A stretch of DNA of 64,000 nt from Tricholomella constricta (Eukaryota; Basidiomycota; Agaricomycetes; Agaricales; Lyophyllaceae), in NCBI GenBank assembly GCA_013368375.1, contig JAACJP010000014.1, forward strand, positions 372,001 to 436,000. The letters are read 5' to 3'. This document shows, piece after piece, positions 1 through 64,000 of this stretch. Both the position numbers and the translations under genes were made by a program. Position 1 is the first letter of the stretch. Each line of letters begins with the position of its first letter. The notes under the pieces were generated by a model, which saw nothing but the letters and a program-made list of their open reading frames with translations, was not told the origin of the DNA and did no database searches.

Positions 1-591
1 GTACGCTCATCAGTTATATAGCTAGGGGTTTAAGCTTAAGGATGGAGGTTCTTGTTTGGTTATTCTGATTTGCAATATCTTATCAATTTAATATAGTCTG
101 TGCTTCACGTCACCATCTTCCTAGTTGTGCGATTAGTACCCGAAGTACTAGGAACTCGTCCAGGTCGGCATCAAGCACTGAAGCAGCGTCGCCGTTTGAC
201 CGTAACCATCAAGTCATCATATTCTTCAGAATAAATGTTAATCACTTACTAATTTTAACTTTAGACCTACGGCAATGCGCCATTATCGTCACATTAAATT
301 ATCGTTCGAGCGTGAAGGCCTCGAGATGCAGGACAAAGCAAGATGTAACGTCAAGGAAGACATTTCACGTACCATGTGCTCATGCAGGGTCGAAATTAGT
401 CGATGGACATGATATCGCCGGGCTGTGCTGGAACTGCGCCTCCATTGTTATGCGATAAGTTGGTAGCAACCGTGCGCTTGTGATGGGAGCCGAATCTGTT
501 AAAAGACGGGGACATCCCCGTCGCCTTGTATCAGTTTCTTCTCCACGACTTTTACGACCTTTCACGACTTCTTGACATATAACCACTTGTT
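1..591. other. Intergenic, no gene seen
   Basis: I see no supportable coding sequence on either strand. The right part is presumably the promoter of the metalloprotease that starts at 592, but no convincing TATA box is visible. Confidence 0.5.
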
Positions 592-1790
592 ATGCTTTCT
601 TCAATTTTCCTCACTTTCCTTCTCGGTTCTTCCGCGTGCCTCGGCGCACCACACTTCCACAAAAGAGGGGCTGGTACTCTCTCAAGGTAATAAAGAATAA
701 CTACCCTTCTTTGTTGCGCCAGCGCTAAAAATGTATTCTAGGAACTGTGGTGTCCACATTAGCGACGAAAGGCTCGCGAGCGCGGAGCGCAAATTCACGG
801 CCTCGCGGATGCCCCCCGGTGACCCCAATGCGACCGCTGAAATCGACGTCCACTTCCATGTTGTGAGCGCGAATAAGACCTTAGAAGGTGGCTGGATCCC
901 GTGAGCCAATTAGTTCCCCGTCCGAGAGCATCAAACTTATGCCCAGCGCAGAGAGTCCCAAATAAAAGATCAGATGGACGTCCTGAACATGGACTACGCG
1001 ACAACAGGCCTGAAATGGAAATTAGTCAATACCACGCGTATCTTGAGCAAGGAATGGTTCGAGGGCGTCGCGCCTGAGAGGTCCGTCGCCCATGAGCTTC
1101 TTAAATTGCTGTCGCTCACGTCGGTTCTCCAGCCCAGAAAACACTGCTCTTAAGCAAGTTTTCAGAGCTGGGAATGAGTCCACTCTCAACGTCTACACTG
1201 TCGGGTGAAGCCATTCGTGATATTCTTCTAGGGATTTCGTCATTGACGTAGGTTTTGAAGGTTCATCTCAAACCCCGCTGCACAAGGCTTGCTCGGATAT
1301 GCAACTTTCCCTGCCGATTACCGATCAAACCCCAAAGACGACGGGGTAGTCATTCTTTACCGCACCCTTCCTAAGGGAACCGCCGCTCCTTTCAACTTGG
1401 GCCGTACGCTGACCCACGAGGTCGGACACTGGGTTGGGCTCTACCATACCTTCCAGGTACGCAGCATAAACCTCGCCACATCGGAACCCGAGTTGACGTA
1501 TCTCGACATTAGGGTGGTTGCGAGGGCGCCGGAGATTCAGTTGACGACACAGCTCCTGAACAGTCACCCGCTAATGGATGCCCGCTCAAACGTGATACTT
1601 GCCCTGGTGGCGAAGTTGACCCGATCAGTAAGTCTGCCTTATAATTATTCCAACCTGCGTTCGTAGCTGATCACAGCGTTTAGGCAATTTCATGGATTAC
1701 ACCGACGATTCATGTATGAGTGAGTTCACCCCAGGCCAGGCAACGCGCATGAGGGCGCAATGTAGAACCTATCGCGGAATCAAAGTTTGA
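592..1790 (+). CDS. Secreted M43 (pappalysin-like) metalloprotease, 7 exons
   Basis: Predicted secreted zinc endopeptidase of family M43. Exons by GT-AG splicing and frame: 592-686, 742-900, 952-1080, 1133-1204, 1261-1456, 1513-1627 and 1684-1790, giving about 290 residues with no lesion. The start opens a signal peptide (hydrophobic stretch ending around CLGAP). The zinc motif [11 protein letters not shown] is in exon 5 and gives the HExxHxxGxxH ligands. Exon 7 carries the NFMDYTDD region with the Met-turn methionine of metzincins, and the cysteines in GGCEGAG, NGCPL, RDTCP and DSCM are placed as in fungal secreted members. The family is known for extracellular proteolysis; the substrate is unknown. 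Introns are 50-60 bp. It is the best-supported host gene in the window. Confidence 0.9.
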
Positions 1791-2345
1791 AGATTTCTTT
1801 CCACACTTGTACGATCAACAAACCCATCATTGAACACTGCATCACCAAAGTTACCGCAATGTAGAGTACTGTATCATTATCCGCCCTGCAATGTACTTAT
1901 ATCGAAATACATTTTAGACTCCAGAGACATTTAGAACGCTCCTTTTTCCCGATGAAGCTTAGTACTTTGTTTGCTAATGCATGGCACATTTGGCGCGCGA
2001 TACCTACAACGAGCGACGCGTCGCGAAAATATAGCACGTGACGGTGGTGTTTGATCACGAGGCGTGTTTCCCTGCCCGACGTGAAGAGCTTTAAATTCGC
2101 TGCCTTGACTAGACTCGTGTCAGGCTCTTGTCATGATCAATGAATTTTGTCATTGTCTCCAGAGACCCAGATAATCTTTGTTGACGCTTCCACATAACCA
2201 CGTTGCTGTGATAACTACTCTACCGGATGATGATCCATCCGGACCGAACGCAGCGGGTGGATCGCGCAGGTCGCTCGGCATACGCATCCATCGCAGTCTC
2301 TATCTGAAATCATTGCCCCACGAAGCATTCGTTCCAACGCTCAAA
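1791..2345. other. Intergenic, no gene seen
   Basis: Spacer between the metalloprotease and the flavoprotein gene. It contains CACGTG-like words (around 2035) but no supportable ORF. An open frame upstream of 2346 could extend the next gene by 56 codons, but that part looks non-coding. Confidence 0.45.
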
Positions 2346-3440
2346 ATGTCCTCTAACCCGCAGTTCGACTCCTCGAAAGGGTTCAGTATTACTGGTCCGC
2401 CCAATCCATCCTGGGCCTATGGGCAAAATGTAGATGCTACTCCTGGAGGTCGAGAATGGTTGGAAGGCGAAAAGGCTGGCTGGAAAACGGTGGATACTGC
2501 GATAGAGGACCCTCAGTACGTTCATCTGTCCGCTAATTAGGGAATGTCGTTTTGCTTATCGAGCCGTTGTGAATCTCAAGTAAGCTTTATGGACTTATGA
2601 TAAGCGGGATTGTCCCAAGACCTGTTGCGTTTGTTTCCACGATTTCGGAGGATGGAAGCACGAATCTCGCGCCGTTCAGGTGAGTCGTGCTTTTCTCGCC
2701 CAAAGAAAAGGTGCTGACGCCAGCAAAGTTGGTTCAACCAAGTATGCCCTTGTTGTCTTGAAGTAGATTGGTCCAACCAACTTTTTGTTTATGACTAGGT
2801 TTCAGCTTTTCCGCCTGTGATTTCGGTATCTTGCACCAGGAGCGCGGACCTCACGCGCGTCAAAGACACCGTGAGGAACATCAAGGACACGAAGGGGTTC
2901 ACGGTCAATATCATCAGCGAGCCTTGGGTTGCGCAAGCGAATGTCTCTTCCGTAGACGCACCAGAAGGCTTCAGCGAATGGCCCATAAGTGGGCTGACGA
3001 AGCAGCCAAGTGCAAGTCCCGTTGCAGATGCTATTCTTTTCATCAAGCTAAGAGAATCGCAGATCCATGTCAAAGCTCCTCGCGTCAAAGAAAGCGCCTT
3101 CAGCATGGAATGCGAGGTATTCGTTCAGACGCTTGACCTAAATCTCATCAATGTGCTGATTTCTCATACTTCGAAGCTACTTCAAGCAATTGACATCCAA
3201 GACCCCGTCAGCTCAGAAGTCACGACCACACTGATCCTAGGCTCGGTCAAATACATCCATGTCCGCAACGACGTGTTGAATGAGAGGGGAGGTATTGATC
3301 CTGCGAAATTCAAGCCTGTGGCCAGAATGGGAGGTACGCTCTACGCCAGAATCAACGACGGCTACAACATCGAACGATACAACTGGCGAGAACACGAGAA
3401 ACCCATTCGCGATTCTATTCTATCGAAATCGGACTTGTAG
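2346..3440 (+). CDS. Flavin reductase-like FMN-binding protein, 4 exons with 13-nt microexon
   Basis: Predicted FMN-binding split-barrel protein of the flavin reductase-like (DIM6/NTAB) family; electron donor and substrate are not predictable. Exons: 2346-2515, 2581-2679, 2729-2741 and 2799-3440, about 307 residues. Exon 2 reads MISGIVPRPVAFVSTISEDG, the family hallmark of flavin binding. The microexon supplies SWFNQ and exon 4 continues VSAFPPVISVS, so the 13-nt exon is needed to keep the family block APFSWFN-VS-PP-ISVS. Later blocks FTVNIISEPW, VDAPEGFSEW and GGTLYARI also fit. Start chosen at MSSNPQFD because the upstream open frame has no family similarity. The intron after the microexon holds a near copy of it at 2768-2780. 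Confidence 0.88.
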
Positions 3441-4537
3441 AACCCAAGGCGGCCGGCGGTCAGCAGTTGAAATCATTACCTTATGCCAGGAACAGAGGTT
3501 GTGCGATGTATTGATCCACTGACTCGAATGTTTAGACATCCAACTCGGCTGTCGACGATATTTCCATTGGAGGCTATGTTCGAGTTTCCCACTCCACGAC
3601 ATCTTTCTTGTTCCATCGTCTGATCGGCCTCTCGAAACTTGGTCCTCGGTCCTTTGTAATTTGCTTAGCGCTCTCTGGATTCATACAACAGTCTTGCTCC
3701 TCTTCACGCATGTCAACCTACTTCCAAACCGCAGGCTTGTCGGAGCGGAGGGCCCGGACACTCGATGATCCGGAGTGACAAAGCCCGAAACCTCTGTTCA
3801 CTCACCAGAAGGAACCGAGGAAGATTAAGAGGCAATAGCTTGGATTTGAGTTTCTTCCCGTTTGACACAAGTGTGATGTCTCTTCTTTGCCTGTCTAATG
3901 TTTGTATTGTGCCGATGCTGCCGATGGAACAACTAGTGAGCGCTCCCCCGTGAACCTCTCAGATCATTGATTTGATATCCCAAGCATACACAGATGCTTC
4001 ATCTATTTCCTTCGACCAACGTCATAAGACCCGCGCCACAGTCGAGAAGGGGCATTTACGTTGAAGGGAAGAGTACATGGCCACTTGGCATCCTTTGGCG
4101 CTTCTTTCAGGCGTCGCATTTCACTCAGTGGTAGCTCTCTCTGACTCTACAAAACTGCGTGTCGATTCAGTGGGTTTTGTGACTTGGTCGTCCTGATCTT
4201 CTAGGACTCCTCATTCCCCGATACCATGATGTTCCCGGAAGCGACATGACTTGGCCAAGCTTCAATCATGTCAGACATAACTTTGACACACCCCTCAGCG
4301 CCTCACACATCATGAAAATTTCCATGTCTTCCTTTCAATTACTCGCGCGTTATCGTTATTGTATCTCCTAACGGCCTAACCCTGCACACGCCACGGACCA
4401 CTTGACCCATTGCCACACAATCCATCTGCTCAACGGATGTCAAACTAAAAGATGAACGCGCGACCAATTCAATCCGCCGGCCGATGGTACAACGGTCAAC
4501 TCAGCCCTTTTGAACATATTCTTCTCCCTGGGATTTG
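3441..4537. other. Intergenic, no gene seen
   Basis: About 1.1 kb with only short, low-quality ORFs. The last 200 bp are probably the promoter of the small secreted protein gene. Confidence 0.5.
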
Positions 4538-4543
4538 TATAAA
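4538..4543 (+). promoter_or_regulatory. TATA box of the small secreted protein gene
   Basis: TATAAA followed by AGGCGGCC, 66-72 bp upstream of the ATG at 4610. The spacing suits a 5' leader of about 40 nt. Confidence 0.6.
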
Positions 4544-4609
4544 GGCGGCCCATCCTGAAGCCTCAAACCCCAGCTCAATTGCTAATCTTCACGGAAACTA
4601 CTCTCAAAG

Positions 4610-5065
4610 ATGTTCAAGCTCTTCTCCATCGTTGCCGTCGCTATCGCCAGCGCCTCCCTCGTCGTACGTCTCTCTACCACTCCATCATTTCACACAACCC
4701 TCACGCAGTATGTATCATCCACCTCAACAGGCCGCCGGAGGCGATCTCAAGCTGTGCACCAAGATCAACCTCACCGGGGAATGCTTCATCCTGAGCTACC
4801 TCAACAACGAATGCATCGAGCTCAACTCCGTGCTCGACGACCATGTCCGCAGCGTCGACCCCGTCGGCGACGGCCACAAGTGCTACCTCTTCGAGTCAGC
4901 GCAAAATTCTCTCTTACGATTCTCCGAGTCATCACCGCTCATACTGTGACTTTGACTTCTAGGGACCAAGGATGCAGTGGCGACCACTTTGATTTTACCA
5001 AGCATCACAATGATCTCGGCTCCTTCAATGATTTGGCGAGCTCCTTCTACTGCAACAATGCTTGA
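4610..5065 (+). CDS. Small secreted six-cysteine protein
   Basis: Three exons (4610-4663, 4731-4894, 4963-5065) encode about 106 residues. The first 18 residues are a signal peptide (MFKLFSIVAVAIASASLV), ending at the first intron, followed by a small AAGG-type cleavage region. The mature part of about 85 residues has six cysteines in the contexts LCTK, GECF, NECI, KCYL, QGCS and FYCNN, enough for three disulfides, plus aromatic/Gly spacing such as DHFDFT and GSFND that recalls beta/gamma-crystallin-like folds of small fungal secreted proteins; the fold is inference only. A good TATA box lies upstream. Size, secretion and cysteine content fit an effector-like or defence-type protein, but no function can be assigned. 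Confidence 0.8.
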   Translation: MFKLFSIVAVAIASASLVVRLSTTPSFHTTLTQYVSSTSTGRRRRSQAVHQDQPHRGMLHPELPQQRMHRAQLRARRPCPQRRPRRRRPQVLPLRVSAKFSLTILRVITAHTVTLTSRDQGCSGDHFDFTKHHNDLGSFNDLASSFYCNNA

Positions 5066-7175
5066 AGGGCGGTACCGCTCCGGAAAGCTGGCTCTGCTTG
5101 CTCGGGTAAGATGTGTTGTCATGAAGCAGGGCTTAAGCTCATCGCGAGATCTTTGTAGGCGTATTATTATGGCTCCTCTTTTTCATCGATTGGGATACTT
5201 CTGCCGTGCAAGGGGGTCGGTCAGCTTTGCCTTTCTCCTTCTTTCCTTCTAGCTTGGAAATTCCTTGGTACTGTCTAGTATCTAGTATGCCTAGTATGTG
5301 CGCTGTATGTATAAAATCCAATTCACCCGTGTTTTCATCGTTGGTAAGCACCTGATGCAATTAACTCCTACAGCAACACATGCTTCAATCGATTGTTACA
5401 TCCAGTAGAAGCGCCCAATTGCAAGCTGCTTTTTCCAACAAACTTCCCACTCTGAACCGTTACTCGGCCGGCATCTTTCACTCCGATTTCCGACCCAGGA
5501 ATATAACCGGCATCGGCATGGTTATTTTTAGATCCGTTGTTCACCGACTGAAACGTTGAATCCCGGCGGTTTGCTTCCTGGTTGCACGCGTTCCATCACG
5601 ATTCATGCGCACGACTGCGTGGCCTAGACTTGGACGGATCCAAAAGATTTGTCTGCAATCTTTCTGCGAAGAACTCGCCTGTGTTATTGTTTTTTCATCA
5701 TTCTGAAGTATCTGCTTCTGCTTCTTCTTCTCACCGGGACATCGTCTTCGAGTTCGCAAAAATGCAATGGAGAGGAATTTTTTTGGGGGACGATTATATT
5801 CGTCTCCATACTTGCTTGTGCTTCTCGCCTTGGACTGGGGATCGTCTTCACACAACTCTGTCCTTCGAAAAGAACACTGGAGGGCCAGGTCCATCGTCGA
5901 CAAATTTCGGGACCGATGCCTCGAGAGCCCGCGGTGTTTTCATGGACGGACGACCCTCGGTGAATTTCCTTAGCGAGACTCGTTCCCTGTCACCAATATG
6001 CAGCCTTACCGAGCAGGGGCATCGTCTATTTCACAAACCACCTATCTACCTACTCTTATCTCCGACCCATGTGCGCTTAAAAAGCACAGCATTAATTACT
6101 CGGACACGGGCACCGACTCACGCGAGCGACGCTCGCCAGATCATGGCCTCGACTCTCGAGATCTTCGTGTTGTTGTGTCATTTTTGTTCTTTAGTGACGC
6201 GAATCGTGGGCGTGCATCCCGATTGTCGGGATGCATGATGATCACTGTCATCTTGTTTGTTCTACCTGACACTCATAGAGTACAACGTTCGGACCGAGCT
6301 TGGCTGTAGGCATGCCGCTGGCAGAGTCAGGTGGTTCCAGGTGACCACAAGGGCCGTACATTTTCTCGAAGCCAAGTTGCACGGATGGCGGCGAGACTCG
6401 GTGGAATTTTGTTGCATGACGTAGGGAAGCCTCTCAGCCTTGTATACAATCGCCAAGTTGAATCTCTCCGACACCGTCCAAGACTTCTTGGGTGATCGCC
6501 ACCGATCGCGTGTGCCTTTCCGACTACCTCCTTTGGTCCATGGTGTGTCGAACTGCTGCAACCTCGTGTTTTCGTCATGCTTTAATTGCTGGCGGTGCCG
6601 TGAGCCTTGCATCGACCACGACTGTTGGGCGCAAGCAACGCATGGCTAATCTCATCGCGCTGGGCGTCATGGCTTTCTTTCCAATTCAACATCAGTAGCA
6701 GAATCATATGGAGCGCCTCCATCCTTCGATGATCTCTTCCACACAATGCCACCCACTGAGACAGCCTCTCCGAGACTCCCCGCAACGGGAGGTCGGACTA
6801 CTTAGGAATGCCAATCATGAATGTCATTTTTGAACAAAGATCATTTTCGGTTGACCATCCTTCTGAACCTTCTTCTGCCCCATGCTCATGACCCGTTCTC
6901 GCCTCTTTTATCAGCATAATGCCTCCATTCTAGCCTCGAAAAGGTATTTTTCGAACATATTCACGTGCACGTGTCCTCCGTATTCGGGCATAAGCCAAGA
7001 TCCCTGCGTGAGGCAAAGAGCCGTGAGCCAGCGCCTGAGAGCCTAAGATTGCTGTGAAGAAGGGATCCAGGGTTCTTTTTTGACTGCTTATGGCACCCCT
7101 AAATAAGCCAGGTCCCATTTGGTCCGAGCTCAAGAAGTACATCTTTGCCCTCGTGGCCAGTGCATGTCATTAGAC
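5066..7175. other. Intergenic, no gene supported
   Basis: 2.1 kb with open frames up to 218 codons (5582-6238, plus) that lack domains, signal peptides or a splice structure. I treat them as chance ORFs. A low-level gene cannot be excluded. Confidence 0.4.
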
Positions 7176-7181
7176 TATAAA
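7176..7181 (+). promoter_or_regulatory. TATA box of the gene at 7236
   Basis: TATAAA 55 bp upstream of the proposed start codon, with no in-frame stop between that ATG and the first intron. Confidence 0.5.
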
Positions 7182-7235
7182 GACACCTGTAACGTACAGA
7201 ATGACAACTCCTAAATATCCCGCCTGTTTCGTTGT

Positions 7236-7762
7236 ATGATTCGCGACATGTCGCTGTCCTACACATCCTCGATCCCGTCAACGTCGACGCTGGGGCCTGC
7301 ACCCTATGACATGACGAACAGCTGTATGCCCCCCGTCGTCAATAGCGGCTACTTTGCGTTTGCCCGGATAAAGGGCGATGTGTGCCTTGTGCAAGGTACG
7401 CGTCCTTTCATGTCCCAATCCTCCATGCTCCCTAATTCTAACCCCAATCCCTTCATGATTGTGTAGTGTCCCTCGACACACCAGCGTCTGCTCTCACAAC
7501 CGTGGATGTAAAAATTTTCCGGCACGAATTCATCACCATATTTCGCCTTTTGGAGACAAGGACGCTTCACCCTTCCGACATCTCCATCATCGAACCCATC
7601 AACGAGTTCCACACGCGCTACGAGGAGGAGAACGGGACGGTCTTTTTGGCGAGGGAGTTGATGGGCCGCATGCAAAAGATGTCGATGGCGGAGCAACACA
7701 CGCGAGCGAGGATACCTCGGCCTCCTGGTCGGTATAGCACGCAGTCCAGTCGACACCGGTGA
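7236..7762 (+). CDS. Uncharacterised two-exon protein
   Basis: Exons 7236-7395 and 7467-7762, joined in phase 1 across a 71-bp GT-AG intron, give about 151 residues. I do not recognise the family. Exon 2 encodes a soluble, charged helical stretch (VDVKIFRHEF, FRLLETRTLHPSD, LARELMGRMQKM) and ends in a basic tail (RARIPRPPGRYSTQSSRHR). There is no signal peptide or membrane segment. Support is the TATA box 55 bp upstream, consistent splice phase and amino-acid composition; without homology it remains a prediction. Confidence 0.5.
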
Positions 7763-9041
7763 GATGGGGTTATAGTCGAAGGTTGACGTTGAGGATCGGA
7801 TCACGACGAAGACGTTTTCGGACGTTTACATGACCTCTTATGGCATCGCAGTTGTATTTTTATCTCGCATACAGTTATGTTAATTTATTATTTTCCCTCT
7901 CAAGCTTTTTGATGTATCCTTAGAGTGTGTCCGTCGAGTTGTTTTGAAACTAGGCTGCACTAGTCTTTTCTGGGGAAAGAAGTGATGCTTGTCACCAACT
8001 CCTGCTCCTGCTTGCTTCGCTCTTGAGTCTTGACTAGCCTGAAACAGAGAAGAGACTGGACAAACGGGCCTAAGCCACTGTCCCAGCAGATTACCTCCCT
8101 TTTCCTGTAATGGGGCCACGCAAAGTCTGTCTAGTTCTCGTCCAACTTCAACATCCTCGCCTTCAGCTTCAGTACTGGTTTCGCTAGTCCTGCCTTTTTT
8201 AATCTCGGACTCCGCGATGCTCTGGTGGTGGTGACTTTTACTCGTGGTTGATGCTGTGTACGTTCAACCCCACCCCTCGAGCCTTGGCATCACCTCAAAA
8301 TAGCTCCTGCGCTGCACCAGGATCCAAAGTCCTTGTACGTACGTACGTGCTTTCGAGCATGCCAGTAAGGCAGGACCTTGACTAATGTCTTCGTTTCCCC
8401 CAGCGCAGTCTTCGGACATAGAAAATGGGGAACTCGAGGTTCAGGCATTTCTCCTGGGGGTAAGAACCACGCATACTATGAATCTCTACCACCGGCCGCG
8501 GGCTTTCCTCCTGGTCTTCTGAGCATTGGCAGGTACTATGGGGCGCGGTGATTTCGAGCACCCTGATAGACATTCTCACTCCGAAAATTTCTTATCCTAA
8601 TCTCAATCATTGGTGTACAAACTCGCTCTGGCAAGCGTGTTTGATTGCCTGGACCTCGCGTGTCTTTGGTGTCTCGTCGCTCGAAGTACAGTCATTTGCC
8701 GGTCCTTGGTACAGTATCGGTCCTTGATACAAACTCCAATTTCTTTTCATCCTCTCTCGCAAGTGCCTCGGAGTTTTTTCCATAACCATTACCTTCTATA
8801 TATCAATGTATGTACCCATTCTCAATGTCATTGCTTGCGTTGAGCAAAACATATATTGTAATCTGTTGAGATTTTGCAAATTTGCAGACTTTGAGACACT
8901 GATCCAAGAGACACTTTCCCAGTTCTTCACAATTTTGGTTGATAGAATCATTCTATATACTCAATCCCATGTCTGCATGGAAGTAAATTCACCCTGTGTG
9001 CTTTTCACGGTGCGATTTGGGCCATTCATGAGGTGCACGAC
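7763..9041. other. Intergenic, no gene seen
   Basis: Contains a GTAC microsatellite (8336-8348) and, at 8687-8713, a 27-bp word whose reverse complement recurs exactly at 36225-36251. No supportable gene. Confidence 0.45.
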
Positions 9042-9046
9042 GATCA

Positions 9047-9375
9047 TGTTGGAATGCGGAGAGCACCGAACACACCCTTTGTGTCGGCTCGACCATTCAC
9101 GGTCTATTTCCTTTCATCTTACTTACAACAAAGGACTCTTTATTTACAGTACACATATATATATACCCTACCATACCTCTAGATACCCTTAGTCGCTTAT
9201 ACGAGACTAAGGGTGAGTAGTCTACATTTATCCCACTCACGGACACGTAACTAACTATAGTGTAGATACTTATCGTTCACTTATAGGTACGGTCCACAAA
9301 TAATAATAGTCGCTTATACGAGACTAAGGATACTTATCGTTCACTTATAGTGATCCAACGGTATAGATTCTAACA
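9047..9375 (+). repeat. 5' LTR of copia-1
   Basis: 329 bp. Contains TATATATATACCC (about 9155), a hairpin of CCTTAGTC and GACTAAGG arms around 9187-9213, and an internal direct repeat of the TTATCGTTCACTTATA block and of the AGTCGCTTATACGAGACTAAG block. Confidence 0.95.
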
Positions 9376-9388
9376 GGTTATGGGCCAA
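9376..9388 (+). other. Primer binding site of copia-1 (initiator tRNA-Met half-tRNA type)
   Basis: GGTTATGGGCCAA starts right after the LTR terminal CA. Its reverse complement contains GGCCCATAACC, the anticodon arm (CAU) of eukaryotic initiator tRNA-Met, as in Drosophila copia, rather than the tRNA 3' end. The same 13-mer abuts the 5' LTR of copia-2. Confidence 0.8.
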
Positions 9389-9549
9389 TCGCCGAACTCT
9401 TACTAGAGACGGCGTTAGAATCTCCACCAACCAAAAATCTCGGACCGAAAAACCGATCTTATCGGTAGATCTTATCTGACGCGCTACCGCATCAGGACAC
9501 GCGCAACGCGCACAATTCTCTTTGTCTACATACGCCTATCGCTACAGAC

Positions 9550-12500
9550 ATGCCCCCCAAAGCAACCGATCCCAAAGACGCCCCCGACCCGGAGGGCAAG
9601 ACTACCAAAGTCCTATCCACTGACGCTATCCACCCCTCCGTCACTCTGCTCCGCGCAAGCATCCCTTTCAGTGGCGCAAAGCTGCACCGCGACAATCATG
9701 ACTGGAAGAAATGGGAGCGCAACTTCAGGACGTTCACCACGTTAAACCATCTCACCCACTATGTTTTCCCCCCCTACACTTACCTCCCCCTCCCACATGT
9801 TGAACCCCGCGCGTTCTCGAATTATACGGAGAACCTTACGATGGCTGTCGCCGCGCTGCAAAGTGCCGTCGACGATTCCCTTCACGATCTTATCGACTAC
9901 GAGAAGGGGGTCAGGAGGAGCTACGATGCCTTAAGGGAACACTGCCAGAGCGCAGGGCCAATCCGTCAAGTTGCCATTATCCGGCAAGCCCTGTCAACTT
10001 ACTGCTCCCCCTCCGAGCCCCTCGTCACCACAGCTAATAACATATGCATGCTCATCGATACAGCCTTCGATATGGGAGCCATCACGCGCGATCTCTTCAA
10101 ATGCATCGCGCTCCTCAACAGCTTGAGCGACAAATCGTATGAAACCATCCAATCTACCATCTCCCGCGCCCTATCCGACTCTACCTCCGAATCCCCGTAT
10201 ACCGCGGCCCAAATTATTCGGGTCCTCCAGAACGAGCAGACGCTCCTGACCGCGAAGGAACAGATGCGTCCTCACGACACCGCTCTTGCAGCGAAGGATT
10301 CGGGCGGTCACTCACACAACCATGAACCCGGAGCCATCTGCTGCTCCACCTGCTTCGCCGCCAAGAAACCCTGCAAAGGGCACACGACCGAATGGTGCGT
10401 TCGCCCAGGAGGAGGAATGGCAGGAAAAACCATCGCAGAATCCGTCGCCGCAAGGAGGGGAAAGAAGGCTGGAAGTAAACCGGGGGGGAACCCAAGCACC
10501 AACAAGAACAAGACGCCCGTCCCTTACATCAAGGACGGAAAGGCGTACATCGCCTATGTCGACAGTTCCGACATTACCGAAGCTGACGCGCCCAAACCAG
10601 AATTCGCTGGGCTGGCATCATCTCCCCCGCCCACAGGCGGCACAGCTTCCATTAACGAAACAGCGTGGATCGCGTTAGGAGGAGACCTAAAGGCCTCTGT
10701 CGATTGGAGCAAACACTCGAAGTCAGTCGACGAATCAGCCTACGCCAGCATCACGCCACTCCAGCAGACAAAGAGAACACCCATCTCTATCGAAGAATAC
10801 CCGTTCTATATCGATTCGGGTGCCACTGTCCACATCTCCCCAGACATGAACGACTTCATGACACTCCAGCCGACCCCCTCTAGATCTATCACCGGCGTCG
10901 GCGGATCGTCGATCGCAGCCCTGGGCATTGGAAAAATAAGGCTTCACATCGCAAAAGGGGCGTCCATCATCCTCGAGGACGCGCTCTATGTTCCCAACTC
11001 CACGGTCCGCTTAATCTCAGTTAGCGCAATGTCCACGCGTGCTGGGACCACTACACACTTCGACGACGAGGGCGTCAAAATATACAACAAGTCAACCGGC
11101 GCCTTCATCGCCGGCGGTCCCCTTATCCCAAACCAGCGCCTTTACGCTCTCAAACTTGCCTCAGTATTCGCGGACCATGCCTACTCTACGCAACATGCTC
11201 CGAACCTCGAGACCTGGCACCGTCGCCTTGGTCATGCCAATTACCAGACCGTGAACGAGATGGTGAAAGCCGGCATGATCGCAGGTATGCCCTCTACATC
11301 CCTCCCCCTTCCACAAAAATGTGACTCGTGCATCCTTGGAAAACAGACCAGGACACCTGTTCCAAAGATACGTGAAGAAGGGGAGGGGCACAGGGCAACG
11401 AGGAAACTGGGTATCGTTTGGATTGACCTTACTGGGAAAACGGATGTACAATCTCGCAATGGATATAACTACATGATGAACCTTGTCGATGATTATTCCA
11501 ACAAACCCTGGTCGATCCCTCTTAAGCTAAAAAGCGACGCGCTAGAGGAACTCAAAGCTTGGGAAAGGGCTAGGGAACGAGAAACCGGACTTAAAGTCGG
11601 AGTGTATCGCACGGGACATGATGGGGAACTCTCTGGGCACAAAATGGAAGCATGGCTCAAAGCGCAAGGCGGCGCGCAACAGTTCGGCGCACCGTATACA
11701 TCAGCGCACATGGGGCGCGTCGAGCGTATGCATCGCACGCTCAATAACAAAGCGCGCACAATGCGCATCGCAGCCGGTTGCCCGCCCAATATGTGGGACG
11801 AATTCTATCTCACGGCATGCTATCTCCACGAAAGAACCGCTACTAAATCCCTGAAAGGCAAATCAGCATACGAAGCCTGGCATGACCGACCGCCGAACTA
11901 CTCGTACATGAGGGAAATCGGCTGTCGCGCCTTCGTCCTGATCCAAAACCGAAACAATCCGAAGATCTACGAGCGGTCTATCGAATGTATCCTGATCGGG
12001 TATAATCCCAATGCGAAGGAATACCGATGCTACCATAAACCCTCCGGAAAAGTCTACAGTTCCTATCATGTTCGTTTCCTCGAAAGCCACGACGGTCATC
12101 TCCCAAATATACCGCCATCAACCGAGCGCGAACCTACGACAATACAAGAGATCAGTGACGGCGCAACAGAACAACCGCTTACCATGGATAACGATGATGA
12201 ACACGACTTCTATCCAACAACCGCTGAAGCCGAACCCCCGCAACCAACACTTCCAACACCGCCAGTGGAACCTAGACGCTCCGGACGGATGACACAACCC
12301 TCACAGAAAGCCGATCCCACCAGCACTACCCGCTTAGAACGCGCCATCGCAGAGTCAAAGGCAAGCGCAGAACGCATCAAGGCGGCCAGAGCGGAACGAC
12401 GCGAGGCACCCGCCGATGACGCCATAGCTGACCCAGAACCGGACCCTGTAGACCGAGGACCCGAGCCCCATCACTCCGAAACCGATCATGATCGAGCCTT

Positions 12501-14130
12501 GGCAGCCATCATCGATCAAGGCGGGGTTGATCCGAGGGACCTAGAGTTCGAGGACGAGCCGAAAACATGGGAGGAGGCACAAAAGTCAGCGGATGCAGCA
12601 AAATGGGAGGAAGGATACAGAGAAGAACTTAAATCGCTGAAAGACATGGGAGTATACAAACTGATTCCTCGATCAGAAGTCCCACAAGGCCACAAGATTA
12701 GAAAAGGCCGACCGGTCTTCAAAATCAAGCGCGACGAGAACGGCAAACCCGTACGGTTCAAAGTCCGGCTCGTCTTCAAAGGATACGAGCAGATCTACGG
12801 GAAGGATTACACTAAGACGACCTCACCGACCGCGCGAATGGAATCTTGGCGAGTACTACTACACCTTGCCGCTACTAAAGGATGGCATGCCATGCAGATA
12901 GACGTCAAGACTGCTTTCTTATACGGCCTACTGCCCACGGACGAGATCCAATACATGGAACAACCGCCTGGATTCGAGGAAGAAGGGAAGGAAGGCTGGG
13001 TATGGTGCCTCGTGCGCGGACTTTATGGGATGAAACAGAGCGGACGGATATGGAACCAGACCTTGAACGACAACATGATCTCCTGGGGATTCACCCGTCT
13101 AGCGTGCGAGTCATGCATCTATTACCACAAAACTGACACGGGCACGATCATCGCAGCTGTACATGTCGATGATTTCCTAGCGATCGCCAGCAACGAAGCC
13201 GAAAACAATCGCTTCAAAGAACAAATGCGCAGCGTTTGGACTATTTCAGATCTTGGCACCCCTAGATTCGTCGTCGGCATTGCTGTTGAATGGGATCGCC
13301 CCAACAACACCGTCAAGCTGTCTCAAACCGCCCTCATCGATAAAATAATCCATCTCTTCCGTCAACAAGACGCCACTCCACTATCGCTCCCCATGGAACA
13401 CGGTTTGAAACTAAGGCGAGTAGATCGCGCATCCCTATCTCCAGACGAACAGATCGCCGTCGCCAAACTCCCCTACCGCTCCCTCGTCGGGTGCCTCCTA
13501 TACTTAGCCATATCCACGCGACCAGACATAGCTTACGCCGTTCAGCAACTCACACAATTTGTCGACTCATATTCAACTGTACACTGGAATGCCGCAATCC
13601 GCCTGGTGCGTTATCTGAAGGGAACCCGCGATCTGAAACTTCATCTTGGAGGAACGCTACCCATCTCCCTCGTCGGATTCACCGATTCAGACTGGGCAAA
13701 CTGCCTCGACACTAGACGGAGCATTGGCGGATACACTTGGAGTCTCGGCTCGGGCGCTATTTCTTGGGCGGCGCGAAAACAGAAAACAGTCGCGGCGTCA
13801 TCTTGCGAAGCGGAATACATGGCTGCCTTCGAGGCAGCACAAGAGTGCATATGGCTCCGAGCGCTACTGAACGCGATCGGATACGAGACACCCACACCTA
13901 CCACTATCCTATGCGACAACAACGCCGCGATTAATCTCTCAGAAGACTCGCTCTTCCACGCCCGCGTCAAACATGTTGATATCAAGTACCATTTCCTCCG
14001 CGAACGCGTCCAATCCCAGGAGATAAATGTTCGCTACGTCAACACTAAACATAACGTCGCGGACTTGTTCACTAAACCACTCGAACGCCCACTATTCGTC
14101 CGTCTCCGCGCTCTGCTAGGCCTATTTTAA
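9550..14130 (+). CDS. Gag-pol polyprotein of copia-1
   Basis: A single 1526-codon ORF without frameshift. Gag occupies about residues 1-390, with an extended zinc knuckle CSTC-x9-H-x4-C near residue 260. The protease motif is FYIDSGATVHIS (about 420). Integrase begins with the GAG-pre-integrase block TWHRRLGHANY and CDSCILGK, with catalytic residues in VWIDLTG, GHDGEL and GRVERMHRTL. RT shows MQIDVKTAFLYG, LYGMKQSGRIWN and the catalytic VHVDD. RNase H contains GFTDSDWANC, SSCEAEYMA and the KHVDIKYHF C-terminal block. All catalytic acidic residues I looked for are present. It makes cytoplasmic virus-like particles, cDNA and the integrase complex. Gag and pol are fused in one frame, so Gag excess must arise by another route. 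Confidence 0.95.
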   Translation: MPPKATDPKDAPDPEGKTTKVLSTDAIHPSVTLLRASIPFSGAKLHRDNHDWKKWERNFRTFTTLNHLTHYVFPPYTYLPLPHVEPRAFSNYTENLTMAVAALQSAVDDSLHDLIDYEKGVRRSYDALREHCQSAGPIRQVAIIRQALSTYCSPSEPLVTTANNICMLIDTAFDMGAITRDLFKCIALLNSLSDKSYETIQSTISRALSDSTSESPYTAAQIIRVLQNEQTLLTAKEQMRPHDTALAAKDSGGHSHNHEPGAICCSTCFAAKKPCKGHTTEWCVRPGGGMAGKTIAESVAARRGKKAGSKPGGNPSTNKNKTPVPYIKDGKAYIAYVDSSDITEADAPKPEFAGLASSPPPTGGTASINETAWIALGGDLKASVDWSKHSKSVDESAYASITPLQQTKRTPISIEEYPFYIDSGATVHISPDMNDFMTLQPTPSRSITGVGGSSIAALGIGKIRLHIAKGASIILEDALYVPNSTVRLISVSAMSTRAGTTTHFDDEGVKIYNKSTGAFIAGGPLIPNQRLYALKLASVFADHAYSTQHAPNLETWHRRLGHANYQTVNEMVKAGMIAGMPSTSLPLPQKCDSCILGKQTRTPVPKIREEGEGHRATRKLGIVWIDLTGKTDVQSRNGYNYMMNLVDDYSNKPWSIPLKLKSDALEELKAWERARERETGLKVGVYRTGHDGELSGHKMEAWLKAQGGAQQFGAPYTSAHMGRVERMHRTLNNKARTMRIAAGCPPNMWDEFYLTACYLHERTATKSLKGKSAYEAWHDRPPNYSYMREIGCRAFVLIQNRNNPKIYERSIECILIGYNPNAKEYRCYHKPSGKVYSSYHVRFLESHDGHLPNIPPSTEREPTTIQEISDGATEQPLTMDNDDEHDFYPTTAEAEPPQPTLPTPPVEPRRSGRMTQPSQKADPTSTTRLERAIAESKASAERIKAARAERREAPADDAIADPEPDPVDRGPEPHHSETDHDRALAAIIDQGGVDPRDLEFEDEPKTWEEAQKSADAAKWEEGYREELKSLKDMGVYKLIPRSEVPQGHKIRKGRPVFKIKRDENGKPVRFKVRLVFKGYEQIYGKDYTKTTSPTARMESWRVLLHLAATKGWHAMQIDVKTAFLYGLLPTDEIQYMEQPPGFEEEGKEGWVWCLVRGLYGMKQSGRIWNQTLNDNMISWGFTRLACESCIYYHKTDTGTIIAAVHVDDFLAIASNEAENNRFKEQMRSVWTISDLGTPRFVVGIAVEWDRPNNTVKLSQTALIDKIIHLFRQQDATPLSLPMEHGLKLRRVDRASLSPDEQIAVAKLPYRSLVGCLLYLAISTRPDIAYAVQQLTQFVDSYSTVHWNAAIRLVRYLKGTRDLKLHLGGTLPISLVGFTDSDWANCLDTRRSIGGYTWSLGSGAISWAARKQKTVAASSCEAEYMAAFEAAQECIWLRALLNAIGYETPTPTTILCDNNAAINLSEDSLFHARVKHVDIKYHFLRERVQSQEINVRYVNTKHNVADLFTKPLERPLFVRLRALLGLF

Positions 14131-14168
14131 CGACCCAGATTCCATTCGAGGAGGAGTGTGTATTCGGT

Positions 14169-14177
14169 GAGGAGGAG
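14169..14177 (+). other. Polypurine tract of copia-1
   Basis: GAGGAGGAG directly before the 3' LTR, the expected plus-strand primer. The same word precedes the 3' LTR of copia-2. Confidence 0.75.
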
Positions 14178-14506
14178 TGTTGGAATGCGGAGAGCACCGA
14201 ACACACCCTTTGTGTCGGCTCGACCATTCACGGTCTATTTCCTTTCATCTTACTTACAACAAAGGACTCTTTATTTACAGTACACATATATATATACCCT
14301 ACCATACCTCTAGATACCCTTAGTCGCTTATACGAGACTAAGGGTGAGTAGTCTACATTTATCCCACTCACGGACACGTAACTAACTATAGTGTAGATAC
14401 TTATCGTTCACTTATAGGTACGGTCCACAAATAATAATAGTCGCTTATACGAGACTAAGGATACTTATCGTTCACTTATAGTGATCCAACGGTATAGATT
14501 CTAACA
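14178..14506 (+). repeat. 3' LTR of copia-1
   Basis: 329 bp, identical by eye to the 5' LTR, followed by the target duplication GATCA. Confidence 0.95.
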
Positions 14507-14746
14507 GATCACAGCGCCGATGCTTTGGTCACATCACACTTTCCAAATTGGGCAGTCCTGAGATTCGTGATGACTGTTCGACGTCCTGAGCCATTTTCAC
14601 GGCGCAATGCGCAACACACATTCTCAATTCAAAGATGGGGACGCTTCAGCAACAAAGAGCCGCCTCCAGGAGGAGAGGATTTCGAGCAGAGCCTGAGCAG
14701 CGAGGACCGATGATAATTGATCTAATCATGATCTCGACCCGTTTCA

Positions 14747-14919
14747 TAAGGCTGACGCAACTCGAGAATTGTAAAAGTAGGAGCCGAAAGGAGAAAGGTG
14801 AAGGGGGGGGGATCCGACGCGCACTCAGGGGGGTTCGTGACCTGGGCGGGCGCGGGAAGGATCTTCCCCGGTACAAAGGGCGGCGTGTTTACGTAAGCGA
14901 GGGAACAACGACAACCCAC
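14747..14919 (-). repeat. Split direct repeat B2 of the YR element
   Basis: 173 bp, differing from B1 by one base that I found (GCGAGGG versus GCAAGGG). It begins TAAGGCTGAC on the plus strand and is separated from A2 by 28 bp. Confidence 0.85.
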
Positions 14920-14947
14920 TGTAGAAGTAAAAGGGAGGGATGGAGGG

Positions 14948-15120
14948 TGAACAAAAATTTAAGGATGGGTGAACGTGCGAGAGAAATATGTCTCAAAGGA
15001 CGTGAAGTCCCGAAATAAATTCGCAAGATAAAATAAACGAAAGGAAACAATTCCGTATATGCGTCGCCTTATCTAAGCTGAGGCTAGCCGTGCGCAGGCT
15101 TACGTAGCCTTAGCGATCGA
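14948..15120 (-). repeat. Split direct repeat A2 of the YR element
   Basis: 173 bp, differing from A1 by one base (CTTACGTAG versus CTTACATAG). It directly abuts B1 at CGATCGA/TAAGG. Confidence 0.85.
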
Positions 15121-15293
15121 TAAGGCTGACGCAACTCGAGAATTGTAAAAGTAGGAGCCGAAAGGAGAAAGGTGAAGGGGGGGGGATCCGACGCGCACTC
15201 AGGGGGGTTCGTGACCTGGGCGGGCGCGGGAAGGATCTTCCCCGGTACAAAGGGCGGCGTGTTTACGTAAGCAAGGGAACAACGACAACCCAC
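15121..15293 (-). repeat. Split direct repeat B1 of the YR element
   Basis: 173-bp copy adjoining A2. The gene side of B1 leads after about 120 bp into the stop codon of the recombinase. Confidence 0.85.
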
Positions 15294-15415
15294 CTTGAGC
15301 ATGGCTCTACGAGGTGAACGAGCTACGTAAGAGGGCCGATCATAAGACTCCCCAAAGGAGGCATGTGAAGAGGAATGAGAATGTGTTAAATTTAGTGACA
15401 TAATGAGAGTAAAAG

Positions 15416-16411
15416 TTAGATGTTAATATGTAAAGGAATTTTGTGTTTGAGGGCAAACGCGAGACGTTGGGAAGCCCAGGAACGAGTTATAGCGTTAGGT
15501 ACTAGGTAATCGAGACAACGCCAATAAAGGAGGAAACATAAAGAGGACCAGCCGCCGAGTTTCATGATGACTTCGGGAGGAACTCCAGCGGCAAGTAGTT
15601 CGATGGTCCCGCCTATTCGGTAGCTATGGCCGAAGACGGGTTCGAGATTATTAGCGAGGAAAATTTTGGAAGTAGTGGAAAGGAAGTGGGACTTAGTTAG
15701 GGAAGTAAAAGAATCGTTGGTACAATAGGCAAAAAGGTGGATGGATAAAGAGGTGTGGTTAACGCGAAGATGGTTTTCGATGGCAGCGACGGGGCAGAAA
15801 TTGTTGTTCGTCGCCGTGAGGATGCACTGGTCGCCTAGTGGCGAAGTCTTGGTCCACGGAATATGAAAGGTGATGACTTTCGTGTCGTTGACGAAGGAAA
15901 TTTTGAAGTTTGAGGAGCGGGAGGTGTGCCGAGAAGCGTCGTAGGTTGAGGAGGAAGGAAGGAGTTCGCCGAGACGGCGACAGCCCCAGAAAGCGACGAG
16001 TGCAGCAGCCCAAACTGCAGCGCCGTATGGGGAGTTGAGATCAAGGTTGTTGCATAAGCAAAGTAGGTGACGGCCGGAGATGGGATTGCGAGGGGGCCGT
16101 TTAAAAGGAACGCCAAGCTTATCAGCCGAGTGTAGAAGGGAGAGTACCCAAGGGTCCCGACCATGCCATTCGGCACGATTGAAAATGTGCCACGCGCAAA
16201 GTCCGTTGAGCCAATTCCGGATGCATTCGCCGGAACAAGTAGCGGAAGCGTCGGCGACAAAGGCGGAAAGGAGGATGTCCGAAGCAGGCATGCGGAGGCG
16301 CTCGGAGACATGGAGGCGATCACAGAATCGGGTGAATCGTAGGAGTCCTGCTCCGTAGGACTGACGAGTCGATTCGGTGAGAGATTCGAGAAGACGTTGG
16401 AAAATCTGGGA
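15416..16411 (-). CDS. Tyrosine recombinase of the YR retroelement, C-terminal exon
   Basis: Open from a likely splice acceptor (TTTCCAG at about 16412-16418) to the stop at 15416, about 331 codons. The N-terminal part (LTESTRQSYGAGLLRF) fits the SAM-like core-binding domain. The catalytic domain shows the first arginine in GCRRLGE, the H-x-x-R box as HSYRIGG, then LAAGVPPEVIMKLGGWSS and the nucleophile tyrosine in LLYWR. The family integrates a circular cDNA by site-specific recombination instead of DDE integrase chemistry. An upstream exon probably lies across 16460-16757, and the original gene continued beyond 16757 before gypsy-A inserted there. Recombinase motifs themselves look intact. 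Confidence 0.85.
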   Translation of the reverse strand, partial: SQIFQRLLESLTESTRQSYGAGLLRFTRFCDRLHVSERLRMPASDILLSAFVADASATCSGECIRNWLNGLCAWHIFNRAEWHGRDPWVLSLLHSADKLGVPFKRPPRNPISGRHLLCLCNNLDLNSPYGAAVWAAALVAFWGCRRLGELLPSSSTYDASRHTSRSSNFKISFVNDTKVITFHIPWTKTSPLGDQCILTATNNNFCPVAAIENHLRVNHTSLSIHLFAYCTNDSFTSLTKSHFLSTTSKIFLANNLEPVFGHSYRIGGTIELLAAGVPPEVIMKLGGWSSLCFLLYWRCLDYLVPNAITRSWASQRLAFALKHKIPLHINI

Positions 16412-16757
16412 CTGGAAAGAATGAGAAAAATGAAAAAGGAAGAGAGAAGGAGGTACTTGATTTTCGAGAGGTAATTGAGTATTGAGAATAGATTGAGCGT
16501 ATAAGGAGTGGGGCGTAGTCCATAGGAGAAGTCGTTGACCTGCCGGTACAACGGGTCGATAAGGGCTAGGCGCATATGCGTTAGAAATGCGAGGATTGCG
16601 AGTTTTGTGAGAGGGTAAGGAGCCAGCGGCGATGCCACGTGGGTTCGGATTGGCAAGATAGACACCCGGCGCTACGGTGTGGGAAGTGGTGCGAGCTGGC
16701 GTTGCAGAGTCTTCGAGGAAAGGCGAATGTCGAGAGGAAGGAGTGAGTCAAAGGAGC

Positions 16758-17102
16758 TGTTAGGACCTTGCGTAGCACGCTGGTTGCGGAGTTATTCCGA
16801 GACCACCGAAGCGGACAGGCCTGACGTCGTCAAGGAAGACGGGCTCCGATAGGGTAATCGGAGGTCGTGAGCGTTGACGAGGGTGTTCACCGGAGCTTAT
16901 TCGAACGAATGAGCACAAGTGATACAATTGCGGAGCCGAGTAAACCGAGAGAGTAAGAGAGAATAAGAAACGGGAACGGGAACTAGTCGTAACAAATGGT
17001 AATATCGAGGTAAAGAGTCTGAAAAGAAGTGGTGCCATCATATATGCGGTGGACGTGCATGGGAAAGCATAAGTGATTGCGAGTTTAGGGGCGGTCGTGA
17101 CA
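16758..17102 (-). repeat. 3' LTR of gypsy-A
   Basis: 345 bp, four substitutions from the 5' LTR. On its gene side GAGGAGGGGG (sense strand, 17106-17115) is the polypurine tract, separated from the LTR by TAA. Confidence 0.9.
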
Positions 17103-17324
17103 TTACCCCCTCCTCAAGCGTCGAGCCACTGAGACGCGGAAAAAGAAATGTTCGAATACGGGGGGTGTGGCGGTTATTCTCCTTTCTGGGTCGCGCGCGG
17201 TCACGTGAGGGGCACGTGTCGGTCTCGGTTGTAGGTCCTTGTGGGTGTTTTTGAGGATCTCAGAGATCGAAAGAGAAAAAACTTAGGTTGTTTGTTCCTC
17301 CTCCATCTTCTCTTCGTCCTGCTC

Positions 17325-19304
17325 ATGTCGTCCTTCAATCCCGATATCGCGGCCCCCGCCTCCGTTGACCCTAGCACGATTTTGCGCGATTCCGAGTTGG
17401 CGCATCTGTCCGTCGAAGATCGGGCGCGTGTGGCGTTCCTTGGCGTACCCCGACCCGTTTCCCCGACGTCCTCTCTTCCTGGGATTGTCACACTTGTCGA
17501 TGGGAGTGTCGGGGCGGTCCCCAAATCTTCTCCCGCACCTCCCTCAATTCCCGATCATCGGCTGGTCATCCGTCTGCCGGTTCGATCTCGACAGATCCGG
17601 CATCCTCGTTCCTCCACTCCAGAGGTTGAGTTCGAACCGGCCAGCGATCCTGTGTCACGTCCGGCGGCGACCTCGTTGTCCTGGGGGTCCCTTTTGACGG
17701 ATGAGCTGTTGGCGGAGATCTTGCGTACCGCTGTGCAGGTTCCCCCTTCCTTGGCGTGGTGTGAGACGCATGCACCGGTAAGTGTTGCCCTTTTTCTGCG
17801 ATCGATTGTTGATTCCATTTTGGGGTCTTCGTTAGTGTGATCGTTGTCGGGAGCGTCGGCTGTCCTGTCGATTTCAGGAGGTCCGTCTTCGCGGGACCCT
17901 GCCCTGTGTTGACTGCCGTGCGGCGCACTCCCTGTGTTCGCTTTCGTTGGAGCATGGCCTAGAAGTGGCCGCTAGGCAGTTGGGGATTCCCTTGGCGTGG
18001 TTGCGCTCTCGTGCGGAAGGTTTTGCTTTCTCTCGCACTGGCGTTGCGATGTCCTTTACCAGCATCCATCGCGCCTTGCGTTTACCGCTCCCCCCTCCTC
18101 TTCCCGTTGTTTCCACATCCCCTGAAGGGTCCGGTGCTGTTCCTCCTCCTCGTGCTCCCCCGCCTCGCGCCTTTTTTCGCGGTACGCGAGGCCAGGGTCG
18201 AAAGTCTGTGCCTGTTGGCCGTAGGGGTGCGCGCTTGTCCGTTCAGGAGGTGCGCTCTTCGCCTATCCCTGGCCCTTCTCCCTCCTCCTCCCGCGATAGT
18301 TCGGTTTCGCTTGTCCCCGTTCGTCGTTCTGGGCCCATTGTGCGCACCGAGTCTCCGGATTCCCCCATCGCCGGCCCTTCGGAGCCTCTCTTTTTAAAAG
18401 GGTCATCCTCCTCAGGCTCTTCTTCACCCGTTTTGCCCTCTTCCCCCCCCGCCATGTTGATTTCGACCCCCCCTGCTGCTCCGGTTCCCTCCCCTCCCTC
18501 GTCTGAGGAGTACCTCCGTCTTCAACGTCTCTATGACCAGGAGGTCGCGCGCGCGCAGGCCCTCTCTGTTCAAGTCGAGCTTCTCCGGGTCGAGGGTCAG
18601 CGTGCCAAGTCCCATCTTCGTGGCGTATTGGCCGTCTTCACCGATGAACGTGAGCGTTTCCTTCATCTGCAGGCGCAGACTTCGGAGGTCGTAGACGTCG
18701 ATCGTGACGCGGAGGTTGAGGATCTTCGGATGGAGGTGTCGGTTCTTCAGGATGAGGTTGCTGGTTTGCAGGGGCACGTTGTCCACCTTCAGGAGGTTAG
18801 GGATCATTGGCGTGGTCACGCCTTGGACCTCCGCACTCGCGTTGACGGTGAGTTTCGATTCCCTTCATTTTCTCCTTCTTGTTTCTAAGACTTTTCGTAG
18901 CCCTCGACCTTGCGCGTACCGCCTTCGCGTCCGATATGTATATCGCGGATGGTGCTTTGCGTCGCGCCCTCGTCGAGTTGGAGGCGTCGCCAGTCCGAAG
19001 TATCATCGATGGCGCCCACAAGATTCTTGAGCGGCACTCGCTCCTGGAGCTGTTCCGCCCCCCCGTCGATCCCGAGTCGCCGTTCCCCGCGTTCGAGCAT
19101 TTCCTTGCTCTTCATCGCCCTTCTCTTACCCGCGAAGGTGCCTTGGCGGAGTTCGTATCTCAGTCTCAGTTGATCGCCGACGACGAGCTGGACATTGCGT
19201 CGATGCGTCCCCTGGAGATAGGGTTGGTTGGGGAGGTGGGGGGTGATCGTGAGGGCGGTTCTTCTTCCAGTGCGGGTCCCTCTAAGCGTCGTCGCATCGA
19301 GTAG
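17325..19304 (+). CDS. Antisense cargo gene of gypsy-A: Zn2Cys6-spaced, coiled-coil protein
   Basis: Three exons with consistent phases: 17325-17777, 17836-18847 and 18901-19304; introns of 58 and 53 bp; about 622 residues, no lesion. Exon 2 opens at residue 152 with CDRCRERRLSC, 12 residues, then CVDCRAAHSLC: the spacing C-x2-C-x6-C-x12-C-x2-C-x6-C is exactly that of fungal Zn(II)2Cys6 clusters, with the usual basic residues after the second cysteine. A Pro/Ser-rich linker follows, then about 100 residues of probable coiled coil (DQEVARAQALSVQVELLRVE, VEDLRMEVSVLQDEVAGLQG), a helical C-terminal domain (MYIADGALRRALVELEASP) and the terminal basic cluster SKRRRIE, a possible nuclear signal. 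It lies wholly between pol and the 3' LTR, opposite to gag-pol. I infer a nuclear, possibly DNA-binding, dimeric protein. Alternative start: MGVFEDL at 17241. Confidence 0.75.
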
Positions 19305-19333
19305 TCGGTCCCTTCTGCAGCGTCTTGGCCTGC

Positions 19334-19374
19334 TTTTTTTTTTTTTTTTTCTGAATATTTACAGTCCGGAGTTC

Positions 19375-19405
<31 letters not shown>

Positions 19406-19406
19406 T
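19334..19406. repeat. Two long poly-T tracts between cargo gene and pol
   Basis: Runs of 17 T (19334-19350) and 28 T (19379-19406) on the plus strand, thus poly-A on the gag-pol strand, in the 238-bp gap between the convergent cargo gene and pol stop codons. Confidence 0.85.
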
Positions 19407-19542
19407 CTTTTTTCTTGATATTTTTTCTTTGTGTGATATTGTTGCGCTGGTGGTTGAATACGTATAGTAGAGTTTAGTCTTGGGAAAATTGGCATAATTT
19501 TCGTGATGTGTTGGTGTGCGTGAGTGTTCGTCGAGTGTCTTT

Positions 19543-22500
19543 TTAAATTGTGGGGTCCCGTGGTTTTCTTGGGAATAGTCGGTGGAATTCAAGGGCCATG
19601 TCCTTTGCTCCTTCTATATTCTCCGCTGGTTCCCAGGTATCGTCTTCGGGGCCGTACCCTTCCCATCGTACCAAGTAGAGGACGTGTTTCCCTCGTGTTC
19701 GGGAATCCAGGATCTGTCCCACTTCGTAGTGTTCTTCGCCCTCGACTTCGATCGTCTGCGGAGGTGGTTTTGATCGTCCGGGGAAATTCTCGTGCTCGTG
19801 TTTCTCGAGCAACTTGACGTGGAAGACATTGTGAATCCCTTTCAGTGTCGGAGGTAGTTCCAGTCGATACGCGTGGCTGGAGATCTTCTGCAGGATTTTG
19901 AAGGGGCCCAGTCTCCGGTGGTCCAGCTTTTTGGAGGGGCGTTTCGTTTTGATGTTCCGGCAATCGAGCCATACCTCCGTTCCTACGGCCCAATCTGGTG
20001 TAGGGTCCCGTTTCTTGTCCGCGAATCATTTGTAGGCTTTGTTTGCGATCTCTATCTCTTGGCGGAGGTAGTCCTGGAGGGTCCGGAGGTCTACGGCTAC
20101 CTCCTGGGCTTCCTTTGCCGGTATGTCTTTTATAGAGATTGTCAGGCGGGGGTGATAACCCTTGTTCGCAAAGAAAGGAGAGACTCCCGTGGTCGAATGG
20201 GTCGTATTGTTATACGTGAATTCCGCCAGTGGGAGCTGTGTTCGCCAGTTGGTCTGGAGGTAGTTCACGTATATCCGGAGGTACTGTTCCAGTGTCTGAT
20301 TTACTCGTTCCGTCTGGCCGTCGGTCTCCGGGTGATACGCGGTCGAAAGGTTCGATTTAATGTCCAGGGCTTTACACAGCGAGCTCCAGAAACGGGAGAC
20401 GAAGAGGGTGCCCCTGTCCGATATGATGTCGTCGGGCAGTCCGTGCTTGGAGAAGACATGTTCCAAGAATAGTTGAGCAAGTTCCTTTGCTGTGTCCGTT
20501 GTGTGACAGGGTATGAAGATGCCTTGCTTGGTGAGGCGGCATACTACGACCAGTATGGCGTCGTACCCATCCGATTCCGGTAGTTCTACAATGTGGTCCA
20601 TGGATATGGAGGCCCACGCCCTTCGCCCAATCTGGAGTGGTTTCAATAGTCCCTATGGGCTATGGCGTGGGACCTTCGCTCTTTTACAGGTATAACAGCT
20701 TCGGACGTATCGAGTGACCTCCTTCCGTAACCCGGGCCAGAAATAAGTCCTCATGATGAGTTGTGTGGTCTTTCTGATCCCTGGATGTCCGCGCAGTTTG
20801 TGGTCGTGATGTTGCTGTAGGATGTCGAGGTGTAATCTGGAATGGTCCGGTACGTAGATTCTTCCGTCGCGAAGGAGTAGTTTGCCATCATCGGATAGGG
20901 AGAACGCGGAGGTCTCATCTCCGGGTTTGGGTGCGTGTCTCTCGAAGAATTCGTCTCGGGGTGTGTTCCGGATGTTGTTTAGTAGGAGCTCCTTGTTCAG
21001 TATTAGCGCCGCGTTCAATCGTTCAGGGGGTATGATGATGCGGTTGTTGAACGAATTATGATCCTGTTCGAACCCTTTCTTGGGATACACGTCTGGCCGT
21101 CGCGTGAGGGCATCTGGTTTCGCTCCTAATCTTCCGGGTCTGTAGTTTATTTGGAAGTCGAAGTTCGCCAGGCATTCCGACCATCGTGCTTGTCTGCGAC
21201 TGAGTTGCTTGGTCGTAGAGAAATACTGTAGGTTGTTGTGGTCGGAGTACACTTGAATGCGGTGGGGTATCATAGTTCTCGCGTAGAAGGCGACAGGACG
21301 TAAGTCTTGTGATGTCTCGTCAAATTGGGAGATGATCCCCGCTATGGCGAAATCGGAAGCGTCGCACTCTAATATCACCGGTAGTTGAGGATCGAAGTGT
21401 CGTAGGATGGGTGCGGAGGAGAATGCTTTCTTCAATAGCTCGAAGACTCCTTCGCATTCGGAATCCCATTTCCAGATTGTGTCCTTTTGCGTGAGTTTGT
21501 TTAACCTCTTCGTTATGCCCGAGTAATTGTCGATAAACCGCCGATAGAAGTTTGCAAAGCCTAGGAAAGATTGGAGTTCCTTGACCTTCGTCGGTCTAGG
21601 CCACTTCCGGATCACATCGACTTTTCCTGGATCCATCTTTACTCCGCCGGGGGATACGATGACGCCTAGGTATTCGATCTCCGTAGTGTGAAACGTGCAT
21701 TTCTCCGGTTTCGCATGAAGGTTGTGTTTCCGGAGCCTCTCGAGGACCTTCCGAACGTGTCCGTGATGTTCCTCTAAGGTCTCCGAGAAAACCAGAATGT
21801 CGTCGAGGTAGATCACTACGAACACGTCGTTCATGTCGTGGAAGATGTCGTTCATGAAGTGTTGGAATGTCGCGGGTGAGTTTGTCATGCCGAAGGGCAT
21901 TACCAGGTATTCGAAAAGTCCATAACGAGTGCGGAAGGCTGTCTTCCATTCGTGTCCCGGAGCTATGCGGACGTTGTTGTAACCCACCCGGAGGTTGATC
22001 TTCGAGTATACTTTGAAGTCGGTCTATGAGGTCTCCGATCAGAGGTAGAGGGTAACGGTTCTTCTTGGTGATCCGATTTAATCCTCTATAGTCCACGCAT
22101 AGCCGGAGTGATCCGTCCTTCTTCTTTGCGAACAGTACCGGAGCTCCCGCTGACGAACTCGAAGGTCGGATGAACCCTTTTCCGAGCATCTCGTCGATGT
22201 AATCCTTCAATGCTTTCAACTCCAGTTCGGACATGTTGTATATCTTTCCGAAGGGAGGGGTAGTGTTTTCGTCGAGTTCCACTGTGTGATCGTAAGGTCG
22301 GTGTGGGGGGATGGTTTTCGCTTCGCCCGCTGAGAATACGTCTTCGAAGTCCCTGTACTCCGGAGGTACGACTTCCTCGAAGATTTCCTTTTCTGTCTTT
22401 GGTTGCTTGGGTTCATCATCGGAGGTGTTATTGGCATGGAGGTGTTCTTCCTTTTTGGTGGGGGAGATGTGTAGTTGGAACGCTGTGGCTCCGTCCCTGA

Positions 22501-23866
22501 TGAGGTTCGCGAATGGCGCCGCTCCGATCAGGCGGATGTTTTGTGTTTCGACATCCTCTTCTCCCTCTCCGGTTTCGTCTTCGACCTCCGTTTCCGGGTT
22601 GGTTTCCTCTTCTTCCTGTGTTTCTGTCGTTGGGGACATTGCGGATTTCCGTTTGGGGTGGGGTTTGAATTTGGACCTCGGAACGTTTGGAGGGAAGTAG
22701 TTCGGTGGGGGTGGTTTTCGGGTGCATTTCCGTCCCGTTACCTCCTCTGGCGACTCGGTTGTCGGTGTTGGTACTTCCTCTTGGGGTTCGTTGGTGTTTG
22801 GGCGGGTGTCTTCCTCCTTCGTGTTGTCGCTGGGGGTGTCGTTCTGATCGTTGTCATCGTCCAGGAGGTCCCTGAGGAGGGGTTGTTTCTCCGAAAGGGG
22901 GTTGGCTGGTTTCGGAGCTTCGACGTCTTCCTCCTCCTCAAGGGTCACGGTTCCCCATTGCGTCTTCTGGGAAAGCGATATCGCGGCTAGTCCTGCCCCT
23001 TGTTCCATGGTCATGGACATTTCCCGCCAGTCGATGTCCGGATTTGCTTCCCGTAACCAAGGTAATCCAAGCACTACTGGTGTGGCTGGATGTAATTGTG
23101 TTATGAGGAGGTCGACCTTATACTCTAGTCCGTTCTCAAGTTTGATTGTTTCGGGACTATGGTGTGAAATGGCTCCACCTCCGCTGGGGTTTCCGTCGAA
23201 CAGTTGTAGGGTCATGGGGCTGGCGAGAGGTTTCGGTTTCGTACACGAGGATTGTGCTATGAAATTTCCCGCCGCTCCACTATCGATAAGTGCCCGTAGT
23301 CGCGTTGAGGATCCTTCTAACTGTACTTCGATCGTGAAGGAGCGAGCTGACCGCGAGGGTAAGCGTTGAGCTCCTGTGCTTGTTGTTGTTGGAGCGATTT
23401 CCTTTTTCCTTCGGAGGTCCGGTAGTGATCCTTCGATTTTGCCGTTTGACTCCCGTCGTAGCGTGATGCAGAGGTCTTTCCAATTTATGCGGGGATTGAC
23501 CTCCTTCAGCCATGATAGTCCCAGCACTATCGTCGCTGTCTCGTGGAGTTTCGTTATGAGGAATCTTATCCTCTGAGTGGTGCCGTCACTGAATTTGACG
23601 TCGTTGGTGGTATAGTGTGTGATTTTGCCTGATGCGGAGGGTTCTCCGTCGAATAGGCAGAGGTTTATTGGGGGGTTGAGCTCCTCAAGGTGGAGCCCAC
23701 GTGATGTCGCCATGACGGAGTCCATGAAGTTGTCGGTAGCTCCGCTGTCGATGAGCGTGTTTTCGGGGTCTTCTCCTCCTCCGTTTGGCGTTAGGTGTAT
23801 TAGAAATGCCAGTGATGAATGGGAGGAGAGAGTTACTGTGCGGGTGTCCGTTGTCGATAATGCCAT
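19543..23866 (-). pseudogene. Pol of gypsy-A: two proteases, RT, RNase H, integrase, chromodomain (degraded)
   Basis: Domains in order from 23866: protease 1 (catalytic DSGATDNF, Asp about 40), protease 2 (DSGAAGNF, Asp about 195), an acidic linker, RT ([11 protein letters not shown], then catalytic YLDD), RNase H (CDASDFA), integrase (HHCC zinc finger, SISMDHI, SDRG, GQTERVNQ) and C-terminal chromodomain (YLVRWEGYGPEDDTWEP). Lesions: a net frameshift around 22010 in RT; about 30 residues missing from the RNase H core near 21270, joining TMIP to HRIQVYSDHNN; a TAG at 20653-20655; a TGA at 20026-20028. Pol is in the -1 frame relative to gag. Two retropepsin domains in one chain are unusual. 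The chromodomain normally guides integration to modified chromatin. Confidence 0.92.
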
Positions 23867-23910
23867 TGCGCGTAGTTTAGTGTCAAGGTCCGTTTTTAGA
23901 TCTTCGCGAT

Positions 23911-26775
23911 TCAGAGCCCGGGCAAGTCCTGAATCGCCCCCGCGTTTCCCTCTTCTGTCTTGTGATGGAATTCGAAGATATCGTCGTCGATGAGATAGGT
24001 GGCTCTGCCCATGGTGTTTGCTGTTGGGCAGTCGCGCATCCAGTGTTCCAGATCACCGCATAGGATGCAGGCCTTGTCTCGAATTCGTTGTTGCTTTACG
24101 TCTTCGTCGATCTTCACCCAGGGGCGTGTTGACTTCTTGAACCCGAAGTTGTTGGCTTGTAGGGCCTCTTCATCATCCCATGCGATTTCTTGGCCTTGCG
24201 CCTTACCTTCCTTACCTGAGTCCGGGTCCTGATCATGACTTTCGGCGTTCAAGCGTGCGTTCCTGTTCCCTTGAGCCGTTTGCGGCGTCGTGCGGCTTGC
24301 GGGTCCGGCCGAAGGTCCCATCGGAGGTCGTGCGGAGGTGTTGGAGGTGTTCGCATTATTCGCCCAGAGGGGTTTGTAGGACTCTGGATTTTCTATGCGA
24401 TGTTCCCAGTACCTCCGGTCGATTTGGGTGACCAGATCTCGGTAACCTTCGTAGGTTTCGGGGCTTGGTGCGATGGCCAGGACGTTAAGGATTCGCTGGG
24501 GGAGCACTTTCCGGAGTGTGAACTGTAGTGCTACCCAGTTCCAGCCTGTTTCGTACGCTTCTTGTTCGAACTTGATGATGAATGCTGTGAACTTTTCCCA
24601 TTCCTTCATTTTCAGTCGCGAAATGTTGTTCTCAGCTTCCACTCTCGAGTTCGGTATTCCGAAGCGTGATCCTAATTCGTGTACGAATCCTTCCCAATTC
24701 GTGAACATTGGGTGTTGGGGGTTGTACGTGAGTTGCAGCCGAAAGTAGTCCATAGCTCCGTCCTTTAAGTAGGAGCTCACGAATGACACCTTCAGGTGAT
24801 CCTGTTCGTAGGTGATCGCCTTGGCTTGAAACGTTACTAGGCATTCCGTGACGAAGGTTTTCCATCTCCTCGGTTCTTTTCCAGTGAAGGGGTCCGGTTT
24901 CCTGATGTCGATTTTCGATTCCAGGTTTAGGAGGTGTCGGTACTGTTCCGGGGTCAGGTTTTGGTTTGGGCCTAAGAGCTGTTGCGGTGGAGGTGGGGGT
25001 CGTTGAGGGTTTGCGAATTGGCCTCCTCCCGGATTTCCAGGTGGGCCTCCTCCTCCTCCTCCTCCGTGGCCTCCTCCTCCCCCTCCGGGACCTCCGTGGC
25101 CTCCCGGGCCTCCTGGTCCTTGTGGTGGTCCGTATCCTCCGTGACCTTCCCCTCCTCCAGGACCTCCTGTTCCTCCGGGGCCGTTTCCCCAATAACCTCC
25201 TCCTCCCCCTCCTGGTCCTCCGGGGCCGTTTCCCCATTGAGTTCCTCTCGGGGTAGGTGGTCCCGAAGATCCCGGAGGTGGTTGGGGCTGTGGAGGTGGT
25301 CCGTTGTACTGGGGGTTCGGTCGTCCCCCGGGTATGGGTGGGGCTGGTCCGGGGTTGTAGCCAGTTCTGTATTGTTCGAACTGGGGGAATTGTTGTTGGG
25401 TCCCTTGCCTTCCGTCGAGGATGTTTACGTTTTGACCGGGGCCGGGGTCCGCTCCGATTCCATGTCGTTCTCTTGGGGAGATTGGGCGTGGGCCTTGCGG
25501 TGACCTCCTGTTCTGATTTGCCAGATGAGGTGGTGTTTGGCGCCAGTCTTCTCGTGCCCTAGGGGGTGCTCCCTCTCTTCTTTCCGAGTTTTCTTCGCGT
25601 AGTTCGTAGCTGTGGGCGTACGACAGTGGCGTTGGGATTCCCCGTTCCGACGGAGGTAGGGGAATGTTCTCAGGTTCCCTCAGAGGTACTCCTTCTTGGT
25701 TTGCGAAGGTCTTCTGTGGGCCCTGAAAACCCGAATTTGGCCTGGAAAACGGTCCTTCGACAGGGGGGTTCTCTTCGGGGATTCTTTGTAAGTTGTGGGC
25801 TCCCCAGAACCCGAACGTCGGAGCTCTTCGAGCGTCTGTCCCTGGTGTGACGGTGGGTTCGAACCCTTCTTGGCTGGGGGGTGCGTTCCCTTGGTTCATC
25901 CTCCTGAGTAGAGCCGAAGCTGTCTGCGTATTGACCGTGCTTGTCGCTCGTGGAGGTTCTTCGAATCTAGTTTCGATTCTGGAGGGAACGGGCTCCTGAA
26001 TTGGCATGTGGAAGGAACGTCCCGCGCTTTGGGGGTCGGAGAATCTTCTTCCCTCGTTGGACGTCTGGATTTCTCCAGCCAGGGCGCGTAACCTTCTTTC
26101 GTTTCCCCCCATTTGTAGCAACACCGTCAGTTGTGGGGGTAATCGATGGGCTTCGTGCAGTTGTATGGTCGACAACACGAGGTTGGCCCATTGTTCCGGT
26201 GTTCGGGGTTGATGATCCATCCCCATGGTTTCGACTAGGAGCTCGTGCGCTTGTCGTGAAAACTCTTCCCGAGTCATGCGGAGCTCGTAGAGTATTCTTT
26301 CGTGGTCTGAACCGTGTAGGAAGGGGTTTTGTTGACGAGCGAAGTGTCCCTGTCCCTCCTCCCGAGCCCTATCCCTCCTCTGGAACATCTCCGGGTGCCT
26401 CAACCTTTCGTAGTATGACCCGGGAGTCTGGTTACTTGAAGGCGGAGGCCCGGAGGCCGTTGCGGATGGTGGTAAGGGGGGATAGTTGGGGGTGGCGAGT
26501 TGGTAGGACGGGTTGAATACGTTTGAGGGGGTCCGGGGTAGGGGTCGTCGAGGGTCCTGACTGGCTGAGGAAAAGTCCCCCTCGTGTTGGCCTGGTTGGA
26601 AAATGTTGTGTTCCAGCCTGGACCTGTTGGTTCCGAAGGTCCCTTGCATCATGTGTCCTGTTGAGGCAGGGGAGGTTTCGAAAGGTGGGGGTGAAGGTCT
26701 TCTTTGTGTGAAAGAGGGACCTTCGAAGTTTTGATAGCGGACTGTGGTGTTGGGCTCCACTATCGTCGAGGACAT
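23911..26775 (-). CDS. Gag of gypsy-A
   Basis: 954 codons, open throughout; large for a fungal gypsy gag. The N-terminal half is proline-, arginine- and glutamine-rich and probably disordered; the middle holds a strong Gly/Pro tract ([12 protein letters not shown] and similar). The retrotransposon capsid region follows, with [20 protein letters not shown], then LKDGAMDYF and [25 protein letters not shown] zinc knuckle [15 protein letters not shown] (C-x2-C-x4-H-x4-C) lies near the C-terminus. Translation starts only about 30 nt after the 5' LTR. It forms the particle and binds genomic RNA. The glycine tract lies over a region that also reads as long ORFs on the opposite strand, which I take as shadows. 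Confidence 0.9.
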
Positions 26776-26792
26776 GTCCGGTGGGTGGGGAG

Positions 26793-26804
26793 ACCTCGAT
26801 ATTA
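26793..26804 (-). other. Self-primer binding site of gypsy-A
   Basis: On the element strand TAATATCGAGGT directly follows the 5' LTR. Its exact reverse complement ACCTCGATATTA lies inside the LTR (27047-27058, element strand), about 33 nt downstream of a TATATGA box, where transcription should start. This is the arrangement of Tf1/sushi self-primed elements. Confidence 0.75.
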
Positions 26805-27149
26805 TGTTAGGACCTTGCGTAGCACGCTGGTTGCGGAGTTATTCCGAGACCACCGAAGCGGACAGGCCTGACGTCGTCAAGGAAGACGGGCTCTGATAGG
26901 GTAATCGGAGGTCGTGAGCGTTGACGAGGGTGTTCACCGGAGCTTATTCGAACGAATGAGCACAAGTGATACAATTGCGGAGCCGAGTAAACGGAGAGAG
27001 TAAGAGAGAATAAGAAACGGGAACGGGAACTAGTCGTAACAAATGGTAATATCGAGGTAAAGAGTCTGAAAAGAAGTGGTGCCATCATATATGCGGTGGA
27101 CGTGCGTGGGAAAGCGTAAGTGATTGCGAGTTTAGGGGCGGTCGTGACA
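26805..27149 (-). repeat. 5' LTR of gypsy-A
   Basis: 345 bp. Followed on the plus strand by the GGAGC target duplication. Confidence 0.9.
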
Positions 27150-28555
27150 GGAGCAGAGGGAATGACGAAGACCCCAGGAGCAATGGTCAAGGAAGTAGTA
27201 CGGGCAGGCGTGCTTGCGATTTCGAAGACAGGAGTGCGTGGAAGGATCTGTTGAGGAGGTTCTACCCCGTCTACAAAGGCCTTGCAAGAGACCGAGCGGG
27301 AAATGTCAGACATGGAAAAATGAGAGAAGTTCGTGCGGTAGCGGGAAGCTACGCACGAGAAGAGTTTTAGGAGCGCCCGAGACTCCACGCGAGATCGGGT
27401 CGGCAGGATTGACTTTAGATTCGATGTATCTGAAGGATGGCACGATGAGGCGTTCGACGAGGACGGCGTACGTGCGACGGGTACAGAGGTTGATAGGAGT
27501 ATTGGGGCTACGATGTTTGTTGTGGGCGCCAATAGCTCCATAGTTATCCGAATGGATTAGGACGTGCATGTGGGAGTAGGCGAGTTGCGCTAGGAACGAG
27601 ATAACGAGTTCGATAGCGACGGCCTCCAGCCAGCATATATCATGCTGGGGTTGTTTCCAGTCGTCGACAAGTTGAAGAGCGTACCAGAAGTCGCCGATGA
27701 TGAGACCTAGGCCCTACGACGTGGAAGCGTCGACGAAGATATCCACCTCGGCAATGTCACGGATGGGGTGCAGTTGGCGGAAACCCATAGGGTTTTCGAG
27801 CTTTGTCTGCCACCAGCGTAGAGCATGGACGACGGAGTCCGATAGATGGTGGGTTACGAAGGCGTTCGTTTTGTAACCTAAATGGGTTTAGAAAAGGAAG
27901 CATGAGATATGGAGTAGCTGACCTGACATGAAATTAGAGAAGGCTGGTAATCGTGAAGAGCCTTCAGGATAAACAAAGGAGACGTGGAAAGCGTCCCATG
28001 GATGATTTGGATGTCGCGCAGCTTGAAAGTGGCGCGTTGTTGACAGTGAGCATTGAGCATGTTGGAGACTCGGCCGAGATATTTGAGACGTTTTTTCTCC
28101 GTCAGGGATACGGTACGCGTAGTAAGATCCCAAGAAAATCCTATGTAGGTAAAAGTGAAAGAGAAGCAGGAATCAGTCTTCTCGGGGTGCCAAGGGATAT
28201 TAAGATCGGCGACGAGTAGCATGACGGAGTCTCGGTCGTGAAGATAATGATAGGAACCGTCCGTATAGGGACCGTTAGGTACCGGAAAGCGGAAGGCCTC
28301 TATGTCGTCCTCGTATTTAAGAAAGAGAGACGTAGATTGAACTTCGGCATGCCAAATGTCAATTGAGGCATTGGCTACCTGCCCAGAATTACTGCTTGCG
28401 GGACGAGCGCCGAAAGGGTGTACGTGATCTAAAAAGAATGCTCCTTTAAAGGAGACGACGAGAAAAGGTTTGTGGTCCGGCAACGCCGGACAGGTACGAT
28501 GAAAGGCTTTGATATCAAAGGACATAGCTTGAGTCCCTAGAGGGGCGCGAGCGAC
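27150..28555 (-). pseudogene. YR element RT (second exon) and RNase H
   Basis: Begins at the splice acceptor CTCAAG at 28556 and continues ARAPLGTQAMSFDIKAFHRT, then HPFGARPASSN and the catalytic LKYEDD of RT. The RT frame is open to 27878; an intron or frameshift follows. RNase H is recognisable in EVDIFVDASTS, where an in-frame TAG (near 27719) replaces the next residue, and in HSDNYGAIGAHNKHRSPN and VNPADPISRG. The reading continues to the gypsy-A insertion at 27150. RT and RNase H make cDNA from the element RNA. The stop indicates decay, although splice alternatives are not excluded. Confidence 0.75.
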
Positions 28556-28641
28556 CTTGAGAGAATTGGAAGAAGTTAGAGAAGAACTTAAAAGAAATTG
28601 AGGAATTTAATAAAGATTTTAATATAGGCGACCGTGGTTTG

Positions 28642-28804
28642 TGTTAGGGCGACCTCACGAGCAGAGCTGAGTCGTGCTGGCAGAGGGGAATCCGAAGTTA
28701 TATTAAGTACAGTGAGGAATGTAAAGAGGGGCTTACCTGGCAGAGGGGAATCCGAAGAGAATAGACTAAGGATCCCCAATGCCAGTGGGCTGACTATATA
28801 CGAG
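28642..28804 (-). repeat. Truncated 3' LTR of gypsy-B
   Basis: Matches 33176-33338 with one difference (GGGCTGAC versus GGGCCGAC), then breaks into integrase sequence at 28805. Confidence 0.92.
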
Positions 28805-31800
28805 CCGTGCAGCTTCCAGACGTGACGACGGTAGAGGTTGGCAGCTCCCAAGGCCGAACAGGTCGTGTGCGATGCGATGAAGTGCGCTCGCTTTCCGACC
28901 GAATCCACGACGTTCATGATCGCGTCGTGGCCGTTGGACTCAGGGAGCTCAGTGATGAAGTCCACCGATACGACGTTCCAGCGACCTTCGGGGATTGGGA
29001 GCGGCTGCAGCTGTCCGACGGGGAGTTGGCGGTGGGGTTTCGTGCGCAAGCACATGTCGCAGGTGCTGGTGTAGGAACCGACAAAGCGCGACATCTGAGG
29101 CCACCAGTAGTTGCGCGACACCAGCTCTAACGTCTTCCAGCGACCCGGGTGACCGGCGATCTTGGAGTCGTGGTGTTGTTCCACAATGCGTCGGCGAAGG
29201 TCAGGAACGTTCGGGACATAGATCCGTCCACGGAACATGAGCAGACCGCCTTCCTCCCCCCACTCGCCGAAGCGTAGGGAGCGACCGGCAATCTTGGATG
29301 CCTTGACCAGTTGCGCTGCTTTCGCGACCGCGTCCTCCTGTGCGCCGTCGCGATTGCCCTTGCGAATCGCCTTCAGCACATCGTCTTCTTCTCCGACCAG
29401 TACCAGACCCTCGGTCGCACGGATCGCGAAGAACTCGGGTTTGAGGAGCACGATGTCGGCATTGTCGCCACTTCCGTCGCCGTGATCAGCGCGACGCGAC
29501 AGGGCGTCGGGTTTGCCCATGCTGCGTCCCGGACGGTGGTGGAGGGTGAAGTCGAAGTTGGCGAGGTAGAGCGACCAGCGGGCTTGCCGCCGATTGAGTT
29601 TCTTCGCGGTGAGGAAGTACTCAAGGTTTTTGTGGTCGGTCAAGATCTCTACCTTGTGCTTTGCGCCTTCCACAAAATGTCGCCACTCCTCCAGAGACCG
29701 GATGATCGCCAGCATCTCCTTGTCGTGGATCTCGTAGTTCCGCTCGACTGCATTCAAGCTCTTCGAGTAGAACGCGACCGGGTGCCACTTGCCATCAGAT
29801 GGCGACTCTTGTGACAGGACCGCGCCCGTCGCGAAGTCGGACGAATCAGCTTCGATGCGGTACGGTCGGTCGTCGTCGGGGAATGCAAGCACTGGTCGCG
29901 ACGTGATCGCAGACTTCAGGAGGTCAAAGGCCGACTGTTCCGACGCTTCCCAGCGCCAGGCAACGTCCTTGCCCGTCAGATCAAACAGGGGTCGGGCGTG
30001 GTGCGAGAAGTCCTGGATGAACCGTCGGTAGAAATTGGTGAAGCCCAAGAATGCTTGCACCTCCTTCTTGTTCCTCGGCGCCGGCCACTCCGACACTCCA
30101 GCGACCTTGACCGGATCCATTTCCGCTTGCCCGTGCGAGATGATCAGCCCAAGATACTCGACCTTGGTCTGTTCGAACTCGCATTTCTCGGGTTTTAAGA
30201 ACAACTTATGTTCGCGGAGTCGGTCCAGTACGAGTCGCGCGACCCGACGGTGTTCCTCGAGAGTCTTGGTGTAAATCAAGATATCGTCGAGGTACACGCA
30301 AACAACACCCTCGGCGATCAGATCGCGGAAGATGTCATTCATCATGGTCTGGAATGTGGCGGGGCTGTTCGTGAGGCCGAAGAACATGACGAGCGGCTCA
30401 AAGAGACCGCGGTTTGTCCGAAACGCTGCCTTCCACTCGTCGCCTTCCTTGATCCGAACGTTGTTGTACCCCCATCGGACGTCCAGCTTGGTGAAGTACC
30501 GCGCGCCGCGGAGGTTGTTCACCAGTTCGCTAATGAGTGGTAGTGGGTACCGGTTCTTCACCGTAAGCGCGTTGAGTGTCCGATAGTCCTGCACCAGCCG
30601 GAGCGCACCATCCTTCTTCTTGATGAAGAACACTGGCGAAGCCATGGGTGACTTCGACGGACGGATCCGACCCGACTCGAGGTTCTCCTTGAGGAACGCA
30701 TCGAGCTCGACTTGCTCCGCCGGCGACAGTGGGTAGACTTTGGTGCCGGACGGCGAAGCGCCCGGCTCCAACTCAATCGCGTGATCCCACTGTTTGCGAT
30801 CGGGGAGTTCGTCAAACGCGACCTTGGAGAAAACGTCCTCAAAGTCGTGGAGGTGGGTCGGAACGGCGTCGCGGAACGACTTGGGCACAGAGTTCGCGGC
30901 ATGCGCTTCCGCGAGTCGCTGCGATGTCGTTTGACTGGCACGGATGTGCGCCACAGTCGGAGGAGGGTGGATCGCAGTCGCAAAGATGCGGTCGCCGTTC
31001 AGGAAGGTCTCCGCAAGGAAGTCGTCCGACTCTGGATCGGGTTCCTCCATGACTGGGGTGTAGGGGAGGAATTCATCCGTGTCAGAGTCGTCCTTGACGT
31101 AGGGGCTGGTCGGGGCACGCAGATCCGGCTCTGTGGTCGGAATTCCTTCCGCCCGACAGGCCCGAATGGCAGCTCGCAGTTTGGTGTGCGAGCGCCGCTC
31201 TTCCTTGGCCTCAACCTTGCAGGTGTTGCAACGCGACGGCGCCCGACTCATTTTCACCCTCTTCGTCGCCCAATCAATGTCGGGGTTGTGGTCTCGAAGC
31301 CAGGTGAATCCGAGGATGAGATCCTGCTTCCCGATGCCTGCGACTGCGAACAGCACCCGTTCGGAGTGACCATCATAGCGTAGAACCGCGTCTACAACAT
31401 ATCCGATGGCGCCCGCTTGGTTAGGGGTTCCATCGACGTTATAGGCTAGTGTAGGGCGGTTTAACGGTCGGGTCTTCAGTTTGTGCTTCTCAACAAAGGC
31501 GGTGTTAATGAAGCATCCAGTGGCTCCGCTGTCAACGAGGGCAGAGAGCGAGTGCGTCTCCTGGGTGTCGGTGGTCTCAAGCTCGACCTTGAGCGACAGG
31601 GATAAGGAGTCGGGGGAGGTGGCGATCACGAAGCGACGCGACGGTGCGGTCGGCTTGGTCGGAGCGACCGACGGAGATGGCGATTGGTCAGGGGAGGATT
31701 GTACGTCTTCGTTGATTGGTTCACCCGTAGAAGTAGCAGCAATATTAAGTATATTGGGGTACTCTACAGATAGGGGGGCGAACCGATTACGACTAGACAA

Positions 31801-31818
31801 CGGGGGCGTACTTTTCAC
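28805..31818 (-). CDS. Pol of gypsy-B, truncated in integrase
   Basis: Open frame from a GTG-initiated region at 31818 (VKSTPPLSSRNRF; -1 frame relative to gag, so normally reached by frameshifting) to 28805, then about 70 codons of LTR-derived tail to 28588. Protease: ALVDSGATGCFIN. RT: WGYNNVRIKEGDEW, catalytic YLDDILIY. RNase H: IEADSSDFATGAV, EIHDKEMLAII, LTDHKNLEYF. Integrase: zinc finger HHDSKIAGHPG to CDMCLRTK, then SVDFITELPESNG with the first catalytic Asp; the other two catalytic residues are deleted. It could still make cDNA in principle but not integrate it. Confidence 0.9.
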
Positions 31819-31829
31819 CCGTTGTGCGA

Positions 31830-33047
31830 CTAAAAATCCTCTTCCGTGGCCAAGGCGGTCGGGTCGGTCGACTCGGGAGTCGGGTCAGCCGGGATCGCAT
31901 CCTTGCGTGCCAGTAGCTGCATGATCAGCTCATCCAGTTCCTCCGGCATGATGTGGCGCACGTCGAAGCGCAATGGACAGTCACGCCAGAAGTGCCCCGG
32001 TTGTTTGCACCGACGGCACTTGTCGTCGCGAACAGGGCGACCGGTGAATCGATCAATGTCCATAGGGACACCGGGAGAAAGAGCTGGCGCTCGGGGGGCA
32101 TGCGCGACATGCGTCGGAGCCGACACACGAGCAGGAGCAACTGGTTGCGCAGAAGGTCGCCAGTGGAGAGCGGGCGCGACTGGGTGCACGGGGACGAGGG
32201 CGGTCGGGCGACTAGCCGACGGGATGGTCAGAGGTGTCCGACGGTGGAAGTCCTCCTCAGTCCTCATGATGAAGTCCTGGGAGCGGGCGATCGCTAGCCG
32301 GTCCTCGATCTTGGAGTCGTTGGGCCGACCCGTGGTGATGCTTCCGAGTCGCTTCGAAAGCTTCGGGTCCATGCCCCGACGGAACTTGAGGACCAGGTGG
32401 CGACCATCCGGGTAGTCGGCCTTGACCCACAGGGCCTTGAACGAGTCTATGTACTCGTTGATGGTGCGCCCGTTCTGGAAATACGCCGTCGACTCGAGGA
32501 TGAGCGCGGCGTCGGCGACCTCGTCAAACAGGAAGAACTCCTTCTCGAAGTTCGATACGAAGTCGTCCCAGGTCGGGAACGCGCGCTTCACCAACCCGCA
32601 CTGAAAGACGCGACCGACGAAGTCAGCAGCGCGACCGTGTTGCATGAACGACAACACCCAGCTAATTCGGGCGTGGTCGTCAGTGAACTGCCCGGTGGTC
32701 AGCGAGAAGTAGAGCTGACACGCATTCCAGAAGGCACGTCCGCCCGATCGTGCGCCATCGTAGGTGGGAGGAGGCGACGGCCGAATGTGCGATCCTGATC
32801 GCGGAGGGGGAGACGTCGGCGAGGGTTGCGCCGGCGTCGCGGGGGTCGTAGATGCTGCTGGGGAGGCAGCGGAGGGGTTCCCCAAAATGAGGGTATCTAA
32901 AAGAGAGGAGATGCGGTCCAGGGTGGCCGAGTTGGAGGTTTGGGTGTGGGAGAGAGCCGATATCGTGGTTTCGAGGCTCGCCAGTCGCTCTTCTGGCGTA
33001 AGCGCAGGGGGAGACGATGGCGTGTCAAAATCACCGAATTCGGACAT
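31830..33047 (-). CDS. Gag of gypsy-B
   Basis: About 405 codons from MSEFGDFD, chosen because gypsy-C gag starts with MSEFGDM at the same place; an in-frame ATG lies 66 nt upstream. Contents: an N-terminal helical segment (EERLASLETTISALS), a Pro/Ser linker, a capsid block (SGGRAFWNACQLYFSL, AYFQNGRTINEYIDSFKALW, LKFRRGMDPKLSKRLGS) and a zinc knuckle CRRCKQPGHFWRDCP. The last codons read GAT TTT TAG where gypsy-C has GGT TTT TAA, so the slippery G-GGT-TTT seen in gypsy-C is altered here. Confidence 0.9.
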   Translation of the reverse strand: MSEFGDFDTPSSPPALTPEERLASLETTISALSHTQTSNSATLDRISSLLDTLILGNPSAASPAASTTPATPAQPSPTSPPPRSGSHIRPSPPPTYDGARSGGRAFWNACQLYFSLTTGQFTDDHARISWVLSFMQHGRAADFVGRVFQCGLVKRAFPTWDDFVSNFEKEFFLFDEVADAALILESTAYFQNGRTINEYIDSFKALWVKADYPDGRHLVLKFRRGMDPKLSKRLGSITTGRPNDSKIEDRLAIARSQDFIMRTEEDFHRRTPLTIPSASRPTALVPVHPVAPALHWRPSAQPVAPARVSAPTHVAHAPRAPALSPGVPMDIDRFTGRPVRDDKCRRCKQPGHFWRDCPLRFDVRHIMPEELDELIMQLLARKDAIPADPTPESTDPTALATEEDF

Positions 33048-33161
33048 CTCAAGACGGGGCTGGGGCGATGATCGGAGCGGGCGCGTGTTGGACGGGTTGC
33101 GTGTAGCAGACACGTGTTTCGACGCGGAAGCTTGATCGGTCGGCCTCGCCGGGTCTTAGGT

Positions 33162-33173
33162 TTAGTCTATTCT
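33162..33173 (-). other. Self-primer binding site of gypsy-B
   Basis: Element strand AGAATAGACTAA, two bases after the 5' LTR end. Its exact complement TTAGTCTATTCT lies in the LTR (33292-33303), about 30 nt downstream of a TATATAG box. Confidence 0.75.
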
Positions 33174-33175
33174 GC

Positions 33176-33644
33176 TGTTAGGGCGACCTCACGAGCAGAG
33201 CTGAGTCGTGCTGGCAGAGGGGAATCCGAAGTTATATTAAGTACAGTGAGGAATGTAAAGAGGGGCTTACCTGGCAGAGGGGAATCCGAAGAGAATAGAC
33301 TAAGGATCCCCAATGCCAGTGGGCCGACTATATACGAGTACTGTACATAATAATCAAGGAATGGTCTGCGGCGCGTGTATGGACACGTTCCCGACGCTGT
33401 CCGATCCTCGTGGCTCAGGGTACGGGCACGAGTTGGGACAGCCGACGTCGGGATGTCGGGTGGTCGGGATCGGCGTCGGGCGCGCGCAGGGAGAGATGGG
33501 AACGACAGGAAGTGTGTAAGTATATACACCGACGCTTGGGTCGGAGCGTCGGGGGTCGGGATCGCGAACGGTCGGGGGAGCGATCGCATGAGCGGGGGGA
33601 CGATTGGTGAGCGTCGGAGGGCGCGAAAGGGAGTTCCCCTAACA
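33176..33644 (-). repeat. 5' LTR of gypsy-B
   Basis: 469 bp. On the element strand it contains a TATATAG promoter box, the self-complementary start region, and two copies of a GGATTCCCCTCTGCCAG block flanking a 60-bp GT-AG stretch (33211-33270). Confidence 0.92.
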
Positions 33645-33806
33645 GTTTGCCCGGTGGGAGAATTTGACAATTATGAAGTTGGGAGAAATTGAAGTTTAAG
33701 AAGTTGAGATCTCTGACGTGCACATCCGTGCATGACGAATTGCAGGTAATAGAAGTTGGGAAATTTGACGCTGAGAAAGTTCGCGAACAAAGAGAACGGG
33801 GCTTAC

Positions 33807-34817
33807 CTCCTCGGCGACGTGAAACGCCATGTCGAAACGCGTTGGGAAGTCGTCTTTAGAGATAAAACTATTTACAGAAGGTGTGCCCGACAAAGGATCC
33901 CCCTTCGACAGGTTGCGACAGACGCGGAGCTTGGGAGGTAGCCCAGGCCCAGCATCCTGCTCTGCAACGATAAATGGAGAGCAGTAGATGGGACCACGCA
34001 TAATACGCTCAACGTCTTGAAGGGAGTACGGACCGGACATACGACCGAGGCCAATCTCGGTTGAGAGGTAATCGGCGACGGCTTCAGGGTGGATGTCGAC
34101 AGAAGGGTGGTTCTTTATGACGACCGATTTCGATAGTTTAGGAAGTGTACCGAGGGGAAAACTGTGTTTAAGGTTGGAGACCAAGAGAGGATAAGAATCT
34201 GTGAGATGGTGTTTTTCAAGGAGACGGTCGAAGGCCGAAGCATCATAAGGAGTGGATACGCGCTCAAAGAGCTCGTCGTCAATAGGAGAGGAGTTCGGAA
34301 GACGGGGACGGTAATGAATGACTGACGAGAAATCTTGGTATGTGAGCCGGACCTCAGGCTTGTATAAAGCCGTCAAAGGTCCGATCACATCCGGGGCTAT
34401 GCTCAAAGGCTGCATGTTGGGCACCACAGAGCGAGCAGACATGGAGAGCGTCGGTTCCGTGGCGGTTGTCGCAGAACTTGTTGAGGTTGTAGAATATGCA
34501 TATCCTTTTTGAGGTTCCTCCTTTGTGGGGCTTCGCGGTCCAGATAGTATTGTCTCGGAGGCGCGCGAAGAACGGCTTCCCATCTTCGAACGTTGTGAGA
34601 GAAGTGGGGTGGTCCCGAAAGGAGTGTCCTTTTGCGCAAATGAGACACTGAGGCGCTCGCGTGGGCCCAGTCCGAAAGGACTGACGACCGCGCGCCGAAG
34701 GAGGAGACGTCTCGTTGCGTTGGAAGCGAGGGGTTTTGTTCGGGTAGGTTTGTTCTGAATCTGTGTAACGCTTATAGGAGGACGAGGTGGTACGCCGCTC
34801 ACGCTCAAGATCTCCAA
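33807..34817 (-). CDS. YR element pol, first exon (RT N-terminal part)
   Basis: Frame overlapping the 3' part of gag and ending at a splice donor GAG/GTAAG at 33806. The domain-bearing part holds LGRMSGPYSLQDVERIMRGP, CSPFIVAEQ, LRVCRNLSKGD and DDFPTRFDMAFHVAEE, the N-terminal RT blocks of DIRS-type elements. Joining to the acceptor at 28556 continues the RT reading frame, so gypsy-B lies inside an intron that was about 240 bp before the insertion. The initial codons overlapping gag are probably not the true start; an additional splice or frameshift from gag is likely. Confidence 0.75.
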
Positions 34818-35838
34818 GGCGAATCCTCAACAAAACTTCCGACGCATACACATCCCAATCAAACAATACGCCCTTCAAGATATCCCTTCGTGCCTTGAGT
34901 TCGAAAGAGTACCAGTCCGGATATGTGACTTCGAAATTGTCCAGTTGGGTGAAGAAGTCGCGATGTTTTTTGTATTCGGTGACGTAAGAAGCAACAGGTT
35001 CCGGAGAGACGGATGTTGGCGTCTGCGTGCCAAGTGTCGAGACCGTGGGTGCCGGATTACACAGTAACTCGAGGGAAAGGAGGAGGTTGTTAGAGGCCTC
35101 GACGAAACGGAAAGGAGTAAGACAATTGTGGGACTCATCTGAGCCCCAGAGGGATATCATTCTAGGCATATCGAGTAGTTGCACCTTCTCGGAAGAATCT
35201 TCATCGGCCCAGGGACGCAATAACTTGAAATGAACCTCTTGAGGAGAGTAGTTAACTACTTCGAGACGCTCGTTCGTGAAGAAGTTAAGTGGCGGGCACA
35301 TCTTGTTCTTGATGCATAATAGGTAAGTTGTCGGGATAGTGATGCGATCGCGGCGGGCAGGGATCCGCTTCACCGGATCAACGAGCTGCATACTCCCGAG
35401 CAGTCTAGTCCGCATCTTTGTCTCGGCCTCCTTTTCCTTTTCCTTGTCGGCCTGTCTGTCCGCTTCAGCTGTCTTCTTGTTTCGAGCACGTTCACCTTCG
35501 ATGAAACGGACGAGAGCCACAGGCAGCGGGCTCAACGTGGAACATAAGATCTCGCTGTTAATGAACTCTTGGAATTCCTCATCCGTGAACCCATAGACGC
35601 GACGTAAAGGGGGCCCAATGTCCAAATTCGCTGGACGTGGGCAAGGCGTCTCCTTGACCGTAATGGTTTTAAAGATACTGTCGTTGTTAAACCTTTCGAT
35701 TTCAACATTGCGTCTGACGCATGTCTGCAGAGGTATCTCCGGCATAGAAAGCGCATCAGGCACGACGAGATGTGCGTCGAAGTCGAAGTCTTCAGGAATT
35801 GGGCCGGGAATCCCGGCGTTGGGCAGCTGAGCGGACAT
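34354..35838 (-). CDS. YR element gag-like protein
   Basis: 494 codons starting 7 bp inside repeat A1 (MSAQLPNAGIPGPIPEDFDF). Mostly soluble: a helical central domain, a charged EKEKEAETK stretch near residue 145, and a C-terminal cysteine/histidine-rich region (CLICAKGHSFRDH, CIFYNLNKFCDNRHG, CSLCGAQHAAFEHSPGC) that should bind zinc and nucleic acid. Position first in the element and the zinc-binding C-terminus match the gag of DIRS-order elements. No catalytic motif. Confidence 0.8.
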   Translation of the reverse strand: MSAQLPNAGIPGPIPEDFDFDAHLVVPDALSMPEIPLQTCVRRNVEIERFNNDSIFKTITVKETPCPRPANLDIGPPLRRVYGFTDEEFQEFINSEILCSTLSPLPVALVRFIEGERARNKKTAEADRQADKEKEKEAETKMRTRLLGSMQLVDPVKRIPARRDRITIPTTYLLCIKNKMCPPLNFFTNERLEVVNYSPQEVHFKLLRPWADEDSSEKVQLLDMPRMISLWGSDESHNCLTPFRFVEASNNLLLSLELLCNPAPTVSTLGTQTPTSVSPEPVASYVTEYKKHRDFFTQLDNFEVTYPDWYSFELKARRDILKGVLFDWDVYASEVLLRIRLGDLERERRTTSSSYKRYTDSEQTYPNKTPRFQRNETSPPSARGRQSFRTGPTRAPQCLICAKGHSFRDHPTSLTTFEDGKPFFARLRDNTIWTAKPHKGGTSKRICIFYNLNKFCDNRHGTDALHVCSLCGAQHAAFEHSPGCDRTFDGFIQA

Positions 35839-35844
35839 GATATT

Positions 35845-36017
35845 TGAACAAAAATTTAAGGATGGGTGAACGTGCGAGAGAAATATGTCTCAAAGGACGT
35901 GAAGTCCCGAAATAAATTCGCAAGATAAAATAAACGAAAGGAAACAATTCCGTATATGCGTCGCCTTATCTAAGCTGAGGCTAGCCGTGCGCAGGCTTAC
36001 ATAGCCTTAGCGATCGA
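35845..36017 (-). repeat. Split direct repeat A1 (5' end of YR element)
   Basis: 173 bp, one difference from A2. Marks the outer right end of the nested complex; host sequence resumes at CACGTTATG. Confidence 0.85.
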
Positions 36018-38865
36018 CACGTTATGATGTGACCGGTGTACCAAGGTCAGAATTTTCGTTGATAACAGATTTATCGACAGATTTCCTCCATTGCCCGCTT
36101 GCTCTCCTGATATTGATCTTCAAAGTTGCTACAATACATGTGTTGATCCTAATTGATGATTCTATACCATTCTTTTCAATATTCAGCTTAAAACTCAATT
36201 TTCCGACGACCATCTATATTTGGGTGTACCAAGGACCGGCAAATGACTGTAGGTCTTTTCCCTTTTTACGCTAGGCATCGCAGATAACCTTCCTTTTTCC
36301 GGATATATATATAGTCGTGCATTAGCAGGATGGGTTGGTAATTCTCACACCACTCTTCCACGGGTACGGGCCGAATCTGTGGACAACTGGCACGGCGCGG
36401 GCTGGATCCCCAGTATCATTGCATTTATTCTTATACCTAGCCTTGGCGGTAAACATCTTTAAACAGGGATGCGTCCATCGTACCCTCCTCCATCCGAATC
36501 AGCGTCGACAGTTCTCATTTTCACAATCTTCATTGCATAAAACACCATCAGCTGGTGTACCATGACCCTGTACCACAAAGCGTCAAGGTGATTTGGGGAC
36601 CTATTTATATTACAGCAACGCGGATCCCTCCTTCCCCAGAAGCCACCCTGAGAATCTTCTCGATACTACAGTTGCGGACAACCAAACACGACAATTTGGG
36701 TATCTCCTGATTGACATTATTTGGGGACAAACAGACTTCAGATTTGGATTCAGCTTGTCGAAAGACGTCGGAAAACAACCTTCCGAAGTTTTTCCCACGA
36801 GGTTTTGGGTTGGCAAAAAGTTTGAGGTGATTTTATGAATATTGTATACCTCTTCGGAGCTCTGGGGGGGGAGAAAACCTTACCTATCCAGCATAATTGA
36901 TACCTGTGAGAAATTATCCTCACCCCTAGGTAAAATTGGACTAGGAATAATATATATCGAGGCCTAGAGAGCCATCAGTTGGAATATAATCCATGATATT
37001 TGCACATGCTGACCCTTCCGAACTCCGCTTGGCCGAGGTGCCGAAGGCCGATCCTTCCTTATTTGGAAAATTTTCTGACGGTCAGTTCTTTACAGATTCA
37101 TGACCAGCTCGTCGAAAGGAGTCGATTGCGCATATTTTCATATTTGTAGCGTTACTTTTGGGGGTGGCCAAAATTTTGGGTCATTTTCTCAAAATTTTGG
37201 AAATCGGGAAATCGGCTCGTTGATTCCTGTTCGTATGATCCTAAAGTACACGTTTTCACAGTTTTGAAGATAATATGATGATTTCTCAGGGCCTCATAAT
37301 TAGGTCATTATTTTTGTCATGTTTGGCTGTCCGCAACTGTATTCCTATCTCGGGGGGCTTCTTCTGCTCCGGCACGGGTCGGAACTTCCTCCACATGTCC
37401 AACGTCCTAGATCGCGACTTGCTCTTATTTTTATTGTCATCTTCAGGCATCCCTTCCCCACTCGCACTTGCTCGTGCTTTGTTCGTCATCGAGCGTCTTT
37501 GCAGCGGTAGTTCAATATGGTACAATCACAGATTATGTGAGTTCTCGGAATCCAAACGTGTATGGATGGGATCACTGATATGGCCTTGTCGACATTTCGC
37601 GGGGCTGGGGTCACCCATAATGAAGTAAGCACTGGCCAACTAGCTTTAAATTTTGACGCAGGGGCTGACTTCGTATTTGCTCACACAGTTTCTTGGAAAG
37701 GTCCAGGAGATACCGCTGAGTGGGCAAACTATCCAATGGTATGTCATTCCCTCAAAGTTCTAATTCGAATCGGTAATGATTTTTAACTACAGAGGCGGAC
37801 GTGTGTATGGTAATCAAACCTCGGTTTCTTCTAATCAAAAGCTGAGGACTTACGCGAGGTTCTTGAAGACCATGCTCATCCTTTAGTAGATGACGAGCTT
37901 GAGATCACCTGAAACCTGTATTTGAGCAGGGAGAATTCGTGGAGCCATATTCAAGCCTGACAACGGAGCCAGCAGTTTTCATGGTGGAGGAGCAGGATTC
38001 CATGGATTCGAGAAGACGGCTTGGGCTAGGCAACGGCCGCGGCTGCGGCCCCATTCGAGTGCCTCGCCTCCGAGGCCGCCTTCTGAGGGTACTCGGCATG
38101 GAGTTCGTGGACGAACGACGCATTAGAGCTGTTGCTGGCGGTAGGATGAGGGGCATTAGTAGAGCAAGATGGGAGGGCGTGGAGAACGACTGACCTCCGG
38201 GGGTGATAGCCATTCCATCTGTACGGCTCGAGATGGGTTTGGAGCGCTTTGGACCTGGAAGCTCTCCCGGTTATCGCTGGATGATATCATGGTACTCAGT
38301 ACAGGCGACCTGCTCGTTTGTAAAGAGGCCGTGGTATTTGGGCGCGAGGAGTTGCCACTTGAATTTTGGACTTCCTTGTACCAAAGTTGCTCACCTATTG
38401 ATCTGGATGGGCTTCGTGTCATTCTGGTGATAGCTAGTGGATGGGGTAAGTGGCCTACGGATCCTCATCTGTTATAGAGAGTTGTAATAGAAGGATTTAT
38501 GAAACGTTGCGCGTGAAGGGAGGTTTCATGCATTGCCGGCAATCCTTCGAGTCCTCCCTCGTACTTGTCTGAATCAAGATCATGTAGGAACACACCTCTC
38601 CATCGGGCCTTCGCCAACGGTTCAATCTGTGCGGTTTTCCGCTCATTCCTTACCCGTCAAGAGCGCGCAGCAAAATTCCTCGTTTCCATTGAGAAGTTAG
38701 AATTCTTCATAAGCATCGGCACTACTGTGTTGAAGGGATGGATGGATGGATGTATTTCCCGCAGCGGTTGAGGTCGCCATCCACGATCAATTCGAGCGTG
38801 ACTAGTTTTCAAGTTTCACTAATCAGTACTTCAGTTGTGGCAGCCTTCGACACTCAACTTGAAAC
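36018..38865. other. Low-information region, gene remnants possible
   Basis: No confident gene. Two weak signals: plus-strand pieces around 37580-37736 with plausible GT-AG introns (STFRGAGVTHNE, then FVFAHTVSWKGPGD) that look protein-like but unrecognised; and a minus-strand stretch at 38156-38422 reading FKWQLLAPKYHGLFTNEQVA before an in-frame stop, probably a gene remnant. A 27-bp word at 36225-36251 recurs inverted at 8687-8713. Confidence 0.35.
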
Positions 38866-39615
38866 ATGCCCTTCGACAACCCAACTCGCACTCTTCTGCA
38901 GCTTTACGCCACAAACCTGCCCTCCAATGAAAGTCTCTGGTACGGGCCGTGGAATAGTATCCTCACAACCCTCTTTCCCGCCACCCAAGGCTACATGGTC
39001 GCTCCTGAACGTCTCTCTGTAATTGACAATCCCGAAAATCCCACTTCTGACTTCATCATCAAGGTGATGAAGGTGTCCATGGCTCCTATCACCCTTCGAT
39101 GTGTTCTTATCTTCAAAATCAGAACCTCCCAGCACTGGGAATCTGAAATTCCGGTTCTTCAACGTCAGCTCAACAAGCACACTCGCATTGCTTTTCGCGA
39201 CACCGCACACTCGAAGGTATACTGGATTGGAGCTATTGGCCCACATTGGAGGTACGGTGAGAAGGAGTGTGGCAGACGAGAGCTGCGACCCCTCATCGAT
39301 TGGCATCACACCATGCATGACCAAGCCTCGTTTGACGACCTTCAAACCTTAGCTCATCTCGTCGCAGCTCTCCAGTCAGTTTTTTTATTTAGCCGTTGTT
39401 GGTTCAGTGTTCATCGCTGCTGTTCCGTTGCACAGGTGATTCATTTTGGTGTGTCTTTCAGTGGGGAGTTCTATGGGTGTGGGAGTTGGGTTGCTGCACG
39501 GCAGAGGGGCGAAATGCAAGGCAAACCTCAGCATGCTTGGTCGGACTGTCCGGGTTCTGTAGTTACAATAATTTACGTAAATGTTTGTGTTTTAATGGAC
39601 TTTTTGGTGTTGTGA
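38866..39615 (+). CDS. Paralogue of the gene at 42341-48344; possible inactive PD-(D/E)XK-like protein
   Basis: Open from MPFDNPTRTLLQLYATNLPS. The first about 168 codons align throughout with the minus-strand gene split by copia-2: WYGPWNSILTTLFPATQGY, LQRQLNKHTRIAF, VYWIGAIGPHWRYG, PLIDWHHTMHDQASFDDLQT. Where the relative ends VAAL-TAG, this copy has CAG and reads on about 80 codons, so the tail may be an intron or stop loss. The block that reads VEIKNSRHW in the relative is FKIRTSQHW here, losing the candidate catalytic Glu and Lys. A GGATGG-rich ATTTCCCGCAGCGG word occurs on both sides (38745-38765, 39628-39648). Family function unknown to me. Confidence 0.6.
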   Translation: MPFDNPTRTLLQLYATNLPSNESLWYGPWNSILTTLFPATQGYMVAPERLSVIDNPENPTSDFIIKVMKVSMAPITLRCVLIFKIRTSQHWESEIPVLQRQLNKHTRIAFRDTAHSKVYWIGAIGPHWRYGEKECGRRELRPLIDWHHTMHDQASFDDLQTLAHLVAALQSVFLFSRCWFSVHRCCSVAQVIHFGVSFSGEFYGCGSWVAARQRGEMQGKPQHAWSDCPGSVVTIIYVNVCVLMDFLVL

Positions 39616-40355
39616 TGCATCAATGGATGGATATATTTCCCGCAGCGGCCCCGAAAAAGATAAAACATTCAGGTTCTCATGTTTTGCTTTTGTTTGGCTT
39701 TTGTCCGCCTTCATCGCTTTGCATTTCAGAGAAGAGGACGCGAGCAACAAACACAGCTAGAAGACTCTTCGTTCTTCAGCTTCAGTGCTCGAGTCTAGGC
39801 AGAGCAATTCCGAGGCAAAGCCTAAGTACGGCGAAGAGGGGTCATAGCCGGAGATTGTGTGTTCAATGATGAGAAACATTAAAATCTTCTGAGCTGGTGT
39901 ATCGACCCTACACCATGACTCTCAAGCATCTAAGTGGATTGGCCTATACTTTGGAACCTAAATCTTCAACGGTGGCAAGAACATCGGAGGAGATCTCATC
40001 GCTGCCTTCCTATCTCCAGCGGCAGGTTTTGGAAAGTTCCTGGTGACTCATCCTACTCTCTATCCCCTGAGCCCTTGGCGCTCCTCAGCATATGCTCCTA
40101 CGATGCACGACTTCGGTGTTGAACATTGCAAGCACACTGGAAAACTCACACTTTCGAAAGGCTGGGCCCTGTTCTTCTTGTCTAGCACGAGCTTCTTGTC
40201 TATCGCACCCATTTTCGCTCGAGTGCCGCGATAGCGCTCCTTGGTCAGTCATGAGAACCTGTGTACTACTTCTCCATGTGTCGTGCCGTCCAACGTAGTC
40301 GACAGCCCTGCTCATGACCCGAACATGACACACAGAACATATACATATAACCACA
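39616..40355. other. Intergenic, no gene seen
   Basis: No supportable ORF. Lies between the paralogue and the 3' end of the SEH1-like pseudogene. Confidence 0.4.
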
Positions 40356-42030
40356 TCACACTTCCATATTAACATCCTTGCTCTCCATCTCTTCGGCTTG
40401 CTCAACATCAAGGCTCCCTGCGGGCCGCCACACATTCCCTGTTGTCGCCTTCCACAAACGGATGCGGCCATCGTTCCCTGCAGACGAAAGCACCCTGCTA
40501 CCAGACGCCACCAGAACCAGCCTTGCAGTCTTTTCACATGGAAAAAAAATAAAAAATAAAAATAAAAACAACCCGGTGATATTCCACTCAACCCTCCCAT
40601 CAGCCGACCTGCACATGTACATCGTCAATCAGGGTTCTCAAAAGCAGTGAAACAAACATGGGGCCTCTTTACCTATGTGCCACAACACTCGCCATCCACT
40701 TGCCCTCCTCCTCCTCTTCTTCGCGGTCCAGGCCATTTCCCAGCTTGACGCGCCAAATCCGCACGCGGCTGTCCCAATGAGATCGTACGAGCGCCCGCAC
40801 GAAGGCGCCCACGCAACGGACGTGATGGCAAACGCCAGCGGTGCAGCCATCGCATGGTCCGCATCTGTGGCCTGTGCCTCTGGCGCGGAAGAGGCTTGCG
40901 CCGCCTCCGGGGTGGGTGCAGGGTCGAGCGTAAGGACGGCGGTGGGGCACCGGGAGGGCGAAAGCTGTATTACCTACCAAAACTTTTCGTCAACACCGTG
41001 GTACTTATTTTTCTCGTTTGTGTTTTTTGTTTGAGGCTGGAGAGAGGGACGTACTTTTACGATGCCGTTGACTCTGCATCCAACGGCGATGAGCTCGCCC
41101 CAGTAGCGGTCTTTGCACCAGGAGATGCACCAGCCGCCGTTGGCTTTGCGGTTCCCGGTCCCTGAGCGTGTCGGGGCCTGCGGAGCCCCTGATATGTTTT
41201 GTTGGATACCTTGTTGGAGGGCTTGCGTGATGAGGGAGGCCGAGGGCACGTCGAGAGTGGCATTGGTCTGAGTCGGCGTGGCGAGAGCGACGGTGTGTGA
41301 GCGGGAGTGGGCCGATGGAGGCGCGAAAGATGGTAGACTCTGTACGTCAAGTTCCTCAGAGAGCTGCCAGGTGGTGAGCGAGGGTTGTTCAAGGCATTCG
41401 TATATCCGCAACTGGTTGTCGGACGCAATCGTTGCCTGCGGGAGGCAATGATGGGTTGAATGAACACTCCAAGAAAGAACAAATCACGCGTCAACTCACA
41501 AATTTAAGCCCAAAGTGGTATGGTGCGAATTCAACCGCTCCGACGGTACCCCTTGCATCCGTCAGGACCGCTCTCTCGACCCAGCGTGAATTGGACGGCT
41601 GCAACTGCGATGAACTCCCGCTCCCGTTCAGCTGCTGCGATGAATCGGGCTGTCCCAACGGCGGGACCTGCTCCCACACCTTCACCGTACGATCAAACGA
41701 AGACAACACTATAATCGAGCCAAGTTCGGGGTGCGCCCAGCTCATTCTCAACACAGGCGCATCATGGGCCTGGACTTCCGCTGAGCAGCTGCTGGATGAT
41801 ATTGTTTCCCTGTTAAATGTGCACCTTCCAATCATCCTCAATTGCCCAAGTCCCATTATTTTCGTGCAAATGCCACACTTATATCCTGATGCACAAGATG
41901 ATATCAGGAATCTGCCAAAGACGACGGAATTTGTGTACCATTGATCCAGGCTGTAAGTGGCGAGGCGAAGACCATAGAAGTCCTAAGGCGCGTCAGTTAC
42001 AAGATCATTATGGGCATTTTGGATAAGGCC
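40356..42030 (-). pseudogene. SEH1: Degenerate SEH1-like nucleoporin (WD40 repeats)
   Basis: Ordered exons match the WD40 propeller protein SEH1 of the nuclear pore Y-complex and the SEA/GATOR2 complex: NAHNDLVTD and DFYGLRLATYSLDQ (about 42020-41950), NGTWAIEDDWK, AHDAPVLRMSWAHPELG, FDRTVKVWEQVP, GAVEFAPYHFGLK, ATIASDNQLRIYECLEQPSL, WCISWCKDRYWGELIAVG, FAITSVAWAPSCGRSYDLI, DSRVRIWRVKLG and, at the stop, SSAGNDGRIRLWKATTGNVW. Lesions: TAG between ASP-rich first repeat and DFYG (about 41975), TAA replacing Lys of the IKVW block, and a frame break between SYDLI and DSRVRIW near 40775. The initiating exon was not found. An essential-type gene this damaged implies another, functional copy elsewhere. 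Confidence 0.75.
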
Positions 42031-42815
42031 TGTCTGAAGAAAACAGAAATGGGTTAGAGTCAGCACGCGGCGTTGGGGTCAGCGGGGTAGGTGAGTAAGA
42101 GCAGGCCGATGCCACCTGAGTGGCCTTCCCCTACTCACCTACCATATTTTCACAACACCCAACGTCCATTACCAGACAAACGGTCACAATGAATCATTTA
42201 TGCTACTACAGAATTTGGATAGTCTGATCAAGAATGCTGAGGAATTTTCAAGCCTTGCCTTTCGCCCACCCAACCCCCATTACACCCATGACTCCTCCCC
42301 CCACCGAAAGACAGACCACACCAACAAGGGCTAAATCTGACTAGAGAGCAGCAACAAGACGCGCTAATAGTTGGAAATCGTCAAACGAGGCTTCGTCGTG
42401 CGTGGTATCATGCCAATCGATGAGGGGTTGTAGATCTTGTCCATCGTCCGCCTTCTCACCGAACCTCCAATGCGAGCCAATTACTGCCATCCAGTAAAGC
42501 TTCTTCTTCTGGTGAATCGCAGCGTTGTGAGCGAAAACATGTTTAGCTTGGTCTGTGAGCTGGCGTAGAAGAGCCGGGATTCCAGAGTCCCAGTGCCTAG
42601 AGTTTTTGATTTCGACGATAGCAACAATCTGAAGGGTGCCAACTGGGCCTGCAGACTTCTTCGTGATCATGACAGAGAAGTCGGGAATTCGAGTATTGAA
42701 ATCATCGGAAATGTGGAATTGAGGATTGACCAAGTAGCCTTGATCGGCGGGAAAGAGGGTTACGAGGATGTGAGTCCATGGCCCGTACCATTGACTTTCA
42801 TTTGCAGGCAGGTTG

Positions 42816-43136
42816 TGTTAGGATTCGACCTAGATAGACGGAGAATATAAACCTCAGTCCGGTATAAGTGACTGTATTGTCGTACCTAGATAGACGGAGA
42901 ATATAAACTAAGGTACGTCAGTATGTAAATATAAGTAAGATAAGAAAAGATAGACTCACCCTCAGTCCGGTATAAGTGACTGAGCGTATTAGGCAAGGTA
43001 GGTAGGTATTTATATGTAGTGTATAGTAGAATGTCCTTTGTTATATCAAGATGAAAGGGAAAAGAAAATGTCCTTTGACCGAGCATGAAAGCTCGATCGT
43101 GTGAGTCGCTTTATGGTGCATGGCCATATCGCAACA
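42816..43136 (-). repeat. 3' LTR of copia-2
   Basis: 321 bp, three differences from the 5' LTR. Contains a duplicated block CCTAGATAGACGGAGAATAT and a duplicated CTCAGTCCGGTATAAGTGAC. Confidence 0.93.
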
Positions 43137-43179
43137 CTCCTCCTCACCGTAAAGTGGCTCCTCCTCGCATGGAATCCTA

Positions 43180-46100
43180 TCAGCGTAATCCTAGCATGTA
43201 GCGAAGTCTGGTGAATTGGGGTAATGGTAATGCTTTTGTGAATACATCAGCAATGTTGTCTTTGGTGTTAATGTAGCGGATTGTGAGTTCTTGGGATGCG
43301 ACGCGTTCTCGGAGGAAATGATACTTGATGTCGACGTGTTTAACGCGGGAATGAAGGAGGGGGTCTTCTGATAGGTTAATGGCCGCGTTGTTGTCACATA
43401 GGATCGTGGTCGGACCGGGTAGTGGGAGTTCGACTGCGGTGAGAAGAGCGCATAGCCAAATGCATTCTTGGGCGGAATCGAATGCCGCCATGTACTCAGC
43501 CTCGCAGGAGGATGCGGCGACTGTCTTCTGTTTCTGGGATGCCCAAGATATGGTGCCGGAGCCGAGAGACCAAGTGTAACCGCCGACGCTTCGACGAGTG
43601 TCGAGACAGTTCGCCCAATCTGAATCTGTGAAGCCCACTAGAGATGTAAGATCTTTTCCTCCAAGGTGAAGCTTGAGATTTCGCGTTCCTTTTAGGTAGC
43701 GTACGAGGCGGATAGCCGCATTCCAGTGGATGTAGGAGTAAGAGTCTAGGTACTGGGTGAGTTGCTGGACGGCGTATTGGATGTCGGGACATGTGGAGAT
43801 CGCTAGATAGAGGAGGCATCCTACAAGTGAGCGATAGGGTAATTTATCGATGGCCTGTTGGTCCTCTGATGGTAGAGTCGACCGGTCGACACGCCGTAAC
43901 TTCAGACCAGGTTCCATCGGCGATGATAGCGGTGCGGCGTCCTTCTGTCCGAACTGGAGGATGGTCTTGTCGATCAGAGCGGTTTGAGAGAGTCATACAG
44001 AGTGGTTGGGATGGTCCCATTCAACGGCGATCCCGACAATGTAGCGGGGTGTGCCCAGGTCGGAGATCGTCCAGGCAGAGCGCATCTGTTCTTTGAAACG
44101 ATTGTTCTCTGCCTCAGAGCTCGCAATTGATAAAAAATCATCCACATGTACGGCCGTAATCACTGTTCCGGTGTCGGATTTGCGGTTATATACGCAAGAC
44201 TCACATGCTAATCGGGTAAAGCCCCAGTTGATCATGTTTTTGTTCAGTGTTTTGTTCCAGATGCGGCCGGCTTGTTTCATCCCATAGAGCCCACGCTGAA
44301 GACACCATACCCAATTCTCCTTTCCGGGTTCTTCGAATCCCTTCGGCTGACTCATATAAATAGTCTCTTCCTCGGGTAGAAGGCCGTATAGGAAGGCCGT
44401 CTTGACATCGACTTGCATGGCGTGCCAGCCCATAGCGGCTGCGAGATGAAGAAGGATGCGCCAGGATTCCATGCGCGCGGTAGGTGAGGTAGTTTTCGTA
44501 TAGTCTTGGCCGTAAACTTGTTCATAGCCTTTTAAGACGATGCGCACCTTATGTCGCGTTATGTTCCCATTCTCATCTTGTTTGATGGTGAATACCGGTT
44601 TGCTCTGATGGATTTTCTGTCCTTCCGGGACCTCAGAGCGAGGTACGAGCCGGTATACGTTCATATCCTTCAAGGATTTGAGTTCCTCCCGATACCCTGC
44701 TTCCCATTTGTCCGCATCGGTTGAAGCTTGGGCCTCTCGCCAGGTTCTAGGCTCCTCTTCGTAGTCCGCGGATACAGGAGTGATTCCACCCGATTTGATG
44801 ATGGCTGCCAAGACAGCATGGGCCCGATCACGATCGAGCCCATTGACGTCATTCGGATCATTGTCAGGTAGTTGGTCCGCGGCGCGTTTGAGTTCGTCTA
44901 GAATTTGCTTCCGTTCTGCCCGTTGAGCTTTGATCCTTTCACCTGCTTCCTTGGATTCTCTGATGGCCTTGGCTGTTCTGGATTCAGGTGGGTCCTCAGG
45001 ATTGGTCTTTTCGGTTGGTACGGGGATACATGATGATCGGCGGCGCTCCGGGGGAGGGTCTTCGACAGGAGGGTCTGGTATTGGAATGATATCTGGGGCG
45101 ATGTGGACAGGGGTTGGAGCTGGTATGTGTTGGTCCTCATCCTCGTCGTCAATCAGGAAGGGTTCGTCTGCCGCGGAGTTGTTGAGTTCGATGGGAGATG
45201 GGAAATCATCTGGAGTGACATCCTTGGCGACGCTGGAGGGCCGAGAGTGGCCATCATGACTTTCGAGAAAGCGGACGTGGTACGTACTATAGACCCTTTT
45301 AGTGTTACGGTCATAGCAGCGATATGTCTTGCCCGTGGGGTCGTATCCTATGGGACACACTCTATCGAGCGCTCGTAAACCTTCGGGTTGTGTTTGCTCT
45401 GTATGAGCACAAATGCCCGACAGCCTATCTCGCGCAGGTGAGAATAATTTGGTTTGCGCTCAAACCAGAGTTCGTCAGGGGTGACTCCCTTTTCAATGGA
45501 AGATGTCTTGGTTTTTCCATGGAGAAGGGAGGCAGTGGAATAAAATTCATCCCATAAGTTTGGTGGACATTTTGCCGCGATGCGCATCGTGCGGACTTTG
45601 GACATGAGGGTGCGGTGCATGCGTTCAACTCGTCCCATGTGCGTTGATGTATAGGGGGCACCAAATTGGCGGATTGTCCCTCTTGATTCGCACCATGCCT
45701 TCATTTCTGGTCCCATCAACTCCCCGTCGCTCCCTGTGCGATATATCCCTACGCGTAGGCCGGTTTCATTTTCCCATGTTTTAAGCGCCGCGAAGGCATC
45801 GCTTTTCCGTTTTAGTGGTATGGACCATGGTTCGTTCGAGTAATCATCGACAATGTTCATTTCATACAGATTTCCAGTTCGGGACTGTACAGCAGATGGT
45901 CCAGTAAGGTCTACCCATACTATGCCCAGTCTCCTTGTGGCCCTATGCCCTTCTCCCTCCTCACGCTTCTTTGGGACAGGTTTCCTGGTCTGTTTCCCAA
46001 GGATACAATCGTCACATTTCGGCGGTTTGGAGGGGAACATGGAGGGCATACCTTCTATTATGCCTGCACGCGCCATCTCGGAGATTGCCTGATAGTTCGC

Positions 46101-47876
46101 GTGTCCGAGTCTACGATGCCAAGTCGCAAGATCGGGTGCGCGTTGGGCAGAGAGAGCATGTTCGGAAGAAGCAGAGGCGAGGTTGAGAGAGTAGAGTCTC
46201 TTGGAGGGGATAAGGGAGCCTCCGGCGATGAAAGCGCCGGTGGAACGGTTGTAGATCTTCACTCCGTCTTCATCGAAGGTGGCATGTGTTCCCGAATGGA
46301 GGGCCATCGCACTGACGGAAATGAGACGCGCTGTCGAGTTTGGTACATAGAGGGCGTCGTCGAGGGTGATATAGGCCCCCTTTGCGATACGGAGTCGAAT
46401 CTTTCCGATCCCGACGGCGGCAATAGATGATCCGCCTACTCCTTTGATCGAACGCGCCGGGATAGCGCGTAGCGACTGGAAATCGGAGCGGTCGGGTGAT
46501 ATGTGGACGGTAGCCCCAGAGTCGACGTAGAAAGGGTGTGTGTCGAGAGACACGAGAGGTGTGCGTGAGGTTTGTTGGAGTGGCGCAATGGTCATGTGAG
46601 CGACCTCTGCGGTAGGGCTGGAGAATTGGGTCCAATCGACGCTCGCTTTGAGGTCGCCAATGGTTGCAAGCCAGGCAGTGTCCCATTCAAGGTCCTCTAT
46701 CTCTGCGATGGACGCGGTGGGCATCGGGGTAGGATCTGTTGCAAGTCCCGCGAATTCTACCTTCGGTTGTCCTGATGGTGTATCTTTGAAGAATGCGGCG
46801 AGCGCAGTTTCCGCGTTCTGTCCTTCAAGGTACAGGGTGGTGTCGCCTCTTGAGACTTTGATTTTGGACGTGCCGGTGGATGCGGATGTGTTCTTCTTCG
46901 CTGTTTTCCTCCCTCCTCCTCCTTGTGCCAATCTCGCTGCCCTTGATTCCTCAATCGTCTTACCCGCCATACCTCCCCCCTCATGGATACACCAAGGCTG
47001 TGTGTGGCCAACAGGGTTGAAGCCTCGTAAGGCACAGTTGCTGCAATGAGGACAGCCGCCATGTGGTGGGTGTGCTTTGGCCGCGAGCGCTGTGGTTTCG
47101 TGAGGTGTTTGGTGGGTGCGTTGGTTGAGGACAAACTGGTGTGCTTCCATCTGGCGAACGACGTCGGCATGTGTGAAAGGGTGGGCGATAGTGGAGTTGG
47201 AGAGCGCTGTGGATATCGCAACTTGGAGGGATTCATAGGATTTGTCCGATCCTAGGCTGTTGAGCAATGCGATGGATTTGAAGACGTCCCGGTTAACGGT
47301 TCCCATGTCAAAGGCTCGGTCAATGAGCGCGTTGATAGTTTTCGCTGTAGTGCCGAGGGGTTCAGATGGTGAACAGTACGTCTTCAGCGCGTCCTGGAGG
47401 ATACCGATCTGGCGAATTGGGCCGCCGCGTTGAGCGCGTGTCTTTAAATCATCGTAACAACTTTTCGCCCCTTTGTCCGTTACAAGGCCATCAAGTTCGG
47501 TGTCAGCGACAGCGCCCTCGATGTAAGCGAGCGCGGTAGAATCGTTCGCGATCCAGTTGGTGAGAGCGATGGGTTGGGTGAGGGCGTCAGGCTTTGGGAC
47601 AATGGGATCGAATACATAATTTAAGAGGAGGTTGCCCCGAAGTCCAGTTTGCACGGTTCGAGTCCATTTGCTGAAGTCACCCCAAGAAAGGTCAAGCCTG
47701 GGTTTATCCGATGGGAATTGGTGGCGAAGGGGGAGCTGTTGGATGTGGGGGCGAGTCTCAGTGATCATGGTTGAACCAGTCATAGTATTTGGAGTTTCCG
47801 CGAGTGTATGAGGGAACAAAGGGATTTTGATCGGTTGTGCTTTAGATAAGATGCACGGATTAAATTCCTGGGACAA
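43180..47876 (-). pseudogene. Gag-pol of copia-2 with one frameshift and one stop
   Basis: Segment 47876-45348 (842 codons) holds gag with the extended knuckle CSNC-x9-H-x4-C, protease FYVDSGATVHIS and integrase (TWHRRLGHANY, VWVDLTG, GSDGEL, GRVERMHRTL). A one-base loss at about 45355 (after YERSIECV) shifts into 45360-43993, the RT part with AMQVDVKTAFLYG, YGMKQAGRIWN and VHVDDFLSI. A TGA at 43993-43995 then interrupts the same frame before 43917-43180, the end of RT plus RNase H (TDSDWANC, SSCEAEYMAA). All catalytic residues remain, so two point repairs separate it from a full frame. Same single-frame organisation as copia-1. Confidence 0.92.
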
Positions 47877-47958
47877 GCGGCCCGGAGATGTTGGGACAAA
47901 GTGGCCCGAGAGTACACGGTTGGATTCAAGATACTGCTCTGTTTCAAAGTAGGCAGTA

Positions 47959-47971
47959 TTGGCCCATAACC
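47959..47971 (-). other. Primer binding site of copia-2
   Basis: Element strand GGTTATGGGCCAA directly adjoining the 5' LTR, identical to copia-1. Complementary to the anticodon arm of initiator tRNA-Met. Confidence 0.8.
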
Positions 47972-48292
47972 TGTTAGGATTCGACCTAGATAGACGGAGA
48001 ATATAAACCTCAGTCCGGTATAAGTGACTGTATTGCCGTACCTAGATAGACGGAGAATATAAACTAAGGTACGTCAGTATGTAAATATAAGTAAGATAAG
48101 AAAAGATAGACTCACCCTCAGTCCGGTATAAGTGACTGAGGGTATTAGGCAAGGTAGGTAGGTATTTATATGTAGTGTATAGTAGAATGTCCTTTGTTAT
48201 ATCAAGATGAAAGGGAAAAGAAAATGTCCTTTGACCGAGCATGAAAGCTCGATCGTGTGAGTCACTTTATGGTGCATGGCCATATCGCAACA
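47972..48292 (-). repeat. 5' LTR of copia-2
   Basis: 321 bp. Followed on the plus strand by the GGTTG duplication and the host gene 5' end. Confidence 0.93.
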
Positions 48293-48408
48293 GGTTGGTG
48301 GCGTAAAACTGCAGAAGTTCGCGAATGTGGTTATCGAAGGGCATGTTCGTCGAGAGTCGAAGGTATTGGAAGTTACTAGTTAAGTATGGAACATTACCAC
48401 AACTGATT

Positions 48409-48729
48409 CAGGCTCCTAAAACCAGCACGCTCGTACCGCTCGATTTCGCATATCAGAACTGCCACGCAATGTATTATATGTAAAAATTTATCTTATCTTA
48501 TCCAGCCAAACATGAACAATTTTCTATCCAAACAAACAAAAGGAAGGCTCAAACTCGCGGTAGAGCGGCTGGCAAAAATGGGATTCGGGGATCCCGGCGT
48601 TCTCGAATAAACCCTACCGTAGGTGCTAGGTAACTCGTCGCTTAGCCATTTACAATGCACGACCCACAATCGAGACCTGGACCCTTAAATCAGACATTTG
48701 TGACATTGACGAGAGGTGTATCCATCGAC
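48409..48729 (+). repeat. Left terminal inverted repeat of the MULE
   Basis: 321 bp, pairs with 49025-49354. Confidence 0.85.
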
Positions 48730-49024
48730 TCAACTCACAAACACTGGATTACCTACTCTTGAAAATCTCACAAGCCAATAACACAATGCCGAAAGTCCTC
48801 GTCGGCCTTCTGTACAACGAAATTTACAGCCATAGTGATATATTCAGTATTTTATCCCCAGTTATTTTCTTTGCTTGACAGCCTGGGCCCACAGGACAAA
48901 GAAGAGCACTTACATGGCACGTGTTCTGCTCCCAACAAAACAGGATCGGCCTTCACTACATCGCCCGCGGTATCACCAAGAAGAAACTTCGTGAGTTCGA
49001 AATTAACGATGTGTCCTCGCGCAT

Positions 49025-49354
49025 GTCGACGGATACACCTCTCGTCAATGTCACAAATGTCTGATTAAAGGGTCCAGGTCTCGATTGTGGGAATGTTTAT
49101 TCGTGCATTGTAAATGGCTAAGCGACGAGTTACCTAACACCTACGGTAGGGTTTATTCGAGAACGCCAGGATCCCCGAATCCCATTTTTGCCAGCCGCTC
49201 TACCGCGAGTTTGAGCCTTCCTTTTGTTTGTTTGGATAGAAAATTGTTCATGTTTGGCTGGATAAGATAAGATAAATTTTTACATATAATACATTGCGTG
49301 GCAGTTCTGATATGCGAAATCGAGCGGTACAAGCGTGCTGGTTTTAGGAGCCTG
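49025..49354 (-). repeat. Right terminal inverted repeat of the MULE
   Basis: 330 bp. Includes an extra ATAAACATTC-like insertion relative to the left arm near 49095. Confidence 0.85.
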
Positions 49355-49363
49355 CAACTGATT

Positions 49364-50027
49364 ATGAAAACTAGTCAGTTCACACGCCTCACATTTGATG
49401 CCCAGCGAAAAGTCGGTCGGGCGGAATCAAGCACAAACGAGCCAAAAAAGGTGCCAACGAGCCAAATCAAACCGAAATGGATGGGAGATTTGTCTCGATT
49501 ATCATTCAAATATTCATTCAGTGACTTTCCTGTTATAATATCTGTAGTAGTAGTAGTAGTAATCGGGGACCTCAGTTCGTACGCTCAGCCAACACCTGCA
49601 AGATAGCGTTTACTAGACTCAGCCGATGCCCCAAGTTCAAGGGCACTTCAAATGGTGAAGCTGGCCCAAGTCTAAAACCCCCTAATGCCAGTCTACCCAA
49701 GTCTACTTACCAATAAGTCAGGCAATAGACTTATAAAGTAGTGTACGGAGCGTGTTGAGCACGTCAACATCAGTAGCATCCTAGCACGACGAGCCTATCA
49801 AGTGTAAAGTAATAAAAAGAAAATTGCAAGTCCGTAAGTCAACCTAGCCTATGTAGTCGACCTAGCCTATGCACAATCCAATCACAATTGAAAGCTACAA
49901 ATCCAGCCAGCCTAACAAATAAGTCCTCGTAAAAGTCATTTCAAGTTTAATCAGCCTACGCAGCCTGTGAAGTTGACTATGAGATATTATCATTCGAACA
50001 AACCCTTGTAAAGTTACATACATTTTT
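49364..50027. other. Intergenic, no gene seen
   Basis: Contains a (GTA)n microsatellite near 49543-49561 and several AGCCTA/AGTCTA-rich words. No supportable gene. Confidence 0.45.
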
Positions 50028-52436
50028 TCAGGCCGGCGCATAGTGCCATCTCTCTGATAAATTGCGACGCTTTGCCAGTGCCTGTTTCCCGACGGGCGTG
50101 TCCAAGACATCACGGGTGGAGGGGGCCTTGCGCTTCCGGCTGCTGCGGCGAGGCTTGTCTTCGAGCTGACTGGCAGTTGATGCAGGAGTGGGCAATGTTA
50201 AAGTACTCGTCAAGGCGGCGGCGACGCCTGTGGGCATAGATTCGACGATAGCTGGGGTGTAGACGGCCGAAGACTGAGCACCTGGCACTGAGTCAGTATT
50301 GACTATGTCCACAGCGCCTACAGGGACCCTCGAAGCAGCGATACCCTTTCCACCATGCCTACCACCGCTTTTTCCACCCCGTCCACGTCTTCCTCCATGC
50401 TTCGACCCCAAAGCGCTTCCAGGGATGTCGGAAGACTTGAGTGTATCGGTGTTGGCCTCGGGTGCGGAAGTGGTGGCCCCAGTGTCTTCTTGTGGTTTGT
50501 TCACAGCGGTACCGATCGTGGGGACGTGGGTGTGGGCAGACGTAGTCGTGGTCATGGTGGTGTTCTTGCCTCCGCCGTCACTTGTGTTCGTAGGGTGTCT
50601 CCGCCGCCATTTGTGACCGTGGGGACGTGGCCGTGGGCAGACGTAGCAGTGGTCGTGATGAAGTTCTCGCTTCCGCCATCACCTGTGTTGGAGGGAGTTG
50701 ATAGCCGAGTCAGAGGCGTTGTCACGAAGAATCGGTGGTGAGAAATTGGCGATAGGGGAAGAGGACTGTGTGATGGGAGCGGGAGCAGGATCTTGGAAGG
50801 GTGATCCGTCTAGAGCCTTGATCTCATTGTCGCTGTCGTCATTGTGATTGTCGTTGTCGTTCTGATTGTCGTCGTCATTTTGAATGTCGTTGCCGTCGCC
50901 GTCTGACAGTGACACCGACTTTGAGAACTGCAAAATGTTGTGGGATCGGTTCTGGCCATCGAAAATGGCCGTAACAATCAAAGAGCATCTGTTGCCTTCA
51001 TTGCTTTGGGATCGAGGCTCGGGAAATTGGCAAGTTTGTTGCAATGGGCGAGTCCGACAGAGTCCCGCGTTGATGTACCGAGGACATCCCAGGGGACTTC
51101 GGTCGAGTTCGCGACCTCTGAAATAAACCAAGCTCATTAGCAAAATAAATTTGCTCGTGGTCATCATCGACTTACTCCAGGCCATTTCGATGTATTCCGC
51201 TAGAAGGTGGCGACAGCTGGCGACAGGGATACTCTCAGGGTCTAAGGATGGCAGAGTGGGGTATCCATCCTCGTTCAAGATGATGCTGAGCTTGACCGGC
51301 TTCACTGTGGACTCTGTGGGAGCCATCGTTTCGGGACGCTTGACTGTCAGAAAGGGTCCATCAGTCCCGGCGCACAACAATGACGGCAGGAAAAGAAATA
51401 CCTGGCAATGCGCCCTCTGCGAACCGTCGAAACTCGTTGCGGAAATCCTTGAAGTTCGCACATTGATCAGCGAAAGTCATCGATTGAGCATTGTTGGTTA
51501 CGGTCCCGCTATCAAGACATCAGAATGTGAAAGATAATGGCTAGTAGTCAACATACTTGAAGGTCTTGAGGTCACCCGCCTTGTTGCGATATGCGCCTTG
51601 TAGGAAGAACACGACCTCACCATGCCCTCCCCAGTTCCAGCCGCACATGCCTCGCAGTGCCTCCGTGGCCGTTGGCAGTAGAGACTTCTGTTGACTGTAG
51701 AGGAAATTAGTCGTGCATAATCAAAACATATGTCGAGAAACTCACGCATATATATGATCAGCGCCCGGGGGTTGCTTCAGGTTCTCCTTCAAGATTGCTG
51801 CTTCCTCTTCAAATTCAGCACGGGTCTTGTCATCAAGTTCATTGTATAATTCGTGCTTGTACTTCCGGTGAAGGGTAAGATTGCCTTCTTTGGTAGATTG
51901 GCCGGTTTCGGTGCGATCCTTGTTGATCATGTCTCGAATATCTGCCTGCTTGGTTTTGGCGAAGAGGTCGATGGCGCTAGTGGCACGTGGGGCTTTGCTG
52001 GACATCAAGGGTGCCAGCACCTCGATGTTCGTCTTCGTGTTGTTGACGAACCATTTCTTCAGTTTCTAAATAACATAATTAAACACGGAATACCCGACGG
52101 AGAAAAAATGTTTACATGTTTGAGTGATTCGAGATTTGGACCGTCTGGGCCAGTCGAGTTGAATTGCTGGACGAAAAGGGGATATACGAGACGGAGGACC
52201 CAGTCCCCCTTGTCGCCCTTTACCTGCCCAGTCCCTCGAGGGCCAGTGGCTTTCTGAGCAAGCTTGTCAACGAACTCTTGATACTGTGGAAGGTGAGAGA
52301 GTAGCAGAGCTTTCTCCTCCTTGTTGAAAGATCCTTGATTGGGATGTGGAGCTACTGCTGTAGACGTAGGCGGGTCGAGCGGAGGGGTTGGGTTGGGCGG
52401 TGAGCCAGAGTTGGCAGAGTCCGAGGGATTTTCCAT
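50028..52436 (-). CDS. Large uncharacterised multi-exon protein with HMG-box-like region and basic C-terminus
   Basis: Exon 1 52436-52116 (107 codons, FNKEEKALLLSHLPQYQEFV), exon 2 from 52065 (KLKKWFVNNTKTNIEVLAP) through about 51748, exon 3 about 51695-51556 (TEALRGMCGWNWGGHGEVVF), then MTFADQCANFKDFRNEFRRF, then PETMAPTESTVKPVKLSIIL to LAEYIEMAW. The region DLFAKTKQADIRDMINKDRT to DDKTRAEFEEEAAIL resembles an HMG-box-like helical domain; this is weak inference. A serine/aspartate-rich tail (50930-50700) and a last segment (50555-50028) with a Gly/Arg-rich stretch and PRRSSRKRKAP, a likely nuclear signal, follow. Exon borders between 51120 and 50560 are uncertain, and a frameshift near 50990 is possible. 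I associate this architecture with an agaric-typical family of unknown function. Confidence 0.6.
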
Positions 52437-52798
52437 GATACGTAGAACGAGGGGAACACGAAAGCCTGCAAAATTGCGAGAGCTGTCCTTTTAGCCCCGG
52501 GTCCGCTTTGACTGTGGCATTCTGAACAACAGTCGTGCGGAGGTCCACGCTTGGAGGGCCATCCTCAGGTCAAAGGTGTGGCGGCGGGCCAAGGAGCCTG
52601 GGTATCGATGATCATTCCTTACTTCAGTACAAATTGAGACAAAAGAGACGTACATTGAGTTGCTCGAGATGTCCCGAGGGGCACAGAGGGCCAAAAGTTT
52701 CGTCATGGGGATAATTGTGCCATTGCTGGAATTCAGGGGACAATAGAAGGATAATCCTTCCTTGTGAACAACACATTGTAAGTATAGGAAATTTGTAA
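52437..52798. other. Intergenic, no gene seen
   Basis: Spacer between two minus-strand genes; promoter of the gene starting at 52436 presumably lies here. Confidence 0.4.
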
Positions 52799-53901
52799 TT
52801 AATGGGCCCGTGCTTTGCCCTTGCGAATGGTATTGTAGAGGTGGAGTATTGTATCGAAGTAGGGAGGGGAAACTACGGTAGCGTACTTCAGAAAAAAGGC
52901 TTGCCCCGCGAAATCAACTGCGAGAGGATCCGCCCAACGATGTTCGAGCCATTCGGGCCATCCCTGCGAGTAGAGTTCCAGTGAATTCCCGAGCTCGACT
53001 CTGTACACTCCGAGCTCGACCTTGAAGTCCAGCAGATGAATGCTGCGATCACCACGTCGAGGAAAGACAGCTATTTCAACGTGGCTGTGGGAATCCTGTA
53101 GACAGCTCAGTAACAAATTAACGAGATGATCAATTGAACTGACCGATGTCCAAATAAAGAGTCGCACGCCACAAGTAAAGTCCCTATCATTCGGATCATG
53201 ACCAGTGACAGTATTGTTGGATCGTGTGGGCGGAGAGAACAAGACGGGGGAAGATGGAACAATAGTGGCGGACGATGAGGGAAAGACACCATACATAGGG
53301 CTGGTTGGTGGAGATAAACTTGAACTTGCAGCGCGCAGAGTGGGTGGAGGTACAGATGACAGCGAAAGTGGCTCGATGGGCACCGCTCGATTTGTGCGGC
53401 GGGGCTGGAGCTCCTCACGAATATTGAACCATGCTGACAACTCGGTGCCATCATGGAGAATGTTCGCGTCTAACGAGGTATGCGTAAGCCAAGTAAATGT
53501 CCAGGACGTATTATTATTCTTCTTCTACATGTCGGTCAAATCAGACGCAATGTTATACGCACTGGACAAATGCCACTTACCACCATCTGGAACCACCACC
53601 CGATGTTTAAGCTCTCCAGGACGTCTCCCTTCGCTGAGGCTAATTTTCCCGTGCACACTTGTGGCGTTCTGTAGACCCAACCATGGACTCGGCGCTGGTC
53701 GTTATACGGCGCCGCAAGGAATTCGATCGCTGTCGTTATCTGCTCCTCATTGACTTTGTTGGCAGCGGATTTATTCAGGCCGCGGAGTGCCTGGTCGGCG
53801 TCGGCGAGGGGTCCTAAGCGATGTGTGGGAGGTGGTTGTTGAGAGTAGGGGGCCGCCCGAGGGTGACGACGGCCTGTCGTAGAAGAAGCAATGCGAGGCA
53901 T
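52799..53901 (-). CDS. Uncharacterised two-exon (or three-exon) protein
   Basis: Exon 1 53901-53580 and exon 2 53469-52799 join in phase 1 across a GT-AG intron of 110 bp and read continuously for about 330 codons. Exon 1: basic N-terminus MPRIASSTTGRRHPRAAP, then ANKVNEEQITTAIEFLAAPY and GWVYRTPQVCTGKLASAKGD, ending GWWFQMV. Exon 2: HDGTELSAWFNIREELQPRR, a Pro/Ser linker, then DRDFTCGVRLFIWTS and SHVEIAVFPRRGDRSIHLLD. A 48-nt GT-AG stretch within exon 2 (about 53143-53096) is divisible by three and may be a spliced or retained intron. No recognised domain, signal peptide or membrane segment. Confidence 0.55.
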
Positions 53902-54098
53902 GAATGATTGTGTATTTTTGAAGGAGTAGTCCTTACCGATCCTGCACCCTTTAAATCAGGGACTTTTAGAGGCCAAAGCGAGGCGGTCCGGGCAAGTCAA
54001 AGCAGAACAATATGTCATGATAATAGGTACAAGAAGATATATCGTCTAAATAATATATAGTAATAAAAATAGAGGACTATAGTGAGTTTGGTAAGAGG

Positions 54099-54625
54099 GG
54101 AGGAGGAGTCACTGCCGACACCCAGTCGAGCAGGCGGGAGACGCTCGTCTGGCCCTAAAATCAAAGAGACAAGAGCACTAGATCATGGTTCGAGAAGCGA
54201 GGTAAACCAGGTGGCAGTAAGAGTGGAGGAGAGAAGTCCCTGCCGACACCAGGTCGAGCAGGCGGGAGACGCTCGTCTGGCCCGATCCTTGGTGGCAGAA
54301 GAAGAGAACAGCGAGCAAGGTAAACCAGGTGGCAATAAGAGTGGAGGAGGAGTCCCTGCCAATGCCAGGTCGAGCAGGCGGGAGACGCTCGTCTGGCCCG
54401 ATCCTGACAGAAGAGAAGAGCGAGCGAGGTAAACCAGGTGGCAGTAAGAGTGGTGGAGAGGAGTCCCTGCCAACGCCAGGTCGAGCAGGCGGGAGACGCT
54501 CGTCTGGCCCGATCCTTGGTGGCAAAAAGGAAAGGAGGCTTGGTCCATGAAGGCGATGTTGTTACAGGAAGAACCGTCACTGCCGACGCCAGGTCAAGCA
54601 GGAGGGAGATGCTTGTCTGCCCCAA
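54099..54625 (+). repeat. Degenerate minisatellite, five units of about 111-128 bp
   Basis: The core GAGCAGGCGGGAGACGCTCG recurs starting near 54128, 54256, 54372 and 54483, with a diverged fifth copy near 54596. Units also share CTGCCGACACCAGGTC-like and GAGGTAAACCAGGTGGCAGT-like words. Several reading frames stay open on both strands (for example repeated GRAGGRRSSGP), which I take as a result of repetition rather than a gene. Confidence 0.85.
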
Positions 54626-54885
54626 TGGTGGTGAAGAAGTCGGGGAAGTCAAGAATTGGCGCTTGATGTCTCCATGGGCATTGCCGAAAGGTGATTGTTC
54701 AGCCACTTGGCCTAAGCGTGCGAGTTGCTGACACCAACAAGCATTGCCGGTGCTTGCTCAGCCACTTGGCTCAAGCGCCGGAAAATATATTTCAAACTCA
54801 GCGCACAAGCGCAGAGTCGAAATCGTCTCCCCCTCCAACATTCGCCCCATCCGCAATGCTGTTGGACCGAACACCTGTCCACCAC

Positions 54886-55526
54886 GAGATATACCTTTGG
54901 TATTCTCGTTCAGCTCGACGTGACGTCGGCTGATTGCAAGCACTTGTTTAGATTACGTCTTTACACTTTCGTATACACTCGTTTCGTTTAACTTGAGCGC
55001 TCCAAAGTTCGAAATCACATCAACGGTAAGTTCATTAATTTCTCTAACTACGCACTGACACCTAAGCTTCATAGCCCGCGGTTCTTTCAGCCCACTTCGT
55101 ATACACTCGTTTCGTTTAACTTGAGCGCTCCTCCAAAGTTCAAAATCACATCAACGGTAAGTTCATTAATTTCTGTAACTACGCACTGACACCTAAGCTT
55201 CATAGCCCGCGGTTCTTTCAGCCCACTTCCAACTTTTGAGATATACCTTTGGTATTCTCTTTCGGCTCGACGTGACGTCGGCTGATTTCTCTCTGTGGTG
55301 CTCTTTAACCAACGCGGCGTTTCGTGATAGCCTGGGGACTCTTTATCCACCCACATCGCACCTTGAGCTCCAAAGTTCGAAATCACGATCAACAGTAAGT
55401 TTTCTTCATTTATGTAACTACTTACTGTCGACTGATCTTCATAGCCCGCAGTTCTTTCAGCCCACTTCCCACTTTTGAGATATACCTTTGGTATTCTCTT
55501 TCAGCTCGACGTGACGTCGGCTGATT
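54886..55526 (+). repeat. Triplicated leader cassette upstream of the 55566 gene
   Basis: A 50-bp block GAGATATACCTTTGGTATTC...CGTCGGCTGATT occurs at 54886-54935, 55238-55287 and 55477-55526. Interleaved are three copies of a 49-50 bp stretch that starts GTAAGTT and ends CATAG (55026-55074, 55157-55205, 55395-55444) and is followed each time by CCCGCGGTTC or CCCGCAGTTC. These look like three tandem copies of an untranslated exon plus intron. Confidence 0.75.
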
Positions 55527-55565
55527 TTTCTCTGTGGTCCTTTTCAACCAACGCGGCGATTCGTG

Positions 55566-57763
55566 ATGTCGAGCGAGGAACTCTACCCCCCAGGGTCGAA
55601 AGACCTGTTGGCATACCCTGGACAACTCCTGCGTCTGAAAGTTCAGTTCAACCCAGCTAGTAAGTTGTTTTCCCTCTATGTTTAATAATTGTTTTCACAG
55701 TTCGTCAGATATTCGGCCGACCGATGGCTTAGTCGCTGCCATCGTTGGGGAGGGGGACTATGTAGTGACTTCGCCGAATTCTAAGAGACTACGGGATCCG
55801 CCTCTGGGGGGAGATCGCCCGGTGTTCCTGCGCGAGGATCTATGCTATGGAGATGACAACCCACTTATGTGGCCGCAGCCTTACATCGCGGATCTCCCCT
55901 ACCTATCAGTCATTCGTTATCCACCCCGCGATCACAGTGACCCCGTGGTAATAATGTGGTGGCTCCCTGCAGAATCCGAGTTTGTGTGCGAGGACCGTCT
56001 ATTTTATCAGATCGGGCGCTTCTCTCATGATATGTTCAACCACCTTCGAAAACCCTGCCTTGGGCTGATGGAAAAAGCGCGGAGTGCCATCTACGACAAT
56101 TACGCCCCAGCTCAGGAGATCCCTCCCATCCTCAATTCCTTCCTTGATCGACTTGTCTCCTTACCGACGATGTTCAGTCGTGCACGACTCGCCGTACGCG
56201 AGGTTCAACGTCTGTACTCCGAGCTACAAGCTGCGCTCGACTGGCGGGACATCTATCAACCGCATATTAGTGGCCGGTTAGAGGTGGATGCAGCGACACC
56301 AGTCGCACCGGTAATGGGGGCATTCACTACCAACATCGGCATCTGCGAGGAATTATTTAGGGCAAAAATACCTGTATTCCTTGTTCACCACTGTGTGGAT
56401 GTCCTTACGCTGTGCATCAACGAAGTGGTCACTGCAAAGCGCGCTGAAAGTTTCATTCCGCTCGCTGCATCAAAGCCCTCCTACAAGGTCGTCTATTGTG
56501 GGTCTGCGACGCAACTGGCCAAATATACAGCAATCCGGCGCTTCACTAAATATTTCCACACAACCTGCAACCCGTTCAACGCCCACCGGATGAAGCGACC
56601 CGTGGTTCCACCTCCCGATGTGCCGATGACAGTTCGTAAGGCTCGGATGCAACGGTACAGCCCGTGTAAGTTTTTATCTCAATGATTTACTTATCTACAA
56701 CTGACAAGGACATCATAGACACCCAGCGCAAGAAAAACAAGGCCATCGTCGTAGCAAGTTCGAAGATCTGCCGGACGCCATCCTTCCTCCCACGATCCCG
56801 GCATGGCGTGATGCGCTCCACAGCATCAATCAGTCGCCCAGCAACTTCGTCGACAAAGATGTTCTGGGCTCCGATTTTGGATACGCATTCCCGGAACCCG
56901 CCTTGTTCATTGCCTACGAGAAACGAGACCGGCGTGCATCGACCCTCCGTGCCTGGCTTTGTTATCGCGCGGTTCTCATCCATCGCCTCAGTGTCAATGA
57001 TTCGAATGCGCGGCCGATGTCTGGGAAGGCTTGGAGAGATTTGCTTGGGCTCGACTGGCTGCAACATAGCTCGTCCGGCGCTGATAGGAAGAGAGGGGAT
57101 CGTCAGACGAAGAGCGCGACGCGCCTGGAACTATTGTCTGACTTTCTCCAGAACTGCTTGAGCGCCGAGGACACCTCAATCGGCGAAGTTGCCCATGGTA
57201 ATGAAACTTGGCAGGGCAAACCATTCGGGGATCTTCAGGACAAGGACTTCGAGGAGATCTTGTGGGAGCTGGCGGAGCTTAATTTTCGCCAGGAGCTCCA
57301 CGCGTTGCAAATTCTCATCCGTCATTAGGCCGCCGACTTCGATCTTGGGCAAGAACAACAACGTGTCGCCGATTGCTTTCCCGGAGGACAACTCCTCGTC
57401 GCGCCGCTGTCTGAAGCGAATAACGGCATCGCAAGCTACAATGAGGATGAACGCTGTCGCTACTTGTTGGAACTTCAGCGGCTCATGAGGACTTGGCCCG
57501 GGAAACAGCCAGGCATCCTCCACATCGACAGTTGGCGATGGAAGGCCGATGAAATTCAAAGTTTGGAGGAAGCCGTCGCGAAGTACTATACGCAGACCTT
57601 CTACAATCACTTCCGCCATGCGCCTATCGTCCCTCGTCGTCTCTCTCATGACGTGCCCGGTTTTGAGTCCCCGCCGCCCCTTCTTGAGCACTTGAATCCG
57701 GCGCCCAACATCTCTTACGACATGACACGGATCATACCATTTGACCAATTGTGGTCACTATAG
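55566..57763 (+). CDS. Large uncharacterised three-exon gene with an in-frame TAG
   Basis: Exons 55566-55659, 55709-56663 and 56719-57763 join in frame to 698 codons. Exon 1: MSSEELYPPGSKDLLAYPGQ. Exon 2: IRPTDGLVAAIVGEGDYVVT, WWLPAESEFVCEDRLFYQIG, DRLVSLPTMFSRARLAVREV, MGAFTTNIGICEELFRAKIP. Exon 3: KFEDLPDAILPPTIPAWRDA, FIAYEKRDRRASTLRAWLCY, then LNFRQELHALQILIRH, TAG (57326-57328, codon 553), and on in the same frame with DFDLGQEQQRVADCFPGG and YYTQTFYNHFRHAPIVPRRL to the stop at 57763. The protein style on both sides of the TAG is the same, so the stop is probably a recent nonsense change or is read through. No known domain; similar long proteins seem common in agarics. No signal peptide. 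Confidence 0.65.
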
Positions 57764-57846
57764 AACATTCAGACTCTTCACTATCCAAGCGCACAATTAT
57801 TACCATCAAAGCGCACGTATATTTTTGAATTTTTGACACTATCAAC

Positions 57847-57879
57847 TTCGTTATCTCACCTAGCTAAAGAGATAACGAA
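57847..57879. terminator. Perfect 11-bp hairpin downstream of the 55566 gene
   Basis: TTCGTTATCTC and GAGATAACGAA separated by 11 bases, 84 bp past the stop codon. It may affect transcript 3' ends or be incidental; no T-run-based termination is implied for a eukaryotic gene. Confidence 0.4.
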
Positions 57880-57920
57880 TCGTATATTTTTCTCCCTCGC
57901 ACAGTTGCCTTCATAAGTTC

Positions 57921-58058
57921 GGGTCAGATCTTCGATCGCCCACACGATCTGCTCTGGCAGCAATCGTGAGGTCCCGTAGACTATTGTTCTCGTCGATGAG
58001 TTAGGGTCAGATCTTCGATCGCCCACACGATTTGCTCTGGCAGCGATCGTGAGGTCCC
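57921..58058. repeat. 55-bp direct repeat, two copies
   Basis: 57921-57975 and 58004-58058 differ at two positions, period 83 bp. Each contains GGTCAGATCTTCGATCGCCC and ends CGTGAGGTCCC. Lies between the 55566 gene and the KDZ remnant. Confidence 0.8.
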
Positions 58059-58229
58059 TTGTTCTCGTTGTGGCCAGAAACGTCCCTTGTGTTATTGTAT
58101 TTTCTCCCCAATCGATGTCGAGGAGTCATTGCCGTACAATGCTGCCACCATTATTGTTCTGAAATATCCTTATTCCTCATACTAACGCGCATGCACCACT
58201 TCGTTATGTAGCTAGCTCCCTCCTGTTCA

Positions 58230-58919
58230 ATGTCCCGCACCCACAAGCGTCGAGGAGTCCTTGGCCGTTACGACAGCGAGTCCGATCAGGAGGATGACAT
58301 TGAATTGAACAGGGCAGTCTCAGCAGCCGGGAGCACGACAACGCGCACATTCTACGAAACCACGTCAAAGCGTCGACATGTATCAATACCGCCTCCCACA
58401 TGTTCCAAGCCTACTCCGTCCAACAACCCCACTTTACCCACCGCCGAACCCGAAGTCAAGCCAACCAGGAAACAAGTACGTGTATCTTCATTACTGAGGC
58501 AGAAGGTTTGCTGATGGAATGCAGGGCGCGTCAGTAATGATGGAAACTTTTTCGAAAAGCTTCGATATTCTACAAGACGCGATTTTATCGACCGAGTACC
58601 ATCCTCGTATCGGACAGGACTGTCCCTGCGGCGCGGCTGCTAGTGCTTTTTGATGCACAGAATGCTCTCAGTGCGATCTCCTATGTCAGGAGTGCATCAT
58701 CGTAGCACATCAAAGTCAACCGTTCCATTTCCTCCAGCGATGGACAGGCAGTTTCTTCCAGCGCGTATCACTTTCTGAATTGGGCTTCATCATCATGTTA
58801 GGACACTTTGGCAAGCCGTGCCCCAACGCACTTCCCACCTCAATCGGTCGCCCCACAGTCATTTCATCGCATGCATATAAAATATTGCCACCGTGATGCT
58901 TTGTCTGACGCAGAGCAAC
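58230..58919 (+). pseudogene. KDZ-type transposase, N-terminal remnant (CxC domain)
   Basis: Exon 1 58230-58475 starts MSRTHKRRGVLGRYDSESDQ, a basic and acidic N-terminus typical of fungal KDZ proteins. A 49-bp GT-AG intron leads to exon 2 with a cysteine-rich domain: CPCG, CTECSQCDLLCQEC, VAHQSQPFHFLQRWTGSFFQ, VSLSELGFIIMLGH, then in another frame FHRMHIKYCHRDALSDAEQL. Lesions: a TGA before CTEC (58650-58652) and a frameshift near 58830. The rest of the transposase is displaced by gypsy-C, which enters directly after AGCAAC. KDZ elements are cut-and-paste DNA transposons abundant in agarics. Confidence 0.75.
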
Positions 58920-59393
58920 TGTTAGGGGAACACCCGTTCACGACCTCCGACGCTCACCAACTGTTCCCCGACACGTGCGCTCACTCCTGACCGATCGCGA
59001 TCCCGACCCCGACGCTCTGACCCAAGCGTCGGTGTACATATTTACCTTACTCACTTCCTGTCATTCCCCTCGTTTCCCTGTTCATATTCCCGATCACCTG
59101 ACATCCCGACGACGGTTACCATCAGACAGCATCCGGAACCCGCTCATCATTATCACCTGTCATGGTTATCACATGTCGTTATTATCACATGTACAGTACA
59201 CTATGGAGAGCCTGCCCTCATGTATCACACTTGTATATAGTCGGCCCCCTGGCATCTGGGAATCCTTTACACTATTCTCTTTGGATTCCCCTTTGCCAGG
59301 TAAGCCTTATTTACCTCGTTACAGTACATCAATATAACTTTGGATTCCCCTTTGCCAGTACGACTAAGCTCTGCTCTAAAGGTCGCCCTAACA
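58920..59393 (+). repeat. 5' LTR of gypsy-C
   Basis: 474 bp, TGTTAGGGG...CGCCCTAACA. TATATAG at 59234-59240, inferred transcript start near 59266-59270, and duplicated TTGGATTCCCCTTTGCCAG blocks at 59281-59299 and 59340-59358 flanking a GT-AG stretch (59300-59358). Confidence 0.9.
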
Positions 59394-59395
59394 GC

Positions 59396-59405
59396 AGAAT
59401 AGTGT
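59396..59405 (+). other. Self-primer binding site of gypsy-C
   Basis: AGAATAGTGT, two bases after the LTR end, exactly complementary to ACACTATTCT at 59269-59278 in the LTR, about 30 nt downstream of TATATAG. Confidence 0.72.
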
Positions 59406-59519
59406 CTCTTAGAAACCCGACGAAGCCGACTGACCAGCTTCCGCGCCGAAACACGTGTCTGCTACACGCGACCGTCCAACGCGCGCTCGCTCTGATCGCC
59501 CGCCCAGTCCCGTTTCAAG

Positions 59520-60764
59520 ATGTCCGAATTTGGTGACATGCCGCTCGAACGACCGTTCTCTCCCTTCCTCACGACGGAGGAGCGGTTGGCGAATATGGAA
59601 GCCACGATTTCGGCTCTCTCCGCCTCCAACACATCCAACTCGGCCTCTATGGACCGCCTCTCCGCTCTTTTCGAAAAACTCATGTCGGGGACACCCCCCA
59701 ATCCCACCCCCGCTGCTCCCGAAGCAGACACGACCCCTCCGCCGCCTGAGACGATCCCTCCGTCGCCTGCGACGACCCCTCTGCTGCCAGGCGCTCCGCA
59801 ATCAGGATTGCACCACCTCCGACCGTCGCCCCCTCCCATTTACGATGGCGCCCGGTCAGGTGGTCGCGCGTTCTGGAACGCCTGCAACCTCTACTTCTCC
59901 TTGTGCGGGGGAAGTTTCGCCGACGACCACGCCCAAATCGTATGGGTGCTGTCGTACATGCAGCACGGACGAGCCGCCGACTTCGTCAGTCGGGTGTTCC
60001 AGTTCGGAACCGCCAAGGACGTCTTTCCTGCCTGGAAGGACTTCGAAGACACCTTCCGCGGCGAGTTCTTCCTCTTCGACGAAGTCGCTGACGCCGCGCT
60101 CATCTTGGAGTCGACGGCGTACTTCCAGAACGGTCGGTCGATCGACGAGTACATCGACTCGTTCCGATCCCTGTGGGTCAAGGCAGGCTACCCCGATGGG
60201 CGCCACCTGGTCCTCAAATTCCGTCGGGGCATGGACCCAAAGCTTTCGAGGCGACTTGGAAGCATCACCACGGGTCGCCCGCACGACGAGAAGATTGAGG
60301 AGTGGCTGAGGATCGCCCGTTCTCAAGATTTCATCATGAGGTCGGAGGACGACTTCCACCGTCGGATGGTCCCGACAAAGGCGCCGGACGGCCGCCCAAC
60401 CACCGCCGTAGCCGCACGATGGGTGTTTGCTACTGCCCCCACTCCCATTCCCACTCCCGCTTCTGCCCCTCCCGCCCCTCGCGCTCCCATCGCACCAGCC
60501 CCTAGGCCGCTCCCCCAGGGCGTCCCGATGGATGTCGACCGGATGCGCGACCGGGTCGCACCTGCCGACGACCACTGCTTCCGGTGCAAGAAGAAGGGTC
60601 ACTACTCGCGTGACTGTCCCTTGCGCTGGGACGTGCGCCACATGCTCGATGACGAGCTGGAGGCGCTCATCATGGAGCGTCTAGCCCGCAAAGACGCAGT
60701 TCCCGCCAACCAGACTCCATCGTCGGCCGACGCGGGCACCTCCGACGCTGAGGAGGGTTTTTAA
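59520..60764 (+). CDS. Gag of gypsy-C
   Basis: 414 codons. N-terminal helical segment (TEERLANMEATISALSASNT), Pro-rich linker, capsid block (SGGRAFWNACNLYFSL, ADFVSRVFQFGTAKDVF, AYFQNGRSIDEYIDSFRSLW), a second Pro/Ala linker and zinc knuckle CFRCKKKGHYSRDCP. Ends GAG GGT TTT TAA, which carries a -1 slippery heptamer. Collinear with gypsy-B gag; intact. Confidence 0.92.
   Translation: MSEFGDMPLERPFSPFLTTEERLANMEATISALSASNTSNSASMDRLSALFEKLMSGTPPNPTPAAPEADTTPPPPETIPPSPATTPLLPGAPQSGLHHLRPSPPPIYDGARSGGRAFWNACNLYFSLCGGSFADDHAQIVWVLSYMQHGRAADFVSRVFQFGTAKDVFPAWKDFEDTFRGEFFLFDEVADAALILESTAYFQNGRSIDEYIDSFRSLWVKAGYPDGRHLVLKFRRGMDPKLSRRLGSITTGRPHDEKIEEWLRIARSQDFIMRSEDDFHRRMVPTKAPDGRPTTAVAARWVFATAPTPIPTPASAPPAPRAPIAPAPRPLPQGVPMDVDRMRDRVAPADDHCFRCKKKGHYSRDCPLRWDVRHMLDDELEALIMERLARKDAVPANQTPSSADAGTSDAEEGF
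60755..60761 (+). promoter_or_regulatory. Candidate -1 ribosomal frameshift site between gag and pol
   Basis: G GGT TTT in the gag frame fits X-XXY-YYZ. Slippage would yield GGG TTT TTA ATC and continue without stop into pol. It lies immediately before the gag stop at 60762. Confidence 0.55.
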
Positions 60765-63700
60765 TCGCACAACGGGTGGAACGTACGCCCCCGTTGTCTA
60801 GTCGTAATCGGTTCGCTCCACTGTCCGTAGAATATGCCAATACACCTATTATTGCTGCTATTCCTACGAGAGAACCGACTGACAAAGACGTACAAAACCC
60901 CTCTGACCCGACGAAGCCGATCGCTCCGTCGCGTCGTGGCCTACCCCGCTGGGAAAAGCGACTTCCTAGTCGCTTCATCGCCGCTGCCTCCCCCTGCCCC
61001 AGATCCCTGTGGCTCAACGTTGAACTGGAGACCACCGACACCCAGGAGTCGCACGCCGTCACTGCGCTAGTGGACAGCGGAGCGACCGGCAGCTTTCTCA
61101 ATATCGCTTTCGTCGAGAAACACAAACTCACGACCAAGGTGCTTAGTCGGCCATCCCCAGTTTACAACGTAGACGGCACCCTCAACGAAGGCGGTTCGGT
61201 CTCTTGCATCGTAGAAGCTGTCTTGCGATACAATGGTCATACCGAACGAGCCGTCTTCGGGGTCACCCAGTTAGGCAAGCACGACATGATCCTCGGGTTC
61301 AACTGGCTTAAAAACCACAACCCTGAGATCGACTGGGAGACCAAAGAGGTGAAGATGAGTCGCTGTCCGATGCAGTGCGACACCTGCAAGGGTGAGGTCA
61401 AAGCCGATCGGCGCGCACGTACCAAAGTGCGCGCAGCAATCCGTGCCTGTCGAGCCGATGGCATCCCGACGATTGAGCCTGACCTGCGGGCCCCGACCAA
61501 TCCGTACGTGGAGGACGACTCTGATGACGACGAGTTCCTCCCCTACACTCCGATCCTGGAGGAACCCGACCCAGAGTCCGACGACTTCCTGACGGAGACC
61601 TTCCTGAATGGCGATCGCATCTTCGCGACCGCGATCCATCCGACCCCGACCGCCGAACATATTCGGGCCAGCCAAACGACATCGCAGCGACTTGCGGAAG
61701 CGCACGCTGCTAACTCCGTGCCCAAAACGTTCCGCGACGCCGTACCCACCCACCTCCACGACTTTGAAGATGTCTTCTCCAAAGTTGCGTTCGATGAGCT
61801 CCCAGAGCGCAAGCAATGGGACCATGCGATCGAACTGGAGCCGGGCGCGTCACCAACCGGCACGAAGGTCTACCCGCTGTCACCGGCGGAACAGGTTGAA
61901 CTCGACGCGTTCCTCAAAGAGAATCTCGAGACGGGTCGTATCCGACCGTCCAAGTCGCCCATGGCATCACCGGTCTTCTTCATCAAGAAGAAGGACGGGT
62001 CGCTCCGCCTGGTACAGGACTATCGGACGCTCAATGCGCTCACGGTGAAGAACCGATACCCGCTGCCCCTCATTAGCGAACTGGTGAATAACCTTCGCGG
62101 CGCGCGGTACTTCACCAAGCTGGACGTCCGATGGGGGTACAACAATGTTCGGATCAAGGAAGGCGACGAGTGGAAGGCAGCGTTTCGGACGAACCGCGGT
62201 CTCTTCGAGCCGCTCGTCATGTTCTTCGGCCTCACGAACAGCCCCGCCACATTTCAGACCATGATGAATGATATTTTCCGCGATCTGATCGCCGAAGGTG
62301 TTGTTTGCGTGTACCTCGACGACATCTTGATTTATACCAAGACTCTAGAGGAACACCGTCGGGTCGCGCGATTAGTACTGGACCGACTCCGCGAACATCA
62401 GTTGTTCTTAAAGCCCGAGAAATGCGAATTCGAACAGACCAAGATCGAGTATCTGGGGCTGATCATTTCGCAAGGGCAAGCGGAGATGGACCCTGTTAAG
62501 GTCGCTGGAGTGTTGGAATGGCCAGCGCCGAAGAACAAGAAGGAAGTGCAAGCATTCCTAGGCTTCACTAACTTCTACCGACGGTTCATCCAGGACTTCT
62601 CGCATCACGCCCGACCCCTGTTCGATCTGACGGGCAAGGACGTCGCCTGGCAATGGGGAGAGTCGGAGCAGTCGGCCTTTGGCCTTCTGAAGTCGGCGAT
62701 CACATCGGGGCCCGTTCTCATGTTCCCTGACGACGACCGACCGTACCGCATCGAAGCCGATTCATCTGACTTCGCAACGGGCGCGGTCCTGTCGCAAGAG
62801 TCGCCGTCCGACGGTAAATGGCACCCCGTCGCATTCTACTCAAAGAGCTTGAACGCCGTCGAGCGGAACTACGAGATCCATGACAAGGAGATGCTAGCGA
62901 TCATCCGGTCTCTGGAGGAGTGGCGACACTTCGTAGAAGGCGCAAAGCACAAGGTGGAGATCTGGACCGACCACAAGAACCTTGAGTACTTCCTCACTGC
63001 GAAGAAACTCAATCGGCGTCAAGCCCGATGGTCGCTCTACCTCGCTAACTTCGACTTTGCCCTCCACCACCGTCCTGGCCGTAGCATGGGCAAGCCCGAC
63101 GCGTTATCGCGCCGCTCCGACCATGGCGACGGAAGTGCTGACAACGCCGACATCGTACTGCTCAAACCCGAGTTCTTCGCGGTTCGTGCGACTGAAGGTC
63201 TTGTATTGGTCGGAGAAGAGGATGACGTGCTGAAGGCAATTCGCAAGGGCAACCGCGATGGCACACAGGAGGATGCGGTCGCGAAAGCGGCGCAACTGGT
63301 CAGGGCATCTAAGATCGCCGGTCGCTCCCTTCGCTTTGGCGAGTGGGGAGAGGAAGGCGGTCTGCTCACGTTCCGTGGACAGATCTATGTCCCGAACGTT
63401 CCTGACCTCCGCCGACGCATCGTGGAGCACCACCACGACTCCAAGGTCGCCGGTCACCCAGGTCGCTGGAAGACGTTAGAGCTGGTGTCGCGCAACTACT
63501 GGTGGCCCCAGATGTCGCGCTTCATCGGTTCCTACACCAGCACCTGTGACATGTGCTTGCGCACGAAACCCCGCCGCCAACTCCCCGTCGGACAGCTGCA
63601 GCCGCTCCCCATTCCCGAAGGTCGATGGAATGTCGTGTCGGTCGACTTCATCACCGAACTCCCCGAGTCCAATGGCCACGACGCGATCATGAACGTCGTG

Positions 63701-64000
63701 GATTCGGTCGGAAAACGCGCGCACTTCATTGCGTCGCACACAACTTGTTCGGCTTTGGGGGCTGCGAACCTCTACCGGCGCCACGTCTGGAAGCTCCACG
63801 GTCTCCCAGATGCCTTTGTCTCCGATCGAGGTCCACAGTTCGTCGCCGAATTCACGCGCGAACTGTACCGACTCCTGGGTATCAAGCTGTCGGCTTCGAC
63901 GGCGTACCACCCGCAGACCGACGGACAGACCGAACGCGTCAACCAGGAGCTGGAACAGTTCTTGCGGGTCTTCTGCATTGAGCGTCAGAACGACTGGGAG
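60763..64000 (+). CDS. Pol of gypsy-C, open to the window edge
   Basis: Frame -1 relative to gag, reading through GTG at 60776 (VERTPPLSSRNRFAPLSVEY) with no stop to 64000. Protease TALVDSGATGSFLN (about 61066-61107). RT with [29 protein letters not shown] and catalytic YLDDILIY. RNase H with IEADSSDFATGAV, EIHDKEMLAII and WTDHKNLEYF. Integrase zinc finger HHHDSKVAGHPG to CDMCLRTK and all three catalytic acidic residues (VDFITELPES, VSDRGPQF, GQTERVNQEL). No lesion found, so this copy may be active if its missing 3' part is complete. A chromodomain, if any, would lie beyond the window. Confidence 0.9.

Follow-up and report, generated by a model that had tools for sequence, protein, structure and literature searches.

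A spliced antisense gene with a Zn2Cys6-like region in a Ty3/gypsy chromodomain retrotransposon family of Tricholomella constricta

Several plant Ty3/gypsy retrotransposons carry an antisense gene of the aORF-3R type. The parts of PMC7264820 and PMC11963269 that deal with them name gene23 of Grande in maize, RIRE2 in rice and Retand in Silene; in Grande, as described there, gene23 is preceded by a promoter of its own and its product is nuclear; for the Retand antisense proteins DNA binding is predicted (TRP28) and some have Smc domains. The same parts describe HBZ of HTLV-1, an antisense gene whose antisense promoter lies within the 3' part of the proviral DNA; its nuclear protein has a role in the viral cycle. 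In fungi, brtn is an antisense gene in Boty-like Ty3/gypsy elements of Botrytis cinerea, according to the title of Zhao et al. (2011) and a passage in PMC8365987. Plant and Botrytis precedents were all that we found in the open-access literature, with no report of a fungal zinc-cluster antisense gene in a retrotransposon.

The window analyzed here is a stretch of 64,000 nucleotides from the genome of Tricholomella constricta (contig JAACJP010000014.1, positions 372,001 to 436,000). It holds a Ty3/gypsy element whose parts all read on the minus strand, and an additional gene on the opposite strand. The parts of this host element are, in window coordinates:

16758..17102, minus strand: 3' LTR of the host element, from the LTR pair comparison
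17103..17115, minus strand: polypurine tract adjoining the 3' LTR, read from the sequence
19543..24052, minus strand: pol region (protease, RT, RNase H, integrase, chromodomain), broken in the window copy
19543-20025, minus strand: chromodomain (PF00385, E=9e-15)
23911..26775, minus strand: gag frame of the host element
26805..27149, minus strand: 5' LTR of the host element, from the LTR pair comparison

Similar to other chromoviruses, the element has protease, RT, RNase H and integrase followed by a chromodomain, TG..CA LTRs and a short TSD, with GGAGC flanking both ends (16753-16757 and 27150-27154). The two LTRs are 98.84% identical, which bears out the divergence of 1.2 percent given in the first-pass annotation. 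Pol of the window copy is damaged, as had also been claimed: a frame change separates pieces of 818 and 456 aa, two in-frame stops follow further on, and ~75-90 bp present in other copies are missing. The combination of a damaged pol with an intact antisense gene had been taken as a hint of selection, but this argument does not hold. Among 20 ten-kb copies, the window copy included, pol is one long frame in 10 and the antisense gene is open in 16, yet the lesions per kb are similar (~0.15 in pol and ~0.12 in the antisense gene), and we reject lesion counts as evidence of selection.

Two short sequences at the element ends were noted in addition. Twelve nucleotides just inside the 5' LTR (26793-26804) are complementary to positions 92-103 of the sense LTR (17000-17011 and 27047-27058); none of 2000 shuffles gave an equally long complementarity, and of the nine copies shown, six have the identical LTR stretch and three differ from it at one base. 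This suggests self-priming, as occurs in Tf1, and would place the start of the sense RNA at that LTR stretch. Beside the polypurine tract, 26 invariant bases (17114-17139) with the inverted repeat GCGTC...GACGC are possibly part of plus-strand priming.

Elsewhere in the window, a plus-strand LTR element (9047-14507) has identical LTRs of 330 bp and one frame of 1553 aa; it is Ty1/copia-like by eye and looks very young. Directly beside the gypsy insertion lies a minus-strand frame of 443 aa (15416-16747); it matches Phage_integrase weakly, at E 0.042 and below the cut-off, and may be the tyrosine recombinase of a fungal element. Two inverted copies of ~4.9 kb (28805-33647 and 58917-63801) are 79.7% identical, the first being accompanied by 163-bp direct repeats at 28642 and 33176, and a foldback-like inverted repeat with ~330-bp arms that are 95.8% identical occupies 48409-48729 and 49025-49354.

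The additional gene lies between the end of the pol chromodomain and the 3' LTR, in antisense, where the first-pass annotation had placed it, and its three exons of consistent phase were reproduced as follows:

17325..17777, plus strand: exon 1, coding for residues 1-151 with Cys146
17778..17835, plus strand: intron 1, GTAAGT...TAG; 58-83 nt, kept in 34/34 aligned copies
17836..18847, plus strand: exon 2, begins at residue 152; cysteine cluster, linker and bulk of the coiled coil
17836..17937, plus strand: six-cysteine stretch C152-C185, C-x2-C-x6-C-x12-C-x2-C-x6-C; pooled dN/dS 0.12 (residues 151-186)
18517..18847, plus strand: coiled-coil part within exon 2, ~residues 379-488, reaching slightly into exon 3; from the helix model of P0002
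18848..18900, plus strand: intron 2, GTGAGT...TAG; kept in 34/34 aligned copies, L035 being without the acceptor
18901..19304, plus strand: exon 3, conserved C-terminal part, basic tail SKRRRIE, stop TAG

Splicing of these exons at the GT-AG introns gives a frame of 622 aa, the length that had been estimated, and the product contains both the six cysteines at the claimed spacing and the terminal SKRRRIE. Four alternative splice choices leave the frame open as well (616-626 aa), the canonical choice being the one made earlier. The protein has an isoelectric point of 6.8 and is not strongly basic, and the tail SKRRRI(E/D) is retained in seven representatives. The NCBI gene model P0002 (623 aa, predicted) has the length of the spliced product of its subfamily and shows 6 differences from copy L037, while a frameshifted stretch of the NCBI protein D9615_009035 (P0001, T. 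constricta) is common to copy L016.

The element belongs to a family of roughly 100 copies in several subfamilies in the T. constricta genome. A protein search, in which 71 of 319 candidates were scored, gave at least 103 matches; a search with exon 3, with all candidates scored, gave 128, some of them fragments of single copies. For alignment, 34 copies were used, namely the 20 top-scoring places (as 10-kb stretches) and 14 chosen to span the subfamilies, a choice through which open frames are over-represented; the window copy is one of them (L017). In all 34 the chromodomain lies on the opposite strand at the same distance. By coordinates, antisense exon 3 is situated 1.2-4.2 kb from RT at 80 of the 87 RT places listed and was not found beside the other 7. 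Conversely, no RT is listed for 28 of the 108 exon-3 places, with 93 of 1151 candidates scored for the RT listing, and six exon-3 places (L018 apart) have neither a listed RT nor an exact copy of the CACGTG block described below. The impression that some pol copies are without the gene arose at least partly from the scoring of 71 of 319 candidates: all four such copies that were fetched carry it, in one case (L045) matched only from residue 219 onward.

A search for homologues at the same position in related elements, which the first-pass annotation had proposed, is thus answered by many copies, within one genome. By its place between pol and 3' LTR, its antisense orientation and its conservation in most copies, the open reading frame also fits the definition of an aORF-3R. 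A protein database search, which requires shared 5-residue words and in its first run scored the best 7990 candidates by shared words, gave no relative beyond T. constricta and only two T. constricta proteins among the matches listed. As far as sequence comparison can tell, this is a protein-coding gene that is spliced and holds a fixed antisense position in roughly 100 copies. The label "cargo" that it had been given is misleading, as the gene is a standing component of the family and not a recent capture.

The frame of the gene is well kept. All 34 aligned copies retain the ATG and the stop codon, the first acceptor and the two donors; the second acceptor is lost in L035 alone, and no intron-less copy occurs among the 34. 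This is as expected from the earlier argument that the introns survive since the sense genomic RNA, being the opposite strand, cannot splice them out. Frames are open in 28 of the 34 copies (L035 included), and in these the exon lengths vary by multiples of three only, whereas the lengths of the introns (58-83 and 53-60 nt) do not. In a neutral simulation, none of 400 frames remained open at a distance of 0.25. The proposed dN/dS comparison across copies, made with 8 of the 28 open copies, gave values well below 1 within this one genome: 0.20-0.32 between subfamilies at dS 0.43-0.87, and 0.28, 0.40 and 0.69 within subfamilies, the latter based on few changes. The divergence and dN/dS between subfamilies also disfavor a recent passive capture. 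Comparison by frame (10 pairs among 5 subfamilies, 5 copies) gave 0.26 for the true frame and 1.14-1.56 for the others, save one reverse frame at 0.37, a value that probably stems from third positions coinciding with those of the true frame. In the same pairs, pooled dN/dS is lowest for residues 501-590 (0.11) and the cysteine region (residues 151-186, 0.12), followed by the coiled coil (0.20), the N-terminal part (0.29), the tail (0.37) and the linker (0.49).

Within the 16 young open copies, singleton variants look neutral (N43:S21 at a site ratio of 2.70, p=0.32), whereas shared variants do not (N6:S15, p=3e-5; singleton versus shared, Fisher p=0.0025). The RT comparison (15 copies without gaps, 747 bp) gave N8:S11 for singletons and N1:S8 for shared variants. 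Judged by these variants, copies decay once landed, while the multiplying lineages preserve the protein by purifying selection.

This constraint bears on two alternative explanations. In the first, the antisense transcript itself would be the regulator, through sense-antisense pairing or small RNAs, with the protein being secondary. Such a role would agree with the conserved promoter-like block, and antisense transcripts are discussed as regulators in the part of PMC7264820 that treats them, but codon-level constraint and indels in multiples of three need a selected protein. A function of the RNA only is disfavored on the same ground, and we regard the transcript as principal regulator as very improbable. 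In the second, the protein would counter host silencing or compete between copies and change fast for that reason. Indeed, between subfamilies its dN is 0.10-0.21 beside 0.01-0.04 for the chromodomain, and the types of the gene occur in new combinations with LTR and pol lineages (see below); yet positive selection is not seen in the pooled dN/dS by part, where even the linker stands at 0.49, and an arms race of this kind seems improbable to us.

The most constrained parts of the protein include the cysteines. When all six frames of the window were scanned for C-x2-C-x6-C-x(5,12)-C-x2-C-x(6,8)-C, this site was the only one, and 60 first-order Markov windows gave none. The spacing is that of PF00172, and the six cysteines are invariant in the seven representatives and in 8/8 aligned rows; together with Cys146, the seven representatives share seven invariant cysteines. 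The gathering score of Pfam Zn_clus (21 bits) was not reached in any scan: the whole window protein scores 11.1 bits, a 64-aa piece 17.1 bits and a 55-aa piece 20.6 bits, the last in a second register that uses Cys146. With 64-aa pieces, Zn_clus matches at E<=1 were obtained in 8/8 copies (best 0.0022, all below cut-off), the register being read from the window copy, while for exon 2 of L031 there was none at E<=10. Profiles of solved structures gave no match to the antisense protein, and phmmer with the cysteine piece returned PUT3 alone (E 0.47). The AlphaFold2 model of the relative P0002 consists of two coiled-coil helices (372-431 and 440-499; block pLDDT 55-82) and little else, at low confidence; that of the 64-aa piece has short helices at 2-6 and 27-34 and is weak over the cluster, with pLDDT <50 for residues 11-27. 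Of the Zn(II)2Cys6 cluster proposed in the first-pass annotation, the exact cysteine spacing therefore stands, whereas the sub-threshold Pfam score, two competing registers and weak models make the full assignment a candidate only, and we grade the region as Zn2Cys6-like. Compared with PF00172 members of the PUT3 and GAL4 type, it shares the six-cysteine spacing, basic residues between the second and third cysteine and a coiled coil downstream, but differs by the score below cut-off, a middle loop of 12 residues, ~150 residues ahead of the cluster, and the seventh invariant cysteine (Cys146) that opens the second register.

Upstream of the gene, one short sequence is conserved beyond its surroundings:

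17195..17218, plus strand: block of 24 bp, unchanged across five subfamilies and containing CACGTG twice (17202, 17213); probable promoter element of the antisense gene

The five subfamilies differ by 15-26% over the interval between the polypurine tract and the ATG, yet this block is invariant. Within the compared stretch, only the 26-bp run at the polypurine tract is longer and one run at the pol end equals its 24 bp; the older copies L018 and L041 have changes within the block. Its 20-bp core occurs exactly 92 times in the genome and never in a reversed control. Exon 3 lies downstream of 85 of these 92 cores and is absent at 7, and the exact core is missing at 23 of the 108 exon-3 places. 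The leader ahead of the ATG is CT-rich. An own promoter within the 220 bp from the 3' LTR to the ATG, with CACGTG boxes 11 bp apart, is strongly suggested, and the 24-bp block is probably part of it. CACGTG is a sequence that fits bHLH proteins. In copy L027, other sequence takes the position of the 3' LTR up to just before the block, and both the block and the antisense gene are intact.

Two copies show that an element can move with a broken gene. L023 and L026 are 99.6% alike over 9.8 kb from the LTR edge, where their flanks differ; both have a pol frame of 1535 aa and, within exon 1, a tandem duplication of 137 bp by which the protein ends before the cysteines. Since two separate insertions share the truncating duplication, the gene is not needed in cis: either its product was supplied by other copies, or the gene is dispensable. 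The moved broken copies fit a trans-acting product, and plain dispensability fits as well. Exchange between copies is visible in trees of 19 of the 34 copies, in which L017 groups by its LTR with L030, L040 and L042 (support 1.00) and by the first part of the gene with L009, L011, L019 and L025 (support 1.00); similarly, L030 and L032 have near-identical chromodomains (dS 0.046) and a gene dS of 0.435. The disagreement between LTR and gene points to recombination between copies, and this reshuffling argues against a private match of each protein to its own LTR.

The mobility of elements with a broken gene would also suit a gene that serves the host, or a host gene caught as a passenger without a role for the element. 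Introns and a region of Zn2Cys6 type would be in character for a fungal host gene, and the six exon-3 places without listed RT or exact block could include one. Against this stand the fixed place in some 80 of the 87 listed RT copies, the selection in multiplying lineages and a subfamily dS of 0.43-0.87. A passenger should be neither so old nor so regular, and this is the least probable of the readings considered. The same two insertions weigh on a further alternative, a cofactor of integration or nuclear import that tethers the pre-integration complex to chromatin beside the chromodomain of the integrase and has no role in transcription. The coiled coil, the basic tail and the DNA-binding-like region would all suit such a cofactor, and roles of this kind are proposed for plant antisense proteins in the part of PMC7264820 concerned. 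The element already possesses a chromodomain, however, and both insertions arose from an element with a truncated gene, although both could have relied on a product supplied in trans. We consider the cofactor unlikely, if the strongest of the alternatives.

The explanation that we prefer, and to which we give an even chance, is an antisense accessory gene of the Ty3/gypsy chromodomain family that encodes a predicted nuclear, trans-acting, DNA-binding regulator. Here, a host factor, for which a bHLH protein would fit, would switch the antisense gene on and the antisense mRNA would be spliced. The resulting 67-kDa protein may enter the nucleus via its basic tail, pair through the coiled coil and bind DNA by the Zn2Cys6-like region, and would then act in trans, in the manner of retroviral regulatory proteins, to adjust how the element family (or the host) is transcribed. 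A more tentative extension, possible but clearly less probable than the accessory gene as such, is that the family runs its own circuit, in which a separately promoted, spliced antisense gene yields a zinc-cluster protein acting on the family in trans, recombination carries the gene between LTR and pol lineages, intact copies serve broken ones, and a retroviral-style regulator has evolved independently from a fungal transcription-factor module.

Likened by layout to the plant aORF-3R genes as far as the cited parts describe them, the T. constricta gene has the same place and orientation and is conserved in most copies. Unlike these, it resides in a fungal element with a chromodomain, has a cysteine cluster in place of TRP28 and contains two introns, whereas the word "intron" is absent from the text of PMC7264820 and PMC11963269. 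With brtn, compared by title only, it shares being an additional antisense gene in a fungal Ty3/gypsy element. HBZ likewise is spliced and has a coiled coil, in its case a leucine zipper without a zinc cluster. Its promoter is inside the 3' LTR, while that of the T. constricta gene would be outside if the 24-bp block is the promoter, and the resemblance is one of analogy only. The layout as such is thus already known from plants and Botrytis; the Zn2Cys6-like region, the two kept introns, the conserved block and the evidence of selection in a basidiomycete are new as far as the open-access literature goes. Antisense genes of plant LTR retrotransposons have been known without an agreed function. 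In T. constricta, roughly 100 copies in a 44-Mb fungal genome show that selection has acted on the protein and not on the transcript alone, and both the candidate DNA-binding region and the promoter-like block are now directly testable. Should the protein act in trans as a regulator of the family, it would represent a cellular parallel to the antisense regulators of retroviruses, and the gene would be a clear example of a retrotransposed gene that retains its introns because, lying on the opposite strand, it is never spliced in the genomic RNA.
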